Source of the DNA: Pelagerythrobacter marensis
Lineage (GTDB): Bacteria; Pseudomonadota; Alphaproteobacteria; Sphingomonadales; Sphingomonadaceae
DNA length: 64,000 bases
Direction: 5' to 3'
NCBI RefSeq assembly: GCF_036700095.1
Contig: NZ_CP144918.1
Span: forward strand, 1,799,001 to 1,863,000
The translations under genes and the position numbers were made by a program. Shown here in pieces: positions 1-64,000 of the stretch (within the stretch, counting starts at the first letter, position 1; every line of letters starts with the position of its first letter). A model generated the notes under the pieces. That model ran no database searches, was not told where the DNA came from, and saw only the letters and a program-made list of their open reading frames with translations.

Positions 1-1
1 C

Positions 2-442
2 CTGATCCCGGGAAACATCGGCGCCGATATCGAACGGCGTCTCGCGCTGTTCCATCGCCCCTACCACGCTGCGCTGGCCGAGTGGCTCGACGCCGCGCAG
101 CCCGAGCTTGTCATTGCGCTCCACAGCTTCACCCCCGCGCTCGAAAGCGGTGGTGAGGAACGGCCGTGGGAAGTCGCCCTGCTCTATAACCGGGACGATC
201 GCGCCGCGCGCCACGCGATCCGCCTGTTCGCGGAAGAAGGGCTGACGGTCGGCGACAACCAGCCTTATTCGGGCAAGCAGTTGAACGCGACGATGGACCG
301 CCATGCGGAGGCGCACGGGAGACCCTATCTGACGATCGAGATCAGACAGGACATGATCGAGCGGGAGGCCGATCAGGCGCGCTGGGCGGCACTCGTCGCG
401 GATGTCGCCGGCCGCACTGCGCACGCGCTGAAGGACGCTTAA
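2..442 (+). CDS. N-formylglutamate amidohydrolase family protein (5' truncated)
   Basis: The reading frame is open from the window edge to TAA at 440-442, giving the C-terminal 146 residues; the start lies outside the window. The segments ALHSFTP and EIRQDMI match the zinc-dependent N-formylglutamate amidohydrolase (FGase) family, which releases formate or similar acyl groups from N-acyl-glutamate-type substrates in the cytoplasm. The substrate here is unknown, because many family members in this group lie outside histidine-degradation operons. The next gene, ilvD, is unrelated in function and lies about 150 bp downstream. Confidence 0.85.
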   Translation: MIPGNIGADIERRLALFHRPYHAALAEWLDAAQPELVIALHSFTPALESGGEERPWEVALLYNRDDRAARHAIRLFAEEGLTVGDNQPYSGKQLNATMDRHAEAHGRPYLTIEIRQDMIEREADQARWAALVADVAGRTAHALKDA

Positions 443-589
443 GGGCCCCTGGCGGCGCTCGGGGAGTGCTCACGGGTGCCCGAGCGGCACGCGAGAGCTG
501 TTGCCGGCAAAAGAATTTCCCTTTCGACCGGCCCGTGCGATGCTTTAGGGGTTGGAATCCCCTCGAACGCGCAACATCTGGAACTCGCC

Positions 590-2446
590 ATGCCTGCCTA
601 CCGCTCCCGCACTTCGACCCACGGCCGCAACATGGCCGGCGCGCGCGGGCTGTGGCGCGCAACGGGCATGAAGGACGACGATTTCGGCAAGCCGATTATC
701 GCCGTGGTCAATTCCTTCACCCAGTTCGTGCCTGGTCACGTCCACCTGAAAGACCTGGGCCAGATGGTCGCGCGCGAGATCGAGGCTGCGGGCGGCGTGG
801 CCAAGGAGTTCAACACGATCGCGGTCGACGACGGGATCGCGATGGGCCACGACGGCATGCTCTATTCGTTGCCCAGCCGCGATCTGATCGCCGACAGCGT
901 CGAATACATGGTCAACGCCCATTGCGCCGACGCGATGGTCTGCATTTCCAATTGCGACAAGATCACGCCGGGAATGCTGATGGCGGCGATGCGGATCAAC
1001 ATTCCGGTCGTGTTCGTTTCCGGCGGACCGATGGAAGCGGGCAAAGTCGTCCTCAAGGGCAAGGAAGTCGCGCTCGATCTGGTCGATGCGATGGTCGCCG
1101 CCGCCGACGAGCGCATGACCGACGAGGAAGTTCTCGATATCGAGCGGTCCGCCTGCCCCACATGCGGATCGTGCAGCGGCATGTTCACCGCCAATTCGAT
1201 GAACTGCCTGACCGAGGCGCTCGGTCTCTCGCTGCCGGGCAACGGATCGACCCTTGCCACCCACGCCGACCGCAAGGCGCTGTTCCTGCGCGCCGGGCGG
1301 CTTGTCGTCGAACTCTGCCGCCGGTGGTACGAGGAAGACGATGCGAGCGTCCTGCCGCGCACGATCGCCGATCGGTCGGCTTTCGAAAATGCCATGAGCC
1401 TCGATATCGCGATGGGCGGATCGACCAATACCGTGCTGCACCTGCTTGCCGCCGCGCACGAGGCGGGGCTGGACTTCACGATGGCCGATATCGACCGCCT
1501 CAGCCGCCATATCCCGTGCCTTTCCAAGGTCGCACCGGCGAAGGACGACGTGCATATGGAGGACGTTCACCGGGCCGGCGGAATCATGGCGATCCTGGGC
1601 GAACTCGATCGCGCGGGCTTGCTTAACACCGCGGTGCCCACCGTTCACAGCCCGACACTGCGCGATGCTCTCGACGAATGGGATATCGCGCGCACCAACA
1701 GCCCGGCGGTGCAGGAGTTTTTCCGCGCCGCGCCCGGTGGCGTGCCGACGCAGACGGCATTCAGCCAGAACCGGCGGTGGGCCGAACTCGACCTCGATCG
1801 CCGCGAGGGGGTGATCCGCTCGGCCGAACATGCCTTCAGCCAGGATGGCGGGCTTGCGGTTCTCTACGGCAATCTGGCGGAAGATGGCTGCATCGTGAAG
1901 ACCGCCGGGGTCGACGAAAGCATTCTGACGTTTTCCGGCCCGGCGAAAGTCTACGAAAGCCAGGACGCGGCCGTGACGGCCATCCTGACCGACCAGGTTC
2001 GCGAAGGCGATGTCGTGGTCATCCGCTACGAAGGGCCGAAGGGCGGCCCCGGCATGCAGGAAATGCTCTATCCCACCAGCTACCTCAAGTCGAAGGGGCT
2101 GGGCAAAGCCTGCGCGCTGGTGACCGACGGGCGCTTCTCCGGCGGCACGTCGGGCCTGTCGATCGGCCATGCTTCGCCCGAGGCGGCCGAAGGCGGCGCA
2201 ATCGGCCTGGTGCGCGAAGGCGACAGGATCGTGATCGACATTCCGAAACGAACGATCCATCTCGACGTCTCGGAATCCGAACTGGCCGAGAGGCGAGCGG
2301 AGATGGAGGCAAGGGGAGATCGGGCATGGAAGCCGGTGGAAAAGCGCAAGCGGCAGGTTTCGACCGCGCTGCAGGCTTATGCCGCGATGACCACCAGCGC
2401 CGCGCGCGGCGCGGTGCGCGACGTTTCGCAGCTCGTCCGCAAGTGA
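590..2446 (+). CDS. ilvD: Dihydroxy-acid dehydratase
   Basis: A protein of 618 residues that dehydrates 2,3-dihydroxy acids to 2-keto acids in valine, isoleucine and leucine synthesis. It follows the E. coli-type enzyme almost end to end: [19 protein letters not shown] at the N-terminus, the [11 protein letters not shown] motif with Cys122, and the [11 protein letters not shown] motif with Cys192 and Cys195. These cysteines are expected iron-sulfur ligands. The ATG at 590 is chosen because the family starts with MPxYRS; the frame is open to 476, but the extra 38 residues have no family counterpart. Its TGA overlaps the GTG of the next small gene, which suggests co-transcription with the following three genes. 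Confidence 0.96.
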
Positions 2447-2820
2447 GACCGTCCCGAGCCGGTGCCGCGGCCGTGCTGACGCTTGCGGCCGCCTGTTCCT
2501 CTGCCGATGCGCCGGTGCAGGCGCAGGCGGATGAAGGCGCCCAGCCGATCGAATGCGCCATCGGCCCGGGGGCCGGCTTCGGGCCGGATTGCCTGGTGGA
2601 ACGCGCCGAGATCGACGGAACGATCGTGCTGACGGTGCGCCATGCCGACGGCGGCTTCCGCCGGTTCGCGCAGTTGCCGGAAGGGCGCGGACTGGTTGCC
2701 TACGATGGCGCCGACCCGGTCGAACAGACGCTGGCGGGCGAGGTGCTGGAGGTCGCGATTGCCGGCGAACGCTACCGCTTTGCCGCGCGGCCTTCTCAGG
2801 GAACCGATGCCGGCGAGTGA
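2443..2820 (+). CDS. Small predicted lipoprotein of unknown function
   Basis: A protein of 125 residues. The GTG start overlaps the ilvD stop (GTGA). The N-terminus has a short basic stretch, a hydrophobic run and LAAAC, a plausible lipobox with the lipidated Cys at about residue 18. The rest is a compact soluble domain with no family I recognise. The end overlaps the start of the next gene (nnr) by 14 bases, so it is probably translationally coupled inside an ilvD-nnr-rlmD-like operon. Gene reality rests on the tight overlaps, the coding-like composition and the signal sequence. Confidence 0.7.
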
Positions 2821-4195
2821 TCCCGTCCTGACGGTCGCCGAAATGCAGGCGGCGGAACAGGCGCTGGTCGATGCCGGCACGGATGTCGATACGCTGATGC
2901 AGCGGGCAGGGTGCGGGGCGGCCGAATGGGTCTGGCGCCTTGCCGCCGGCCGGCCGGTGACGGTCCTGTGCGGACCGGGCAACAACGGCGGCGACGGCTA
3001 CGTTATCGCGCAGGTCCTGCATCGGCGCGGGCTGGATGTTGCGGTCGTGGCGCCGATCGCGCCCGGAACCGATGCAGCGCAGAACGCATCCGCGCTCTAT
3101 CGCGGAGCCATCGGGCGGACGGCCAGCGGACGGCGCGGAGCGGTGCTGGTGGACTGTCTGTTCGGCAGCGGGCTTGCCCGGCCGCTGTCGACCGAACTCG
3201 CCGGGTTGCTGGCCGAACTCGCGGCCGGTCATCGTCATGCGGTCGCGGTGGACCTGCCGAGCGGGATCGAAAGCGATTCCGGTATGCCGCTCAACCCCGA
3301 CCTGCCCGCTTGCGACCTGACGCTGGCGCTGGGGGCGTGGAAGTTCGCGCACTGGACCATGCCCGCCTGCGCCCGGATGGGCGTGCGGCGGCTGGTCGAT
3401 ATCGGCGTGACCGCGCCGCCGTGTTCGGCGCGTCTTTCCGCCCGCCCCCGGCTCGATCCTCCGGCGCCCGATGCGCACAAGTATCGGCGCGGCCTGCTCG
3501 GTGTGGTCGGCGGGGCCATGCCCGGGGCGGGCCTGCTTTCGGCCCGTGCCGCGATGCACGCGGGCGCGGGCTACGTGAAGCTTTTCTCCGGCCATTCGCA
3601 TCCCGCCGCTCCCGCTGCGCTGGTCGTCGACGCGCGCCCGCTGGCCGAGGCGCTCGGCGACGCGCGTCTGGGGGCGATCCTTGCTGGCCCCGGCCTCGGC
3701 CGCGACGAGGGTGCGAAGGCGCGGCTGGAGCAGGTTCTCGACACCGACGCGCCGCTCGTCCTCGATGCCGATGCGCTGATTTTGCCGGGGCCGCGCAGGT
3801 TTGCGCGCGAGACGCTGCTGACCCCGCACGAGGGGGAATTGGAAAGCCTGTGCCGTCTCTTCGGCGTCGATGGCGGCAGCAAGCGCGCGAAGGCGCAGGA
3901 ACTGGCGCGCAAAAGCGGGGCCGTGGTCCTGGCCAAAGGGCCGGATACGCTGCTGTGCGCACCCGACGGCAGGCTGCATCTGTTCCCGCCGGGCCCGAGC
4001 TGGCTTTCCGCCGCTGGCACGGGCGACGTTCTTGCCGGCGTGGCGGCAAGCCGCATGGCGACGGGCGCCGGCGCTTTCCTCGCGGCCGAGCAGGCCGTGT
4101 GGCTGCACCACGAGGCCGCGCGGATCGCGGGGGTGGCATTCAGCGCCGACGAACTGGCGAAAGCCGTGAAAGCCGCCTACGCGCGCTTCCTGTGA
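2807..4195 (+). CDS. nnr: Bifunctional NAD(P)H-hydrate epimerase / ADP-dependent dehydratase
   Basis: A protein of 462 residues that repairs hydrated NADH and NADPH. The N-terminal YjeF_N domain (about 1-200) has the GPGNNGGDGYV signature and epimerises the R and S hydrates. The C-terminal carbohydrate-kinase-like domain (about 220-460) has NAxDAL-like and AGTGDVLAGV motifs of the ADP/ATP-dependent dehydratase. Length and two-domain order match bacterial Nnr. The ATG at 2807 is chosen because the family begins close to VAEMQAAE; the open frame extends upstream to 2642. The stop overlaps the next gene's GTG start. Confidence 0.93.
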   Translation: MPASDPVLTVAEMQAAEQALVDAGTDVDTLMQRAGCGAAEWVWRLAAGRPVTVLCGPGNNGGDGYVIAQVLHRRGLDVAVVAPIAPGTDAAQNASALYRGAIGRTASGRRGAVLVDCLFGSGLARPLSTELAGLLAELAAGHRHAVAVDLPSGIESDSGMPLNPDLPACDLTLALGAWKFAHWTMPACARMGVRRLVDIGVTAPPCSARLSARPRLDPPAPDAHKYRRGLLGVVGGAMPGAGLLSARAAMHAGAGYVKLFSGHSHPAAPAALVVDARPLAEALGDARLGAILAGPGLGRDEGAKARLEQVLDTDAPLVLDADALILPGPRRFARETLLTPHEGELESLCRLFGVDGGSKRAKAQELARKSGAVVLAKGPDTLLCAPDGRLHLFPPGPSWLSAAGTGDVLAGVAASRMATGAGAFLAAEQAVWLHHEAARIAGVAFSADELAKAVKAAYARFL

Positions 4196-5397
4196 CCGAG
4201 ACAAACGAGATCCTGCGTATCGCCGCCAAGGGCGACGGCGTGACCGCCGATGGCCGCCATGTGCCCTTCGCCGCCCCGGGCGATGTGCTGCAAGCCGATG
4301 GCACGCTGGAACCGGGGCCGCACCGGGCCCAGCCGCCGTGCCGCCATTTCGGCACGTGCGGGGGGTGCCAGCTTCAGCATTGCGATAGCCAGGCGATCGC
4401 GCGCTACGTCGGCGAGCGGGTCGCCTTTGCCGCGCAGGGGCAGGGCGTCGCCATCGGCGAAATGCTGGCGCCGCACCTTTCGCCCCCGCGCAGCCGCCGG
4501 CGTTGCACGCTTCATGCGGCGAGCGCGGGGGGTAAGCCGCTGCTCGGGTTCCGGCAGGCAGGCTCGCACCGGATCGTGGACATGCGCGAATGCCATATCC
4601 TCCGCCCGGAACTCTTCGCGCTGGTGCCGCCGCTGCGGACATTGCTGGCGGCGCGGAAAGAGCGGCTATCGGCAAAGATCGAACTGACTCTGACCGATCA
4701 GGGGGTCGACTGCGCGATAGCGGGGCTCGCGGTGGAAGGACTGGCCGCCACCGAGGCGATGCTGGCTTTCGCGCAGCAGAACGGCTTGGCCCGCCTGACG
4801 CTCGATCACGGATACGGGCCGGAGCCGGTGTGGGAGCCGGAGCCGGTCACCGTTTCGCCCGCCGGCGTTCCGGTCGGTTTCCCCAGCGGCGGGTTTCTGC
4901 AGGCGACTGCGGATGGCGAGAAGGCCCTGACGCAGATCGCCGGCGACTGGCTGTCGGGCGCGCGCTTCGTCGCGGACCTGTTCTCCGGCCTCGGCACTTT
5001 TGCCTTTGCCCTGTCGCGCGAATCGAAGGTCCTGGCGGTCGAGGCCGCCCGCGATGCCCATCTGGCGTGCAAGTCGGCTGCCGCGCGCACCGGCGGGGCG
5101 GTCCATGCCATGCACCGCGACCTTTTCCGCAACCCGCTCCAGCCCGAAGAGCTGAACCGGTTCGACGCCGTGCTGCTCGACCCGCCGAGAGCCGGCGCGC
5201 GCGAGCAAGTGGCGCGGCTGGCCGAAAGCACGGTGCCGCGGATCGTCTACGTCAGTTGCAATCCGGCGAGCTGGGCGCGCGACGCTGCGCGGCTGGTGGC
5301 CGCCGGATACCGTCTGGAAGCTGCCAAGCCGGTGGGCCAGTTCGTCTGGTCGACCCACGTCGAACTGGCGAGCCTTTTCGTGCGGGAGCGGGGCTAG
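4192..5397 (+). CDS. 23S rRNA (uracil-5)-methyltransferase, RlmD/TrmA family
   Basis: A protein of 401 residues starting at GTG 4192, four bases into the end of nnr. Cys50, Cys56, Cys59 and Cys134 fit the [4Fe-4S] ligand pattern of RumA/RlmD enzymes. The SAM-binding motif DLFSGLGTF is at 262-270, LLDPPRAG at 328-335, and the catalytic nucleophile Cys356 lies in YVSCNP. It transfers a methyl group from SAM to C5 of a uridine. Whether the target is U1939, U747 or another position cannot be read from sequence, so no symbol is given. Its TAG overlaps the TAG of the convergent hydrolase gene in the tetranucleotide CTAG. Confidence 0.9.
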   Translation: MTETNEILRIAAKGDGVTADGRHVPFAAPGDVLQADGTLEPGPHRAQPPCRHFGTCGGCQLQHCDSQAIARYVGERVAFAAQGQGVAIGEMLAPHLSPPRSRRRCTLHAASAGGKPLLGFRQAGSHRIVDMRECHILRPELFALVPPLRTLLAARKERLSAKIELTLTDQGVDCAIAGLAVEGLAATEAMLAFAQQNGLARLTLDHGYGPEPVWEPEPVTVSPAGVPVGFPSGGFLQATADGEKALTQIAGDWLSGARFVADLFSGLGTFAFALSRESKVLAVEAARDAHLACKSAAARTGGAVHAMHRDLFRNPLQPEELNRFDAVLLDPPRAGAREQVARLAESTVPRIVYVSCNPASWARDAARLVAAGYRLEAAKPVGQFVWSTHVELASLFVRERG

Positions 5398-6179
5398 GCG
5401 CGGCTGTCCCGCAAAGCCCCCAGCAGTTGTTCGAACAGCCAGTCGCGCGCATGGGGCTCGACATAGGCGTGGCTGGCCCCCGGGCAGCGGGCGATCCGCG
5501 AATCGGCGAGGTCCCATGCTTCGGCGAATGCCTGCGCGGTCCGGTCGGTTTCGGCCAGAAGGATGCGCACCGGCCCTTCGAACCGTTCCAGCCCTGCCGC
5601 CATTTCTTGCGCCAGCGATCCCGGGCCGGATCGGGGCAGGGCGGCTCTGGCCAGGCCGCGTGCCAGCTTGCGGAAATCGACCCGACCGGTGACGAGGCGG
5701 GCCAGTTCTCCGGGATTTTTCAGCTTTTCGAGATAGCGCGAACGTATCGCGGTGGACGGGGGAAGGTCGTCCTGCTCGTCCTCGATCGTCCACGGGTTGG
5801 ACAGGACGAGCGCGTCGCAGCCGGCCCCGCTCGCCAGCATCAGGGCGCTGGCGGCATCGCAGTTGCCGAAGGCGACGACCCGTTTCATCTGGGGCGCCAT
5901 GGCGCGGAATGCGTCGATTGCCGCTGCGATATCCTTCGCGCTCGCGCGAAACCCGCGATTCTTGCCCTCGCTGTCGCCGACGCCCCGCCGGTCGAAACGG
6001 AACACCGGAAAGCCCGCCCTGGCGATTCTTTCGGCGAGCCGGGCCTGGCCGGAAAAGGCGCCGGCGCGAATCTCGTTGCCGCCGCTGACGATCAGCAGCC
6101 CGACCGAGGCGGGGGCGGTGTCGATCGTTCCCGCCAGCGTCTGATCTTCGCAGGCGAATGTGAGGGGGAGCCGGTTCAC
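5394..6179 (-). CDS. Exosortase A system-associated hydrolase 1 (alpha/beta fold)
   Basis: A protein of 261 residues and the last gene of the leftward arm of the XrtA locus. It has the alpha/beta-hydrolase layout: VSGGNEIRAG near residue 32, FRFDRRGVGDSEG near 60, and the nucleophile elbow FGNCDAAS near 104. Cys107 replaces the usual serine there, a feature of this exosortase-associated group. A histidine in GASHAYVEPH near the end completes a likely triad. The GTG start overlaps the TGA of hydrolase 2. The presumed role is processing an acyl or thioester intermediate made with the neighbouring ACP, ligase and decarboxylase; the substrate is not known. Confidence 0.88.
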   Translation of the reverse strand: MNRLPLTFACEDQTLAGTIDTAPASVGLLIVSGGNEIRAGAFSGQARLAERIARAGFPVFRFDRRGVGDSEGKNRGFRASAKDIAAAIDAFRAMAPQMKRVVAFGNCDAASALMLASGAGCDALVLSNPWTIEDEQDDLPPSTAIRSRYLEKLKNPGELARLVTGRVDFRKLARGLARAALPRSGPGSLAQEMAAGLERFEGPVRILLAETDRTAQAFAEAWDLADSRIARCPGASHAYVEPHARDWLFEQLLGALRDSRA

Positions 6180-6868
6180 GCTTCCTGCATCCCCTGTCCG
6201 ACAGCGGCGGCAAGCGCTTCTGCCTGTTCGCGCGATTCGCCCGGCTCCGCGCGCAGCCACAGCCCGCTGCCCCCGAGGGCATCCTGTTCGATCCGCACCT
6301 GAGCGGATTGCGACGGCAAGTCGGCCGCTTCCAGTTCGCGGAAAAGGTCCCGGCCCAGCGACCATCCGGCCAGCTCGATGCCTTCCGAGCGGCCCAGTTG
6401 TGCGAGGCCCCCGGTCGTCTCCTCGGTCCCCGCCTCGCGCGCGGAAAGCGTGCGTGCGCGGAGCATCGGCCGCAGGACCTGGCGCCCGGCAATCGGGGCG
6501 TAGTTCCAGCCAGGCATATCGGTGGGGGCAAGCAAGGCCCCGCCACGCAGGGTGAGCACATGGGTCGCCTCGAAATGCCCGGCGGCCGCAAGCGCGGCGT
6601 GCCGCCATCCTTCCAGCGTCTGCGTGTCGAGCGGTCGGCGGCTTTCGTTGCAGCCGGGAAAATCGGCCAGCACGCTGGCAATTCCGTCGTCGGCGAGGCA
6701 TCGCATGACCTCCACCGTGAAGCGGCGCAGCTTGTTCGCTTCGTCGAACAACGCAGGCAGCACCAGAACCCGCGCCGATCGTCCTCCGCGGAAGGCCAGC
6801 GCGATTTCGTCGTGGGTGCCGCCGTCCGGGTCGGGGCAGGGCCAGGTCGTGACGATGGGCGCGGTCAG
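6176..6868 (-). CDS. Exosortase A system-associated hydrolase 2
   Basis: About 230 residues; VLPALFDEANKLRRF and the following region match the second hydrolase family of XrtA loci. The conserved frame continues upstream of the first GTG (6763) for 35 residues that look genuine (LTAPIVTTWPCPDPDGG). No ATG, GTG or TTG is well placed. The only sensible start overlapping the ACP stop is CTG at 6868 in the tetranucleotide CTGA, so I give this rare start with moderate certainty. I do not see a clear Ser-His-Asp triad. It lies between the ACP gene and hydrolase 1 with overlaps at both ends, indicating one operon. Confidence 0.8.
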   Translation of the reverse strand: MTAPIVTTWPCPDPDGGTHDEIALAFRGGRSARVLVLPALFDEANKLRRFTVEVMRCLADDGIASVLADFPGCNESRRPLDTQTLEGWRHAALAAAGHFEATHVLTLRGGALLAPTDMPGWNYAPIAGRQVLRPMLRARTLSAREAGTEETTGGLAQLGRSEGIELAGWSLGRDLFRELEAADLPSQSAQVRIEQDALGGSGLWLRAEPGESREQAEALAAAVGQGMQEA

Positions 6869-7146
6869 CTGTCTACGACTTTCGCCTCGGCAAAGGCGAG
6901 CAGCCCGCCATAGGTCTCCAGCATTTCGCCATCGACTTCGTCGTCTTCGATGATGATGTCGAGGCGATCCTCGATCTCGGTCAGAAGTCCGGCGACGGCC
7001 ATCGAATCGAGTTCGGGCAGATGGCCGAAAAGGCCCGTGTCATTGTCGAAACTCTCGACTTTGGCAGCGTCGAGGCCAAGCACGTCGCACAGGATGGTGC
7101 GCAGCTTGGTATCGATTTCGCTGCGGCTAGGCGCAAGACTGCTCAT
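6865..7146 (-). CDS. Acyl carrier protein of the exosortase A locus
   Basis: A protein of 93 residues with the ACP signature ELDSMAVAGLL; Ser48 is the expected phosphopantetheine attachment site. The acidic helix II/III region (EIEDRLDIIIEDDEVD) is typical of carrier proteins. The ATG at 7146 is chosen over an upstream TTG (7167), leaving 33 bases from the previous gene. The neighbours (acyl-CoA ligase, two hydrolases, GNAT-like acyltransferase, PLP decarboxylase) suggest it carries an acyl group used to modify the polysaccharide or an associated small molecule. It is distinct from the housekeeping AcpP. Confidence 0.88.
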   Translation of the reverse strand: MSSLAPSRSEIDTKLRTILCDVLGLDAAKVESFDNDTGLFGHLPELDSMAVAGLLTEIEDRLDIIIEDDEVDGEMLETYGGLLAFAEAKVVDS

Positions 7147-7179
7147 GCCGGCGTGGTTCCCCTGCAATTCGGCGGCGCC

Positions 7180-8166
7180 TTAGCCCTGCCGGGCACCCGG
7201 CGCAAGGCGGCGGACGAGGCGCTTTGCCAGAAGCGGCCAGGCGCGGGGCTGGCGCGGGTCGAGGCAATCGATGCGGAAGCGCGGCCGAACGATCTCCATC
7301 CAGTCCGCCTTGTAGGGATCGTTCCCGGTCCCGAAATCGACCCATTCCACGCGGTCGCGATCGATGACGTGTTCGAACAGCGCGGCGGTCAGAGTCGTTC
7401 CGGCCGAAAGCGCCTTGTGCGCTTCGCGGTGGGCCAGTTTGTGAATATAGGCCGTGCCGCCCTCCACGGTCCAGAACTGCGCCGCCACCGGCACGCCCTG
7501 GTGCTTGGCCACGGCGAGCCGGATGCGGCCCGCATCGCCTTCCTGCTGCGCGAAACGGCGCAGAAGGCCGGGCGTCTCCTCGTCCGGCTTCCAGCTTTCG
7601 GCATAGATCGCCTCGTAGGCCGCCCAGTCGTCCGCATCGAAGCGCTCGCGGATCGTGACGTCGACCCGCTTGCCCTTGCGCTTGAGCGTGGTGCGCATAC
7701 GCCCGGGCCGCGCGGACCAGTATTCGGCAAAGCTGCGGCCTTTGACTTCGAGGACGTGATTGTGATCGCACTGTTCGCGCACCACGCGCCAGCCGCCGCC
7801 GCGAAATGCGCGTTCGAGCCGGGTGGCCGAGCCGTCCTCGTCGGGAACGGGCCAGAGAGTCACCCGGTGGGCGCGCTGGCGAAGATCGCGGGCCAGCGCG
7901 ATCAGCAGGCGTTCGCGATCGGGGCCCCCGGTGCCGAGCGGGCGCCAAGTGAAGCTGTACCAGTTGCGCAGCGCCTCCAGCCGGCCATTGGCGCGGGTCA
8001 GCGGCAGCGCGGCCTGCTCTCCACCGTCCTCGGCCAGCGCGAAGATCGGGGGCATACCGCTGTCCGCCAGCAGCGCGAACCATTCGGGCCGGTCGAACGG
8101 ACAGGCGACCGGTGGAATGGTCCCTTGCAAGACGTTAACCCTGTCGTGATAGCTGACGGCGACCAC
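7180..8166 (-). CDS. GNAT-like acyltransferase (FemAB/BioF2 type), XrtA locus
   Basis: About 328 residues. The GNAT-like acyltransferase fold is recognised from the AEYWSARPGRMRTTLKRK segment, the AVAKHQGVPVAAQFW strand pair and the C-terminal DFGTGNDPYK, similar to the Acetyltransf_6/FemAB-like families. The GTG at 8166 is preferred because an earlier start at 8205 would overlap the divergent ligase gene. The intergenic space is then only a few bases to about 26, so the two arms must share a compact divergent promoter region or overlap. It is the first gene of the leftward GNAT-ACP-hydrolase 2-hydrolase 1 operon. The likely role is transfer of an acyl group from the adjacent ACP. Confidence 0.8.
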   Translation of the reverse strand: MVAVSYHDRVNVLQGTIPPVACPFDRPEWFALLADSGMPPIFALAEDGGEQAALPLTRANGRLEALRNWYSFTWRPLGTGGPDRERLLIALARDLRQRAHRVTLWPVPDEDGSATRLERAFRGGGWRVVREQCDHNHVLEVKGRSFAEYWSARPGRMRTTLKRKGKRVDVTIRERFDADDWAAYEAIYAESWKPDEETPGLLRRFAQQEGDAGRIRLAVAKHQGVPVAAQFWTVEGGTAYIHKLAHREAHKALSAGTTLTAALFEHVIDRDRVEWVDFGTGNDPYKADWMEIVRPRFRIDCLDPRQPRAWPLLAKRLVRRLAPGARQG

Positions 8167-8192
8167 AGCGAATGCACTCCACGAAAGAACCC

Positions 8193-9719
8193 ATGCCCGA
8201 CGCACCCGACCCGAACCCCATGCCGCTCGACCATCTCGCCGAACGCGGCGAGGCGAGTGCGCCTGCGCTGGTGCTGCGCGAGGGCACGCTTAGCTACAAG
8301 GCCTTAAGAACCCGTGTCGCCCGCATGGCGGCATGGCTTCAGGCAAAGGTGCCCGCGCGCGGCGCGCGTGTGGCGAGCTGGGCGGCGAAAGGGGAGCTGA
8401 CCTGCCTCCTCCCTCTCGCCTGTGCGCGTGCGGGGCTGGTCCATGTGCCGATCAATCCATTGCTCAAGCGTGCGCAGGTCGCGCACATTCTGGCCGACAG
8501 CGGCGCCGCGCTGCTCATGGCGACCGCCGCGCGCGTGCAATCGCTGGAGGAAGGCGACGTGCCGCCGGGCTGCGCGGTCATGGCGGAAGCGGATGCGCTG
8601 GCGGGAATCGCCGGGTGCGATGGCGCGCTGGCGCCTTCTCAGGCGGACCCGGATGAACTGGCCGCCATTCTCTATACCAGCGGTTCCACCGGTCGCCCCA
8701 AGGGTGTGATGCTGAGCCATGCCAACATGTGGTTGGGGGCGGTCAGCGTTGCGCACTACCTCGGCATCGAAAGCGACGACGTCACGCTCGCGGTTCTGCC
8801 GCTGTCTTTCGATTACGGTCAGAACCAGCTGCTCAACAGCTGGTATGCCGGGGCCAGCGTGGTGCCGCTGGACTATCTGTTCCCGCGCGACGTCGCGAAA
8901 GCCTGCGCTCGCCATGGCGTAACCACGCTTGCCGCCGTGCCGCCATTGTGGGTGCAGCTGACCGAACTGGAATGGCCGGGCGATGCCGTGGCATCGATCC
9001 GGCGGCTGACCAATACCGGCGGTGCGCTGACTGTCGATCTTGTGCGAAATTTGCGCGGTATCTTCCCGCAGGCAAAGCTTTTTCCGATGTACGGCCTGAC
9101 CGAGGCGTTCCGTTCCACATATCTCGATCCGGCGCTGGTGGACAGTCATCCGACATCGATGGGAACCGCCGTCCCCTTTGCCGAAATCCTTGTGATCGGC
9201 GACGACGGACAGGTAACCGGCCCGGGCGAAGAGGGCGAACTGGTGCATTGCGGCCCGCTGGTGGCGCAGGGCTATTGGCAGGATGCAGAGCGCACCGCCG
9301 AACGGTTCCGCCCCGCGCCGGCGCAATCGCGCTATGGCGGCACCGCCGTATGGTCGGGCGACCGGGTGAAACGCGACGCGGACGGCTTGCTCTACTTCGT
9401 CGGCCGCCGCGATGCCATGATCAAGAGCGCGGGCAATCGTATCAGCCCGCAAGAGGTGGAGGACGCGGCGATCGCCACCGGACTGGTCGCGGAAGCCGTC
9501 GCGCTGGGCGTCCCCGATGCGCGCCTGGGGCAGGCGGTCCATCTCGTCGCGCGCGCCGCGGCGGGTGCCGACGATGCGGCGGAGCGGCTTCCGCTCGCGC
9601 TTGCGAAGGAATTGCCCAACTTCATGCAGCCGCAGGCCATCCACTGGCGCGAGGCGCTGCCCGTCAATCCCAACGGCAAGCTCGACCGGACCGCGATCGC
9701 GCGGGAGCTGGGCGCGTGA
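8193..9719 (+). CDS. Acyl-CoA ligase (AMP-forming), exosortase A system-associated
   Basis: A 508-residue member of the ANL superfamily. The adenylation P-loop YTSGSTGRPKG is at about 161-171, MYGLTEAFRS is the A5-type motif, YFVGRRDAMIKSAGNRISP is the hinge and A8 region, and PVNPNGKLDR holds the catalytic lysine near the C-terminus. It activates a carboxylic acid, presumably to load the ACP of the divergent arm. The ATG at 8193 follows a weak GAAAG element; 8172 and 8220 are alternative in-frame starts. Its TGA overlaps the GTG of the PLP decarboxylase. Confidence 0.92.
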   Translation: MPDAPDPNPMPLDHLAERGEASAPALVLREGTLSYKALRTRVARMAAWLQAKVPARGARVASWAAKGELTCLLPLACARAGLVHVPINPLLKRAQVAHILADSGAALLMATAARVQSLEEGDVPPGCAVMAEADALAGIAGCDGALAPSQADPDELAAILYTSGSTGRPKGVMLSHANMWLGAVSVAHYLGIESDDVTLAVLPLSFDYGQNQLLNSWYAGASVVPLDYLFPRDVAKACARHGVTTLAAVPPLWVQLTELEWPGDAVASIRRLTNTGGALTVDLVRNLRGIFPQAKLFPMYGLTEAFRSTYLDPALVDSHPTSMGTAVPFAEILVIGDDGQVTGPGEEGELVHCGPLVAQGYWQDAERTAERFRPAPAQSRYGGTAVWSGDRVKRDADGLLYFVGRRDAMIKSAGNRISPQEVEDAAIATGLVAEAVALGVPDARLGQAVHLVARAAAGADDAAERLPLALAKELPNFMQPQAIHWREALPVNPNGKLDRTAIARELGA

Positions 9720-10957
9720 AGCCGCTGGGCCCGATCCCGGCCGGCTTCACGGCCATCGACGGCGAGCTTGCGATCGACGGACGCAAGGCGAGCGATCTCG
9801 TCACCGAGGCGGGCGATACCCCGCTGTTCGTCTATTCGGGCGCCATGCTCGCCCGGCGCATCGCCGACCTTCGCGCTGCGATGCCGCCGCGGCTCAAGCT
9901 GCACTATGCGATCAAGGCCAATCCTTACCCGCCGTTGCTGGCGTTCATGGCCGGCCGGGTGGACGGGTTCGATGTCGCATCGGGCGGCGAGCTGGCGATG
10001 CTGGAAGCGGCCGGGATAGCGCCGGACCGGGTCAGCTTTGCCGGCCCGGGCAAGCGCGATCGCGAGCTGGAGCAAGCGATAACAAGCGGTTGCACGATCA
10101 ATCTCGAATCGGAGGGAGAAGCACGGCGTGCGCTGGAGATCGCCGGGCGGACGGGGCACCGCCCGCGTCTGGCGATCCGGGTCAATCCCTCGTTCGAGCT
10201 GCGCGGCTCCGGCATGAAGATGGGCGGCGGCGCGAAGCAATTCGGGATCGACGAGGATCGCGTGCCGGCTCTGGGGCGGGAGTTGATCGCCGCCGGGGCG
10301 CAATGGTGCGGCCTGCATATCTTCACCGGCAGCCAGGCGCTCGATGCCGAAGCGATCGTCGAAACGCAGGCCAACGTTCTCGCGCTGGCGGATCGCCTGG
10401 CAGGAGAAATCGGCGAGCCGATCCCGAAGCTCAACATGGGCGGTGGCTTCGGCATTCCCTATTTCCACGGCGACAGGCCGCTCGACATCGCGGCGATCGG
10501 CGCGGCCTTGGCGGAGCGTTTCGCCGGCCTGCCGCCGAGCCTTGCGGAAACCGAACTCTGCATCGAACTGGGCCGCTATCTCGTCGGCGAAGCCGGCGTC
10601 TACCTTGCCCGGATCGTGGACCGGAAGGTGAGCCACGGGCACACGTTTCTGATCACCGACGGGGGGCTGCACCACCAGCTCGCCGCATCGGGCAATTTCG
10701 GCACCGTCGTGCGCCGCAACTATCCGCTGGCGATCGCAACCCGCTTCGATGCCGCGCCGGAGGAAGAGGCAAGCGTGGTCGGGTGTCTTTGCACCCCGCT
10801 CGACCGGCTGGCGGACGCGGCCCATCTGCCGCGTGCCGAGGTTGGCGATCTCGTCGCGGTGTTCTGTGCCGGCGCCTATGGCGCGACCGCCTCGCCTGCC
10901 CGGTTCCTCGGGCAGGGCCCGGCGCTCGAGATGCTTGTCCCGCCCGCGCGGCGTTAA
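9716..10957 (+). CDS. PLP-dependent decarboxylase, exosortase A system-associated
   Basis: A 413-residue member of the diaminopimelate/ornithine decarboxylase superfamily (alanine-racemase-like barrel plus beta domain). Lys67 in LHYAIKANPYP is the expected PLP Schiff-base lysine. Other fold motifs are GFDVASGGEL, LHIFTGSQ (usual HIGSQ), the phosphate-binding NMGGGFGIPY, and ELGRYLVGEAGVY. It starts at a GTG overlapping the ligase stop. The substrate is probably an amino acid whose amine product enters the locus-specific pathway. It is not assigned as LysA because its context and motif variants match the XrtA-associated group. Confidence 0.92.
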   Translation: MKPLGPIPAGFTAIDGELAIDGRKASDLVTEAGDTPLFVYSGAMLARRIADLRAAMPPRLKLHYAIKANPYPPLLAFMAGRVDGFDVASGGELAMLEAAGIAPDRVSFAGPGKRDRELEQAITSGCTINLESEGEARRALEIAGRTGHRPRLAIRVNPSFELRGSGMKMGGGAKQFGIDEDRVPALGRELIAAGAQWCGLHIFTGSQALDAEAIVETQANVLALADRLAGEIGEPIPKLNMGGGFGIPYFHGDRPLDIAAIGAALAERFAGLPPSLAETELCIELGRYLVGEAGVYLARIVDRKVSHGHTFLITDGGLHHQLAASGNFGTVVRRNYPLAIATRFDAAPEEEASVVGCLCTPLDRLADAAHLPRAEVGDLVAVFCAGAYGATASPARFLGQGPALEMLVPPARR

Positions 10958-10969
10958 CCTTCGTCCGCC

Positions 10970-10993
10970 GGGCGTCCCAATCCGGGACTGCCC
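10970..10993 (+). terminator. GC-rich hairpin after the PLP decarboxylase
   Basis: GGGC-GTCCC pairs with GGGAC-T-GCCC around the loop AATCC, with one bulged T. It lies 13 bases after the decarboxylase stop in a 174-base gap before the polysaccharide export gene. No U-tract follows, so it could slow or end transcription, or just protect the mRNA 3' end. Confidence 0.4.
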
Positions 10994-11131
10994 GAGATCA
11001 GGCGGGAAAGGCTAACAGAATGTTCACCCTTTTTCGCGAGGAAGCACGCCTGTGAACCGCGGGTGCGGCAGGCGAGGTCGCTCCTCTCCTGTCGCTCGCA
11101 ATGCCCGCACGACAGGCAAGGACGCGCATCG

Positions 11132-11776
11132 ATGCCCATCGCTCGAATTTCCCATTCTTTCGCCGCCGGCGCGGTCGCGGCGCTCTCTCTGGCAGGCTGT
11201 GCTGCCGGCGGGGGGGCGGAGCTGCCGCCGGCGTCGTTCGTCGCCATGCAGGAAGGGCCGGGCGAGGAATATGTCATCGGCCCGCTCGACGAGTTGACGA
11301 TCCACGTCTGGCGCAATCCCGAACTCGGGGCCGAGAAGATCCAGGTGCGGCCCGACGGGCGGATCACCACGCCGCTCGTCGCCGACATGCCCGCGGTCGG
11401 CAAGACGCCGGCAATGCTCGCGGAAGACATTCGCCTGCAGCTCTCGCAATATATCGAGGAGCCGCTGGTCTCCGTCATCGTGACCAATTTCGCAGGCACG
11501 TTCAGCCAGCAGATCCGGGTCATCGGCGCGACCGAGAAGCCGGCCTCGATCCCCTATCGCGCCAATATGACCGTGCTCGACGCGATGATCGCGGTCGGCG
11601 GGCTCAGCGAATTTGCCGCCGGCAATCGGGCCAAGCTGATCCGGTTCGACAAGCAGGCCGGCCGCCAGCGCGAATATGCCCTGCGGCTGGGCGACCTGCT
11701 CAAGGAAGGCGACAGCCGCGCGAACGTCATGCTCCAGCCAGGGGACGTGATCATCATCCCCGAAAGCATGTTCTGA
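11132..11776 (+). CDS. XrtA system polysaccharide export lipoprotein (Wza-like)
   Basis: A protein of 214 residues. The signal peptide has the lipobox LAGC (Cys23). The Poly_export domain starts at YVIGPLDELTIHVWRNPEL, followed by a SLBB-like domain (IRVIGATEKP, ANMTVLDAMIAVGGLSEFA) and ending with LQPGDVIIIPES. It should form or extend the outer-membrane translocon for the exopolysaccharide. The ATG at 11132 has AAGGA ten bases upstream. It heads the export, chain-length, kinase and barrel run and follows a 174-base gap, so a promoter probably lies there, though I could not define one with confidence. Confidence 0.93.
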   Translation: MPIARISHSFAAGAVAALSLAGCAAGGGAELPPASFVAMQEGPGEEYVIGPLDELTIHVWRNPELGAEKIQVRPDGRITTPLVADMPAVGKTPAMLAEDIRLQLSQYIEEPLVSVIVTNFAGTFSQQIRVIGATEKPASIPYRANMTVLDAMIAVGGLSEFAAGNRAKLIRFDKQAGRQREYALRLGDLLKEGDSRANVMLQPGDVIIIPESMF

Positions 11777-11792
11777 GGAAGGCCGCGGGCAG

Positions 11793-13313
11793 ATGAACGA
11801 GGTTTTCGAAGAACTGCAGGCGGCGCTGCATTCGGCATGGCACCGGCGCTGGCTGGTGCTGGCAGTGGCCTGGGGCGTGTGCATCCTGGGCTGGCTGGCA
11901 GTCGCGATGATCCCGAACACCTACGAATCGAAGGCGCGCGTCTTCGTCCAGCTCGACGACGTGCTGTCGCAGCAGATCGGCATTGCCAATGCCGGCAAAG
12001 GCGAAATCGAGCGCGTGCGCAAGACGCTCGCAAGTTCGGTCAATCTGGAAAAGGTCGTCCGCTCGACCCGGCTCGGCGACGACGTGACCACGCCATCGCA
12101 GATGGAACGCACGGTCGCCGGCCTGGCCGAAAGCGTCAAGGTCGTCAGCACCGAAGACAACTTGTTCGAAATCACCGCACAGATCGGCAAGTCGAGCCTG
12201 TCCGATGCCGAAAACGCGGCGCTGGCGCAGGATGTCGTGCAGAAGATGATCGACATCTTCCGCGAGGAGAACATCGCCGGCAGCCGCGGCGAAGTGGCCG
12301 AGACGATCGTGTTCCTCGACCAGCAGCTGGAGGATCGCAAGCGCGAACTGGAAGCTGCCGAGCAGCGGCGTCTCGCGTTCGAAGCCCAGCACCCGGATCT
12401 GATCGGCGGGACGGGCACTCTGTCCACCCGTCTGCAGCAACTTCGCGCCGAAATGCGCGGTGTCGATGCCGATCTCGCCGCGGCGCAGAGCGCGCTTGCG
12501 GCGGTGAACGGTCAGATCGCCGGCACCCCGCGAACGCTCGTCACTGCGGGCGAGGGCGGCGGCGCGCGCGGCGCGCTGATGCAGGCGCGTTCCCAGCTGG
12601 CGGCGATGCAGGCGCGCGGACTGACCGACAACCACCCCGACGTGGCCGCGTTGCAACGCCAGATCGACCTGCTGGAAAAGCAGGTCGCCAACGAAGGCCC
12701 GAACGCGTCGGGCACGGTCAACCCGGCTTACAGCTCGCTCGTCGCAATCCGCGCGGAGCGCGACGCGAACGTCCAGGCGCTGATGTCCCGCAAGGCCGCG
12801 CTCCAGGCCGATCTGAGCGCGATGATGGCGAGCCAGGCCGACGAACCCGCGGTCGCCGCCGAGGCCAACCGTATCAGCCGCGATTACGAAGTGCTGAAGA
12901 CCAAGTACGACGAGCTGCTGCGGGACCGCGAGGAAATGCGCCTGCGCGGCCAGGTCGAAAGCGAGCGCAGTTCGTTCAGTTTCGAGGTGATCGACCCGCC
13001 TTCCACCCCGCGCGCGCCGGCGGCGCCGAACCGGCCGATATTGCTGATCGGCGTGCTGATCCTCGGGATCGGCGCCGGGGTCGGCGCGGCGTTCGCCTTC
13101 GGCCAGATCCGTTCGACGTTCGCCACCGGGGCCAGGCTGGAACGGTCGCTGGGCCTGCCGGTGATCGGCACGATTTCCCACGCGATGACCGACGCCGGAC
13201 GAGTGCTCGCGCGCAAGCGGATGCGGATGTTCGCGGCCGGCTCTGCGTCGCTGGCCGGGGTCTGCGTGCTGCTCCTCGCGGTCGAATTCGTGCAGCGCGG
13301 AATGGTCGGCTGA
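11793..13313 (+). CDS. XrtA system polysaccharide chain-length determinant (Wzc/GNVR type)
   Basis: A protein of 506 residues. An N-terminal membrane helix (about 20-45) is followed by a Wzz domain, a long periplasmic coiled-coil region (about 170-390, rich in E, Q, A and R), a proline-rich PPSTPRAPAAPNRP motif before the second membrane helix (about 410-435), and a third helix near the C-terminus. It is the membrane partner of the separate tyrosine kinase encoded next. Together they set chain length and drive export of the polysaccharide across the inner membrane. Confidence 0.93.
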   Translation: MNEVFEELQAALHSAWHRRWLVLAVAWGVCILGWLAVAMIPNTYESKARVFVQLDDVLSQQIGIANAGKGEIERVRKTLASSVNLEKVVRSTRLGDDVTTPSQMERTVAGLAESVKVVSTEDNLFEITAQIGKSSLSDAENAALAQDVVQKMIDIFREENIAGSRGEVAETIVFLDQQLEDRKRELEAAEQRRLAFEAQHPDLIGGTGTLSTRLQQLRAEMRGVDADLAAAQSALAAVNGQIAGTPRTLVTAGEGGGARGALMQARSQLAAMQARGLTDNHPDVAALQRQIDLLEKQVANEGPNASGTVNPAYSSLVAIRAERDANVQALMSRKAALQADLSAMMASQADEPAVAAEANRISRDYEVLKTKYDELLRDREEMRLRGQVESERSSFSFEVIDPPSTPRAPAAPNRPILLIGVLILGIGAGVGAAFAFGQIRSTFATGARLERSLGLPVIGTISHAMTDAGRVLARKRMRMFAAGSASLAGVCVLLLAVEFVQRGMVG

Positions 13314-13323
13314 GGAGAGGACG

Positions 13324-14400
13324 ATGACCGAACACAGGAAAATACCCTCTCCCTCCGGCGAGAAGAAGGAAAGCTCGCTGCTGGAACGTGCCAGCGGCGC
13401 GTTCGGCTTCGATCCCTTCAAGCCGGCGCCGGTGCCGCACCGCCTGGCCGACGATACGATGAAGCGGGCCAAAGTGCGGCGCAAGCCATCCGGGACGGCC
13501 GCGAAAGACGCGAAGGAAGAGCCTGCCGAAGATCGCGATACCGGACCCGCCGCTCCGCAGGACGATGTCGGCGCGGACCGCGCACCCGAAACGGCCGCGC
13601 CGGCGACCGGCCTGCCGGCCGAGGTGCCGCCTTCCAGCATGACGATCGAGCGCCAGATCGGCGCCGTCGCGCTGCAGGGCAAGCGTTTCCCGGTCGATCG
13701 CGAACTGCTCCGCGAACAGGGGCTGATCGTTCCCGAAGGGGCGGTCAACGCGCTGCTGGAAGAATTCCGTATCGTGAAGCGCCGGGTGCTCGAAGCTGCA
13801 GATGAGGCGGGCACCGCCCGCTCGCGCCGGGTGCTGATCTGTTCGCCGCACACGGGCGAGGGCAAGACGTTCTGCGCAAGCAATCTCGCCATCGCGCTGG
13901 CGGCCGAAAGGGACAGGGAAGTGCTGCTGATCGATGCGGACTTCGCCAAGCCCTCGATCCTCTCGACCTTCGGCCTGCCCAGGGGGCCGGGTTTCATGGA
14001 CAGCCTCGCCGACGAGCGCGCCGTGCCGGAGGATCTGGTTATCGGCACCGATATTCCCGGCCTCTGGGTCCTCCCCGCAGGCGACCAGACCAATGTCGAC
14101 AGCGAATACCTTTCCAGCCGGCGTACCGCGGAGGTGCTGGACCGGCTCACCATCGGGGCGCCCAATCGCATTCTGATCTTCGATTCGCCCCCCGCGCTGG
14201 CGGCGTCGCCCGCGGCCGAACTCGCCCGGCATGTGGGCCAGGCGATCCTGGTCGCCCGCGCCGATGCGACCTCGCAAAGCGCGCTGGAGGATGCCGTCGA
14301 GCTTCTTTCGGGATGCCCCGACGTCAAGCTGATGCTCAACGACGCGCACTTCAGCCCCAGCGGCCGCAAGTTCGGAACCTATTATGGGTATGGGGAGTAA
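13324..14400 (+). CDS. XrtA-associated tyrosine autokinase (CpsD/BY-kinase)
   Basis: A 358-residue cytoplasmic bacterial tyrosine kinase. The first 105 residues are low-complexity, charged and proline-rich. The Walker A motif SPHTGEGKT has Lys181, the Walker A' LLIDADFAKPS is at about 202-211, and Walker B is ILIFDSPP. The C-terminus ends YYGYGE, a short tyrosine cluster typical of autophosphorylated BY-kinases. It lies ten bases after the chain-length gene, with which it forms the split Wzc-like complex. Confidence 0.93.
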   Translation: MTEHRKIPSPSGEKKESSLLERASGAFGFDPFKPAPVPHRLADDTMKRAKVRRKPSGTAAKDAKEEPAEDRDTGPAAPQDDVGADRAPETAAPATGLPAEVPPSSMTIERQIGAVALQGKRFPVDRELLREQGLIVPEGAVNALLEEFRIVKRRVLEAADEAGTARSRRVLICSPHTGEGKTFCASNLAIALAAERDREVLLIDADFAKPSILSTFGLPRGPGFMDSLADERAVPEDLVIGTDIPGLWVLPAGDQTNVDSEYLSSRRTAEVLDRLTIGAPNRILIFDSPPALAASPAAELARHVGQAILVARADATSQSALEDAVELLSGCPDVKLMLNDAHFSPSGRKFGTYYGYGE

Positions 14401-14404
14401 CCCG

Positions 14405-16051
14405 ATGAAACCCAGTCATTTTCTCTCGGTCTGCGCGTGGGCGACGCTTGCCTGTGCCGGGCCGGCAGCGGCGCAGCAGACCGCGAACGAGGATGCGCGC
14501 GCGGAGCGTGGCGAGCGCCGGGCCAGCGTCGATCCCTATATCGAGGCGTCGCAGGTGCTGATGGCCGAGCTTTCGCCGGGCGACGATGTCGTCACCTACA
14601 CGCAAGTCGCCGCCGGCGTCGATGCCAGCCTGACCGGCCGCAACAACGGCGGCTCCGTCTCCGTGCGGTATGAACGCAATATCGCATATGGCGACGACAT
14701 GCGCGATTCCGACACCGTCAGCGGCGTCGCGCGCGGTTATGCGACCGTCGTGCCCCGGACGCTGACGATCGAGGGCGGCGCGCTCGCGGCGCGCACGCGG
14801 GTCGACGGCAATGGCGGGGCGACGCTCAACCCGCTGGTGGGCGACGACAGCGAGAGCCGGATCTATTCGGCCTATGCCGGGCCGAACCTCCATACCCGGG
14901 CGGGCGATGTGGAGGTGAATGCCAATTACCGCATCGGCTATACCCGCGTGGAAGCGCCCGATGCACTGGTCCTCGAACCCGGGGAAAATCCCGTCGACGT
15001 GTTCGACGAGAGCCTGGCGCAGAGCGCCGGGTTCCATCTCGGGACGAAACCGGGCGAACCCCTGCCGATCGGCCTGGGCGTGGGCGGCGGTTGGGTTCAG
15101 GAAGACGTGTCCAACCTGGACCAGCGCGTGCGCGACCGGTTCGTGCGCGGCGATGTGCAGGTTCCCGTGGGGCGCAGTCTCGCCGTGGTCGGGGGCGTCG
15201 GATACGAGGACGTCGAAGTGTCGAGCCGCGATGCCGTGCGCGATGCCGACGGCAATCCCGTGATCGGCGACGACGGCCGCTTCGTGACCGACAAGAGCGC
15301 ACCGCGCGAGATCGCCTACGACGTTTCCGGCCTGATCTGGGATGTCGGCGTGATGTGGCGGCCCAGCACGCGCACCGCGCTCGAGGCGCATGTCGGCCGG
15401 CGTTACGATTCCACCACCTATTACGGCACCTTCGCCTGGGCGCCGAACGCGCGCAGCAACGTGAACGTCGCGGTTTACGACACGGTGTCCGGCTTCGGCG
15501 GCCTGCTCAACAGCGCGCTGGCCGATCTGCCCACGGAATTCAGCGCCGCGCGCAACGCGCTGAGCGGGGATTTCACCGGATGCGTCGGCAGCGACGAAGG
15601 GGCGGACTGCCTCGCCGGAGTGCTCGGATCGGTCCGTTCGTCGGTCTTCCGCTCGCGCGGGATTGCGGCGAGTTACGGCGTGCGGCTGGGCCGCATCGAT
15701 ACCGGCGTCGGCGCGGGGTATCAGCGGCGCAAGTTCATCGCGGCCCCCGGCACGGTACTGGAAAGCGCCAACGGCGTGGTCGATGAAGCCTATTGGGTGA
15801 ATTATTACCTGAACGCCCGGCTGGGCCGCAATGCCGGCTTCGGGGCCAATGCCTATGCGAGCCGGATCGACAGCGGTTTCGCTGCCGACGGCGAGGTCCT
15901 CGTGCTCGGCGCGTCGGCCGCCTATCGCCGGTCGATCACCGATCGCCTGTCCGCGCGCGCAGCGGTCGCGATCGACCATCTCGATAGCGAGGCGACGGTC
16001 GAAGACTACACGTCGGCATCCGCGCTGCTCGGCCTGCGCTACGATTTCTGA
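14405..16051 (+). CDS. PEP-CTERM/XrtA system-associated outer-membrane beta-barrel protein
   Basis: A protein of 548 residues. The signal peptide ends near PAAAQQ, residues 25-27. The mature part alternates polar and hydrophobic residues with many aromatic ends, and the protein finishes SALLGLRYDF, a typical outer-membrane barrel C-terminus with terminal Phe. Its position between the tyrosine kinase and the ATPase matches the conserved XrtA locus order for the family of barrel proteins thought to aid EPS secretion. The ATG at 14405 is preferred over 14384, which would overlap the kinase gene. Confidence 0.88.
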   Translation: MKPSHFLSVCAWATLACAGPAAAQQTANEDARAERGERRASVDPYIEASQVLMAELSPGDDVVTYTQVAAGVDASLTGRNNGGSVSVRYERNIAYGDDMRDSDTVSGVARGYATVVPRTLTIEGGALAARTRVDGNGGATLNPLVGDDSESRIYSAYAGPNLHTRAGDVEVNANYRIGYTRVEAPDALVLEPGENPVDVFDESLAQSAGFHLGTKPGEPLPIGLGVGGGWVQEDVSNLDQRVRDRFVRGDVQVPVGRSLAVVGGVGYEDVEVSSRDAVRDADGNPVIGDDGRFVTDKSAPREIAYDVSGLIWDVGVMWRPSTRTALEAHVGRRYDSTTYYGTFAWAPNARSNVNVAVYDTVSGFGGLLNSALADLPTEFSAARNALSGDFTGCVGSDEGADCLAGVLGSVRSSVFRSRGIAASYGVRLGRIDTGVGAGYQRRKFIAAPGTVLESANGVVDEAYWVNYYLNARLGRNAGFGANAYASRIDSGFAADGEVLVLGASAAYRRSITDRLSARAAVAIDHLDSEATVEDYTSASALLGLRYDF

Positions 16052-16064
16052 GGGGTATGTGACG

Positions 16065-17237
16065 ATGTTCGAAGATTTCTACGGCCTGACCGGGCGCCCC
16101 TTTCAACTGACGCCCGACCCCGATTTCTATTTCGAAAGCACGACCCATCGCAAGGCGCTGTCCTACCTCGGCTATGGCATGGCGCAGGGCGAAGGCTTCA
16201 TCGTCATCACGGGCGAGGTCGGCGCGGGCAAGTCCACCCTCGTCGCGCACCTGATGCAGAAGATCGACCACAGCCGGATGACCGTGGGCCAGATCGTCAC
16301 CAGCAATCTCGACGGCGAAGAACTGGTCTATGTCGTGGCCCAGAGCTTCGGCCTCGATATCGAAGGGCACGACAAGGCCGGCGCGCTGGGCGCGATCGAG
16401 GCTTTCCTGCACGAAGAGGCGCGCAGCGGGCGCCGCTGTATGCTGGTGGTCGACGAATCGCAGAACCTCAGCGTCGAGGCGCTGGAAGAGCTGCGGATGC
16501 TGTCCAATTTCCAGCTCGGCTCGCATCCGCTGTTGCAGACGCTGCTGCTGGGCCAGCCCGAATTCCGGCAGGTCCTTGCCGAGCATCCGGCTCTGGAACA
16601 GCTGCGCCAGCGTGTGATCGCCACGCACCATCTCGAACCGATGGGCGAGGAGGAGATCGAGCCTTATATCGCGCATCGCCTCCGGTGCGTGGGATGGGAC
16701 GGCAATCCCGAATTCGACCGGCGCATCTTTGCCGAGCTGCACCAGGCGGCGGGGGGCATTCCGCGCAAGGTGAACCAGGTGGCGACGCGCCTCCTGCTGC
16801 TGGGCGCGGTGGAGCAGCGCACGCGGATCGACAGCGCCATGCTGCGCGCGGTGCTGGAGGAAATGCAAAGGGACAGCGCCTCTTCCGAAACCGAGCCGGG
16901 CGCGACGAAGCCCAGGCTCGGCCCGGTTCCGGCCTCGGGCCCGGTCAAGCACGCGGCGCGGGCGGGCGCGGCGGAGGAGCCGCAGGCACCGGCCGAGCCG
17001 TCCGTCGACCTGATGGCGATGCTCGCCGAACGCGACGCCCAGATCGCCGAGCTTCAGCAGGCGGTGATCGAACTGTCGCACGCGATCGAACGCGGCGACG
17101 GGGAGACTGCCGACCTGAACGAGCGGGTCGCGGCTTTCGGGCGGCGGCTGGACGAGCAGGAGCGGTCGGTGCGCGAAGTGCTCGCCATGCTGATCGAGTG
17201 GATCGAAACCGGACAGCCGCCCCGCGTTGCGGCCTGA
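16065..17237 (+). CDS. XrtA/PEP-CTERM system-associated ATPase (ExeA-like AAA)
   Basis: A 390-residue member of the GspA/ExeA-type AAA family of XrtA loci, starting MFEDFYGLTGRPF. Walker A GEVGAGKST is at 50-58 and Walker B MLVVDESQ at about 126-133. A C-terminal region of about 110 residues contains a predicted coiled coil (AQIAELQQAVIELSHAIERG). It is likely a cytoplasmic ATPase that energises or gates assembly of the EPS/sorting machinery. The gene lies 13 bases after the barrel gene. Confidence 0.92.
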   Translation: MFEDFYGLTGRPFQLTPDPDFYFESTTHRKALSYLGYGMAQGEGFIVITGEVGAGKSTLVAHLMQKIDHSRMTVGQIVTSNLDGEELVYVVAQSFGLDIEGHDKAGALGAIEAFLHEEARSGRRCMLVVDESQNLSVEALEELRMLSNFQLGSHPLLQTLLLGQPEFRQVLAEHPALEQLRQRVIATHHLEPMGEEEIEPYIAHRLRCVGWDGNPEFDRRIFAELHQAAGGIPRKVNQVATRLLLLGAVEQRTRIDSAMLRAVLEEMQRDSASSETEPGATKPRLGPVPASGPVKHAARAGAAEEPQAPAEPSVDLMAMLAERDAQIAELQQAVIELSHAIERGDGETADLNERVAAFGRRLDEQERSVREVLAMLIEWIETGQPPRVAA

Positions 17238-17247
17238 GGAGGCGCTT

Positions 17248-18120
17248 GTGGCCGAACGCCCGATCGTCAACGGCCTTTCGGTCGATGTCGAGGACTGGTT
17301 CCAGGTCGGCGCCTTCGAGAAGGTGATCGACCGCCAGGACTGGGACAGCCTCGCGCTGCGGGTGGAAGACAACGTCGCCCGCATTCTCGACCTGTTCGGG
17401 GAAGCGGGCGTGAAGGCGACGTTCTTCACACTCGGCTGGGTGGCGGAACGCAACGGCCCGCTGATGCGGCGGATCGTCGATGCCGGGCACGAACTGGCCA
17501 GTCACGGCTACGACCACGCGCGCGTGTTCACGCTCGACCGCCGCCGCTTTGCAAACGACATACGTCACACGCGCAAAATTCTGGAAGATGCCGGCGGCGT
17601 CGCAGTAACCGGCTACCGCGCGCCGAGCTTCTCGATCGATGCGCGCACCCCGTGGGCCTACGACGAACTGGTCGAGCAGGGTTACAGCTACTCCTCCAGC
17701 GTCGCGCCCGTGGCGCACGACCATTATGGATGGCGCGCGGCGCCGCGGTTCGCTTTCCGCCCGGTCGCGGATGCCGCGCTGCTCGAGATACCGGTGACCA
17801 CCGCGATCCTCGGCGGGCGCCGGGTCGCGGCGGGCGGCGGCGGGTTTTTCCGCGTGCTGCCCTATGGCTTTTCGCGTTGGGCCATTCGCCAGGTCAACCG
17901 GCGCGAGGGGCGCCCGGCGATATTCTATTTCCATCCGTGGGAAATCGATCCGGATCAGCCGCGAGTGCCCGGCGCCCCGGCCAAGTCGCGCCTGCGCCAC
18001 TATACCAACCTTCGCCGCATGGCCCCCAAGCTGCGCGAACTGGTGCACGAATTCGCCTGGGGCCGCATGGACGAGATCGCCCGCCGCGAGGGGCAGGGCG
18101 CGATCCCGCTGGCGGCATGA
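17248..18120 (+). CDS. XrtA system polysaccharide deacetylase
   Basis: A 290-residue NodB-homology deacetylase with the DUF3473 C-terminal region found in XrtA loci. Metal and catalytic motifs are SVDVEDWF (residues 11-18), ASHGYDH, and GYRAPSFS, with FYFHPWEID near the C-terminus. It removes acetyl groups from N-acetylated sugars of the exopolysaccharide. The GTG start at 17248 is chosen because GAGGAGG lies five bases upstream; the open frame reaches back to a TTG at 17227. The stop overlaps the next gene's ATG (ATGA). Confidence 0.93.
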   Translation: MAERPIVNGLSVDVEDWFQVGAFEKVIDRQDWDSLALRVEDNVARILDLFGEAGVKATFFTLGWVAERNGPLMRRIVDAGHELASHGYDHARVFTLDRRRFANDIRHTRKILEDAGGVAVTGYRAPSFSIDARTPWAYDELVEQGYSYSSSVAPVAHDHYGWRAAPRFAFRPVADAALLEIPVTTAILGGRRVAAGGGGFFRVLPYGFSRWAIRQVNRREGRPAIFYFHPWEIDPDQPRVPGAPAKSRLRHYTNLRRMAPKLRELVHEFAWGRMDEIARREGQGAIPLAA

Positions 18121-19175
18121 ACGCGCCTTTCGCCATGACGAGAACGGGGCTCGCACTGGCGGACCTGAACGATCCGCCGGAAGCGGCACGGATCGAAGCC
18201 TTCGTGGCGGATGCAGGCGGCACGCTCTTCCATCGCCCCGCCTGGTTGCGCATGGTGGAGCGCGGGACGGGGCAGCGTGCGCTGGGCATCGTGGCCCGAC
18301 GCCGCGGCACGATCGCGGGGTGGCTCCCGCTCACCCGGGTGCATTCGCCGATCTTCGGCCGCGCGCTGGTGTCGAGCGGGTTCGCGGTTGGTGGCGGCAT
18401 TCTCGCCCCCGACAGCGAGGCAGCCAACGGGCTGGCGCAGGCCGCCGAGGAACTGGCCTGTCGCCGCAGTTGTCCGACCGTCGAACTGCGCGGCGGAGCC
18501 ATGCCGGGCGGATGGGACACTCGCAGCGATACTCATGTCGGCTTCGTCACGGCTCTGGCGGATGACGACGAGGCGCAGCTGCTGGCCGTTCCGCGCAAGC
18601 AGCGGGCGGAAGTGCGCAAGAGCCTGGCCGGCGATCTTTCGGTGCGCGTCGGCCGCGGGGAAGGCGATCGTGCGGCGCACTACGCCGTCTATGCCGAGAG
18701 CGTGCGCAACCTCGGCACCCCGGTGTTTCCCCGCAGCCTGTTCGATGCCGCGCTGGACGAACTCGACGCCGATATCCTGACAGTGTTCCACCGCGACGCA
18801 CCCGTCGCAAGCGTGCTGTCCTTCTACCACAGCGGCACGGTCCTGCCCTACTGGGGCGGGGGCACATTCGCGGCACGGCGGCTGCGGGCCAACGAACGGA
18901 TGTATTTCGAACTGATGCTCCATGCCCGGCGGCGTGGCTGTATGCGGTTCGACTTCGGCCGTTCCAAGACCGGCAGCGGCCCGGCCGCTTACAAGAAGAA
19001 CTGGGGTTTCTCGCCCGAGCCGCTGATTTACGCGACCTGGAGCATGCCGGGCAGCTGGGGGCGGAACATCGACCCGACCGACGACAGCTATTCGGCGAAG
19101 ATTGCCCTGTGGAAGCGTCTGCCGCTGGAGCTGGCCAACCGCATCGGGCCGCCTATCGCGCGCGGACTTGGCTGA
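18117..19175 (+). CDS. FemAB family XrtA/PEP-CTERM system-associated protein
   Basis: A 352-residue FemAB/GNAT-fold protein. VPRKQRAEVRKSL is a typical motif, and RFDFGRSKTGSGPAAYKKNWGF near the C-terminus is a hallmark of this group. It probably transfers an aminoacyl or acyl group to a polysaccharide or lipid-linked sugar. It overlaps the deacetylase by four bases and the glycosyltransferase by one base, so all three are translated from one message. It is distantly similar in fold to the GNAT-like protein at 7180-8166. Confidence 0.9.
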   Translation: MNAPFAMTRTGLALADLNDPPEAARIEAFVADAGGTLFHRPAWLRMVERGTGQRALGIVARRRGTIAGWLPLTRVHSPIFGRALVSSGFAVGGGILAPDSEAANGLAQAAEELACRRSCPTVELRGGAMPGGWDTRSDTHVGFVTALADDDEAQLLAVPRKQRAEVRKSLAGDLSVRVGRGEGDRAAHYAVYAESVRNLGTPVFPRSLFDAALDELDADILTVFHRDAPVASVLSFYHSGTVLPYWGGGTFAARRLRANERMYFELMLHARRRGCMRFDFGRSKTGSGPAAYKKNWGFSPEPLIYATWSMPGSWGRNIDPTDDSYSAKIALWKRLPLELANRIGPPIARGLG

Positions 19176-20413
19176 TGGAGGGCGAAATCCTCTTCCTGGC
19201 GCATCGGGTGCCGTTCCCGCCCGATCGCGGCGACAAGATCCGCTCGCACCACCTGTTGCAGGCGCTGGCGAAGATCGCGCCGGTCCACGTCGGATGCCTC
19301 GGCGAAACGGCGAGCGATATGGCGCAGGCAGGCGAGCTGGGCAGGATGGCCGCCAGCCATTGCCTCGTTCGCCGCAAGCGCAATCTCGCCGCCGCGGGGG
19401 CGGAGGCGCTGTTGCGCGGGCGCCCGGTCAGCCTTGCCGCTTTCGACCATCCGCGTCTGCGCCGCTGGGTCGGCGAGACGCTGGCCGCACGGCCGATCGA
19501 TACCGTGTTCGTGTTTTCCGGCCAGATGGGTCAATACGTGCCCGAAGACTTTCGCGGGCGCGTCGTCATCGACCTGTGCGACGTCGATTCGGCCAAATTC
19601 GAGGCTTACGGTGCGCGAAAGGGCGGCTTGCGCGGACGGATCGACCGGCGGGAAGCGCGCTTGCTGGCGCGCGAGGAAGAGCGCCTGGCCCGGCGCTGCG
19701 ATGCCACCTTGCTGGTAAGCGAAGCGGAGGCAACCTTGTTTCGCAGCCGGCTGACGGACCCTGCCGCCGCCGATATTCGCACGGTGCGCAACGGGATCGA
19801 CACGGCAAGGTTCGATCCGGCGCGGATCGCGCCGCACCCGCAGCTGGTCGGCAGTCCGGGCCCGCATCTCGTGTTCACCGGGCAGATGGACTACGCACCC
19901 AATGTCGAGGCGGTGCGGCGCGCCGCCGAACGCATCCTGCCGGCGATCCGCCGGACGCATCCCGGTGCCGTGCTCCACATCGTGGGGCGCGCGCCGGTGG
20001 CGGGGGTGCGCGCTCTCGAACGGCATAGCGGGGTGCGGGTATGGGGCGAGGTCCCCGATGTCCGCCCCTTCCTGGCAGGCGCCGATCTCGTGCTGGCCCC
20101 ACTGGCGATTGCGCGCGGAATCCAGAACAAGGTGCTGGAGGCCATGGCGATGGCCCGGCCGGTGGTGCTTTCGCCGGAAGCAGCGACCGGGATCGAGGCG
20201 AGGGACGCAGAGCACTTCGCCGTCGGGGATGACGATCCGGCGCTGATCGAGCGGGTCCTGTCGTTGCTGGCCGATCCTTCGATGGCGCAGGAGATGGGGG
20301 CAGCGGCGCGGCGATATGCGGTCGAGAGGCAGGGCTGGGCCGCGATGCTGGCGCCCCTGGCCGACCTCGTCGGGGCCGCCCCGCAAGGGCGGAGGCAGCG
20401 GGATGCCGCCTGA
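19175..20413 (+). CDS. XrtA/PEP-CTERM system glycosyltransferase (GT4-like)
   Basis: A 412-residue GT-B glycosyltransferase of the XrtA-specific group. It starts EILFLAHRVPFPPDRGDKIRS. A central GQMDYAPNVEAVRR segment precedes the C-terminal nucleotide-sugar-binding domain, and VWGEVPDVRPFLAGADLVLAPL with GIQNKVLEAMAMARPVV forms the conserved donor-binding region. It adds a sugar during assembly of the EPS repeat unit on the cytoplasmic side of the inner membrane. The ATG overlaps the FemAB stop (TGATG), and the end overlaps the exosortase gene by 11 bases. Confidence 0.92.
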   Translation: MEGEILFLAHRVPFPPDRGDKIRSHHLLQALAKIAPVHVGCLGETASDMAQAGELGRMAASHCLVRRKRNLAAAGAEALLRGRPVSLAAFDHPRLRRWVGETLAARPIDTVFVFSGQMGQYVPEDFRGRVVIDLCDVDSAKFEAYGARKGGLRGRIDRREARLLAREEERLARRCDATLLVSEAEATLFRSRLTDPAAADIRTVRNGIDTARFDPARIAPHPQLVGSPGPHLVFTGQMDYAPNVEAVRRAAERILPAIRRTHPGAVLHIVGRAPVAGVRALERHSGVRVWGEVPDVRPFLAGADLVLAPLAIARGIQNKVLEAMAMARPVVLSPEAATGIEARDAEHFAVGDDDPALIERVLSLLADPSMAQEMGAAARRYAVERQGWAAMLAPLADLVGAAPQGRRQRDAA

Positions 20414-21962
20414 GGCCATCCTCTCGCCGCCGCGCAGTCGATTGACGGACCGGGTTGCCGATGGCTGGCGCCTGCCGCTTGCACGGCTGGGTCTGGCCTG
20501 GCTGACGCTGTTCCTGCTGACCGGCCGCGACTGGCTGACGATGGCCGACAAGTGGTGGAACGTTTCCACCTACAACCATGTCCTGTTCGTGCCGCCGATC
20601 GTCGGCTGGCTGGTGTGGAACCGGCGGCGCGAGCTGGCTCGGCTCGTGCCGCAGGCCTGGGGTCCGGGCCTGGTACTGCTGGCCGGAGCCTTGTTCCTGT
20701 GGCTGCTGGGCACGCTAGCCGGGGTCAACAGTGCGAGCCAGCTGGGCGCCGTGCTGGCGCTGCAGGCAGCCGTTCCGGCGCTTCTCGGCCCGCGGGTGAC
20801 CGCGGGGCTGGTGTTCCCGCTGGCCTATATGCTGTTCCTGGTGCCTTTCGGCGACGAACTCGTGCCCGCCTTGCAGATGGTGACCGCCGATATCGTGATC
20901 TGGCTGACGCGGATCAGCGGCATTCCGGCCCATATCGAAGGTGTCTTCATCGATACCCCTGTCGGATTGTTCGAAGTGGCGGAGGCGTGTTCGGGCGTTC
21001 AGTTTCTCGTCGCCATGCTGGCATTGGGCGTTCTGATCGCGCAGACCTGCTTCCGGAGCTGGGGCAGGCGTATCGCATTTCTCGCCTTTGCCCTCGCGCT
21101 GCCGATCCTTGCCAACGGCGTGCGCGCCTGGGGCACGATCTATATCGCCCAGTTCCAGGGGATCGCGTTCGCCGAAGGGTTCGATCACATCTTCTACGGG
21201 TGGATTTTCTTCGCGCTCGTCGTCGGCATTCTGCTTGCGCTGACCTGGCGCTGGTTCGACCGCGATCCCGAAGATCCGGGGATCGATGCGCAGACCCTGC
21301 TGAATTCCCGTGCACTCGGCCAGCTGAGCCGCGGTGCGGTCGGCGCGAACGCCGCGCTTGCCGGCGTTGTCGCGCTGGCGGCCGGTTTCGCGCTCTGGGC
21401 TGGATACGCGTCCCGCATCGAGGCGGACGTGCCCGCCAGAATCGCCTTGCCCGCCGTGCCGGGATGGCAGCAGGTCGATTACAACCCGCAAGTGGACTGG
21501 GCGCCGCGGGCAAGCGGTGCCGCCCACCGTCTGCTCGCACGCTATCGCAACGATGCGGGGGACGAGGTCGATGTGTTCTTCGCGCTCTATCCGGCGCAGG
21601 GCGATGCGCGCGATGCCTCCGCTTATGGCGAAGGCGCGCTGGTGCCCGATACGCCGTGGCGCTGGGTGGAGCCGGGCCGGCACTCTCCCGAAGCCGCGGG
21701 GGAGGTCCTGCTCGCCAACGGCACCGTGCCGCGCATCGCGGAGACGAGCTGGCGCACGGGAGACCTCACGACGGGCAGCGTGGTGCGGCTCAAGCTCGCG
21801 ACGATGCGCGACCGTTTGTTGCTGCGACGGCGCCCGACCGCCACGCTGATCCTTTCGGTCGAGGGCAGGAACGCCGAAGCGAGTGCGGAGGCGATCGACC
21901 GGTTCGTTGCCGCGATGGGTGGACGCGGCGCGTGGATGGACCGCGCGGCCGGCCTGCGATAG
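20403..21962 (+). CDS. xrtA: Exosortase A fused to an EpsI domain
   Basis: A 519-residue multi-pass membrane cysteine protease/transpeptidase that cuts PEP-CTERM sorting signals. About eight membrane helices fill residues 25-285. The catalytic triad is visible: Cys196 in EACSGVQF, Arg241 in NGVRAWG, and His262 in FDHIFYGW. After residue 310 a periplasmic EpsI-type domain follows (VPGWQQVDYNPQVDWAPR), a fusion usual for XrtA. It overlaps the upstream glycosyltransferase and is followed ten bases later by the amidotransferase. No substrate with a PEP-CTERM tail was seen in this window. Confidence 0.95.
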   Translation: MPPEAILSPPRSRLTDRVADGWRLPLARLGLAWLTLFLLTGRDWLTMADKWWNVSTYNHVLFVPPIVGWLVWNRRRELARLVPQAWGPGLVLLAGALFLWLLGTLAGVNSASQLGAVLALQAAVPALLGPRVTAGLVFPLAYMLFLVPFGDELVPALQMVTADIVIWLTRISGIPAHIEGVFIDTPVGLFEVAEACSGVQFLVAMLALGVLIAQTCFRSWGRRIAFLAFALALPILANGVRAWGTIYIAQFQGIAFAEGFDHIFYGWIFFALVVGILLALTWRWFDRDPEDPGIDAQTLLNSRALGQLSRGAVGANAALAGVVALAAGFALWAGYASRIEADVPARIALPAVPGWQQVDYNPQVDWAPRASGAAHRLLARYRNDAGDEVDVFFALYPAQGDARDASAYGEGALVPDTPWRWVEPGRHSPEAAGEVLLANGTVPRIAETSWRTGDLTTGSVVRLKLATMRDRLLLRRRPTATLILSVEGRNAEASAEAIDRFVAAMGGRGAWMDRAAGLR

Positions 21963-21972
21963 AGGCCGGCCC

Positions 21973-23871
21973 ATGTGCGGCATCGCCGGGATCTTTCATT
22001 GCGGCACTCCCAAGCCGGTCGATCCCGAGCGTGTCGCGCGCATGTCGGACGCGCTTGCCCATCGCGGGCCCGACGGTTCGGGGGTCTGGACCGGCCCCGG
22101 CGTCGGTCTCGGGCATCGCCGGCTCTCGATCATCGACATCGAAGGATCGCCCCAACCGATGCATTCGGCCGACGGGCGCGCGACGATCGTGTTCAACGGC
22201 GAAATCTACAATTTCCGCGAGCTTCGCCGCGAGCTGGAGAATCTGGGCGAACAGTTCCGCACCGATGGCGATACCGAGGTGATCCTGGCCGCCTGGTCGC
22301 GCTGGGGAATCGAGTGCCTGCCGCGGCTGCAGGGCATGTTCGCCTTTGCGCTCTACGACGCGCACCGGCGCGAACTCGTGCTTGCGCGCGATCGGCTGGG
22401 GGTGAAGCCGCTGTTCACCGCCCACCTGAGCGACGGCAGCCTGGCCTTCGCCTCCGAACTCAAGGGCTTGCTCGCCCACCCGCTCCTGCGTCGTCAGGTC
22501 GATCCGTTTGCGATCGACGACTATATGGCGTGGGGCTACGTGCCCGATCACCGCTCGATCCTGAAAGGGGTGAAGAAGCTCCCCGCCGGCCATTACCAGG
22601 TTCTGCGGCACGAGACGCCGCCGCCGCCGCCGGTGCAATGGTGGGATGTCGACTTCAGCCGGCGCCGGAGCGGCTCGACCGCGGACCTTTCGGCGGAACT
22701 GCTGCACCATATGCGCGAGGCCGTGCGTTCGCGCATGGTCGCCGATGTGCCGCTGGGTGCGTTTCTGTCGGGCGGCGTCGATTCGTCTTCGGTCGTGGCG
22801 CTGATGGCGGAAAGCGGCGGCGATCCGGTGAGCACCTGCTCGATCGGCTTCGACGTTGCGGAGCTGGACGAAACGCGGCACGCGGAAAAGGTCGCGCGCC
22901 TTTTCGCCACCGATCATCATGCTCGCTCGGTCGATCCCGACGATTTCGCAGCCGCAAACCGGATCGCCGGCATGTTCGACGAGCCTTTTGCCGACGCCTC
23001 GGCCCTTCCGACCTGGCGCGTCTGCCAGCTTGCGCGCGAGAAGGTGACGGTCGCGCTTTCGGGCGACGGTGCGGACGAGGCGTTCGCCGGCTATCGTCGC
23101 CAGGTTTTCCATGCGCGCGAGGAACAGGCCCGGGCGGTCATTCCGGCGGCGCTCCGCAGTTCCCTGTTCGGCGGCCTGGGCGCGATCTGGCCCAAAGCCG
23201 ACTGGGCGCCGCGCCCCTTCAGGGCGAAAGCGACATTGCTGTCTCTCGCCCGCGACGGCGCCGAAGGATATGCGCGCGCCGTGGGCGTCGTGCCCCCGGA
23301 AACGCGCGCGCGGCTCTATGCGGACCGGTTCGCGCGCGAGATCGACGGATACCGGGCAGAGGATGGCTTCACCCGCCTGATGCGCGATGCCCCGGCGCAA
23401 AGCGGGCTGGACCGGGCGCAATACGCCGATCTCAAGTTCTGGCTGCCCGGCGATATTCTGACCAAGGTCGACCGAACGAGCATGGACGTCGGCCTCGAAG
23501 CGCGCGAGCCGCTGCTGGATCATCGCCTGATCGAATTTGCCGCCCAATTGCCGCAGCGAGAGCGGATCCGCGGCCGTCAGGGCAAGTGGCTGCTCAAGCA
23601 CACCATGCGCCGCTACTTGCCCGACGACGTGCTGTTTCGCCCGAAGCAGGGCTTCGTCACCCCAATCGCGCAGTGGCTGCGCGGGCCGTTGGCCGGGGAG
23701 GCGCGCGCCATCGCGACCGGCGCACGCCTGGCGAGGACGGGCTGGTTCGATGCCGCGCACCTCGCACGAATTGCCGAATCGCACATTTCCGGCCGATCGG
23801 ACAATTCGCGCCTGCTGTGGCAGCTCCTGATGCTCGACCGCTCGCTGGATCGGCTGGGAATTACCGGTTGA
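21973..23871 (+). CDS. XrtA/PEP-CTERM system amidotransferase (asparagine synthase-like)
   Basis: A protein of 632 residues. The N-terminal class II glutamine amidotransferase domain begins MCGIAG with Cys2 as nucleophile and has HRGPDGSG. The C-terminal asparagine-synthase domain has the PP-loop SGGVDSSSV and the LSGDGADEAFAGYRR motif. The most likely job is amidation of a sugar carboxyl group such as a uronic acid in the EPS, by analogy with WbpS-like enzymes; true asparagine synthesis is less likely in this context. It is the last gene of the rightward XrtA operon. Confidence 0.92.
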   Translation: MCGIAGIFHCGTPKPVDPERVARMSDALAHRGPDGSGVWTGPGVGLGHRRLSIIDIEGSPQPMHSADGRATIVFNGEIYNFRELRRELENLGEQFRTDGDTEVILAAWSRWGIECLPRLQGMFAFALYDAHRRELVLARDRLGVKPLFTAHLSDGSLAFASELKGLLAHPLLRRQVDPFAIDDYMAWGYVPDHRSILKGVKKLPAGHYQVLRHETPPPPPVQWWDVDFSRRRSGSTADLSAELLHHMREAVRSRMVADVPLGAFLSGGVDSSSVVALMAESGGDPVSTCSIGFDVAELDETRHAEKVARLFATDHHARSVDPDDFAAANRIAGMFDEPFADASALPTWRVCQLAREKVTVALSGDGADEAFAGYRRQVFHAREEQARAVIPAALRSSLFGGLGAIWPKADWAPRPFRAKATLLSLARDGAEGYARAVGVVPPETRARLYADRFAREIDGYRAEDGFTRLMRDAPAQSGLDRAQYADLKFWLPGDILTKVDRTSMDVGLEAREPLLDHRLIEFAAQLPQRERIRGRQGKWLLKHTMRRYLPDDVLFRPKQGFVTPIAQWLRGPLAGEARAIATGARLARTGWFDAAHLARIAESHISGRSDNSRLLWQLLMLDRSLDRLGITG

Positions 23872-23919
23872 GGCGATCAGGCGCCTGCGATGCCCCAAAG
23901 TGGGACCGCTGCACAGAAT

Positions 23920-23971
23920 GATTAATTAATCGTTTGCCAGCCGAGACCGGCTTCGTTTACCTTTATGTAAA
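23920..23971. promoter_or_regulatory. AT-rich palindromes upstream of the RpfF-like gene
   Basis: This is a locally AT-rich stretch in a GC-rich genome. It holds a perfect 12-base palindrome, GATTAATTAATC (23920-23931), and an inverted repeat TTTAC-N6-GTAAA (23956-23971). Both lie 40-90 bases before the crotonase gene. They are plausible regulator-binding sites. No sigma-70 or sigma-54 promoter with correct spacing could be fixed here. Confidence 0.45.
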
Positions 23972-24010
23972 TCGAGAGAGCGATGCCGCCAGACGAGCGG
24001 GGGGATCCCA

Positions 24011-24967
24011 ATGGATCGGGTAAGTTCAAGGTCGGATAACGAGCAGGTTGATTCGACCGCGAAAGCATCGGCCATTTCGCTTACGAATGATGAAGAAATG
24101 CTCGTAACGGAGGGCAGGCGTCATTCCTCTATTCCCGAAGGATTGTTTAATCTTCAGGAGCTTGACGTCTTCTACGAAGACGAAACCCACACGCTGTGGA
24201 CTTATATGAATCCTGCCGGACGCCCGAGCTTTACCCCGGGAATGCTCAGCGATTTCGAGAACTGGCAGGTCTATATCGAACAGGGCTTCGGCCCCGAGAA
24301 AGTGCCGCTGCGGTTTCTCGTGCTCGGCAGCCGCTCCCCCGGGGTCTTTTGTTTCGGTGGCGATCTCGACCTGTTCCAGCGTTTGATCCGCCTTCGCGAT
24401 CGCGACGCTCTCGTGCGTTACGGCCACCGGTGCTGCAAGATCCTGCATCGCAACATGGCCTCGCTCGATCTGCCGATGTTGACGGTCGGCCTGGTCGAGG
24501 GCGCCGCACTGGGCGGCGGTTTCGAGGCGCTGCTGTCGTTCGACTACATCGTGGCGGAGCGCGGTGCGACGTTCGGCCTGCCGGAAATCATGTTCGGACT
24601 TTTCCCGGGCATGGGGGCCCACGCGCTGTTGAGCCGCAAGGTGGGCGGCGCGATGGCCGACCGGCTGATCGTGTCGAACGAGACTTATACGGCAGAGCAG
24701 ATGTACGACATGGGTCTGGTCCACCGGCTTGCGGAAAACGGGGAAGGGCTTGCCGCCTGTCGGGACTTCATCAAGAAGTCGGAGCGGCGCCATGCCGGTC
24801 TGGTTAATTCGCGACGCGCGATGAAGGTCGCCTGGGCTCTCGAACTGGCCGAACTCAACCGCATTACCGAGCTATGGGCCGATTCCGCGCTCCAGCTGCG
24901 CGAACAGGACCTCAAGGTCATGGGCCGCCTTGTGGCCGCGCAGGCGCGGCTCGCCAAGGCGGCCTGA
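24011..24967 (+). CDS. RpfF-like crotonase, candidate diffusible signal factor synthase
   Basis: A 318-residue enoyl-CoA hydratase-superfamily protein. The region around ALGGGFEALLSFDYIVAER and FGLPEIMFGLFPGMGA closely resembles RpfF, which makes cis-2-unsaturated fatty acid signals from acyl-ACP. Glu172 and Glu192 are 20 residues apart, the same spacing as the catalytic Glu141/Glu161 pair of Xanthomonas RpfF. The first 45 residues are polar and probably disordered. ATG 24011 follows GGGGGA. No RpfC/RpfG-type sensor is nearby. The gene follows the XrtA operon across a 139-base AT-rich gap, so it may be separately regulated. Another acyl-ACP or acyl-CoA reaction is possible. Confidence 0.82.
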   Translation: MDRVSSRSDNEQVDSTAKASAISLTNDEEMLVTEGRRHSSIPEGLFNLQELDVFYEDETHTLWTYMNPAGRPSFTPGMLSDFENWQVYIEQGFGPEKVPLRFLVLGSRSPGVFCFGGDLDLFQRLIRLRDRDALVRYGHRCCKILHRNMASLDLPMLTVGLVEGAALGGGFEALLSFDYIVAERGATFGLPEIMFGLFPGMGAHALLSRKVGGAMADRLIVSNETYTAEQMYDMGLVHRLAENGEGLAACRDFIKKSERRHAGLVNSRRAMKVAWALELAELNRITELWADSALQLREQDLKVMGRLVAAQARLAKAA

Positions 24968-24984
24968 GGGGGCGAACCTCCCGA

Positions 24985-25058
24985 GTCCCAGCGAAGGCTG
25001 GGACCTCAGGCCGCTGGCGCTTCGCCCGATAGCCTGAGACCCCAGCCTTCGCTGGGAC
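24985..25058. repeat. Large inverted repeat between convergent genes (bidirectional terminator)
   Basis: Two 27-base arms (24985-25011 and 25032-25058) are reverse complements with two mismatches. Each arm contains its own small palindrome, CCCAGC-GAAG-GCTGGG. The unit resembles short intergenic palindromes common in sphingomonads. It lies between the end of the RpfF-like gene (+) and the end of the pirin gene (-), where it could end transcription from both sides. Confidence 0.75.
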
Positions 25059-25082
25059 CTGTCTCCTTTATCGCAACTCTAG

Positions 25083-25781
25083 CTAGCGGGCGTCGACCAG
25101 CACTACCTGCGCGTCGTCGATCGCTTCGACGACGATCTCCTCCTCGCTGGTGACGGCAATGCCGTCGCGCGGAGCGGCTTCGACGCCGTTCACCCGAATG
25201 CGGCCGTCGGGGGCGACGAGATACTGGTGCCGCTCGCCGGAGGTGCGCCAAGTCGCCGACTGGCCCGCCGAGAGGGTCGCTGCGGCCACTTTGGCGTCGG
25301 TGCGGATCGGCAGGGCGTCGTCCGCCTCGGGCGTGCCGCTGGCGACGATCTCGAACCCGCCCTCGCGCGCGGCCTTGGGGAACTCACGCTGGCCCCACGC
25401 GGGGGCTTCGCCGCGCCGGTCAGGGATGATCCAGATCTGGAACAGCGTCGTCTCTTCGTCCTCGAGATTGTACTCGGCATGGGTGATGCCGGTCCCCGCA
25501 CTCATGACCTGAACGTCGCCAGCGGCGGTCCGCCCTTCGTTGCCCAGACTGTCTTTATGCGTGATCGCGCCGGTGCGGACGAACGTGACGATTTCCATGT
25601 CGCTGTGCGGGTGCGGCGGGAAGCCGCTCTTCGCCGCGATGGTGTCATCGTTCCACACGCGGATCGCGCCCCAGCCTATGCGGTCGGGATCGTGATAGCT
25701 CGCGAAACTGAAATGATGGCGTGCATCGAGCCACCCGTGGTCGGCCGCGCCCAGCGTGGCGAAAGGTCTGACATCGATCAT
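25083..25781 (-). CDS. Pirin family protein
   Basis: A 232-residue bicupin protein. The N-terminal cupin has the metal-binding PPHPHSDMEIVTF and TGITHAEYN motifs (two His, then His and Glu). The C-terminal cupin is degenerate. Pirins bind iron and some act as quercetinases or redox sensors; the role here is unknown. The ATG at 25781 is preferred because GAGGTGAG lies about seven bases upstream; an in-frame GTG at 25793 sits inside that ribosome binding site. Confidence 0.9.
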   Translation of the reverse strand: MIDVRPFATLGAADHGWLDARHHFSFASYHDPDRIGWGAIRVWNDDTIAAKSGFPPHPHSDMEIVTFVRTGAITHKDSLGNEGRTAAGDVQVMSAGTGITHAEYNLEDEETTLFQIWIIPDRRGEAPAWGQREFPKAAREGGFEIVASGTPEADDALPIRTDAKVAAATLSAGQSATWRTSGERHQYLVAPDGRIRVNGVEAAPRDGIAVTSEEEIVVEAIDDAQVVLVDAR

Positions 25782-25848
25782 CGATTTTCTCACCTCGGCG
25801 GGGTGTTATCGCCGGAATAATCGATAAGTGGGGCCCGTGGGCGGCGAT

Positions 25849-26961
25849 TCAACCCTGGGCGCCGTGGCCCAGCGCCATGTAGTCTGCGCTGCGCATTTCC
25901 TCCAGTCGGCTGACCGTCCGCGCAAATTCGAAACTGCCGTCGCCGGCGGGATAGAGGCCGGACGGTTCGGCATCGGCCGTGGCGAACAGCTTGACCCGCA
26001 GTTCGTAAAGCGCGTCGACCAGCTTGGTGAAACGAATGGCCTCGTTGCGCCGGTCGGGGCCCATGACCGGAATGCCGACGACGATCACGGTGTGATAGGC
26101 GCGGGCGATCGCCAGATAGTCGGCCGCGCCGCGGTTTTCGCCGCACAGGCGCTTGAAACTGAAGACGGCGACGCCCTTCAGGCTCTTGGGCACACGAAGC
26201 GTGCGTCCGCCCCCGAGATCGAGATCGGCGCTCGGCACATGGGCAGCGTCTTCGGGCTTGTAGTCGGTCAGCCGAAAAAAGGCCTCGCGAACCTGGGCGG
26301 TGGATTCGGGCCCGAGCGGGGTGTGCCAGTTGTCGATTTCTCCCAGCCGGTCGAGGCGATAGTCGACCGGGCCGCTGAGCGCCAGAACGTCCAGCTCCTC
26401 CTCCACCAGGTCGATGAAAGGCAGAAACAGCGAGCGGTTGAGCCCGTCCTTGTAAAGATCGCGCGGGGGGCGATTGCTGGTGGTCACCACGGTCACCCCC
26501 TCGTCGCGGATCAGGGCTGTGAACAGCCGGCTCATGATTGCCGCGTCGGCGGTGTTGTTGACCACCATCTCGTCGAACGCCAGGCAGCGCACCCCTTCGG
26601 CAATGCGGGCTGCCGCCGGTCCGACCGGATCGCCGGCCTCCTTCGCCCGTTCCTCGCCGATCAGCGCGTCGACCTCCAGCATGAAGGCGTGGAAGTGAAC
26701 GCGGCGCTTCCGCTCGATCGCGAGAGTATCGACGAACAGGTCCATCAGCATGGACTTGCCGCGGCCCACGCCGCCCCACATGTAGATTCCGCGTGGGGGG
26801 GCGGGCTTGCGCGCGAAAAGACGGTCGAGAAAGCCGGGCTTGCCGCGCTCCAGCGCATTCTGAAGGGCCTGGAGCCGTTCGGCGGCGGCGCGCTGCTGCG
26901 CGTCGGGACGCAGCTCTCCGGCCGCCACCAGCGCTTCGTAGCGCGCAAGCATTCCGCTCAC
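25849..26961 (-). CDS. zapE: ZapE/AFG1-family ATPase
   Basis: A 370-residue P-loop ATPase. Walker A GGVGRGKSM has Lys69, and Walker B is RCLAFDEM. The conserved motifs TSNRPP, YKDGLNRSLFLPFI and GIPVM identify the AFG1/ZapE family. In E. coli ZapE acts at the division ring; the mitochondrial homolog handles misfolded membrane proteins. The GTG start at 26961 overlaps the thioesterase stop (GTGA); ATG 26952 is an alternative. It probably forms an operon with the thioesterase and sdhB upstream. Confidence 0.93.
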   Translation of the reverse strand: MSGMLARYEALVAAGELRPDAQQRAAAERLQALQNALERGKPGFLDRLFARKPAPPRGIYMWGGVGRGKSMLMDLFVDTLAIERKRRVHFHAFMLEVDALIGEERAKEAGDPVGPAAARIAEGVRCLAFDEMVVNNTADAAIMSRLFTALIRDEGVTVVTTSNRPPRDLYKDGLNRSLFLPFIDLVEEELDVLALSGPVDYRLDRLGEIDNWHTPLGPESTAQVREAFFRLTDYKPEDAAHVPSADLDLGGGRTLRVPKSLKGVAVFSFKRLCGENRGAADYLAIARAYHTVIVVGIPVMGPDRRNEAIRFTKLVDALYELRVKLFATADAEPSGLYPAGDGSFEFARTVSRLEEMRSADYMALGHGAQG

Positions 26962-27413
26962 TTGCGGCTTGCCTTGCGCACCAGCGCCGTGAACCCGGCG
27001 ACGAGGTGGTCGCGCTGGACAACCTCGCCGCGCAGGAACAGCAGGCGCCCGGTCTCACGCAGGATCTCGACCACGGCGTCGAGCGGCTCGTCCACTTTCC
27101 CCGCGCCGATGAATTGGGTCGAAAGCTCCAGGGTTACCGCCGGACCTGCATCGCCGCAGGTCAGCGTGCGCATGGCTGCAAAAAGCGAGATGTCGATCAG
27201 CGACAGCGTAACGGCGCCGTGAATCATGTCCTGCAGGTTCGTATGGCGCCGCTCGGGAAACATCCGCAGGCGGCACTTGTCGCCCTCGGTCCGGACCAGC
27301 ATTTCGCCCATGACGACGGGATTGAACCGCGTTTCGTCGCGCAGCCGCCAGGTGTGCCAGCCGGGATGATCGGGATGCTCCCGGTATTCGAACGCCGACG
27401 ATTCGCTGTTCAC
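26958..27413 (-). CDS. PaaI family hotdog thioesterase
   Basis: A 151-residue hotdog-fold protein. HTNLQDMIHGAVTLSLIDISLF is the central helix with the HGG/HGA-type motif, and TLELSTQFIGAGK is the following strand pair of the PaaI/YbgC-like thioesterases. It should hydrolyse an acyl- or aryl-CoA thioester in the cytoplasm; the substrate cannot be read from sequence. The start is GTG 27413, just two bases after the sdhB stop, with zapE overlapping its end. Confidence 0.88.
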   Translation of the reverse strand: MNSESSAFEYREHPDHPGWHTWRLRDETRFNPVVMGEMLVRTEGDKCRLRMFPERRHTNLQDMIHGAVTLSLIDISLFAAMRTLTCGDAGPAVTLELSTQFIGAGKVDEPLDAVVEILRETGRLLFLRGEVVQRDHLVAGFTALVRKASRK

Positions 27414-27415
27414 GC

Positions 27416-28198
27416 TCAGATCTGGCGCTCGACCAGCATCTTCTTGGTCTCGGCAATCGCCTTGGCCGGGTTGAGCCCCTTGGGGCAGACATTGGCGCAG
27501 TTCATGATCGTGTGGCAGCGATAGAGCCGAAACGGGTCCTCCAGCGCGTCGAGCCGCTCACCGGTCATTTCGTCGCGGCTGTCGGCCAGCCAGCGATAGG
27601 CCTGGAGCAGGATCGCCGGGCCGAGGAACTTGTCCGAATTCCACCAGTAGCTGGGGCACGCGGTCGAGCAGCAGGCGCACAGGATGCATTCGTAAAGTCC
27701 ATCCAGCTTCTCGCGCTGTTCGGGGCTCTGCAGCCGCTCCTTGCCGCTGGGCGTCGTGGAAACGGTCTGCAGCCACGGGCGGATCGATGCGTACTGGGCA
27801 TAGAAGTGCGAGAAATCGGGCACCAGGTCCTTCACCACGTCCATGTGGGGCAGGGGGGTGATGCGGATTTCTCCCTTCAGGTCCTCCATCGCGGTGGTGC
27901 AGGCGAGGCCGTTCTTGCCATTCATGTTCATCGAGCACGAACCGCAGATCCCCTCGCGGCACGAGCGGCGGAAGGTCAGGGTGGGATCGACCTCGTTCTT
28001 GATCTTGATCAGCGCGTCGAGGACCATGGGCCCGCAATCGTCCAGATCGATCTCGAACGTGTCGTAGCGCGGATTTTCGCCGCTGTCGGGATCGTAGCGG
28101 TAGATCCGGAACTTCTGCACTCGCGCGGCCCCTTCGGCCCGGTGGACGTTGCCCTTGCGCGAGATCTTCGAGTTCTTGGGGAGGGTGAAGGTCGCCAT
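27416..28198 (-). CDS. sdhB: Succinate dehydrogenase iron-sulfur subunit
   Basis: A protein of 260 residues carrying the three clusters of complex II. The [2Fe-2S] site is in [16 protein letters not shown] plus a later Cys, the [4Fe-4S] site in [12 protein letters not shown], and the [3Fe-4S] site in [14 protein letters not shown]. It passes electrons from SdhA to quinone at the inner membrane. ATG 28198 has AGGA eight bases upstream. The usual sdhC, sdhD and sdhA genes are absent from both sides: the gene before it, 70 bases away, is an ATP-grasp ligase. They must lie elsewhere in the genome. Confidence 0.96.
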
Positions 28199-28268
28199 TG
28201 TTCGATCCTGTTGCTTTGGCAGTCTCTCTAGCGCTTCGCAGTGCGCTGGCAAGGGCGGCGCGCAAACT

Positions 28269-29276
28269 TCATCGATCCATCAGCCCGTGACGAAGAAGGC
28301 CTTCGGCCAGGATGGTTTCGATCAGCTCCGACTGGTTCCACCCGGCCAGCGCCGCCGCGCGTCCGAAAACCTTCTGCGACCAGAGATTGCAGTTGAGATT
28401 GAGTTCGAGGAACGTGATCTCCCCCGTTTCCTCGTTCACGCGAAATTCGAACCGGCCATAGTCGAACGGGCGATATTCGTTCCAGGCCTTGCGCGTTAGC
28501 TCCGCGATTCGCGCCGCCATCTCCCGGTTCTCGAACGGGTCGAGCGAGTATTTCTGGCTCCGATCCACGAGGTCGCGCTTTTCCTGGTATGTGCGCAAGT
28601 GCGAGGGGTCGGCCTGGCGGAAGATCATCATCGGCAGGATCGCCGGTTCGCCGCGCACCGTGATGACCGGCACCTCGACATCGCTGCCCTCCAGGAACGG
28701 TTCGACCAGGGCGTCATGCCCCAGTGCGTGGACAGCCGCTACGGCCTGCTCCACGCTGGCCAGGTCGGTCGCGTCGTTGACGCCCCAACTGGCCGAAGAG
28801 GCATTGGGCTTGATGACGTAGCGGTCGGCCTGCGGCACCAATGCCGGATCGACCGGGGCGCCGCGGCGGAAAATCGCCCAGGGGGCGGTCGGCACGCCGG
28901 CGACTTGCGCCGCTCGCTTGGCGAGGTGCTTGTCGTCGGAAAGCCCGCGCAGGATCGGGCTCGCACCGAGATAGGGGATGCCCTTGCGCTCGCACAGAAG
29001 CGGGCAGAGCATTTCCGAATTGAAGAACCCCGCCCGGTTGAGCAGCGGAAAGACGAAATCGACGTCCGGGTTCTCGAACAGGATCTCGAACCGGTCGGCG
29101 AGCACGAGATTGAGGCCGAGCCCTTCGAGCACCTGCCGCATCTCACGATGATAGAGCGCGTGATTGCCGTCTTCCGGGTGAAGCTCGCCTTCCCACAGCG
29201 CGTTCTTCGCAATGAAGAGGATGCGTAATCGCTCCTTCACCGCAGGATCGATCGTCATGGGTCGGAGTTCGGTCAC
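28269..29276 (-). CDS. ATP-grasp ligase (D-Ala-D-Ala ligase-like), paralog 1
   Basis: A 335-residue ATP-grasp enzyme. [15 protein letters not shown] is the ATP-binding lysine/glycine-rich loop, [16 protein letters not shown] the central grasp strand, and [11 protein letters not shown] (E-x-N-x-N) the metal-binding signature of D-Ala-D-Ala ligase-type enzymes. It should join a carboxylate to an amine or hydroxyl through an acylphosphate. It is clearly paralogous to the gene at 30882-31898 along its whole length. GTG 29276 follows AGAAAGAGG and aligns with the paralog's start; ATG 29258 is an alternative. It is not Ddl itself: it lacks the usual Ddl context and the N-terminus differs. Confidence 0.85.
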
Positions 29277-29371
29277 GAGAGCGGCCTCTTTCTGATGCTG
29301 CCAGACTGTCGTATTGCAGCAATTGCGGTGGCGTGCGTCCCTAAGTCTGTTAAGGCTGGGCGCAAGCGAAA

Positions 29372-30865
29372 ATGCAAGCCGGGTCGACGATGCCAATATC
29401 CACCAGCAACCTGTCGCCCGACTTTGCCGCCGACGACCGGACGCACGATCTGATAGCCTTGCTGGCCGGGGGTGGCGACGAACGCCTCGTGCTCGACCCG
29501 GAAACCGGGCTCAACCGATATATGTCGGGGCCGTATCCGCGCGACGTTCTCGCCTATGCCTCGTCCACCGCCAACGATATTTCGCCCGCCGCCTTTCGCT
29601 ATCTGCTGGACCGGCCAGAGGTCGGTCCAGCCGGCTATGCCGGCGCGCTGGACGCGCTTCGCCGCCGTCTGCGCGCGGTTTTCGCGCTGGAGAAAGACGT
29701 CGGGATCGTTTTTGCTCCCTCGGGCACCGATCTCGAATACGTTGCGCTCGCGGCGACAATCGGCCGGGCGCCGGGCGGCGTGCACAACGTGCTGCTGGGC
29801 GCCGACGAAGTCGGGCGTGGCTGCATCCATTCGGCGGCGGGCAATTTCTTTGCCAGCAGGACGCCGCTCGATCGCACGGTCGAGGCAGGGGAGAGCGTGC
29901 GCGGGCTGGAAGCCGTTTCGCTGTCGGATATTCCTGTGCGATGCGGCGAAGGCCATGCCCGCAGCAGCCGCGAGATCGCGGCTGCGATCGACCGGGAAGT
30001 GGAATGGGCGCGTGCCGACGAGCGGCATGCGCTGGTGCATGTGGTTCACGGGTCGAAGACCGGTCTCATCCTGCCGCGTCTGGCAGAGCTGGACCGGCTT
30101 CGGGCGCGTTGGGGCGATGCCATGACGGTCGTGGTCGATGCCTGCCAGGTGCGCCTCGCGCCCGGGGATGTGGCAGCTTATCTCGATCGCGGCGCGATCG
30201 TGCTGATGACCGGTTCGAAGTTTATCGGCGGGGTTCCGTTCAGCGGTTTTGCCCTGGTGTCTGCGGCGCATATCCGGGCGGCCCCGCCCTTGCCGACCGG
30301 GTTCGATGCGCTGTTCCGCCGTGCCGAATGGCCGGAGAACTGGCCGGGTCGGCAGGCTTTGGCCGACGACGCCAATCCCGGCCTGCTGGCGCGGCTGGAC
30401 GGGGCGGTGTTCGAACTGGAACGCTTTCGGGCGCTTCCGGCAGCCGCAATCGCCGCTGTCGTCGATACGTTTCAGCGCGTCCTCGCGCAGGAACTGATAG
30501 TACCGCTGGGCTTGCGCGAGGTCGAAACGTCCGCCGAAGACGGCGCGAGTGTCGCGGCGGACAATGTCGATCTTCTCAAGACACTGGTCACGCTCGACGT
30601 TTCGATGCTGCCGTCGGCCCGGACTTTCGACCGGGCGGTTGCATTGCATGCCCGCCTGGCGCGCGCCGGCATCCGGCTCGGCCAACCGGTCAAGAGCGTC
30701 CGCCTGCCCGGTGGCGAGTGGGGCGGCACTTTGCGCGTGGGGCTGTCGATGCCGCAAATCGCTGCCCTTGCCGCCGTGGAGCCGCCGATCCGCGAGCGGT
30801 CGCTCGCGGAACCGTTCGGCACGGTCGCGGCGGCATTGCGCCAGCAGGACGTTGTCGACGCCTGA
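29372..30865 (+). CDS. PLP-dependent enzyme, fold type I (aminotransferase class V-like)
   Basis: A 497-residue protein of the aspartate-aminotransferase fold. APSGTDLEY (115-123) is the cofactor-phosphate loop, VVVDACQ has Asp256 for the pyridine nitrogen, and TGSKFIGG has Lys283 as the PLP lysine. This pattern is closest to class V and SepCysS-like or decarboxylase-like enzymes; the exact reaction is not recognisable. An ATG at 29390 could also be the start. It is divergent from ATP-grasp paralog 1 (95-base gap) and convergent with paralog 2 (16-base gap). That layout suggests the three proteins act on a common metabolite. Confidence 0.82.
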   Translation: MQAGSTMPISTSNLSPDFAADDRTHDLIALLAGGGDERLVLDPETGLNRYMSGPYPRDVLAYASSTANDISPAAFRYLLDRPEVGPAGYAGALDALRRRLRAVFALEKDVGIVFAPSGTDLEYVALAATIGRAPGGVHNVLLGADEVGRGCIHSAAGNFFASRTPLDRTVEAGESVRGLEAVSLSDIPVRCGEGHARSSREIAAAIDREVEWARADERHALVHVVHGSKTGLILPRLAELDRLRARWGDAMTVVVDACQVRLAPGDVAAYLDRGAIVLMTGSKFIGGVPFSGFALVSAAHIRAAPPLPTGFDALFRRAEWPENWPGRQALADDANPGLLARLDGAVFELERFRALPAAAIAAVVDTFQRVLAQELIVPLGLREVETSAEDGASVAADNVDLLKTLVTLDVSMLPSARTFDRAVALHARLARAGIRLGQPVKSVRLPGGEWGGTLRVGLSMPQIAALAAVEPPIRERSLAEPFGTVAAALRQQDVVDA

Positions 30866-30881
30866 GCCGGATGGGTAGCCG

Positions 30882-31898
30882 TCAGCCTGCGATCAGCGCA
30901 TTCCTACGCCAGGATTCGGCCAGCAGCGTCTCGATCAGATCGGCATGGCTGAAGCCGGCCTGCGCCGCAGCTTTGGCCATGACCTTCTCCGACCACAGAT
31001 TGCAGTTGAGATTGATCTCGATGAAGTTGATGTCGCCGGTGGCGAGGTCCAGGCGAAACTCGATCCGGCCATAGTCGAACGGGACGAATTCCTGGGCGAC
31101 TTTCCTCGCCATCGCCTCGATCCGGGGTGCGAACTCGGCATGATCGAAACGCTTGAGCGCGGCCTTCTCGGTGTTCTGCACCAGGTCGCGCTTTTCGTAA
31201 TAAGTCCACAGCTTCTGCGTGTCCTCGCGCTCGTACCACAGCATGGGCAGGGCGACAGGCTGATCGCGAATGGTGATGAAGGCGCACTGGATGTCGTAGC
31301 CGTCCAGATAAGGCTCCACGATGGCGTCGTGGCCCTGACCGTGAATGTCGGCAATGGCATTGGCCACCCCGTTCCAGTCGAATGCGTCGGAGATGCCCCA
31401 GCTGGCGGACGAGGCATTGGGCTTGATGACCCAGCGGCCGCCGGGGGCGGGGGGCAGGTCTTTCTCCAGAACCGGGGCGCCCCGGCGATAGCAGAACCAC
31501 GGCGCGGTCGGCACCCCGGCATGGACTGCGGCCAGTTTGGACACCGATTTGTCGTCGCCCATGCCGCGCAGGAACGGCATCGCGCCGAGATAGGGGATGC
31601 GGTGCATGTTGCACAGCAGGGGGATCAGCATCTCGCTGTTCACGAAGCCGCCGCGATTGAGCAGAGGGAAGACGAAATCGGCTTCGGGCCGATCGAACAG
31701 CACCTTGTAGTTGTTCGCGAACTGGAGGTTCAGTCCCAGGCTTTCCAGAGTCGTGCGAACTTCGTGGTGGTAGATCGCGTGATTGCCATCCTCCGGATGC
31801 ATCCCGCCGCCCCACAGGACGTGCTTGGCCATGAACAGCAGGCGGACGCGCTCTTTGGCTTCTTGGGGAATGCGAAGGGGTTCGGCGGAATCGGGCAT
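30882..31898 (-). CDS. ATP-grasp ligase (D-Ala-D-Ala ligase-like), paralog 2
   Basis: A 338-residue ATP-grasp protein. It has the same key segments as the gene at 28269-29276: [47 protein letters not shown] and [14 protein letters not shown] (the metal-binding E-x-N-x-N). By eye the two proteins are identical at over half of positions in the N-terminal 130 residues. ATG 31898 is chosen as the first good start before KERVRLLF. It faces RNase E's 3' end across a strong hairpin region. The substrate is unknown; the duplication suggests two successive or alternative amide-forming steps. Confidence 0.85.
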   Translation of the reverse strand: MPDSAEPLRIPQEAKERVRLLFMAKHVLWGGGMHPEDGNHAIYHHEVRTTLESLGLNLQFANNYKVLFDRPEADFVFPLLNRGGFVNSEMLIPLLCNMHRIPYLGAMPFLRGMGDDKSVSKLAAVHAGVPTAPWFCYRRGAPVLEKDLPPAPGGRWVIKPNASSASWGISDAFDWNGVANAIADIHGQGHDAIVEPYLDGYDIQCAFITIRDQPVALPMLWYEREDTQKLWTYYEKRDLVQNTEKAALKRFDHAEFAPRIEAMARKVAQEFVPFDYGRIEFRLDLATGDINFIEINLNCNLWSEKVMAKAAAQAGFSHADLIETLLAESWRRNALIAG

Positions 31899-32002
31899 AG
31901 GGGCTCTCGCAGCTGGAAGTTCGCGGCCATCTAGGCACGAACCCCCTCTGCCGCCAGTACCCGGCAAGGCAAAAAAAGCGCCGGGTGCGATCGGAACCGG
32001 TT

Positions 32003-32046
32003 CCGGCGGAGCCTCCTGCAAACGATGCCGCAGGAGACTCCGCCGG
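32003..32046 (-). terminator. Strong hairpin terminator after RNase E
   Basis: Two 17-base arms (32003-32019 and 32030-32046) pair with a single mismatch around a 10-base loop. They lie just past the rne stop at 32053. Further along the minus strand are the palindrome GGAACCGGTTCC and a run of seven T (31972-31978). Together these should end leftward rne transcription before the ATP-grasp gene. Confidence 0.7.
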
Positions 32047-32052
32047 TTCACG

Positions 32053-34860
32053 TTATTGCCCGAAAGTGCGCTGCCACCAGCCGCGGCGGGGAGAAGCGGA
32101 CCCTTCGTCCTCGCGCGAGTTGTCCGCCGCTTCCGCGTCGTTCGCAGGGGCGGATGCTTCCGCAGCCGCTTCGCTCGACACGTCGCCCGAGGATTGCGTC
32201 GGCGCGGCCGCTTCGAGCGCGGGTTCCTCCTCCACCTTCTTCTTGCGCCGCGTACGCTTGGGCTTCTCGGCCGGTTGCTCGGCCTCCGCCGGTCCGGCCT
32301 CTGCCGGCGCGGTTTCCGCAGGCGTGGCCGCCTCGGGTTCGTCGGCCTTCTTGCGGCGCGTGCGCTTCTTCGGCTTGGGAGCCTCCTCGGCATCGGCGTC
32401 GGCAGGTGGCGCTTCCGCGGCTTCGCTCACCGGCTCTTCGGGCGGCTTGGCCTTGGCTCTCGAGGCGCGCGGCTTGCGGCCGGCGGCTTCTGCCGGCGCC
32501 TCGGCCGTTTTCGCACGGCGCGTACGCCGTTTCGGCTTCGGTGCGTCTTCGACCGTTTCCTCGCCGGCTTCGCTCGGAGCTTCTTCTGCGCCGTCGGGGG
32601 CGACCGCCATATCCTCGCTCACCCGCTTCGAGACCGTCTCGCCCGTATCGGAGCCGGCATCGCCGTCGCTCTCGTTCTCGCCCTCTTCGCGATCGCGACC
32701 CCCGCGCCGACGGCGGCCCCCACGGCGCCGACGCTTCTTGGGCTTGCCCTCGTCTTCGCTGGAGGGGTGGCCATCGTCGTCGCGTTCGTCGTCCGCATCG
32801 CCGCTGTCGTCACTGCCGTTGTCGGCGGCCTCATCGCCATTGCGGCCTTTGTTGCGCCCGCGGCCGCCGCGCCGACGCCGACGGCGCTTCCTGTTGCCAT
32901 CGTCGTCGTCATCGTCGGCTCGTTCGTCCGCTCCAGCGGGAACCTCGTCCTCTTCCGGCGCCTCGTCGTCGACGATCGGTTCGAACTTCGGCGCTTCGGT
33001 CGGCTTCGGGCCGGAGCTGGAGACGCTCATCTTGGCACCTTCCTGCTCGCCCTCGGGCACGACTTCGACGCTGACGCCATAGCGGCGCTCGATCTCGACC
33101 AGGTCGTCGCGCTTGGAATTGAGCAGGTAAACCGCCGCCTCGGTGCTGGCCGCGAGCGTGATCACCGTTCCCTTGCCCTTGGCGGCCTCGTCCTCGATCA
33201 GGCGCAGCGCGGACAAGCCCGCGCTCGAGGCTGTGCGGACAAGGCCGGTGCCATCGCAGTGCGGGCATTCGCGCGTCGTCGCTTCCAGCACGCCGGTACG
33301 CAGGCGCTGACGGCTCATTTCCATCAGGCCGAAGCCGGAGATGCGGCCGACCTGGATACGGGCGCGGTCGTTTTTCAGCGCGTCCTTCAACGCGCGCTCC
33401 ACCTTACGGTTGTTGGAGTTGTACTCCATGTCGATGAAGTCGATCACGACCAGGCCGGCCATGTCGCGCAGACGCAGCTGGCGGGCGATTTCCTTCGCCG
33501 CTTCGAGATTGGTCGCGAGCGCGGTCTGCTCGATCCCGTGTTCCTTGGTCGAGCGGCCCGAGTTGATGTCGATCGACACCAGCGCCTCGGTCGGGTTGAT
33601 GACCAGGTAACCGCCGCTCTTGAGCTGCACGACCGGGTCGTACATCGCGCGCAGCTGGTCCTCCGCGCCGTAGCGCTGGAACAGCGGCACCGGGTCGGAA
33701 TAGGCCTTCACCCGACGCGCGTGGCTGGGCATCAGCAGTTTCATGAATTCCTTGGCCGAGCGGTAACCCGCTTCGCCTTCGACCACGACTTCCTCGATCT
33801 CGCGGTTGTAGATGTCGCGGATCGCGCGCTTGATCAGGTCGCTGTCCGAATGGATCAGTGTCGGCGCGCTGGAGGACAGGGTCTTTTCGCGGATCTCGTC
33901 CCAGAGGCGGGCGAGATAGTCGAAATCGCGCTTGATTTCGGTCTTGGTGCGCTGGAGGCCGGCAGTGCGGACGATCAGGCCCATCGTGCGCGGCAGCTTG
34001 AGATCGCCGACGATCTGCTTGAGCCGCTTGCGATCGCTGGCGCTGGAAATCTTGCGCGAAATGCCGCCGCCGTGGCTGCTGTTGGGCATCAGCACGGTGT
34101 AGCGGCCGGCCAGGCTGAGATAAGTCGTCAGCGCCGCGCCCTTGTTGCCGCGCTCTTCCTTGACCACCTGCACCAGCAGCACCTGACGGCGCTGAATGAC
34201 GTCCTGGATCTTGTAGCGACGGCGCAGCGCCTGGCGGCGGGCGCGGACTTCGTCCACTTCCCTGGCGCGTGCCCGGCCCTTGCCCGGGCGGCGGCCACGG
34301 CCGCGGCGCCCACGGCGCGAATCCGATCCGCCCCGGCTCTCGTCGCTGTCGTCGTCGCTGTCGTCGTCATCGTCGTCGCCATCGCCGTTGGCGAGTTGGC
34401 CTTCTTCGAACGTTGCGACTTTGTCTTTCTCGGAGGTGTCGATTTCCTCGACCCCCTCTTCGGCGAACTCCTCGACCAGCGCGCCGCCGGTTTCGTCGTC
34501 GGCATCGTATTCGTCACCCGGGAGATCGCCGCGCTCCTCGTCCTCGGCGCGCAGGCGCGCCTCTTCTTCGGCGGCTTCGGCCTCTTCGGCCAGGAGCTTT
34601 TCGCGGTCTTCCCTCGGGATCTGGTAGTAATCGGGATGAATCTCGCTGAAGGCGAGGAAGCCGTGCCGGTTGCCGCCGAAATCGACGAAAGCGGCCTGGA
34701 GGCTGGGTTCGACCCGGGTTACCTTGGCGAGATAGATATTGCCTTTGATCTGCCGATGTTCGGCGGATTCGAAATCGAATTCCTCAATCCGGTTGCCCTT
34801 GAGTACCGCCACCCGCGTTTCTTCCGGGTGGCGCGCATCGATCAGCATGCGCGTTGCCAT
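32053..34860 (-). CDS. rne: Ribonuclease E/G
   Basis: A 935-residue endoribonuclease that drives mRNA decay and rRNA/tRNA processing. The S1 RNA-binding part (about 35-220) is split by an acidic then basic insertion of about 120 residues (Asp/Glu runs, then RRGRRGRGRR). The catalytic core has SIDINSG and VIDFIDME, which carry the Mg-binding aspartates, and ECPHCDGTG with the Zn-link CPxC. The C-terminal 320 residues are low-complexity blocks (KPKRRTRRAK, KKRTRRKK and similar) that form a disordered degradosome scaffold. ATG 34860 has CGGAGAA seven bases upstream. rne is often autoregulated through its 5' leader. Confidence 0.95.
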   Translation of the reverse strand: MATRMLIDARHPEETRVAVLKGNRIEEFDFESAEHRQIKGNIYLAKVTRVEPSLQAAFVDFGGNRHGFLAFSEIHPDYYQIPREDREKLLAEEAEAAEEEARLRAEDEERGDLPGDEYDADDETGGALVEEFAEEGVEEIDTSEKDKVATFEEGQLANGDGDDDDDDSDDDSDESRGGSDSRRGRRGRGRRPGKGRARAREVDEVRARRQALRRRYKIQDVIQRRQVLLVQVVKEERGNKGAALTTYLSLAGRYTVLMPNSSHGGGISRKISSASDRKRLKQIVGDLKLPRTMGLIVRTAGLQRTKTEIKRDFDYLARLWDEIREKTLSSSAPTLIHSDSDLIKRAIRDIYNREIEEVVVEGEAGYRSAKEFMKLLMPSHARRVKAYSDPVPLFQRYGAEDQLRAMYDPVVQLKSGGYLVINPTEALVSIDINSGRSTKEHGIEQTALATNLEAAKEIARQLRLRDMAGLVVIDFIDMEYNSNNRKVERALKDALKNDRARIQVGRISGFGLMEMSRQRLRTGVLEATTRECPHCDGTGLVRTASSAGLSALRLIEDEAAKGKGTVITLAASTEAAVYLLNSKRDDLVEIERRYGVSVEVVPEGEQEGAKMSVSSSGPKPTEAPKFEPIVDDEAPEEDEVPAGADERADDDDDDGNRKRRRRRRGGRGRNKGRNGDEAADNGSDDSGDADDERDDDGHPSSEDEGKPKKRRRRGGRRRRGGRDREEGENESDGDAGSDTGETVSKRVSEDMAVAPDGAEEAPSEAGEETVEDAPKPKRRTRRAKTAEAPAEAAGRKPRASRAKAKPPEEPVSEAAEAPPADADAEEAPKPKKRTRRKKADEPEAATPAETAPAEAGPAEAEQPAEKPKRTRRKKKVEEEPALEAAAPTQSSGDVSSEAAAEASAPANDAEAADNSREDEGSASPRRGWWQRTFGQ

Positions 34861-35298
34861 GTAGTATTCTCCGTGCGCGTCCGGGCGGGCTCAGGCCTGC
34901 CGGGAGGTTCTGCGCAAATAAGTGGGATCCGCCGATCGCCTCGCGATGGGCGGCAATGTCGGACCGGACACGGCGAACGGTTTCGCCGCGCCGGAATGAT
35001 GTGTCTGCAATCATGCGAATGCGCCTGTGTCGCGCTGCCTGGCCCGCCAGCGCGACTACGCCTGCCGGGGGCAGCGTCGTCATGCTCGGGGAGAGGCTTC
35101 TCATGAACTGCATCAACCTGTTGCGAGCGCCGGAGCAGAAAGCTGCCGGCGGGCCTGCGACCCGTTTCGCGCGCATCCCGGTTTGGCGGGATCGAGCTTT
35201 CGCGGGCCGGATTTTCGGCCTTGCAGCGCTAGCATCCCGGCTTTCGTTCGGCAACCATGTTGCGCAAGGGGCCTGCAACGCCCTAACAACCGCGCGCA
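34861..35298. other. 438-base gap between rne (-) and the amidase gene (+)
   Basis: No convincing gene is seen. On the minus strand it would hold the rne 5' leader, including the SD at its edge, and a likely hairpin near 34882-34905 (CCGGGCGGGC / GCCTGCCGGG, imperfect). On the plus strand, near the amidase, TTGCGC (35260-35265) and TAACAA (35284-35289), 18 bases apart, could be a weak promoter. That would give a nearly leaderless mRNA, as no SD precedes ATG 35299. Confidence 0.4.
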
Positions 35299-36168
35299 AT
35301 GTCGACGCGGCTTCAGATATGGCTGATCTTTCTGGCGCCGCCGGTCCTGCTGGGGGCGCTCTATGCCCTGGACCTGGCCATCCCCGTGCCGCATCTGGGG
35401 CGCGATTACGTCGTGCGGATTGCACTGCCCGATGCCGGCGATCCGGTCGGCCTTCCGGTGATTCACGGCCCGCCCGACCGTTCGCGCCCTCTCGTGGTGA
35501 TCGACCCGGGGCACGGAGGCAAGGACCCGGGGGCGAGCGTCGAACACTATCGCGAGAAGGATATTGCACTCGCCCTGGCACTTGCCCTGCGCGACCGGTT
35601 GATCGCCGAAGGGGGCGTGCGCGTGGCCCTGACGCGCGAAGACGACAGGTTCCTCGTGCTGGAGGAACGGCCCGAAATCGCGCGGCGAATGAATGCCGAC
35701 CTGTTCGTTTCGATCCACGCCGATTCCGCCGGCGAGGCGAGCGGGGCCAGTGGCGCGAGCATCTATACGCTGTCGGCGCAGGCATCGAGCGAGGCCGCCG
35801 CACGTTTCGCCGAACGGGAAAACAACACCGACCGGCTCAACGGCGTTCGGATCGAGGGGCAGAGCGCCGAAGTCAGCGCGATCCTGGTCGAGCTTTCGCA
35901 GCGCCGCGTGCAGGAAGCCTCCGCGGAGTTCGCCCGCCTGATCGTGCGCGAGGGCGAGGGGGAACTGGTGTTCCATCCCCGTCCGCACCGATCGGCCGCG
36001 CTGGCCGTGCTGCGCGCGCCCGACGTGCCGGCGGTTCTCTACGAGGCGGGGTTCATCACCAACCCGGACGATGCCGCCCGTTTGACGAGCGCGGAAGCGC
36101 GCGACCGTTTCGCCGAAGTCATGGCCCGCGCGATCCGCATCTATTTCGCCCGTCAGGCCGGCGTCTAG
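35299..36168 (+). CDS. N-acetylmuramoyl-L-alanine amidase (AmiC/Amidase_3 type)
   Basis: A protein of 289 residues. An N-terminal hydrophobic signal or anchor (about 6-28) is followed by an Amidase_3 domain from about residue 64. Zinc ligands and the catalytic Glu are visible: VVIDPGHGGKDPG (His), REKDIAL (Glu), FVSIHADS (His), and YEAGFITN (Glu). It cuts the bond between MurNAc and L-Ala in the periplasm, usually for daughter-cell separation. No AMIN domain is present. It sits 60 bases before PBP1A, so the two likely form a cell-wall pair. Confidence 0.93.
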   Translation: MSTRLQIWLIFLAPPVLLGALYALDLAIPVPHLGRDYVVRIALPDAGDPVGLPVIHGPPDRSRPLVVIDPGHGGKDPGASVEHYREKDIALALALALRDRLIAEGGVRVALTREDDRFLVLEERPEIARRMNADLFVSIHADSAGEASGASGASIYTLSAQASSEAAARFAERENNTDRLNGVRIEGQSAEVSAILVELSQRRVQEASAEFARLIVREGEGELVFHPRPHRSAALAVLRAPDVPAVLYEAGFITNPDDAARLTSAEARDRFAEVMARAIRIYFARQAGV

Positions 36169-36228
36169 AGGTGCGGGCCGAAACCATATGGCGCAACGCG
36201 GAAATCGCGTGCTAGAGACGCCCCGATC

Positions 36229-38745
36229 ATGGCCGAACCCTCTTCCACCGATTATTTCCGCTATCGCATCCGGCGCGATACGTCGGGTGCGTTGAGCTGG
36301 CTCGCGGCGAGCTGGCGCGAAAAGCGCTGGTTCCGCTGGGGGGCGATCCTGTTCTGCATCGCGCTGGCCGTGTGGCTGGCGGGCTGGGCCCTGCTTGCGC
36401 GCGGGCTGCCCGACGCGGATACGCTGCTGGAATACGAGCCGCCGCTGCCCACGATGGTCCGCGCGGCCGACGGCGAAATCGTTCACTCCTATGCCCGCGA
36501 GCGGCGCGTGCAGCTGCAGTATGCGGATTTTCCCGAAACGCTGATCGAGGCCTATCTTGCGGCCGAGGACAAGACGTTCTTCACCCATGGCGGGATCGAC
36601 ATGGGCGGTCTGGCCGGTGCGGTGATCGACTATGTCAGCAAACTCGGCTCCGGCGAACGCGCGGTCGGCGGGTCGACGATCACGCAGCAGGTGGCCAAGA
36701 ACATCCTGCTGTCGAACGAATATTCCATCACGCGCAAGCTGAAGGAAATGATCCTCGCCCGGCGAATCGAGGACGCTCTGACCAAGCAGCAGATCCTCGA
36801 ACTCTATCTGAACGAGATCCCGCTGGGCCGCCGCAGTTTCGGGGTTCAGGCAGCCTCGCGCGCCTATTTCGACAAGGATGTCGGCGAGCTGGATCTGCAC
36901 GAGATGGCCTTTCTGGCGATCCTGCCCAAGGCGCCCGAGCGCTATGGCCGCAGCCAGCACCGCGAGCTTGCGCTGGCGCGGCGCAACTTCGTGCTCGACC
37001 AGATGGTGGACAACGATTTCATCACCGCCGCCGAAGCGGCCGAGGCGCGCGCCCAGCCGCTGGGGCTCAAGCCCATGCGTGCGCAGTACAGCACGGCCGA
37101 TGCCGGCTATTTTTTCGAGGAAGTGCGGCGTCAACTGATGGAGGATTTCGGCGAAACCGCCGAAGACGGCCCGAACAGCGTCTATGCCGGCGGGCTATGG
37201 GTGCGCACATCGCTCGATCCCGAACTGCAGTCCGCCGCGCGCGATGCGCTGCGCGGGGGAATGCTGCGTTATCACGGCAATCGCGGCTGGCGGGGCCCCT
37301 TGGCGACGATCGACCCCGACAACGGCGACCTGATTGCGCAACTGCGCTCGTCGAACCTGGGGCTCAACTATCGCGGCTGGCGCGTGGGCGTGGTGACCGC
37401 GCGCAGCGGCTCCGCCGCGACGATCGGATTGACCGATGGCGAAACCTATCCGCTGTCGGGTTTCCCGGACGCCTTGAAAATCGGCGATGTCGTGGCGGTG
37501 GAAAAGGCCGGATCCGGGTACCGCCTGCGTTCGATTCCCGAGGTTTCTGGCGGCTTCGTCGCGATGGCTCCGCTCACGGGGCGCGTGTTGGCGATACAGG
37601 GCGGTTTCGACAGCCGGCTGGGCGATTTCAACCGGGCGACGCAGGCCGAGCGCCAGCCCGGCTCGACGATCAAGCCGTTCGTTTATGCCACCGGCCTCGA
37701 TCATGGCATGACGCCGGCTTCGCAAGTGCCCGACCAGACCTTCTGCTATTATCAGGGGGCGCGGCTGGGCGAAAAATGCTTCCGCAACTTCGGCGGCGGC
37801 GGCGGTGGTGTGCACACGATGCGCTGGGGGCTGGAGCAGAGCCGCAACCTGATGACCGTGCACATCGCGATGGATGCCGGAATGCCGGAGGTCATCAAGA
37901 CCTTCGAGCGCGTGGGGATCGGCAGCTACGAGCCCTATCCCGCATTCGCGCTGGGGGCGGGCGACACGACCGTCCTCAAGATGGTCAACGCCTATGCGGC
38001 GCTGGCCAACCACGGCCGCCAGCACACTCCGACCCTGATCGACTATGTGCAGGACCGGCACGGCAAAGTGATCTGGCGCGCGGACAAGCGCGCATGCGGG
38101 CGCTGCAACATGCCCGAATGGGACGGCAAACCGATGCCTCGCCCGGGCCTGAGCGGCAAGCAGGTGATGGACCCGCGCACGGCATACCAGGTGGTTCACA
38201 TGCTGGAGGGCGTCGTCCAGCGCGGAACCGCGGTGCGGCTGCGCGATCTGGGCCTTCCGCTGTTCGGCAAGACGGGCACGACCACCGGGCCGACCAATGC
38301 GTGGTTCGTGGGCGGGTCGCCTGATATGATTGCGGGCATGTATCTCGGCTTCGACCAGCCGCGCAACATGGGCGGATGGGTTCAGGGCGGCAACACGGCC
38401 GCGCCGATATTCAAAGACTTCGTGGAAAAGACGCGCGACCGCTGGTCCGACGATCCTTTCGTCGCCCCGGCCGGCGTGCGCATGGTGCGGATCGACCGCC
38501 GTTCGGGCAAGCGCGTACTCGACGGCTGGCCAAGCGACGATCCGCGCGCGGCGATCATCTGGGAGGCGTTCAAGCCCGACACCGAACCGCCGCGCCGCAC
38601 GCGGGCCGACGCGATCGAAAGCAGGCGGCGCGAGATCCTGGAGCTGATCCGGCGGGGCGAAGCCGCGCGGCGGGCGGCGGTATCGGGCGGCAACCGCCAC
38701 GACGAACCATCCGATTTCGTCGAGGATCAGGGCGGAATCTACTAG
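36229..38745 (+). CDS. mrcA: Penicillin-binding protein 1A
   Basis: An 838-residue bifunctional class A PBP. One membrane helix (about 38-58) is followed by a GT51 transglycosylase domain with AAEDKTFFTHGG (catalytic Glu113) and GGSTITQQVAKN, then the OB-like insert, then the transpeptidase domain. Ser479 is the acyl-enzyme serine in PGSTIKPF, SRN is in EQSRNLMT, and KTG is at 681-683. It polymerises and cross-links peptidoglycan in the periplasm. A CGRCN-like insert between SRN and KTG is specific to some alphaproteobacterial PBP1A proteins. Confidence 0.95.
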   Translation: MAEPSSTDYFRYRIRRDTSGALSWLAASWREKRWFRWGAILFCIALAVWLAGWALLARGLPDADTLLEYEPPLPTMVRAADGEIVHSYARERRVQLQYADFPETLIEAYLAAEDKTFFTHGGIDMGGLAGAVIDYVSKLGSGERAVGGSTITQQVAKNILLSNEYSITRKLKEMILARRIEDALTKQQILELYLNEIPLGRRSFGVQAASRAYFDKDVGELDLHEMAFLAILPKAPERYGRSQHRELALARRNFVLDQMVDNDFITAAEAAEARAQPLGLKPMRAQYSTADAGYFFEEVRRQLMEDFGETAEDGPNSVYAGGLWVRTSLDPELQSAARDALRGGMLRYHGNRGWRGPLATIDPDNGDLIAQLRSSNLGLNYRGWRVGVVTARSGSAATIGLTDGETYPLSGFPDALKIGDVVAVEKAGSGYRLRSIPEVSGGFVAMAPLTGRVLAIQGGFDSRLGDFNRATQAERQPGSTIKPFVYATGLDHGMTPASQVPDQTFCYYQGARLGEKCFRNFGGGGGGVHTMRWGLEQSRNLMTVHIAMDAGMPEVIKTFERVGIGSYEPYPAFALGAGDTTVLKMVNAYAALANHGRQHTPTLIDYVQDRHGKVIWRADKRACGRCNMPEWDGKPMPRPGLSGKQVMDPRTAYQVVHMLEGVVQRGTAVRLRDLGLPLFGKTGTTTGPTNAWFVGGSPDMIAGMYLGFDQPRNMGGWVQGGNTAAPIFKDFVEKTRDRWSDDPFVAPAGVRMVRIDRRSGKRVLDGWPSDDPRAAIIWEAFKPDTEPPRRTRADAIESRRREILELIRRGEAARRAAVSGGNRHDEPSDFVEDQGGIY

Positions 38746-38777
38746 GCGATAGAGCCTGCGGGCGAGGAGAGTACGAC

Positions 38778-39317
38778 ATGCGGCGATCGATTCCGGCGGC
38801 ATTGCTGGCCCTGACGATGGCGGCGCCTGCCGCCGCCCAGCTTCAGCCCGGTAAGCAGGCTCCGGCGTTCTCGACCCGGGCGGCGCTGGGCGGCGAAGCG
38901 ATGGCGTTCAACTTGCGCAGCGCGCTGGCGAAAGGGCCGGTGGTCCTGTACTTCTATCCCCGGGCCTTCACCAAGGGGTGCACGCTGGAGGCGCGGCAAT
39001 TTGCCGAGGCCGCCGAGGCGTTTGCGGCGGCCGGTGCAACGGTGATCGGCCTGTCGGCCGACGACATCGACACGCTGAAACGGTTTTCGGTGGAGGAATG
39101 TCGCGACCGGTTCGCGGTCGGCGTGGCCAGCCCGGCCATTATCGCGGCTTACGATGCCGCTCTCGTGCACGAGGGGCGCGAAACGGGTATGGCGCAGCGC
39201 GTCAGCTATGTCATAGATCGCGATGGGCGGATCGTTTTCGTCCATTCGGATGCCGACTATCGCGACCATGTCCGCCTGACGCTGGCCGCCGTGCGCCGGC
39301 TGGCCGAGGGCGGCTGA
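38778..39317 (+). CDS. Exported peroxiredoxin (Bcp/PrxQ-like)
   Basis: A protein of 179 residues. A clear signal peptide ends PAAAQ at about residue 20-21, so the thioredoxin-fold peroxidase should be periplasmic. The peroxidatic Cys68 is in FTKGCTLEA. The +5 position that holds the resolving cysteine in classical Bcp is Arg; Cys108 in EECRDRF could resolve instead. It removes peroxides near the cell wall. It lies 32 bases after mrcA and is probably cotranscribed. Confidence 0.88.
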   Translation: MRRSIPAALLALTMAAPAAAQLQPGKQAPAFSTRAALGGEAMAFNLRSALAKGPVVLYFYPRAFTKGCTLEARQFAEAAEAFAAAGATVIGLSADDIDTLKRFSVEECRDRFAVGVASPAIIAAYDAALVHEGRETGMAQRVSYVIDRDGRIVFVHSDADYRDHVRLTLAAVRRLAEGG

Positions 39318-39387
39318 GGCGGCACCCTTTCGCAATCGGGCGCGCTCGTCTAAGCGGGCCGCCAATTCCTGATCGGAGACTGAATTC

Positions 39388-40515
39388 ATGCGTGCCGAAG
39401 GGCAGGCCCATATCGACCGTATCGACGCAGCGCTGGCTCTCGTTCGCCAGTCGCTCGACTGGGACCGTGCCTTGCGCCGGCTCGACGAACTGAACGCGCG
39501 CGTCCAGGACCCGGCGCTGTGGGACGATCCCCGCGAGGCCCAGGCGATCACGCGCGAGCAGAAGCGGCTGGAAAGTGCGATAACGACCGTGCGCGAGATC
39601 GAGAGCGAGAAAAGCGACGCGATCGAATTCATCGAAATGGGCGAAGCGGAAGGCGACGACGCTATCGTCGCCGACGGTCTCGCAAGCCTTGAGAAGCTGG
39701 CCGAGCGTGCCGATGCCGACAAAGTGCAGGCTCTGCTCGCCGGCGAAGCCGACGCAAACGACACCTATCTCGAAATCCATGCCGGGGCAGGCGGCACCGA
39801 GAGCCAGGACTGGGCCGAAATGCTGCTGCGCATGTATGCCCGCTGGGCCGAACGCCGCGGTTTCAAGGTCGAAACGGTGGAGTATCAGGCGGGCGACCAG
39901 GCCGGGATCAAGAGCGCGACCCTGCTGCTCAAGGGCGAGAACGCCTATGGCTACGCCAAGACCGAAAGCGGCGTGCACCGGTTGGTGCGGATCAGCCCTT
40001 ACGACAGTGCGGCGCGGCGGCACACCAGCTTCAGTTCCGTCTGGGTCTATCCCGTGATCGACGACAATATCGCGATCGAGATCAACCCGGCGGATCTCAA
40101 GATCGACACCTACCGCGCGAGCGGCGCGGGCGGGCAGCACGTCAACACGACCGATTCGGCGGTTCGCATCACGCACGTGCCCAGCGGGATCGTGGTCGCG
40201 AGCCAGAACGACCGCAGCCAGCACAAGAACCGCGAAACCGCGATGAACATGCTCCGCGCGCGCCTGTACGAGGAAGAGCTGCGCAAGCGCGAGGAGGCCG
40301 CCAGCGCCGAGCACGCGAGCAAGAGCGACATCGGCTGGGGCCACCAGATCCGCAGCTACGTCCTCCAGCCGTACCAGATGGTCAAGGATCTGCGGACCGG
40401 AATCACGTCGACCTCGCCCGACGACGTGCTCGACGGCGCGCTCGATCCGTTCATCTCGGCGGCACTGGCCCAGCGTGTGACCGGCGAGGCGGTCGAGGTC
40501 GAGGACGTCGACTGA
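39388..40515 (+). CDS. prfB: Peptide chain release factor 2
   Basis: A 375-residue RF2 that recognises UGA and UAA. The GGQ motif is at 248-250 ([10 protein letters not shown]). The stop-codon recognition tripeptide is SPY at 203-205 rather than the SPF of E. coli, a variant found in alphaproteobacteria. RRHTSFSS and NDRSQHKN are strongly conserved. The frame is uninterrupted from ATG to stop, so the programmed +1 frameshift found in many RF2 genes is absent here. ATG 39388 has CGGAG about nine bases upstream. Confidence 0.96.
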
Positions 40516-40565
40516 CAAATGCCTGCGGAAGGCTTTTGCCAGCATTGTTGCGGAGCGCTAGTGCG

Positions 40566-41315
40566 ATGGGGATCATGAGAGCCTTTCTGTCCCCTTTGTG
40601 CCTCGTTGCGGCGCTTTGCCTGGGCGCTTGCGAACCGGTCGATTCCGACCGGCCCGAAACCGCGCGGGCCTTCCCCAGGCCCGACCGGCCGGTGTCGGAA
40701 CCGGGCGCCAACCAGTTTTCCACCGAGGTCGCGCGCGACAGCGTGGGCGAGGCGCGCAAGGTGATGGATCTGGCCGAGATTTCGCCGGGCATGAGCGTGG
40801 CCGATATCGGCGCAGGCGAAGGATACTATACCGTCCGCCTGGCCGACCGGGTGGGAGAGAACGGCCGGGTGCTAGCGCAGGATATCGATCGCGAGGCGCT
40901 CGACCGGCTGGCATTGCGCGTGGAACGCCAGCGGCTCGACAACGTTTCTATCAAGCTCGGCGCGGGCGACGACCCGATGTTGCCGCAAGGGAGCTTCGAT
41001 CGCGTGTTCATGGTTCACATGTATCACGAGGTGCGCGAACCTTACGCCTTTCTGTGGCGTCTGTGGCCGGCCCTGCGCGAGAATGGACGGGTGATCGTGG
41101 TCGATGTCGATCGCCCGGCCGACCAGCATGGTATCGACCCGCTCTTGCTGGCCTGCGAATTCAAGGCGGTGGGGTTCGAACTCGATACGTTCCGCGACGC
41201 GCCGGAGCTGGCGGGGTACTATGCACAGTTCAAGCGGGCCGCTAAGAGGCCCGAACCGGAAGAGATCAGGCCCTGCCGCGGAACGGCGGGCAGGGCGGAA
41301 GGCAACGCGGCCTAG
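40566..41315 (+). CDS. SAM-dependent methyltransferase with a lipoprotein signal
   Basis: A protein of 249 residues. The N-terminus is a signal peptide with lipobox LGAC (Cys22). A Rossmann methyltransferase domain follows: motif I VADIGAGEGYY at 78-88, the acidic residue in AQDIDRE, and HMYHEVREP. The motifs look intact, which is odd for a protein predicted to be exported, since SAM is cytoplasmic. Either the signal is not used or the exported protein has another role. ATG 40566 is preferred (GGAG ten bases upstream); ATG 40575 is in frame. It follows prfB by 50 bases. Confidence 0.83.
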   Translation: MGIMRAFLSPLCLVAALCLGACEPVDSDRPETARAFPRPDRPVSEPGANQFSTEVARDSVGEARKVMDLAEISPGMSVADIGAGEGYYTVRLADRVGENGRVLAQDIDREALDRLALRVERQRLDNVSIKLGAGDDPMLPQGSFDRVFMVHMYHEVREPYAFLWRLWPALRENGRVIVVDVDRPADQHGIDPLLLACEFKAVGFELDTFRDAPELAGYYAQFKRAAKRPEPEEIRPCRGTAGRAEGNAA

Positions 41316-41342
41316 CGGGCCGCCACAAGGATTATCAGTTCG

Positions 41343-42749
41343 ATGGCATTCAAGGGGCTCAGCCCGATCGTTTACGGCGGACGCGAAGTCTGGCCGCTCA
41401 TCGAGGGCGGCAAGGGCGTTTCCGCGACCAATCATCTGAGTTCCGGCGCATGGGCGGCGGCCGGAGGTATCGGCACGGTCAGCGCGGTCAACGCCGACAG
41501 CTACGACGCCGAAGGCAAGATCATTCCCCAGGTCTACGACCAGCTCACGCGCAAGGAACGCCACGAGCAGCTCGTCCGCTACGCGATCGACGGCGCGACC
41601 GAGCAGGTTCGACGGGCCTACGATGTCGCCAACGGCAGGGGTGCGATCAACATCAACGTCCTGTGGGAAATGGGCGGCGCGCAGCAAGTGCTCGAAGGCG
41701 TTCTGGAGCGCACGCGCGGGCTCGTCACCGGCGTGACCTGCGGTGCCGGAATGCCATACAAGCTGGCCGAGATCGCCGCGCGTTTCAACGTCAGCTATCT
41801 GCCGATCATCAGTTCCGCGCGCGCCTTCCGCGCGCTGTGGAAGCGCAGCTATCACAAGGTGAGCGAGTTGATGGCGGCCGTGGTCTATGAGGATCCCTGG
41901 CTGGCCGGCGGGCACAACGGCCTGTCCAACGCCGAGGATCCGACCAAGCCCGAAGACCCCTATCCGCGGGTGAAGGCCTTGCGCGAAACGATGCGCAAGG
42001 AAGGCGTTTCCGAAGACGTGCCGATCGTCATGGCCGGGGGGGTCTGGTTCCTGCGCGAGTGGGAAAACTGGATCGACAACCCGGAACTGGGCAAGATCGC
42101 CTTCCAGTTCGGCACCCGTCCGCTGCTGACCGAAGAAAGCCCGATCCCGCAGCAGTGGAAGGACATGCTGCGCACGATCGAGCCGGGCGACGTCCTGCTG
42201 CACAAGTTCTCCCCCACCGGTTTCTATTCCTCGGCGGTCAAGAATCCGTTCCTGTGGGATCTGATCCATCGCAGCGAGCGGCAGATCCCCTATTCCAAGG
42301 TCGAGGCGGGCGAGCATACCGTCCAGCTCGATGTCGGGATCAAAGGCAAGAACTTCTGGGTCACGCCCAAGGATCGCGAGCGCGCGCGGGGCTGGGCGGC
42401 CGAGGGATATACCGAGGCGCTCAAGACCCCTGACGACACGGTCGTGTTCGTGACGCCCGAAAGCCGCGCCGAAATCCGCAAGGATCAGGCCGATTGCATG
42501 GGCTGCCTGTCGCATTGCGGATTTTCGTCGTGGAAGGATCACGACGACTATACCACCGGCCGCCTGGCCGATCCGCGCAGCTTCTGTATCCAGAAAACGC
42601 TGCAGGACATCGCGCATGGCGGCGACGTGCAGCAGAATCTCGCCTTTGCCGGGCATGCCGCCTATCGCTTCAAGCAGGACCCGTTCTATTCGAACAACTT
42701 CACCCCCACGGTGAAGCAGCTCGTCGATCGCATCCTGACGGGGGATTGA
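41343..42749 (+). CDS. Nitronate monooxygenase/2-nitropropane dioxygenase family flavoprotein
   Basis: A 468-residue FMN-dependent TIM-barrel protein. The N-terminal ATNHLSSGAWAAAGGIGTVSA, central GVTCGAGMPYKLAEIA and VMAGGVWF motifs, and the barrel-closing FQFGTRPLL fit the family. The C-terminal 90 residues hold several cysteines (DCMGCLSHCGFSSW and FCIQKTLQ) that could bind an iron-sulfur cluster or zinc, unlike the short classical enzymes. The true substrate in this long subgroup is not established. It begins 27 bases after the methyltransferase gene. Confidence 0.82.
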   Translation: MAFKGLSPIVYGGREVWPLIEGGKGVSATNHLSSGAWAAAGGIGTVSAVNADSYDAEGKIIPQVYDQLTRKERHEQLVRYAIDGATEQVRRAYDVANGRGAININVLWEMGGAQQVLEGVLERTRGLVTGVTCGAGMPYKLAEIAARFNVSYLPIISSARAFRALWKRSYHKVSELMAAVVYEDPWLAGGHNGLSNAEDPTKPEDPYPRVKALRETMRKEGVSEDVPIVMAGGVWFLREWENWIDNPELGKIAFQFGTRPLLTEESPIPQQWKDMLRTIEPGDVLLHKFSPTGFYSSAVKNPFLWDLIHRSERQIPYSKVEAGEHTVQLDVGIKGKNFWVTPKDRERARGWAAEGYTEALKTPDDTVVFVTPESRAEIRKDQADCMGCLSHCGFSSWKDHDDYTTGRLADPRSFCIQKTLQDIAHGGDVQQNLAFAGHAAYRFKQDPFYSNNFTPTVKQLVDRILTGD

Positions 42750-42794
42750 GGGCGGCAGCGACCGCGGCAGGCGGGTTCCGACCGCGGCCGAACC

Positions 42795-44099
42795 TCAGCC
42801 GGCGGGCCCGCGATGGCAGGCGGTGTCGAGGCCTGCGTTCTCTTCGTCCTCGCCGACACGCATCGGCACGACGAGGCTGACCATCAGAGCGACGATCGCG
42901 GTTGCGATCGCGCTCCACAGGACGACCGCGGCGGTGCCGAGAAGCTGGGCGACGATCTGGCCGCCCATGGCCATTCCTTCCGCATAGCCGATGCCGCCAA
43001 GCGTTTCGGAAAGAAACAGGCCGAGCAGCATCGCGCCGAGCATGGCACCCACGCCGTGAACTGCGAAAACTCCCAGGGTATCGTCGATCCCCAGTCTGCC
43101 GGAGACCAGCGCCAGCGCGCCGCGGCAAGCCATCGCCGCACTTGCGCCGAAGACGATCGAAGCCCCTGGCGAGACGAACCCCGATGCGGGCGCGATCGCC
43201 GCCAGGCCGGAAAGCACGCCCAGCGCCAGCCCGCCGGCCGTCGTGCGCCCGGTGGCAAGGCGTTCGAGCGTCAGCCAGGTCAGCGCCCCCGCACAGGCGG
43301 CGACGTGGGCATTCAGGATGGCGGTCGAGGCATCGTCGGTCGCAGCGAGCGCGCTGCCGCCATTGAGCGCGAGCCAGCCGACCCACATCATCGCCATCCC
43401 GGCAAGGCCCAGGACCGGGGCCGATCCCGCTTCGCCGTCAGCCGGCAGGTTGGCGCGCCTGCCCAGGAACAAGGCAACCACGAGGGCGGAGACGCCGGCG
43501 GTGACATGCATCGTCAAGCCGCCGGCGAAGTCGAGCGCGCCCAGCGTCCTGGCGATCCATCCGCCGCCCCATACCCAGTGCGTGACCGGGGCGTGGACGA
43601 TCAACGCCCAGAGCGCGGCGAACCCCACGGCCCAGCCGAACCGGGCGCGGCCGATCCAGCTGCCGGTCATCAGGCAGGCAGCAAGAACGGCAAAGATCAT
43701 CTGGAACAGCACGAAGGCGCTTTCGGGCAGCAGCGTGCCCGCGCGCACGTTGCCCAGGCTGCCGAGCATCCAGTGGGCATAGTTGCCGAGCCAGCCGACC
43801 GTGACCGGGCCGAAAGCCAGTGTGTAGCCGAGCACGATCCAGCCGAGCGACACAGCCGCTGCGATGGCCCCGATCTGGATCGCGACCGAAACGCCGCTTC
43901 TTGCAGGTCCGCGGCCTGCATAATGGAGCGCCAGGCCGGGCAGGGCGGCCAGCAGGGCGATTGCCGATGCCGCCATTATCCATGCGGTGTCGCCGCCGTC
44001 GTTCGCCGCGAACTGGACCAGTTCCTGCGCGCGCAGCGGGGTGGTTGCGCCAACCGAGGCGAAGCCCAGCAGAGCTGTACCGGCAAACCGTCTGCGCAT
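42795..44099 (-). CDS. amt: Ammonium transporter (Amt/MEP family)
   Basis: A 434-residue protein with a signal peptide (ends near LRAQE) and about 11 membrane helices. The first-half motif DFAGGLTMHVTAG contains the Asp and the first pore histidine; the second-half DTLGVFAVHGVGAMLG contains the second pore histidine. It conducts ammonium or ammonia into the cell. The usual partner PII gene glnK is not next to it. An unusually long open frame continues upstream into the dehydrogenase gene in another phase, but ATG 44099 is the only start that fits the signal peptide. Confidence 0.9.
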   Translation of the reverse strand: MRRRFAGTALLGFASVGATTPLRAQELVQFAANDGGDTAWIMAASAIALLAALPGLALHYAGRGPARSGVSVAIQIGAIAAAVSLGWIVLGYTLAFGPVTVGWLGNYAHWMLGSLGNVRAGTLLPESAFVLFQMIFAVLAACLMTGSWIGRARFGWAVGFAALWALIVHAPVTHWVWGGGWIARTLGALDFAGGLTMHVTAGVSALVVALFLGRRANLPADGEAGSAPVLGLAGMAMMWVGWLALNGGSALAATDDASTAILNAHVAACAGALTWLTLERLATGRTTAGGLALGVLSGLAAIAPASGFVSPGASIVFGASAAMACRGALALVSGRLGIDDTLGVFAVHGVGAMLGAMLLGLFLSETLGGIGYAEGMAMGGQIVAQLLGTAAVVLWSAIATAIVALMVSLVVPMRVGEDEENAGLDTACHRGPAG

Positions 44100-44113
44100 C
44101 GCATTATCCCCGA

Positions 44114-45136
44114 TTACGGCTGGACCAGCGCTTCGAGCACCTGGTCGGGCGGGCGATGCCCATCGGCCCAGAAGCGGATGTTGGCGATGACTTTTTCGCC
44201 CGACGCTTCGCGTCCCTCGACCGTGGCGCTGCCGATATGGGGCTGGGCGATCACATTGGGCAGGGCAACGAGACGAGCATCGACTTTCGGCTCGTCGGGA
44301 AAGACATCCAGGCCTGCGCCGCCCAGGTGGCCGCTTTCCAGCGCCTCGATCATCGCCTCGTAGTCGACGAGATCGGCCCGCGCGGTGTTGATCAGCGCAG
44401 CCCCCCGCTTCATCAGCGCAATGCGGCGTGCGTCGATCATCCCGCGCGTCTGCGGCGTGGCGGGGCAATGCAGGGTGACGATATCGGATTCGGCCAGAAG
44501 GCGGTCGAGATCCTCCTCGAACCTGGCGCCGAACATCGTTTCCACCGCTTCTGGCAGGCGATGGCGGTTGTGATAGCGGATTTCGAAGCCGAAGGCGCGC
44601 GCGCGCGATGCGACCGCCTGACCGATCCGGCCCATGCCCACGATCCCCAGCACTTTGCCGCCCAGCTTGCGGCCGAGCATGGCCGAGGGTGCCCAGCCGG
44701 TCCAGCGTTCCCGGCGGATCAGCGCGGTGCCTTCGCGCAGACGGCGCGGAACGCCGATGATCAGCGCCATTGTCAGATCGGCCGTGTCGTCGGTGAACAC
44801 GCCCGGCGTGTTGGTGACCATGATCTTGCGCGCCGCGGCGGCGGCGAGATCGATATGATCTGTTCCTGCACCGAAATTCGCGATCAGGCCGAGCTGCTCG
44901 CCCGCTTCTGCCAGCAATTCGGCGTCGATCCGGTCGGTCACGGTCGGGACAAGCACGTCGCACTCGCGCATCGCGGTGGCGAGTTCGTCGCGCGACATGG
45001 CAATGTCGGCGGGGTTGAGCCGGACATCGAACAGCTCCTCCATCCGTGCCTCGATCGAGGGGAGGAGGTGCCGCGTCACTATCACGCGCGGCTTGCCCGC
45101 GACGCGCCGGTTCGAGTCCGCTCCCGTCTGTTCCAT
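44114..45136 (-). CDS. D-2-hydroxyacid dehydrogenase (glyoxylate/glycerate type)
   Basis: A 340-residue NAD(P)-dependent dehydrogenase. The Rossmann motif is GIVGMGRIG. The substrate-binding Arg is in NTARADLVD, the catalytic Glu in VFPDEP, and the catalytic His in QPHIGSAT. This composition best fits glyoxylate/hydroxypyruvate reductase-type enzymes, but lactate or other 2-hydroxyacids are possible. ATG 45136 is the first start; the amt gene begins 15 bases downstream on the same strand, so both may be cotranscribed. Confidence 0.9.
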   Translation of the reverse strand: MEQTGADSNRRVAGKPRVIVTRHLLPSIEARMEELFDVRLNPADIAMSRDELATAMRECDVLVPTVTDRIDAELLAEAGEQLGLIANFGAGTDHIDLAAAAARKIMVTNTPGVFTDDTADLTMALIIGVPRRLREGTALIRRERWTGWAPSAMLGRKLGGKVLGIVGMGRIGQAVASRARAFGFEIRYHNRHRLPEAVETMFGARFEEDLDRLLAESDIVTLHCPATPQTRGMIDARRIALMKRGAALINTARADLVDYEAMIEALESGHLGGAGLDVFPDEPKVDARLVALPNVIAQPHIGSATVEGREASGEKVIANIRFWADGHRPPDQVLEALVQP

Positions 45137-45228
45137 GTCTTTTGCGCTAGGACGCCGGAGGCCTCGCGGTCAAGCGGCGCGGAAGATGACTTGAAGGGCA
45201 GGGGGTGCGCGATTTATGGAAAGCGGCG

Positions 45229-45696
45229 ATGTACAGGCTTTTTGTTGTTCTTTTCACGGCGTTTATCGCCATTGCCGCGCCCGCGGTCGGGCAAGAACGC
45301 GAGGTGCCCTACTGGGCCACGATCGACACCACCGAACTGAACATGCGCGTCGGCCCCAGCGTCAACTACAGGATCGAATGGGTCTATCGCCGCGAAGGCC
45401 TGCCGGTGAAGGTCGTCCGGGTGATCGACGGCTGGCGCCTGATCCGCGACCCCGATGGCGCCCGGGGATGGGTGGCGGCGCGTCTGCTAAGCGCGGAGCG
45501 CGGTGCGATCGTCGTGGGCAAGGGGCTTGCGGCATTGCGCGCAGAACCGGCCGAAAATGCGCGGTTGAAATGGAATGTCGAACCCGGCGTCGTCGGCAAG
45601 CTCGGCGAATGCGAGGCGGGCTGGTGCAATTTCGACGTGGACGGCCGGGCCGGCTGGATCAGGGCCGACCGCCTGTGGGGCGCCGGCGACCCCTGA
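45229..45696 (+). CDS. Exported protein with two SH3-like domains
   Basis: A 155-residue protein. The signal peptide is about residues 1-21 (cleavage near AVGQ). Two bacterial SH3 (SH3_3/SH3_4-like) modules follow: LNMRVGPSVNYRIEWVYRREGLPVKV to about 85, then AALRAEPAENARLKWNVEPGVVG to GWIRADRLW. Such domains bind cell-wall peptides in the periplasm. The ATG at 45229 is chosen because GGAAAG lies just upstream; an in-frame GTG at 45205 would add eight residues before the signal peptide. Confidence 0.85.
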   Translation: MYRLFVVLFTAFIAIAAPAVGQEREVPYWATIDTTELNMRVGPSVNYRIEWVYRREGLPVKVVRVIDGWRLIRDPDGARGWVAARLLSAERGAIVVGKGLAALRAEPAENARLKWNVEPGVVGKLGECEAGWCNFDVDGRAGWIRADRLWGAGDP

Positions 45697-45766
45697 GGCT
45701 GCCGAGGGGCACCGGCCGGCCGCCGCCAGCCCGGCTCGACAGCGACTTTCGAGAAAAAGCGCCCGC

Positions 45767-46180
45767 TCAGCCGTCCGGCGCGGCAGCCCGGCGCGTGACG
45801 GTGACCGTCGTTCCGTCTTCGGCCGTCGCGGTCCAGCTTCCGTCCGGTGCCGGCGGGCTGTCGGTCCAGCACAGTTCCGCGCCGCCTTCGGGGGTCAGGC
45901 AGTTTCGGTTGTCGCGAACTTCCCAGGTGCCGCGCGCCGTTTCCGTGCCGTCCATGAGATCGACGTAAGTGCCGTCGGCGTTGATCCTGGTGGTGGTGAC
46001 CGTGCCATCGGCCCAGGTCACCTCGTAATCCCCCGCCGCGTCGTCGCCCGCAAGGGCGGACGTGCCGGTCTGGACCGGATCTGCCGGTTCCGCCGTCTGT
46101 GCGTCCGCAGCCGCTTCCTCGCCCTGCTGCGAACACGCGCATAGTGCGAGGACAGCCGCGGTCAGAACAGTCTTTCTCAT
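45767..46180 (-). CDS. Small predicted lipoprotein of unknown function
   Basis: A protein of 137 residues. The signal peptide MRKTVLTAAVLALCAC has a lipobox-like LCAC, with Cys at about 14-16, followed by a polar Gln/Glu/Ala linker. The core has a repeated motif of glycine-tryptophan-type strands (YEVTWADGTVTTTRINADGTY, RGTWEVRDNRNCLTPEG, DGSWTATAEDG), which suggests a small beta-sheet domain. AAGGAGA lies eight bases before ATG 46180. Function is not recognisable. It is monocistronic between the SH3 gene and the thiolase gene. Confidence 0.75.
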   Translation of the reverse strand: MRKTVLTAAVLALCACSQQGEEAAADAQTAEPADPVQTGTSALAGDDAAGDYEVTWADGTVTTTRINADGTYVDLMDGTETARGTWEVRDNRNCLTPEGGAELCWTDSPPAPDGSWTATAEDGTTVTVTRRAAAPDG

Positions 46181-46276
46181 CTCCCAATTCTCCTTATGTT
46201 TTGGAGGTAAGGCGATGATACGCGTCTCTAACCGCAGCAGCAAACGGCAGGTGCCGATTTGTCCCCGGCCCTCCGG

Positions 46277-47473
46277 TCAGGCCAGTTCCACCGCCACCGC
46301 AGTGGCCTCGCCGCCGCCGATGCAGAGCGATGCGATCCCGCGCTTCTTGCCCTGGTTCTTCAGGGCATTGAGCAGGGTGACGAGGATTCGCGTGCCGCTG
46401 GCCCCGATCGGATGGCCCAGCGCGGTGCCGCCGCCGTTGATATTGATCTTGTCGTGCGGGATGCCGATGTCGCGCATCGCGAACATGGCGACACAGGCGA
46501 AAGCCTCGTTGACTTCCCACAGTTCCACATCGTCGACCGACCAGCCGGCCTTGTCGAGAACCTTCTGAATGGCCCCGATCGGCGCGACGGTGAACTGCGC
46601 CGGCTCCTGCGCGTGCGCGGCCATGGCGACGATCCGGGCCACCGGTTCCAGGCCCTTGCTCTTCGCTACGCTCTCGCGCGTCAGCACCACCGCAGCGGCA
46701 CCGTCGGAGATCGAGCTGGACGTGGCGGCGGTGATCGTCCCGTCCTTCGCGAAAGCCGGCTTCAGCGTCGGAATCTTGTCGGGCTTGCCGCGGCCGGGCT
46801 GCTCGTCGGTGTCGACGACGGTTTCGCCCGCCCGGGAAGAGACGGTGACCGGGACGATTTCGTCGGCAAACGCGCCGCTGTCGATCGCGGCATTGGCGCG
46901 GCGCAGCGACTCGATCGCGTAGTCGTCCATTTCCTCGCGCGTCATCTGATAATCATCGGCGGTGGACTGGGCGAAGGTCCCCATGGCGCGGCCTTCTTCG
47001 TAAGCATCCTCCAACCCGTCGAGGAACATGTGATCGTAAGCCGTGTCGTGGCCGATCCGCGCGCCCGAACGGTGTTTCTTGAGCAGGTAGGGGGCATTGG
47101 TCATGCTCTCCATCCCGCCCGCGACGACGACATCGATCGTCCCCGAGGCAAGCGCTTCGGCGCCCATGATGACCGTCTGCATGCCGCTGCCGCAGACTTT
47201 GTTGACCGTGGTCGCCTGGACCGACTTGGGCAAGCCGGCCTTGATCGCCGCCTGGCGCGCGGGTGCCTGACCAAGCCCGGCGGGCAGAACACAACCCATA
47301 TAGATTCGGTCGATATCGTCCCCGGCAACGCCTGCGCGCTCGACCGAAGCCTTCACCGCGGTCGCGCCGAGCTCGGTCGCGCTGACGGCAGCCAGTGCGC
47401 CCTGCATGCCACCCATCGGCGTGCGGGCGTAGGAGAGGATGACGACGGGGTCGTTCGCGGAAAACTGGGCCAT
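46277..47473 (-). CDS. Acetyl-CoA C-acyltransferase (thiolase)
   Basis: A 398-residue thiolase. The nucleophile Cys94 is in NKVCGSGMQT, the His is in GHPIGASG, and the second Cys is in ASLCIGGGEATA near the end. Two normally fixed segments vary: NINGGGTALGHP (usual GGAIALGHP) and GGGEATA (usual GGGMG or GGGQG). It condenses or cleaves acetyl-CoA units, as in acetoacetyl-CoA formation or beta-oxidation. Biosynthetic versus degradative direction cannot be judged. It is divergent from the aldehyde dehydrogenase gene, with 144 bases between. Confidence 0.93.
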   Translation of the reverse strand: MAQFSANDPVVILSYARTPMGGMQGALAAVSATELGATAVKASVERAGVAGDDIDRIYMGCVLPAGLGQAPARQAAIKAGLPKSVQATTVNKVCGSGMQTVIMGAEALASGTIDVVVAGGMESMTNAPYLLKKHRSGARIGHDTAYDHMFLDGLEDAYEEGRAMGTFAQSTADDYQMTREEMDDYAIESLRRANAAIDSGAFADEIVPVTVSSRAGETVVDTDEQPGRGKPDKIPTLKPAFAKDGTITAATSSSISDGAAAVVLTRESVAKSKGLEPVARIVAMAAHAQEPAQFTVAPIGAIQKVLDKAGWSVDDVELWEVNEAFACVAMFAMRDIGIPHDKININGGGTALGHPIGASGTRILVTLLNALKNQGKKRGIASLCIGGGEATAVAVELA

Positions 47474-47617
47474 GGGGACGATGCCTTTCGCTGGAGATCG
47501 TGGTTGGGGTGCTACCTAATGTTGCACTGCGGCAAAGGCAAATGGCCGGTTGTCCGCTTGCCAACAGGTGCCATGTGGTGGACACTCGGTAGCAAAGCAA
47601 AACCGATGGAGAGAGCG

Positions 47618-49048
47618 ATGGCCCGGCATGACCCTTCCGCGATGCACGAAGTGCTGCGCAAGCAGCGCGAATCCTTCGTCGCTGCACGGCCCGAAGGGCT
47701 CGATGTGCGCCGCGACCGGATCGCGCGCGCGATCGCTCTGCTGAAGGAGAACAGCGACGCCTTGTGCAAGGCGATGAGTGCGGATTTCGGCAATCGCAGC
47801 CCGCACCAGTCGATGATCACCGACATCGCCAGCACGGTTTCCTTCGGCAAATATTGTCTCAAGCATCTCGGCAAATGGGCGCGGGCGGAAAAGCGGCATG
47901 TTCGGTTTCCGCTGGGGCTGCTGGGAGCGAAGGCGGAACTGCGATACGAGCCCAAGGGCGTGATCGGCATTCTCAGCCCCTGGAACTTTCCGGTCAATCT
48001 CAGCTTCGGCCCGCTGATGCAGGTGCTCGCAGCCGGCAATCGGGCGATGATCAAGCCGAGCGAGTTCACCGAGAGAACATCGGACCTCTCGGCCGAGCTG
48101 AGCGCGAAATACTTCGACGAGAGCGAGGTTGCCTTCGTCACGGGCGGGCCGGAGGTCGCCCATGAATTCTCCTCGCTCCCGTTCGATCACCTCGTTTTCA
48201 CCGGATCGACTGCGACCGGGCGCAAGGTGATGGAGGCGGCGGCCCGGAACCTGTGCCCGGTCACGCTGGAGCTGGGCGGCAAATCGCCGGTGTTCCTGGG
48301 GCGCGGGGCGAATCTGGAGCAGGCGGGCGAGCGGATCGCGATGGGCAAGATGATGAACGCCGGCCAGATCTGCCTGGCGCCCGATTACATGTACGTTCCG
48401 CAGGATCAGGAAGACGCGGCGATCGCGGCGGTCGAGCTGGGGGTGCACCGGATGTACCCGACCCTGCTGGAGAACGAGGACTATGCCTCGATCGTCACCG
48501 ACCGGCATTTCGACCGGCTGAAAGGCATGGTCGAGGATGCGCGCGACAAGGGGGCCGAGGTGATCGAGGTCAATCCGGGCAAGGAGGACTTTTCCGGCAC
48601 CAACGCGCGCAAGATGCCGCTGACCATACTGCGCAACGTGACCGACGACATGCAGGCCATGCAGGAGGAGATTTTCGGCCCCGTCCTGCCGGTGAAGACC
48701 TATCGCGATGTCGGCGAGGCGATCGATTACGTCAACGAACGCGACCGGCCGCTGGGTCTCTATTATTTCGGGACCGATGCCGGCGAGCGCGAACAAGTGC
48801 TGAGCCGCACGATTTCCGGCGGCGTCACGGTCAACGACGTGATCTTCCACGTTTCGATGGAAGATCTGCCGTTCGGCGGCGTGGGGCCGAGCGGAATCGG
48901 CGCGTATCACGGCGTCGAAGGTTTTCGCGAATTCAGCCACGCGCGCGCCGTTTACACCCAGCCGAAGATCGACGTTGCGAAGCTCGGCGGTTTCAAGCCG
49001 CCCTATGGCGCGGCGACGGAAAAGGCGGTTCGCGGCTTGATGAAATAG
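47618..49048 (+). CDS. Coniferyl aldehyde dehydrogenase-type aldehyde dehydrogenase
   Basis: A 476-residue aldehyde dehydrogenase. The catalytic Cys252 is in NAGQICLAPDY, the general base Glu218 in TLELGGKSP, and the NAD-binding segment is ILSPWNFPVNLS. The C-terminal KLGGFKPPYG fits the CalB/coniferyl aldehyde dehydrogenase branch. It oxidises an aromatic or long-chain aldehyde to the acid with NAD(P). ATG 47618 is chosen because GGAGAGAG precedes it; ATG 47606 is in frame. No ferulate or lignin cluster is adjacent. Confidence 0.87.
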   Translation: MARHDPSAMHEVLRKQRESFVAARPEGLDVRRDRIARAIALLKENSDALCKAMSADFGNRSPHQSMITDIASTVSFGKYCLKHLGKWARAEKRHVRFPLGLLGAKAELRYEPKGVIGILSPWNFPVNLSFGPLMQVLAAGNRAMIKPSEFTERTSDLSAELSAKYFDESEVAFVTGGPEVAHEFSSLPFDHLVFTGSTATGRKVMEAAARNLCPVTLELGGKSPVFLGRGANLEQAGERIAMGKMMNAGQICLAPDYMYVPQDQEDAAIAAVELGVHRMYPTLLENEDYASIVTDRHFDRLKGMVEDARDKGAEVIEVNPGKEDFSGTNARKMPLTILRNVTDDMQAMQEEIFGPVLPVKTYRDVGEAIDYVNERDRPLGLYYFGTDAGEREQVLSRTISGGVTVNDVIFHVSMEDLPFGGVGPSGIGAYHGVEGFREFSHARAVYTQPKIDVAKLGGFKPPYGAATEKAVRGLMK

Positions 49049-49110
49049 CCTGCCCGACAGGCGGCCCGCGCGGCACGCATTTATTGCGAAAGGTTCGCAT
49101 TTCCGCGCCC

Positions 49111-49139
49111 TTGCGCCATGCGGACGAGCGGCCTAGAGG
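49111..49139 (+). promoter_or_regulatory. Candidate promoter of the nuo operon
   Basis: TTGCGC (49111-49116) and TAGAGG (49134-49139) are separated by 17 bases, a form common in GC-rich alphaproteobacterial promoters. It lies about 60 bases before the nuoA start, in a 150-base gap. It is a weaker match than the site before nuoH. Confidence 0.4.
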
Positions 49140-49198
49140 CGGGCGCGAAACATCCGCCCCGCGGGAATCGCCCCAAGGAAACCGCTCAAGGAATCATC

Positions 49199-49573
49199 GT
49201 GGTCGACCTGAGCCAATATCTTCCGATCCTGATCTTCCTGATCATTGCGCTGGGACTCTCGGCGCTGTTCGTGTTCCTGCCGATGGGCGTCTCACGTCTT
49301 ACCGGCGCGCACAACCCGAGTACGGAGAAGAACAGCGAGTACGAATGCGGCTTCCCCGCGTTCGAGGATTCGCGCAGCCAGTTCGACGTGCGGTTTTATC
49401 TCGTCGCGATCCTGTTCATCATTTTCGACCTCGAAGTGGCGTTCCTGTTCCCCTGGTCCGTCTCGGTGTTCGATCTCGGCTGGCCCGCATGGATCGCAAT
49501 GATGATCTTTCTCGGCATCCTGACCGTCGGTTTCATCTATGAATGGAAGTCCGGCGCGCTGGATTGGGAATAA
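49199..49573 (+). CDS. nuoA: NADH-quinone oxidoreductase subunit A
   Basis: A 124-residue membrane subunit with three helices. The conserved loop [15 protein letters not shown] includes the switch cysteine, and [26 protein letters not shown] is the signature second helix. The GTG at 49199 is used because AAGGA lies six bases upstream and the family begins at this point. It opens the nuo operon, and nuoB follows after three bases. Confidence 0.95.
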
Positions 49574-49576
49574 GTT

Positions 49577-50119
49577 ATGAATCAAGTCACCCCCGCAGCC
49601 CGCCCCGGCGAAGTGCGTCAGCCCGACGCGGAGTACTTTCGTGCCCTGCAGACAGAGGTGAACGACAAGGGTTTCCTCGTCACCAGCACCGAGGAGCTGT
49701 TTCAATGGGCGCGCACCGGCTCGCTCTGGTGGATGACGTTCGGCCTCGCCTGCTGCGCGGTGGAAATGATTCACGTCAACATGCCGCGTTACGACATGGA
49801 GCGTTTCGGGGTCGCCCCGCGCGCCAGCCCGCGGCAGAGCGACGTGATGATCGTCGCCGGCACGCTGTGCAACAAGATGGCGCCCGCGCTGCGCAAGGTC
49901 TACGACCAGATGTCGGATCCGAAATACGTGATTTCGATGGGCAGCTGCGCCAATGGCGGCGGCTATTACCACTACAGCTACAGCGTGGTGCGCGGCTGCG
50001 ACCGCATCGTGCCGGTCGATATCTATGTCCCGGGCTGTCCGCCGACTGCGGAGGCGCTGCTTTACGGCGTGATGCAGTTGCAGCGGAAAATCCGGCGCGA
50101 AGGGACGATCGAAAGGTGA
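49577..50119 (+). CDS. nuoB: NADH-quinone oxidoreductase subunit B
   Basis: A 180-residue peripheral subunit holding cluster N2, the last [4Fe-4S] before quinone. [12 protein letters not shown] has the tandem cysteines; [11 protein letters not shown] and [15 protein letters not shown] supply the other two ligands. Length and motifs are standard. It sits between nuoA and nuoC. Confidence 0.97.
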
Positions 50120-50129
50120 TTGCCCGACA

Positions 50130-50978
50130 ATGACCGCTGTTCATTCCGCCCCCAGATACGCCTCCAACGACGGCGTGAAGGCTGCGCTGTCCGCAGCGCT
50201 CGGCAAGATGCTCGTCGATGCGCACGAGGAGCACGGCGAAATCCTGCTGACCGTGAAGCGCGATTCGATCGAGGATGCTCTGCGCCTCCTGCGCGACGAG
50301 CATGAATATCAGCAGCTTATGGAGATCGCGGGGGTCGATTACCCCCAGCGTGCCGAGCGTTTCGAAGTCGTCTACATGCTCCTCAGCGTAACCCGGAACC
50401 ACCGGGTCATGGTGAAGGTGACGGCGTCGGAAAAGACGCCCGTGCCGACGGTCACCACGCTGTGGCCCAACGCCGGCTGGCTCGAACGCGAGGTTTTCGA
50501 CCTTTACGGCGTGCTGTTCGACGGCAACACCGACTTGCGCCGAATCCTTACCGACTACGGGTTCGAGGGGCATCCTTTCCGCAAGGACTTTCCGCTCACC
50601 GGCTATCACGAACTGCGCTATTCCGAAGAGGAGAAGCGCGTCGTTTACGAGCCTGTCGACCTGCCGCAGGAGCTGCGCCAGTTCGATTTCATGAGCCCCT
50701 GGGAAGGGGCGGACTATGTTCTGCCCGGCGACGAGAAGGCTGCGACACCGCCGGTCGACGAACCCAAGACGACCGAGAAGCCCTCCGAAACCGGCGCCGG
50801 TGCGAAGGCCGACGAGGAAGCCGCCGACAAAGTCAGCGCCGCGGCCCCTGCCGAAGGCGACAGCGAACTCGAAGAATCCGCCCCCGAGCCGACCGAAGAT
50901 CGCGAAGATCGTGCGAAGCGCGAGGGCAAGACGCGGGAGACCAAGTCCGCGACAGAGCCGAAGGAGAAGGGCGAATGA
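50130..50978 (+). CDS. nuoC: NADH-quinone oxidoreductase subunit C with a long acidic tail
   Basis: A 282-residue subunit. The 30-kDa domain occupies about residues 1-195, with [22 protein letters not shown] and [23 protein letters not shown] as the family signature. The last 85 residues are a low-complexity acidic Ala/Glu/Pro/Lys tail that typical NuoC proteins lack. It is probably disordered and its role is unknown. The stop overlaps the nuoD ATG (ATGA). Confidence 0.94.
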
Positions 50979-52189
50979 GCGGTCTCGTAGCCGAAGACTC
51001 GCCGACCACCGAAGGCGAGGTGATCTCCAACTACACGATCAACTTCGGGCCGCAGCACCCCGCCGCGCACGGCGTGCTGCGCATGGTGATGGAGCTCGAC
51101 GGCGAGGTAATCGAACGGATCGATCCGCATGTCGGCCTGCTGCATCGCGGCACCGAAAAGCTGATCGAGCACAAGACGTACCTGCAGGCGCTGCCCTATT
51201 TCGACCGGCTCGATTACTGCTCCCCGCTGTGCCAGGAGCACAGCTACGTCCTGGCGATCGAAAAGCTCCTCAACGTCGAAGTGCCGATCCGTGCGCAGTA
51301 CCTGCGCGTGCTGTTCGCCGAGCTGACGCGCATTTCGAACCATATGCTGAACATCGGCGCGCACGTAATGGACGTGGGCGCGATGACGCCCAACCTGTGG
51401 GTCTTCGAACTGCGCGAAGACTGCATGAACTTCTTCGAGCGGGCATCGGGCGCACGTATGCACAGCGCGTGGTTCCGTCCCGGCGGCGTCCACCAGGACG
51501 TGCCGCTGAAGCTGCTGACCGACATCGGCGACTGGGTGGATGGCCGCCTGCCCGAGCTGTTCGGCGATGCGATGAGCCTTGTCATGGACAATCGCATCTT
51601 CAAGCAGCGCAACGTCGATATTGCCGTGGTGAGCAAGGAAGACGCCCTGCGCTGGGGCTTTTCGGGGCCGATGATCCGCGCCGCGGGCATCCCCTGGGAT
51701 CTGCGCAAGTCGCAGCCTTACGACGTATACGACCGGATGGATTTCGAAATCCCGGTCGGCACCAATTCCGATTGCTACGACCGCTTCATGGTGCGCGTGA
51801 AGGAAGTTTACGAAAGCGCGAAGATCATCAAGCAGTGCCTGGCCGAAATGCCCGAAGGGCCGATCGCCAGCACCGACGGCAAAGTCTCTCCACCCAAGCG
51901 CGGCGAGATGAAGCAGTCGATGGAAGCGCTGATCCACCACTTCAAACTCTATACCGAGGGGTTCCACGTGCCCGCCGGCGAAGTCTACGTCGCGACCGAA
52001 AGCCCGAAGGGCGAATTCGGCGTCTATCTGGTCAGCGACGGGTCGAACAAACCCTACCGCTGCAAGATCCGCCCGACCGCGTTCAGCCACCTTCAGGCGA
52101 TGGATTTCATGTCGAAAGGCCACATGCTGCCCGATGCCACCGCCATCCTCGGCGCCATCGACGTCGTGTTCGGGGAGTGCGACCGGTGA
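50975..52189 (+). CDS. nuoD: NADH-quinone oxidoreductase subunit D
   Basis: A 404-residue 49-kDa subunit that forms the quinone pocket with NuoB. Signature motifs are [16 protein letters not shown] (loop with the quinone-contacting His), [14 protein letters not shown], and DVVFGECDR at the C-terminus. Length is normal. It is followed by a 120-base palindromic repeat region before nuoE rather than the usual overlap. Confidence 0.97.
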
Positions 52190-52208
52190 CTATGCAACAC
52201 CACACCAC

Positions 52209-52293
52209 CGTCATCCCGGGGTTGATCCGGAATCCCGCTTTTCTTCCGTCGCACCTCGATGCAGCGGGACCCCGGATCAAGTCCCGGGCGACG
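52209..52293. repeat. REP-like palindrome between nuoD and nuoE
   Basis: Two arms of 31 bases (52209-52239 and 52263-52293) are reverse complements with a handful of mismatches, and have the CCCGGG-TTGATCCGG core seen in sphingomonad intergenic repeats. It is transcribed within the nuo operon, so the mRNA should fold into a long stem-loop between the nuoD stop and the nuoE ribosome binding site. Confidence 0.8.
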
Positions 52294-52310
52294 ATCCGGA
52301 GGGATCGTCG
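52289..52310 (+). promoter_or_regulatory. Hairpin enclosing the nuoE ribosome binding site
   Basis: CGACGATCC (52289-52297) pairs perfectly with GGATCGTCG (52302-52310) around GGAG. The Shine-Dalgarno GGAGGG (52298-52303) lies in the loop and upper stem, and the last paired G is the first base of the GTG start. Folding would limit ribosome access unless it is opened by translating ribosomes or a competing fold with the upstream repeat arm. Confidence 0.55.
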
Positions 52311-52978
52311 TGGCTGACCGTCAACCCGTGCCCGACACCCCCGAGCTGCGCGAGCGCTGGGGATCGTTCGAATTCACGCCCGCTTACAAGGCGAAAGCGG
52401 ACAAGGCGATTGCGCGCTATCCCGAGGGGCGGCAGCGCTCTGCGGTGATGCCGCTGCTCGACCTGGCGCAACGCCAAGTCGGTGAAGAGACGGATACGCA
52501 GGGCTGGCTGCCGCTGCCGGTGATCGAATATGTCGCGCGCTATCTCGACATGCCGGTGATCCGCGTGCTCGAGGTCGCCACGTTCTATTTCATGTACAAC
52601 CTCAAGCCGGTGGGCAAATATCACGTCCAGGTCTGCGGCACGACGCCGTGCATGCTGCGCGGTTCCGACGGGTTGTTCGAGACTTGCAAGAAGCGCGGCA
52701 TGAAGAAAGGCGCCGTGTCGGAAGACGGCCTGTGGACTCTCACCGAAGTCGAATGCATGGGCAATTGTGCGACCGCGCCGATGGTCCAGATCAACGACGA
52801 CAATTACGAGGATCTGACGCCGGAGCGGCTCGACGCCATTCTCGACGCGCTGGCCGCGGGCGAGCAGCCCAAGACCGGGACGCAGGAGCCCGGCCGCCAT
52901 ACCAGCGAGCCTTTGGGTGGGCCGACCACGCTGAAGGACATGGTCGAGGCCAACCACGATTACCGGGGCGAATGGTAA
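52310..52978 (+). CDS. nuoE: NADH-quinone oxidoreductase subunit E
   Basis: A 222-residue subunit carrying [2Fe-2S] cluster N1a. Ligands are VQVCGTTPC and [11 protein letters not shown]. The GTG at 52310 has GGAGGG six bases upstream. A C-terminal tail of about 50 residues ([21 protein letters not shown]) extends beyond the core and includes the [14 protein letters not shown] end common in this group. The stop overlaps the next small gene (TAATG). Confidence 0.96.
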
Positions 52979-53118
52979 TGGACATCGTCGCCATCATCGT
53001 CGCGCTGATCCTGGTGTTCATCGCGTGGAAGGTCCTCGTCGGCCTGGTCAAGTTCGGCGCGATCGCGCTGATCGTCGTCGCGGCGGCGTGGTTCGTTTCG
53101 CAGGGAGGGTTCGCGTGA
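52978..53118 (+). CDS. Small membrane protein encoded between nuoE and nuoF
   Basis: A 46-residue protein too short for ordinary gene lists. The ATG at 52978 overlaps the nuoE stop (TAATG), and its TGA overlaps the nuoF GTG start (GTGA), so there is coupling on both sides. It is almost entirely hydrophobic: [20 protein letters not shown], then VGLVKFG and [12 protein letters not shown]. That pattern fits two short membrane segments or one long one. It is unrelated to standard Nuo subunits. It could be an accessory or assembly factor of complex I. Confidence 0.72.
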
Positions 53119-54410
53119 GTCTCGCTGACAAGGATCGCATCTTCACGAACCTTTACGGCTTCCAGGACTGGGGCCTGAAGGCGGCGCAGGCGCGCGGCGA
53201 CTGGGACGACACGAAGGCCCTGATCGCGCGCGGGCAGGATTCGATTGTCGAGGAAATCAAGGCTTCCGGGCTGCGCGGCCGCGGCGGCGCCGGGTTCCCG
53301 ACCGGCCTCAAGTGGTCGTTCATGCCCAAGGAAAGCAAGGACGGACGGCCGAGCTTCCTGGTCATCAACGCCGACGAATCCGAGCCGGGGTCGTGCAAGG
53401 ACCGCGAGATCATCCGCCACGATCCGCACAAGCTGATCGAGGGCGCGCTCTGCGCCGGCTTCGCGATGCGCGCGCGCGCGGCCTATATCTACATTCGCGG
53501 CGAGTTCATCCGCGAGGCGGAGACGCTGCAGGCGGCGATCGACGAGGCATACGACGCCGGGCTGATCGGCAAGAACGCCAGCGGGTCTGGATACGATTTC
53601 GACGTGTTCATGCACCGCGGCGCGGGCGCCTATATCTGCGGCGAAGAAACCGCGATGATCGAAAGCCTCGAAGGCAAGAAGGGGCAGCCGCGGCTCAAGC
53701 CGCCGTTCCCGGCCGGGGCGGGGCTCTACGGCTGCCCGACGACGGTGAACAACGTGGAGAGCATCGCGGTCGTCCCCACGATCCTGCGCCGCGGCGCAAG
53801 CTGGTTCTCGGGCTTCGGGCGCGAGAACAACGCGGGCACCAAGCTGTTCCAGATTTCCGGCCATGTCGAGAAGCCCTGCGTGGTCGAGGAAGCGATGAGC
53901 ATCCCGTTCCGTGAGCTGATCGAGAAGCATTGCGGCGGCATTCGCGGCGGGTGGGACAACCTGCTGGCCGTCATCCCCGGCGGCTCGTCGGTGCCGCTGG
54001 TGCCGGCCGAGCAGATCATGGATGCGCCGATGGACTTCGACGGGCTGAAGGAACTCGGCTCCGGCCTCGGCACCGCGGGCGTGATCGTGATGGACAAGTC
54101 CACCGACGTGGTCCGCGCGATCAGCCGCATCAGCTATTTCTACAAGCACGAAAGCTGCGGCCAGTGCACCCCGTGCCGCGAGGGCACCGGGTGGATGTGG
54201 CGCGTGATGGAGCGCCTGCGCACCGGCGATGCGGCGATCGAGGAAATCGACATGCTGCACCAGGTGACCAAGCAGGTCGAAGGCCACACGATCTGTGCGC
54301 TGGGCGACGCGGCGGCCTGGCCGATCCAGGGCCTCATCCGCCACTTCCGCCCCGAGCTGGAGCGGCGGATCGAGGAACACAACGCGAAGTTCGCGGAGGC
54401 CGCGGAATGA
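53115..54410 (+). CDS. nuoF: NADH-quinone oxidoreductase subunit F
   Basis: A 431-residue subunit that binds NADH, FMN and [4Fe-4S] cluster N3. [16 protein letters not shown] is the NADH-binding glycine-rich loop, [14 protein letters not shown] and [13 protein letters not shown] form the FMN site, and [11 protein letters not shown] with a later Cys (TICALGD) holds the cluster. The start is a GTG overlapping the small membrane-protein gene. A repeat element separates it from nuoG. Confidence 0.97.
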
Positions 54411-54427
54411 ACGCATTCACCTTCAAT

Positions 54428-54518
54428 CGTCACCCTGAACTTGTTTCAGGGTCCATCTCTCCATCCGCGCCGTCAGGTCAGGCGGCGGGATGGATGCTGA
54501 AACAAGTTCAGCATGACG
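54428..54518. repeat. REP-like palindrome between nuoF and nuoG
   Basis: Arms of 31 bases (54428-54458 and 54488-54518) are reverse complements with about five changes. Each arm contains its own small hairpin (CCCTGAAC..GTTTCAGGG and TGCTGAAAC..GTTCAGCA). It is a second repeat type, different from the nuoD/E one. The nuoG Shine-Dalgarno GGAG (54518-54521) begins on the last base of the repeat. Confidence 0.8.
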
Positions 54519-54527
54519 GAGTGTGTC

Positions 54528-56525
54528 ATGCCTAAAGTCACCGTAGACGGTCAGGAAATCGAGGTTCCCGACGGCGCGACCGTGTTGCAGGCGTGCGAGC
54601 TGGCGGGGAAGGAGATTCCGCGTTTCTGCTATCACGAACGCCTCAGCATCGCGGGCAACTGCCGCATGTGCCTGGTCGAGGTGAAGCCGGGGCCGCCCAA
54701 GCCGCAGGCGAGCTGCGCGCTCCCGGCCACCGACGGGCAGGAGATCCGCACCGACAGCCAGATGGTCAAGACCGCGCGCGAAGGCGTGATGGAGTTCCTG
54801 CTCATCAACCACCCGCTCGACTGCCCGATCTGCGACCAGGGCGGCGAGTGCGACTTGCAGGATCAGGCGGTCGCCTACGGCCGCGGCGGCTCGCGCTATC
54901 ACGAGAACAAGCGCGCGGTGACCGAGAAATACATGGGCCCGCTGATCAAGACGATCATGACCCGCTGCATCCACTGCACCCGCTGCGTGCGCTTTTCCGA
55001 AGAGATCGCGGGCGTGGACGAGATCGGCGCGGTCGGCCGCGGCGAGGACATGCAGATCACGACCTATCTGGAGCAGGCGGTCCAGCACGAGCTGTCGGCC
55101 AATGTGATCGACCTGTGCCCGGTCGGCGCGCTGACCAGCCGCCCCTATGCGTTCGAGGCGCGGCCGTGGGAGCTGAAGAAGACGCTGAGCATCGACGTCA
55201 GCGACGCGGTCGGCGCGAACATCCGCCTCGACAGCCGGGGCCGCGAGGTCATGCGCGCGCTCCCGCGCAACAACGACGATGTCAACGAGGAATGGCTGTC
55301 GGACAAGGGCCGCTATATGGTCGACGGCCTGACCCGCCGCCGGCTGGACAAAGTCTGGATTCGCAAGCGGGGCAAGCTGCAGCAGGCAAGCTGGGAGGAA
55401 GCGTTCAAGAAGATCGCCTCCGTCAAGCCCGGTAGCAGCGTCGCCGCTATCGCCGGCGATCTGGTCGACTGCGAGACGATGTTCGCGGCCAAGAAACTGC
55501 TCGGCGCGATGGGCTCCACACTGCTCGAAGGGCGGCAGACCGGAATGGACTATCCGGCCGACAACCTGGCCGCGGTGGCGTTCAATTCGACCTTCGCCGG
55601 GATCGAGACGGCCGATGCGATCCTGATCGTCGGCAGCCACGTCCGCTGGGAAGCGGCGCTGGTCAATGTCCGCCTGCGCAAGGCGGCACAGCGGGGCGCC
55701 AGGGTCTTCGTGGTCGGCCCGCAGTGGGAGACGACTTACCCGGCCGAATTTCTCGGCGACGATGCCGGCGTGCTGCACGACCTGCCGGCGCATGTCGCCG
55801 AGGCCTTCGACAAGGCCGAACGACCGGCGGTGATCGTTGGCGCGGGCGGCCTTGCCGCAGGGGCCTTCCACGCAGCACTCGGCCTGGCGCAGGGCTGGCA
55901 GCGGGAAGGGTGGAACGGCTTCAACGTGCTCCACACCGCGGCCGCGCGGATGGGCGGGCTGATGCTGGGATATGCGCAGAAGGGCGGGATCGCCGATATC
56001 GCGAAGGCGCAGCCGAAGGTCGTCCTCGCGCTGGGTGCGGACGAGGTCGACTGGTCGGCCTTCGACCAGAGCCTCAAGGTCTATATCGGCCACCACGGCG
56101 ACAAGGGCGCGCATGCGGCGGACATCGTCCTGCCCGCGGCGAGCTATGCCGAAAAGGACGGGACTTACGTCAATACCGAAGGCCGCGTGCAATTTGCCGA
56201 GAAAGCGGTCTTCGCGCCGGGCGACGCGCGCGAGGACTGGACGATCCTGCGCGCGCTGGCAGATAGCGTGGGGGTCGAGGTCGGCTTCGACAGCTTCGCC
56301 GAATTGCAGGCGGCGATGATCGCCGAAGTGCCCGCGCTGGGCGAGGAAGGCCTGGCCGACCTGGGCGCGCTGCCGAAGGCGAAGGCGGTTAAAGCCAAGG
56401 GGCGGATTTCCTACCCGGTCAAGGACTTCTACCTCACCAACCCGATCGCCCGCGCCAGCGCGGTGATGCAGGAATGCTCGGCCGAACTGCTCCACGGTGA
56501 GGAAATCCTGGAGGCGGCGGAATGA
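54528..56525 (+). CDS. nuoG: NADH-quinone oxidoreductase subunit G
   Basis: A 665-residue subunit carrying several iron-sulfur clusters. The N-terminal ferredoxin domain has Cys in FCYHERLSIAGNCRMC and ASC; the HxxxC site follows in NHPLDCPICDQGGECDLQ; and TRCIHCTRC with CPVGAL holds further ligands. The C-terminal molybdopterin-oxidoreductase-like domain is short and lacks cofactor ligands, as in other NuoG proteins. ATG 54528 has GGAG six bases upstream, right after the repeat. Confidence 0.96.
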   Translation: MPKVTVDGQEIEVPDGATVLQACELAGKEIPRFCYHERLSIAGNCRMCLVEVKPGPPKPQASCALPATDGQEIRTDSQMVKTAREGVMEFLLINHPLDCPICDQGGECDLQDQAVAYGRGGSRYHENKRAVTEKYMGPLIKTIMTRCIHCTRCVRFSEEIAGVDEIGAVGRGEDMQITTYLEQAVQHELSANVIDLCPVGALTSRPYAFEARPWELKKTLSIDVSDAVGANIRLDSRGREVMRALPRNNDDVNEEWLSDKGRYMVDGLTRRRLDKVWIRKRGKLQQASWEEAFKKIASVKPGSSVAAIAGDLVDCETMFAAKKLLGAMGSTLLEGRQTGMDYPADNLAAVAFNSTFAGIETADAILIVGSHVRWEAALVNVRLRKAAQRGARVFVVGPQWETTYPAEFLGDDAGVLHDLPAHVAEAFDKAERPAVIVGAGGLAAGAFHAALGLAQGWQREGWNGFNVLHTAAARMGGLMLGYAQKGGIADIAKAQPKVVLALGADEVDWSAFDQSLKVYIGHHGDKGAHAADIVLPAASYAEKDGTYVNTEGRVQFAEKAVFAPGDAREDWTILRALADSVGVEVGFDSFAELQAAMIAEVPALGEEGLADLGALPKAKAVKAKGRISYPVKDFYLTNPIARASAVMQECSAELLHGEEILEAAE

Positions 56526-56542
56526 TGGGGGCTAACCGGATG

Positions 56543-56656
56543 CTCCCCCGCTGGGGGAGCTGGCAGCGCGTAGCGCTGACTGAGGGGGTTTTCCAGGTGC
56601 GCACCCCCTCCACCACGACGCTTCGCGTCGCGGTTCCCCTCCCCCAGGGGGGGAGG
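56543..56656. repeat. Palindromic repeat between nuoG and nuoH
   Basis: The unit is made of CTCCCCC/GGGGGAG and GCAGCGCG-TAGCGCTGAC, then ACCCCCTCCACCAC, a GACGC-TTC-GCGTC hairpin, and CCCCTCCCCC-AGGGGGGGAGG. It is the same family as the nuoI/nuoJ element, with matching blocks in the same order. Folded, it gives several G:C-rich stems in the nuo mRNA and could stall or end transcription. Confidence 0.75.
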
Positions 56657-56669
56657 ATCGGGCGACTTT

Positions 56670-56684
56670 GTTCGCATTTTGTTC
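56670..56684 (+). promoter_or_regulatory. Candidate LexA box (GTTC-N7-GTTC)
   Basis: GTTC (56670-56673), seven bases (GCATTTT), then GTTC (56681-56684) is the direct-repeat form of the SOS operator in Alphaproteobacteria. It directly abuts the -35 element of the promoter before nuoH, where bound LexA would block RNA polymerase. About one such match is expected by chance in a window of this size and composition, so position is the main support. Confidence 0.45.
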
Positions 56685-56713
56685 TTGACTTTTGCAACCT
56701 ATTTGGTTATATT
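56685..56713 (+). promoter_or_regulatory. Sigma-70-type promoter inside the nuo operon, before nuoH
   Basis: TTGACT (56685-56690), exactly 17 bases, then TATATT (56708-56713) is a near-consensus housekeeping promoter in an AT-rich patch. Transcription would start near 56720, giving a leader of about 23 bases with a GGGAG Shine-Dalgarno before nuoH ATG 56743. It would drive nuoH-N independently of nuoA-G. Confidence 0.7.
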
Positions 56714-56742
56714 TCCAGATCGGTTATCGGGAGTCGCTGGCA

Positions 56743-57801
56743 ATGACCGCGTTTTTCCAATCGCTCGGCATGAGCTACGAGTGGGCGTGGTTCGTCGCCA
56801 CGGTCTCCGGCATCCTGCTGATCGCGCTGCCGCTGATGCTGGCCGTCGCGATGATCATCTACGTCGACCGCAAGGTCTGGGCCGCGATCGCGCTGCGCCG
56901 CGGGCCCAACGTGGTCGGCCCGTTCGGCCTGCTGCAAAGCTTTGCCGACGGGCTCAAGGTCTTCCTCCAGGAAACGATCGTCCCCTCGGCCGCGAACAAG
57001 GGTCTGTTCCTGATCGCGCCGATCGTGACGTTCACTGTCGCGCTGCTCGCCTGGGCGGTGATCCCGTTCGGGCCCGACGCCGTGCTGGCCGATATCAACA
57101 TCGGCCTGCTCTACGTGCTCGGGATCAGCTCGCTCGGCGTGTACGGCGTCGTCGTCTCGGGCTGGGCTTCGAACTCGAAGTATCCGTTCTTCTCCGCCAT
57201 GCGTGCCGCCGCGCAGATGATCAGTTACGAAGTCTCGATCGGCTTCATCCTCGTTTGCGTCATCATGTGGGCCGGTACGAGCAACATGAACGGCATTATC
57301 GAGGCGCAGCGCGGCCACGGGCTGGGACTGGTCAACGGGTTCTTCTTCAACCCGCTGCTGTTCCCGATCTGGATCATGTTCCTGATTTCGGCACTGGCCG
57401 AGACGGCGCGCGCGCCGTTCGACCTGACCGAGGCGGAAAGCGAACTGGTTGCCGGCTATCAGACCGAATATTCTTCGATGAGCTTCGCGCTCTTCTGGCT
57501 GGGCGAATATGCCAACGTCCTGCTGATGTGCGCGCTCAACGCGATCCTGTTCTTCGGCGGCTGGCTGCCCCCGCTGAACGTGGACCTGATCCCGTGGTTC
57601 GACATCCCGGGCTGGATCTGGCTCTTTGCCAAGATCTTCCTGTTCTTCTTCATCTTCAGCTGGGTGAAGGCCACCGTCCCGCGCTTCCGCTACGACCAGC
57701 TCATGCGCCTCGGCTGGAAAGTCTTCCTGCCGCTGAGCCTGGTGTTCGTGGTGCTGGTGAGCGGCTGGCTGATGATCACCCGTTACGGAGTCGCCGCATG
57801 A
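56743..57801 (+). CDS. nuoH: NADH-quinone oxidoreductase subunit H
   Basis: A 352-residue membrane subunit with eight or nine helices. It links the peripheral arm to the pumps and lines the quinone channel. Conserved motifs are [18 protein letters not shown] near the N-terminus, [10 protein letters not shown], and [31 protein letters not shown] 56743 has GGGAG nine bases upstream. It overlaps nuoI by four bases (ATGA). Unlike its neighbours it has its own likely promoter. Confidence 0.97.
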
Positions 57802-58283
57802 GCGTCGCCCATCTCATCAAGTCGTTCACCCTGTGGGAATTCGTGAAGGCCCATGCCCTCACGCTGAAATACTTCTTCAAGCCCAAGGTGACGATCAACT
57901 ATCCGTTCGAGAAGAACGCGATCAGCCCGCGTTTCCGCGGCGAGCACGCGCTGCGCCGCTATCCCAACGGGGAAGAGCGCTGCATCGCCTGCAAGCTGTG
58001 CGAGGCGGTGTGCCCGGCGCTGGCGATCACGATCGAAAGCGAACCGCGCGACGACGGCAGCCGCCGGACGACGCGTTACGACATCGACATGACGAAGTGC
58101 ATCTATTGCGGTTTCTGCCAGGAAGCCTGCCCGGTCGATGCGATCGTCGAGGGGCCGAACTTCGAATATGCGACCGAAACGCGCGAAGAACTGCTTTACG
58201 ACAAGGCGAAACTGCTGGCCAACGGGGACAAGTGGGAGCGGGCGATTGCCGCGAACCTTGAAGCCGATGCGCCGTATAGATAG
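57798..58283 (+). CDS. nuoI: NADH-quinone oxidoreductase subunit I
   Basis: A 161-residue ferredoxin-like subunit with two [4Fe-4S] clusters (N6a and N6b). Ligand motifs are [12 protein letters not shown] and [12 protein letters not shown]. It sits between NuoH and the peripheral arm at the membrane surface. Its ATG overlaps the nuoH stop, and a repeat element follows before nuoJ. Confidence 0.97.
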
Positions 58284-58317
58284 GGGGCCGCGATGCTGAA
58301 CGGTTCGAGGGTGAAAG

Positions 58318-58418
58318 CCCTCCCCCTTGGGGGGAGATGGCAGCGCGAAGCGCTGACGGAGGGGGCCCCCTCCACCACCGCGCTGCGCGCGGCGGTCCCC
58401 CTCCCCCGGGGGGGGAGG
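58318..58418. repeat. Palindromic repeat between nuoI and nuoJ
   Basis: This is the same family as the nuoG/nuoH element. It has CCCTCCCCC..GGGGGGAG, GCAGCGCG-AAGCGCTGAC, GAGGGGGCCCCCTCCACCAC, a CGCG-CTGCG hairpin, then CCCCCTCCCCC-GGGGGGGGAGG. Its last GGAGG (58414-58418) is the Shine-Dalgarno of nuoJ, seven bases from the ATG, so the repeat supplies the ribosome binding site. Confidence 0.78.
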
Positions 58419-58426
58419 ATTTGGGC

Positions 58427-59050
58427 ATGATCCAGGTTCTCGCGTTCTATCTGTTTGCGTTTCTCGTGATCGCCAGCGGCGTGTTCACGATCATGGCGCG
58501 CAATCCCGTGCATTCGGTGCTGTGGCTGATCCTCGCGTTCTTCAACGCGGCGGGCCTGATGGTTATCGTGGGGGCGGAGTTCATCGCCGCGCTGCTGGTG
58601 ATCGTCTACGTCGGCGCGGTCGCGGTGCTGTTCCTGTTCGTCGTGATGATGCTCGACATCGATTTCGCCGAATTGCGCGCTGGCTTTATCAAGAACTTTC
58701 CGCTCGGCATCGCGATCGCGCTGGTTCTTCTGGCCGAGCTGGTCCTGGGCATCGGCGCCTATCGCGCCGGCGCCCTGGAACTGGGCGTGGCCGATGGCAG
58801 CGCGGCGCCGATCGTGGATCGCAGCAATATCGAGAACCTGGGGGCAGTGCTTTACGGCAAGTACCTGTTCCTGTTCGAGGTCGCGGGCCTCATCCTGCTG
58901 GTGGCGATGGTCGGCGCGATCGTGCTGACCCACCGCGAACGGCCCGAGGGCGCGCGCGGCCATCAGGATATCGGCAAACAGATTCGTCGCCGGCCAGGCG
59001 ATGCGACAGAGATGAAGAAGCCGGACATCGGCAAGGGGGTCGAGCTGTGA
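58427..59050 (+). CDS. nuoJ: NADH-quinone oxidoreductase subunit J
   Basis: A 207-residue membrane subunit with five helices. [21 protein letters not shown] and [27 protein letters not shown] are the signature. A charged C-terminal extension (about 170-207, [21 protein letters not shown]) follows the last helix. ATG 58427 uses GGAGGA from the upstream repeat. The stop overlaps the nuoK GTG. Confidence 0.95.
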
Positions 59051-59352
59051 TCGGTATCGAACACTACGTCGTGGTCGGCGCGATCCTCTTCGTGCTTGGC
59101 GTTCTGGGCATCTTTCTCAATCGCAAGAACGTGATCGTGATCCTGATGGCGATCGAGCTGATCCTGCTCGCGGTGAATATCAACCTCGTCGCGTTCAGCG
59201 CCTTCCTGGGCGACATGACGGGGCAGGTCTTCGCGATGTTCGTGCTGACCGTCGCCGCCGGCGAGGCGGCGATCGGGCTCGCGATCCTGGTCGTCTATTT
59301 CCGCGGCCGGGGCACGATCGCGGTCGACGACGTCAACCGGATGAAGGGATAA
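59047..59352 (+). CDS. nuoK: NADH-quinone oxidoreductase subunit K
   Basis: A 101-residue membrane subunit with three helices. [28 protein letters not shown] holds the conserved Glu of the proton path, and [17 protein letters not shown] a second one. The GTG start at 59047 overlaps nuoJ (GTGA). Standard length. Confidence 0.96.
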
Positions 59353-59358
59353 ACACCG

Positions 59359-61422
59359 GTGGAAACGTCGATTCTCCTCATCGTCTTCCTGCCCCTGCTC
59401 GCGGCCATCGTCGGCGGGCTGGGCAATCGCGCGCTGGGCAACACGGTGGTGAAATCGCTCACCACCGGGGCGCTGTTCGTTTCCTGTGCGCTGTCGTGGC
59501 CGATTTTCCTCGGCTTCGTTGCCGGCAGCGCCGAGGCGCAGGTCGTGCCCGTGCTGCAATGGGTGCAGTCCGGTGCGCTGAGCTTCGACTGGGCGCTGCG
59601 GGTCGATACGCTGACGGCGGTGATGCTGGTGGTGATTACTACCGTTTCCGCGCTCGTCCACCTCTACAGCTGGGGCTACATGGCGGAAGACCCGGACCAG
59701 CCGCGGTTCTTCGCCTACCTCTCGCTGTTCACGTTCGCCATGCTGATGCTGGTGACGGCCGACAACCTGGTGCAGATGTTCTTCGGCTGGGAAGGGGTGG
59801 GCCTCGCCAGCTACCTGCTGATCGGCTTCTGGTTCCGCAAGCCGAGCGCCAACAAGGCGGCGATCAAGGCCTTCGTCGTCAATCGCGTCGGCGATCTCGG
59901 CTTCATGCTCGGCATCTTCGGCACTTTCCTGGTGTTCCAGACGACCTCGATCCCCGAAATCTTCGCCGCGGCACCGGGGATGAGCGGCAGCTCGATCGGG
60001 TTCCTGGGGATGCGTTTGCAGACGATGGACGTGCTCTGCATCCTCCTGTTCATCGGCGCGATGGGCAAGTCGGCGCAGCTCGGCCTGCACACCTGGCTGC
60101 CCGACGCGATGGAAGGGCCGACGCCGGTTTCCGCGCTGATCCACGCCGCGACGATGGTGACCGCGGGCGTGTTCATGGTCTGCCGCCTTTCGCCGATGTT
60201 CGAGATGGCGCCGGTCGCGCTGGGCATGGTCACGTTTGTGGGCGCGGCGACGTGTTTCTTCGCCGCCACGATCGGCACGACCCAGTGGGATATCAAGCGG
60301 GTCATCGCCTATTCGACCTGTTCGCAGCTCGGCTACATGTTCTTCGCCGCGGGCGTCGGCGCCTATGGCGCGGCGATGTTCCACCTGTTCACGCACGCTT
60401 TCTTCAAGGCGCTGCTGTTCCTTGGCGCCGGTTCGGTCATCCATGCGATGCACCACGAACAGGACATGCGCTATTACGGCGCGCTGCGTAAGCATATCCC
60501 GCTGACGTTCTGGGCGATGATGGCCGGCACGCTGGCGATTACAGGGGTCGGCATCTACTGGCTGCACGCGGGCTTCGCCGGGTTCCATTCGAAGGATGCC
60601 ATTCTGGAGGTCGCCTTCGCGCGCGGGACCGAGCTGGGCACGTTCGCTTTCTGGATGGGGGCTGTCGCGGCGCTGCTGACCAGCTTCTATTCCTGGCGGC
60701 TCATGTTCCTGACGTTCTGGGGCAAGCCGCGCTGGGCGGGCAGCGAGCATATCCGCCATGCCGTCCACCACGGCCACGACGAGCCGGACGAGGCGAACCC
60801 GCCGGCGCAGGAAGATGCGGGCGAAGATGCCGTGCACCACGTTCCCTCGACCGAGGAGAACGACGGCACAGCCGGATACCACCCGCACGAGAGCCCGGTT
60901 TCGATGCTCATCCCGCTTGGCGTGCTGACGCTTGGCGCCGTCTTCGCGGGCTGGGTGTTCAGCCACGCGTTCCTGGACGACCCGGCCTTCTGGGGCGGTT
61001 CGATCTTCTACAACGAGGCGCTGATCCACGAGATGCACGCCGTGCCGCTGTGGGTGAAGCTGGCAGCAAGCGTGGTCATGCTGCTCGGCCTGTTCGGTGC
61101 CTGGCTCGCCTACATCCGCGACACCTCGATCCCCGGCAAGTTCGTCGAGCAGTTCAGCCTCGTGCACAACTTCGTCTACCGGAAATGGTACTTCGACGAG
61201 CTTTACGACCTCGTCTTCGTGAAGCCGGCCTTCTGGCTCGGCCGCCAGCTCTGGAAGCGGGGCGACAAGGGCATTATCGACCGCTTCGGGCCCGACGGCG
61301 CCGCCTGGGTCGTCGCGCACGGCGCAGTGGCGGCGCGCAAGGTGCAATCCGGATATCTCTATAGCTACGCGCTGATCATGCTTCTCGGCCTGGTCGCCGC
61401 GGTCACCTGGGTGCTGATGTAA
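59359..61422 (+). CDS. nuoL: NADH-quinone oxidoreductase subunit L
   Basis: A 687-residue antiporter-like subunit, the distal proton pump, with about 14 membrane helices plus the long lateral helix near the C-terminus. [18 protein letters not shown] contains the conserved Glu, and [29 protein letters not shown] is the core motif with the conserved Lys/His path. The start is GTG 59359, six bases after nuoK. The TAA overlaps the nuoM ATG (TAATG). Confidence 0.97.
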
Positions 61423-62984
61423 TGGGGGGCTTCCCGATCCTTTCGCTGATGCTGGCGGTGCCGCTGCTGGCGGGAATCGCATGCCTTTTCGTGGAGGCGA
61501 AAGCGGCGCGCGCGATCGCGCTCGCCGCCACGCTGATCGACCTGGCGCTGGCCATCGCGCTGTGGGTGAATTTCGATATTGGCGGCGCGCAGTGGCAGTA
61601 TACCGAACGTTACGCGCTGTTCGCGGGTTTCAATTATGCACTGGGCATAGATGGCATCGCGCTGCTCCTGATCGTGTTGAGCGCGTTCCTGATGCCGATC
61701 TGCATCCTCGCCAGTTGGGAATCGATTACCCGGCGCGTGGGTGAATACATGGCGGCGTTCCTGCTGATGGAACTGCTGATGATCGGCGTGTTCGCGGCGC
61801 AGGATCTGTTCCTGTTCTACATCTTCTTCGAAGCCGGCCTGATCCCGATGTACCTGATCATCGGCATCTGGGGCGGGCAGGACCGGATCTACGCCAGTTA
61901 CAAGTTCTTCCTCTACACGCTGCTCGGCTCGGTCCTGATGCTGATTGCGATGCTGTGGATGGTGAACGAGGCGGGGACGACCGACATCCCGACGCTGATG
62001 CAATACGACTTCCCGCCGGCGGCGCAGACATGGCTGTGGCTCGCCTTCTTCGCCAGCTTCGCGGTGAAGATGCCGATGTGGCCGGTGCACACCTGGTTGC
62101 CCGATGCCCACGTGCAGGCGCCCACGGCCGGCTCGGTCATCCTGGCCGGCGTGCTGCTCAAGATGGGCGGCTATGGCTTCATCCGCTTCAGCCTGCCGAT
62201 GTTCCCCGAAGCGAGCGCGCAGTTCGTCTGGCTGATCTGGGGCCTGTCGATGGCGGCGGTGGTCATCACCAGCCTGATCGCGCTGGTGCAGCAGGACATG
62301 AAGAAGCTGATCGCCTATTCGTCGGTTGCGCACATGGCGATCGTGACGGTCGGGCTGTTCGCCTTCAACGTCCAGGGGCTGGAAGGCGCGATGATCGTCA
62401 TGCTGAGCCACGGGCTGGTCTCGGGCGCTCTCTTCCTGTGCGTCGGCGTGATCTACGACCGGCTGCACACCCGCGAGATCGACCGCTACGGCGGGCTTTC
62501 GATCAACATGCCCAGGTATGCGCTGTTCTTCATGGTGTTCACCATGGCCAGCATCGGCCTGCCCGGCACGAGCGGTTTCGTCGGCGAGTTCCTGAGCCTC
62601 GCCGGAATCTATCAGGTTAATTCCTGGGTCGCACTGGTCTGCACCACCGGGATCATCCTTGCGGCGGGTTACATGCTCTATCTCTACTGGCGCATTGCCT
62701 TCGGCATTCAGAAGAATGCCGACGCGGCGGCCATGCCCGATCTGAACGCGCGCGAATGGGCCATGCTGGCACCGATCGCGGCGGCGGTCCTGTGGATGGG
62801 CGTCTATCCCGAAAGCTTCCTCGCGCCCATGCGCCAGGATATCGCCGCGCTGGATGCGCGCCTGGCGCGTGCAGAGCCCGATAGCGACGCAGACCTGGCC
62901 GTCGGCCCGCCGCTTGCCGAGCCCGCGAATGCGGTTGCGGGCGAACATGACGCTGCGGATGGCGAGACGGAGGGAGCGCACTGA
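61422..62984 (+). CDS. nuoM: NADH-quinone oxidoreductase subunit M
   Basis: A 520-residue antiporter-like proton pump. FYIFFEAGLIPMYLIIGIWGG holds the conserved Glu, and VHTWLPDAHVQAPTAGSVILAGVLLKMGGYG the Lys-bearing core. The final 45 residues form a soluble acidic Ala/Asp/Glu tail beyond the usual end. It overlaps both neighbours by one base (TAATG at nuoL, TGATG at nuoN). Confidence 0.97.
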   Translation: MGGFPILSLMLAVPLLAGIACLFVEAKAARAIALAATLIDLALAIALWVNFDIGGAQWQYTERYALFAGFNYALGIDGIALLLIVLSAFLMPICILASWESITRRVGEYMAAFLLMELLMIGVFAAQDLFLFYIFFEAGLIPMYLIIGIWGGQDRIYASYKFFLYTLLGSVLMLIAMLWMVNEAGTTDIPTLMQYDFPPAAQTWLWLAFFASFAVKMPMWPVHTWLPDAHVQAPTAGSVILAGVLLKMGGYGFIRFSLPMFPEASAQFVWLIWGLSMAAVVITSLIALVQQDMKKLIAYSSVAHMAIVTVGLFAFNVQGLEGAMIVMLSHGLVSGALFLCVGVIYDRLHTREIDRYGGLSINMPRYALFFMVFTMASIGLPGTSGFVGEFLSLAGIYQVNSWVALVCTTGIILAAGYMLYLYWRIAFGIQKNADAAAMPDLNAREWAMLAPIAAAVLWMGVYPESFLAPMRQDIAALDARLARAEPDSDADLAVGPPLAEPANAVAGEHDAADGETEGAH

Positions 62985-64000
62985 TGGACCTCAAGTCTTC
63001 CCTCGCGCTCATCGCGCCGGAAATCGTGCTGAGCCTGTCGGCGCTGGCGCTGCTGCTCTTTGCCGCGTGGAGCCGCAATTCCGGCCGCCCGGTCGGCATT
63101 CTTGCCGCGATCGCGCTGGGCGGGGCGAGTTTCCTCGCCGCGCCGGCTCTTTGCAGCGGTGCCATGGGCGCCGATACGCTTGCCTTCGGCGGGCAGTTCG
63201 CGGCCGATGCTTTCGCGTCCTTCGCCAAGATCCTGATCTTCCTGTCCGCGATCGGCTGCCTGATGGTGGCTCCGAAGTTCTTCGACCGCGACGGAGGGCT
63301 GCGGCCCGAGTATCCGGTGCTGATGCTGTTGGCCACGCTGGGCATGGCGATCATGGTTTCGGCAACCGATTTCATGACGCTCTATATCGGGCTCGAACTC
63401 AACAGCCTTGCCGCCTATGTCCTGGCGTCGTTCATGCGCAGCGACGATCGCTCGGCGGAAGCGGGTCTCAAGTATTTCGTCCTCGGCGCGCTCGCCAGCG
63501 GCATCCTGCTCTATGGCGCCAGCCTCGTCTACGGCTTCACCGGCACGACCTCGTTCGAAGGCGTGCGCGCGGCGATGGCCGGCGAATTGTCGATGGGCAT
63601 GCTGTTCGGGCTGATCTTCGTCCTCGCCGGGCTGGCGTTCAAGATCGCCGCCGTCCCGTTCCACATGTGGACTCCCGACGTCTACGAAGGTGCGCCGACG
63701 CCCGTGACGACCTTTTTCGCCACCGCGCCGAAGGTCGCCGCCATAGCGCTGACGGCGCGTGTCGCGCTCGATGCCTTCGGCGGCCAGACCGACGCTTGGC
63801 GCCAGATCGTGATCTTCGCCGCGCTCGCCTCGATCGTGGTCGGCGCGCTGGGCGCGATCGGGCAGAGCAATCTCAAGCGGCTGCTGGCCTATTCCTCGAT
63901 CAACAACGTCGGCTTCATCCTGATCGGCCTTGCCGCGGGCACGGCCGGCGGGGTCTCGGCCATGCTGGTCTATCTCGCGATCTATGTCGCAATGTCGCTG
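62984..64000 (+). CDS. nuoN: NADH-quinone oxidoreductase subunit N (3' truncated)
   Basis: The first 339 residues of the third antiporter-like pump; the gene runs off the window. TLYIGLELNSLAAYVLASF contains the conserved Glu, and FKIAAVPFHMWTPDVYEGAPTPVTTFFATAPKVAA is the central signature. ATG 62984 overlaps the nuoM stop. No frameshift is seen in the visible part. Confidence 0.96.
   Translation, partial: MDLKSSLALIAPEIVLSLSALALLLFAAWSRNSGRPVGILAAIALGGASFLAAPALCSGAMGADTLAFGGQFAADAFASFAKILIFLSAIGCLMVAPKFFDRDGGLRPEYPVLMLLATLGMAIMVSATDFMTLYIGLELNSLAAYVLASFMRSDDRSAEAGLKYFVLGALASGILLYGASLVYGFTGTTSFEGVRAAMAGELSMGMLFGLIFVLAGLAFKIAAVPFHMWTPDVYEGAPTPVTTFFATAPKVAAIALTARVALDAFGGQTDAWRQIVIFAALASIVVGALGAIGQSNLKRLLAYSSINNVGFILIGLAAGTAGGVSAMLVYLAIYVAMSL

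Follow-up and report, generated by a model that had tools for sequence, protein, structure and literature searches.

The conserved unit at this sphingomonad locus is an adjacent, divergent pair of genes, encoding a Ddl-like ATP-grasp ligase (AG1) and a fold-type-I PLP enzyme (here PLP). The pair probably makes an amide-containing, amino-acid-like building block for an envelope glycoconjugate. The window, 64,000 nucleotides of the Pelagerythrobacter marensis genome, also holds a second Ddl-like ligase gene (AG2) on the other side of PLP.

Locus layout and encoded enzymes

AG1 (28,269..29,276, minus strand) encodes 335 residues from a GTG start. About 113 bp (29,277..29,389) separate it from its conserved divergent partner, PLP (29,390..30,865, plus strand; 491 residues), and AG2 (30,882..31,898, minus strand; 338 residues), an AG1 paralog, is convergent with PLP. 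The three genes sit between an sdhB-type iron-sulfur protein gene with Fer2_3 and Fer4 domains (27,416..28,198, minus strand) and rne, placed in the ribonuclease E/G family by domain match (32,053..34,860, minus strand). Genes were called with an in-house codon-usage script alongside the open reading frames. Because the strands alternate, with AG1 and PLP divergent and PLP and AG2 convergent, an operon is ruled out. A phage or defence origin was likewise dropped: none of the three proteins matched PHROGs or PADLOC at E up to 0.01, and one pattern scan of viral contigs found no relative of the PLP protein.

The preliminary description had read from the letters two full-length ATP-grasp proteins flanking PLP, with intact E-x-N-x-N metal motifs and more than half identical in their N-terminal parts. 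Both points hold. The motifs are ELNLN in AG1 and EINLN in AG2, both proteins match PF07478 above its cut-off, and they are identical at 183 of 330 positions (55%) over nearly their full length, not in the N-terminal part alone. E331 and N333 of the metal site are invariant in a 35-row alignment.

In a fold search the nearest fold to AG1 is Ddl (TM to target about 0.8). With Ddl (TIGR01205, PF07478) the AG proteins share the fold, the ATP-grasp domain, the E-x-N metal motif, a serine-rich loop and an Arg placed two positions ahead of the first acidic ligand. The differences are no less clear: identity is about 20%, the first metal Asp of Ddl is Glu, and the metal motif is followed by N-C-N-L-W-S and not by a sequence of the P-G-M type. 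The catalytic Lys-Tyr pair of Ddl, K215-Y216 in E. coli DdlB, lies opposite an invariant Lys273-Arg274 (375-residue numbering) when 3r23 or 8evv/8evx serves as template; with 1iov and 4c5a the register is off by one. Against the NCBIfam model TIGR01205, AG1 scores 74.9 bits and AG2 68.1 bits, far below the cut-off of 245.65. The AG proteins thus have the fold and metal site of the Ddl family but neither its NCBIfam score nor its Lys-Tyr pair and, judged by sequence, they do not fall within any named family. The sugar-transfer-associated ATP-grasp PF14397, which AG1 did not match at E up to 1, is a separate protein, distinct from both AG1 and AG2. AG2 is an AG1 paralog whose substrate has probably changed, and its relatives are mostly in genomes without PLP.

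The PLP protein was originally described as a fold-type-I enzyme from Lys283 and Asp256 (numbered from 29,372), and this assignment is now firmer. All 35 rows of alignment A2 keep both Lys283, in TGSKF, and Asp256, and the AlphaFold model (mean pLDDT 91.5) matches fold-type-I PLP enzymes structurally, so that fold, Schiff-base Lys and PLP-binding Asp are all in place. The protein shares these features with 2-aminoethylphosphonate transaminase, SHMT, cysteine desulfurase and carbon-sulfoxide lyase, but at 11-19% identity and with a TM to the query near 0.5. The 50 fold matches listed for the model show no single prominent subfamily; they include aminotransferases and no racemase. The window protein matched no Pfam or NCBIfam family at E up to 1, its relative at locus L064 matched none at E up to 0.01, and five distant relatives matched no PLP-enzyme model.

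Conservation of the AG1-PLP pair

Pairing was followed through 249 genomes of the host family (the first collection, with G handles) and a second collection of 80 loci that overlaps it, G-handle genomes and contigs being shared. PLP occurs in 38 of the 249 genomes and 37 of these also have an AG gene, divergent from PLP within 1 kb in 36 and at 1.2 kb in the 37th. The same pairing is found at 76 of the 80 loci, and three of the four misses are contig ends. Between aligned regions the gap is 64-291 bp in 35 of 37 family loci, the window included; the two outlying values, 664 and 1210 bp, fit L094, where the PLP gene lies in two frames, and G557. PLP stands without an AG gene in G634 and L151.

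An AG gene convergent with PLP, as AG2 is, occurs in only six of the 38 PLP genomes (four of them with the AG2 type), and AG2 adjoins PLP at 3 of the 80 loci. The conserved unit is therefore the pair, and the AG1-PLP-AG2 trio is ruled out as one. AG genes themselves are present in 87 family genomes and absent from 162; 50 of the 87 lack PLP, and ten of these carry AG1-like genes, with identities of 61% or more. Of the module of two ligases and a PLP enzyme first proposed, the link of one ligase to PLP stands and the trio does not. All co-occurrence tests count related genomes as if they were independent.

Partners of the ligase

A MobA-like nucleotidyltransferase is present in 85 of the 87 AG genomes and in 7 of the 162 others (Fisher p 2e-55, not a true probability, the genomes being related). 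The cut-off, E 1e-80, was chosen post hoc at a gap from 3.9e-82 to 2.2e-68. Loosening it to 1e-60 raises the AG-less genomes with a match to 11 of the 162, from 7, and 1e-25 takes in 194 of 249 genomes, owing to a common related paralog. Of the PLP-linked AG genes, 12 of 43 in family genomes and 41 of 81 in the second collection have the nucleotidyltransferase gene on the same strand at most 500 bp downstream, as do 25 of 41 AG genes without PLP. In the window genome it lies away from AG1, at about 1,062.6 kb of the genome, and adjoins a flippase-type gene; both are outside the window, which is why the preliminary description missed them. At a cut-off of 1e-120, likewise chosen post hoc, the close flippase type occurs in 10 of 17 genomes with AG and in 2 of 42 without, so this link is not strict.

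Genes for GT4, flippase and PF14397 ATP-grasp proteins are near some AG genes, the PF14397 protein adjoining them in some PLP-less sphingomonads. Its sphingomonad form is in none of the 38 PLP genomes (Fisher p 7e-6, again not a true probability among related genomes). We rejected PLP and PF14397 as strict alternatives: they never occur together in the 249 family genomes, but at L204, one of 22 loci opened outside the family, a PF14397 ATP-grasp gene is directly beside PLP, and the exclusion pattern is therefore local. Clustering the neighbours at 37 PLP loci showed that, apart from AG and PLP, genes of the sdhB-rne region and the nucleotidyltransferase recur most often, and no constant exporter was seen.

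PLP relatives outside the family

Beyond the family, too, relatives of PLP mostly adjoin enzymes of amide-forming types. Matches came from 23 non-family genomes, and 22 loci were opened, with G826 left out. At 17 of the 22, a different ATP-grasp-like gene and a PLP decarboxylase are nearby. This TPR/RimK-like partner gives weak profile matches, with E 3.9e-5 to a RimK structure and 0.0017 at best to Pfam ATP-grasp models. Close kinship of this protein was not supported either with AG1 (hhalign with shallow profiles, probability 1.2%, E 0.042 in the ATP-grasp region) or with PF14397 proteins (2.7%, E 0.017, likewise shallow).

PLP directly follows NRPS-type genes at four of the eight rhizobial plasmid loci opened (L057, L288, L289 and L290); the NRPS-type gene of L057 carries condensation, AMP-binding and thioesterase domains (Pfam). 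A ParB-type protein comes next at three of these four; the one at L057 has a weak hit to a model for L-serine kinase, at 35 bits where the cut-off is 380. Flagellar genes are near 8 of the 22 non-family loci, five of them from one genus; flagellin modification was rejected as a general role of the PLP family and is retained as no more than a conjecture.

Proposed pathway and alternatives

The nucleotidyltransferase and the flippase-type gene point to a surface glycoconjugate in preference to a free peptide-like metabolite. We tentatively propose, as quite possible though short of probable, that AG1, PLP, the MobA-like nucleotidyltransferase and the flippase-type protein form one pathway, the last two being encoded elsewhere in the genome. 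PLP would make or convert an amino acid or amine, and AG1 would activate a carboxylate with ATP, as an acyl phosphate, and join it to an amine, giving an amide. The nucleotidyltransferase would link a sugar or polyol part to a nucleotide and so activate it, and the flippase would export the lipid-linked product, leading to an amino-acid-decorated envelope glycan or glycolipid. The computed basis is the folds, the conserved catalytic residues, the AG1-PLP pairing and the co-occurrence of AG with the nucleotidyltransferase; the substrates, the sequence of the steps and the destination at the surface are all inferred.

It is tempting to go further and see PLP as the founder of an undescribed fold-type-I family that serves several amide-forming machineries. 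In sphingomonads this would be a Ddl-like ATP-grasp and in rhizobia NRPS; other Pseudomonadota would use the TPR/RimK-like ATP-grasp together with a decarboxylase, at loci that in some cases lie among flagellar genes, and a single further genome would use a PF14397 ATP-grasp. The sphingomonad product would then belong to a previously unknown aminoacylated surface glycoconjugate, a reading that we consider rather doubtful.

The argument for an envelope role comes entirely from gene partners, and the NRPS genes beside PLP in rhizobia would suit a free metabolite just as well. In that case, PLP would supply an unusual amino acid that the ligase joins into a small peptide-like or amino-acid-derived product. 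A precedent is the fungal E-64 cluster, in which an ATP-grasp enzyme, an adenylating ligase and a PLP decarboxylase yield peptide-like inhibitors, with ATP-grasp amide formation clustered with a PLP enzyme and no NRPS; it differs in being fungal, in its ATP-grasp type, in its free inhibitor product and in its decarboxylase, which is inessential in the test host and not of the window PLP family (PMC12568646). Such a product is nonetheless unlikely here. The sphingomonad ligase is accompanied by a nucleotidyltransferase, and some of its loci add GT4 and flippase-type genes; a free dipeptide has no obvious need of these, and the clustered neighbours include no constant exporter.

AG1 and AG2 could instead be variant D-amino-acid or dipeptide ligases of the cell wall, with PLP as an amino-acid racemase or aminotransferase, as the Ddl fold and the retained ATP and metal motifs would allow. 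This we regard as improbable, given the low Ddl subfamily scores, the Lys-Arg pair that two of the three kinds of alignment to templates show, the lack of a racemase among the 50 listed fold matches (which do contain aminotransferases) and the absence of AG from most family genomes.

More improbable still, the genes might be together only because the sdhB-rne interval is a hot spot where cell-surface gene cassettes are exchanged. At L300, L301 and L303 it does hold another set, made up of a related nucleotidyltransferase, a flippase and glycosyltransferase-type genes. But seven loci of the family and 28 from the second collection keep the pair together where the sequence retrieved, reaching at least 6 kb to either side, shows no sdhB. 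The distances of PLP and AG1 also vary together once sdhB is allowed for: the partial r is 0.67, a value that none of 2000 permutations reached, from 29 of the 37 loci, the 8 without detected sdhB being left out.

With the pathway to a decorated envelope glycan or glycolipid as our preferred reading, the locus is now defined and testable. In sphingomonads the ligase is a near-obligate partner of an uncatalogued PLP family, and the ligase itself has a near-obligate partner in the nucleotidyltransferase. We found no description of the AG1-PLP pair in the open-access literature, and the pair may reveal a sphingomonad envelope molecule on which we likewise found no paper there. That members of the PLP family turn up next to amide-forming enzymes of several kinds suggests one reaction worth identifying.

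Results

The locus carries three genes on alternating strands, AG1 (28269-29276, minus), PLP (29390-30865, plus) and AG2 (30882-31898, minus), flanked by a sdhB-type gene and rne, both domain-checked, on the 2.9 Mb chromosome of G000. AG1 and AG2 are 55% identical across 330 residues. L141, a locus titled Pelagerythrobacter marinus, is a close relative, with a PLP protein 68% identical. Between the window and genome G006, dN/dS is 0.21 for PLP, 0.068 for AG1, 0.038 for AG2 and 0.018 for SdhB; PLP is thus under purifying selection, though it evolves fastest of the four compared. Elsewhere in the window, an exosortase gene (PF09721, E 1.1e-65) lies at 20442-21962, and its surroundings (about 11132-23871), labeled by reading only, resemble an exopolysaccharide cluster that includes an asparagine-synthase-type gene.

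Both AG1 and AG2 match PF07478 above its cut-off and score far under the cut-offs of the NCBIfam D-alanine--D-alanine ligase (Ddl) models. The predicted AG1 model (mean pLDDT 84.4) has a Ddl-like fold. ATP and metal residues are common to Ddl and AG1, but the Lys-Tyr pair of Ddl is replaced by an invariant Lys-Arg in the AG1 family (in two of the three template-alignment types; the register of those with E. coli is off by one), and the segment following the metal motif differs. AG1 therefore likely retains Ddl chemistry, an acyl phosphate and then an amide, and would act on other substrates. Sequence searches of Pfam, NCBIfam and the PDB with the PLP protein gave nothing at E up to 1, and a PDB search with a profile of 16 relatives gave a best match of only E 0.045. 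Its predicted model (mean pLDDT 91.5) has the fold of a type-I PLP enzyme, in which Lys283 and Asp256 are conserved, and among the 50 fold matches listed, aminoethylphosphonate transaminase, SHMT, cysteine desulfurase, aminotransferases and carbon-sulfoxide lyase score similarly. We take it to represent a distinct, unnamed family of such enzymes.

Among 249 Sphingomonadaceae-family genomes, PLP is found in 38 and AG-family genes (E up to 1e-60) in 87. AG is present in 37 of the 38 PLP genomes, the exception being G634; in 36, an AG1-like gene (at least 61% identity) is divergent from PLP and less than 1 kb away, and in G557 an AG lies 1.2 kb from PLP. Fifty genomes have AG without PLP, ten of them with an AG1-like gene at the same identity. 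A second, overlapping collection, the best 80 of at least 586 stretches encoding PLP relatives, is titled as sphingomonads or unplaced proteobacterial MAGs; AG1 adjoins PLP in 76 of these, three exceptions (L105, L149, L159) end near PLP, and L151 has no AG within 8 kb of PLP. No sdhB is seen at 8/37 family-locus pairs (seven flanked by 6 kb or more on each side) or at 39/76 second-collection pairs (28 so flanked). On a midpoint-rooted tree of 85 AG proteins, the divergent PLP-linked state requires 4 changes versus 27.9 in shuffles. At L094 (G512, about 9337-10802), the PLP gene is split over two frames, and AG1 and AG2 both adjoin it.

On the same tree, AG2 belongs to a group of 21 rows that has full support and sits on a longer branch within a larger clade. 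AG2 is therefore a diverged paralog, and it adjoins PLP in a few genomes. In G575 and G621 another second AG (46%) occupies the same convergent position. Genome G642 has AG1-like and AG2 genes in tandem without PLP (L250, C1 about 1795.8-1797.9 kb) and tandem nucleotidyltransferase genes at C1 about 1682.2-1683.8 kb, as if ligase and nucleotidyltransferase had been duplicated in parallel.

A MobA-like nucleotidyltransferase (PF12804) often lies downstream of AG. It is found on the same strand within 500 bp downstream of 12/43 PLP-linked AG genes in the family genomes, 41/81 such genes in the second collection and 25/41 PLP-less AG genes. Genome-wide, by a threshold chosen after the scores were seen, it is present in 85/87 AG genomes (all but G461 and the 73% complete G653) versus 7/162 AG-less genomes, and in 36/38 PLP genomes. 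In the window's genome it lies at C1:1,062,645-1,063,427, adjoining a flippase-type gene (C1:1,061,380-1,062,621); among 59 relatives, the close flippase type (PF01943 family) occurs in 10/17 AG genomes versus 2/42 others. At L312, from a species of the same genus, an Nmad3-domain protein (8137-8871; PF18754, E 2.7e-71) adjoins the nucleotidyltransferase-flippase pair.

A sugar-transfer-associated ATP-grasp protein (PF14397) of the AG-adjoining type occurs in 21/249 family genomes, including 19 of the 50 AG genomes without PLP and none of the 38 with PLP. In the family, AG seems to have either PLP or this protein as its partner. The exclusion is not general, since at L204 (9257-12085), a locus outside the family, a PF14397 gene (E 3.9e-30) lies directly downstream of PLP.

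At L300, L301 and L303, whose genomes lack any AG match, the sdhB-rne interval carries a lower-scoring nucleotidyltransferase and a flippase, accompanied by genes that are of glycosyltransferase type or unassigned. This alternative cassette supports an envelope-glycan setting but also marks the interval as a site of exchange, as if surface-glycan cassettes were swapped at this slot.

Outside the family, we examined 22 of 23 genomes with a PLP match. Seventeen loci, five from one genus, encode a group-II PLP decarboxylase-like protein and a TPR/RimK-like protein in the same stretch, mostly adjacent; the two are fused at L096, where the decarboxylase part is PF00282, and lie about 2 kb from PLP at L217. 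L207 and L208 have the decarboxylase alone, L213 begins at a contig edge, and L098 has neither gene. Support for the TPR/RimK-like label is weak: a profile search matched a RimK-type structure at E 3.9e-5, and some members match Pfam models for TPR (best E 0.0008) and ATP-grasp (best E 0.0017). Flagellar genes, found with queries whose identities as flagellin, FlbT, FlgK, FliD and FliS were confirmed, occur in 8/22 stretches (L097, L199-L202, L216, L217, L098), and the PLP family is possibly linked to flagellin modification.

Eight of 33 PLP-relative records on rhizobial plasmids were examined. In four (L057, L288, L289, L290), PLP lies 3' of NRPS-type genes, and in three of these a small ParB-type gene comes next (L057:11722-12123, L288:10658-11059, L289:10722-11123). 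A weak match of the L057 ParB-type protein to an archaeal model for L-serine kinase (35 bits against a cut-off of 380) hints at O-phosphoserine chemistry. At L291 the PLP relative adjoins a D-alanine aminotransferase. L056, L058 and L292 are stretches without annotated features, and no NRPS was seen adjoining PLP in the first two.

Discussion

The computations show that AG1 and PLP form a recurrent pair and that AG co-occurs with the nucleotidyltransferase. Our literature search found no description of the AG1-PLP pair; among the articles read, PMC12568646 describes the nearest analogue and PMC8305402 is not relevant. Because the PLP family adjoins several amide-forming machineries and AG is nearly always accompanied by the nucleotidyltransferase, these genes are best explained by a pathway whose substrates, order and destination we infer: it would produce an amino-acid-derived moiety and attach this to an activated sugar or polyol destined for the cell surface.
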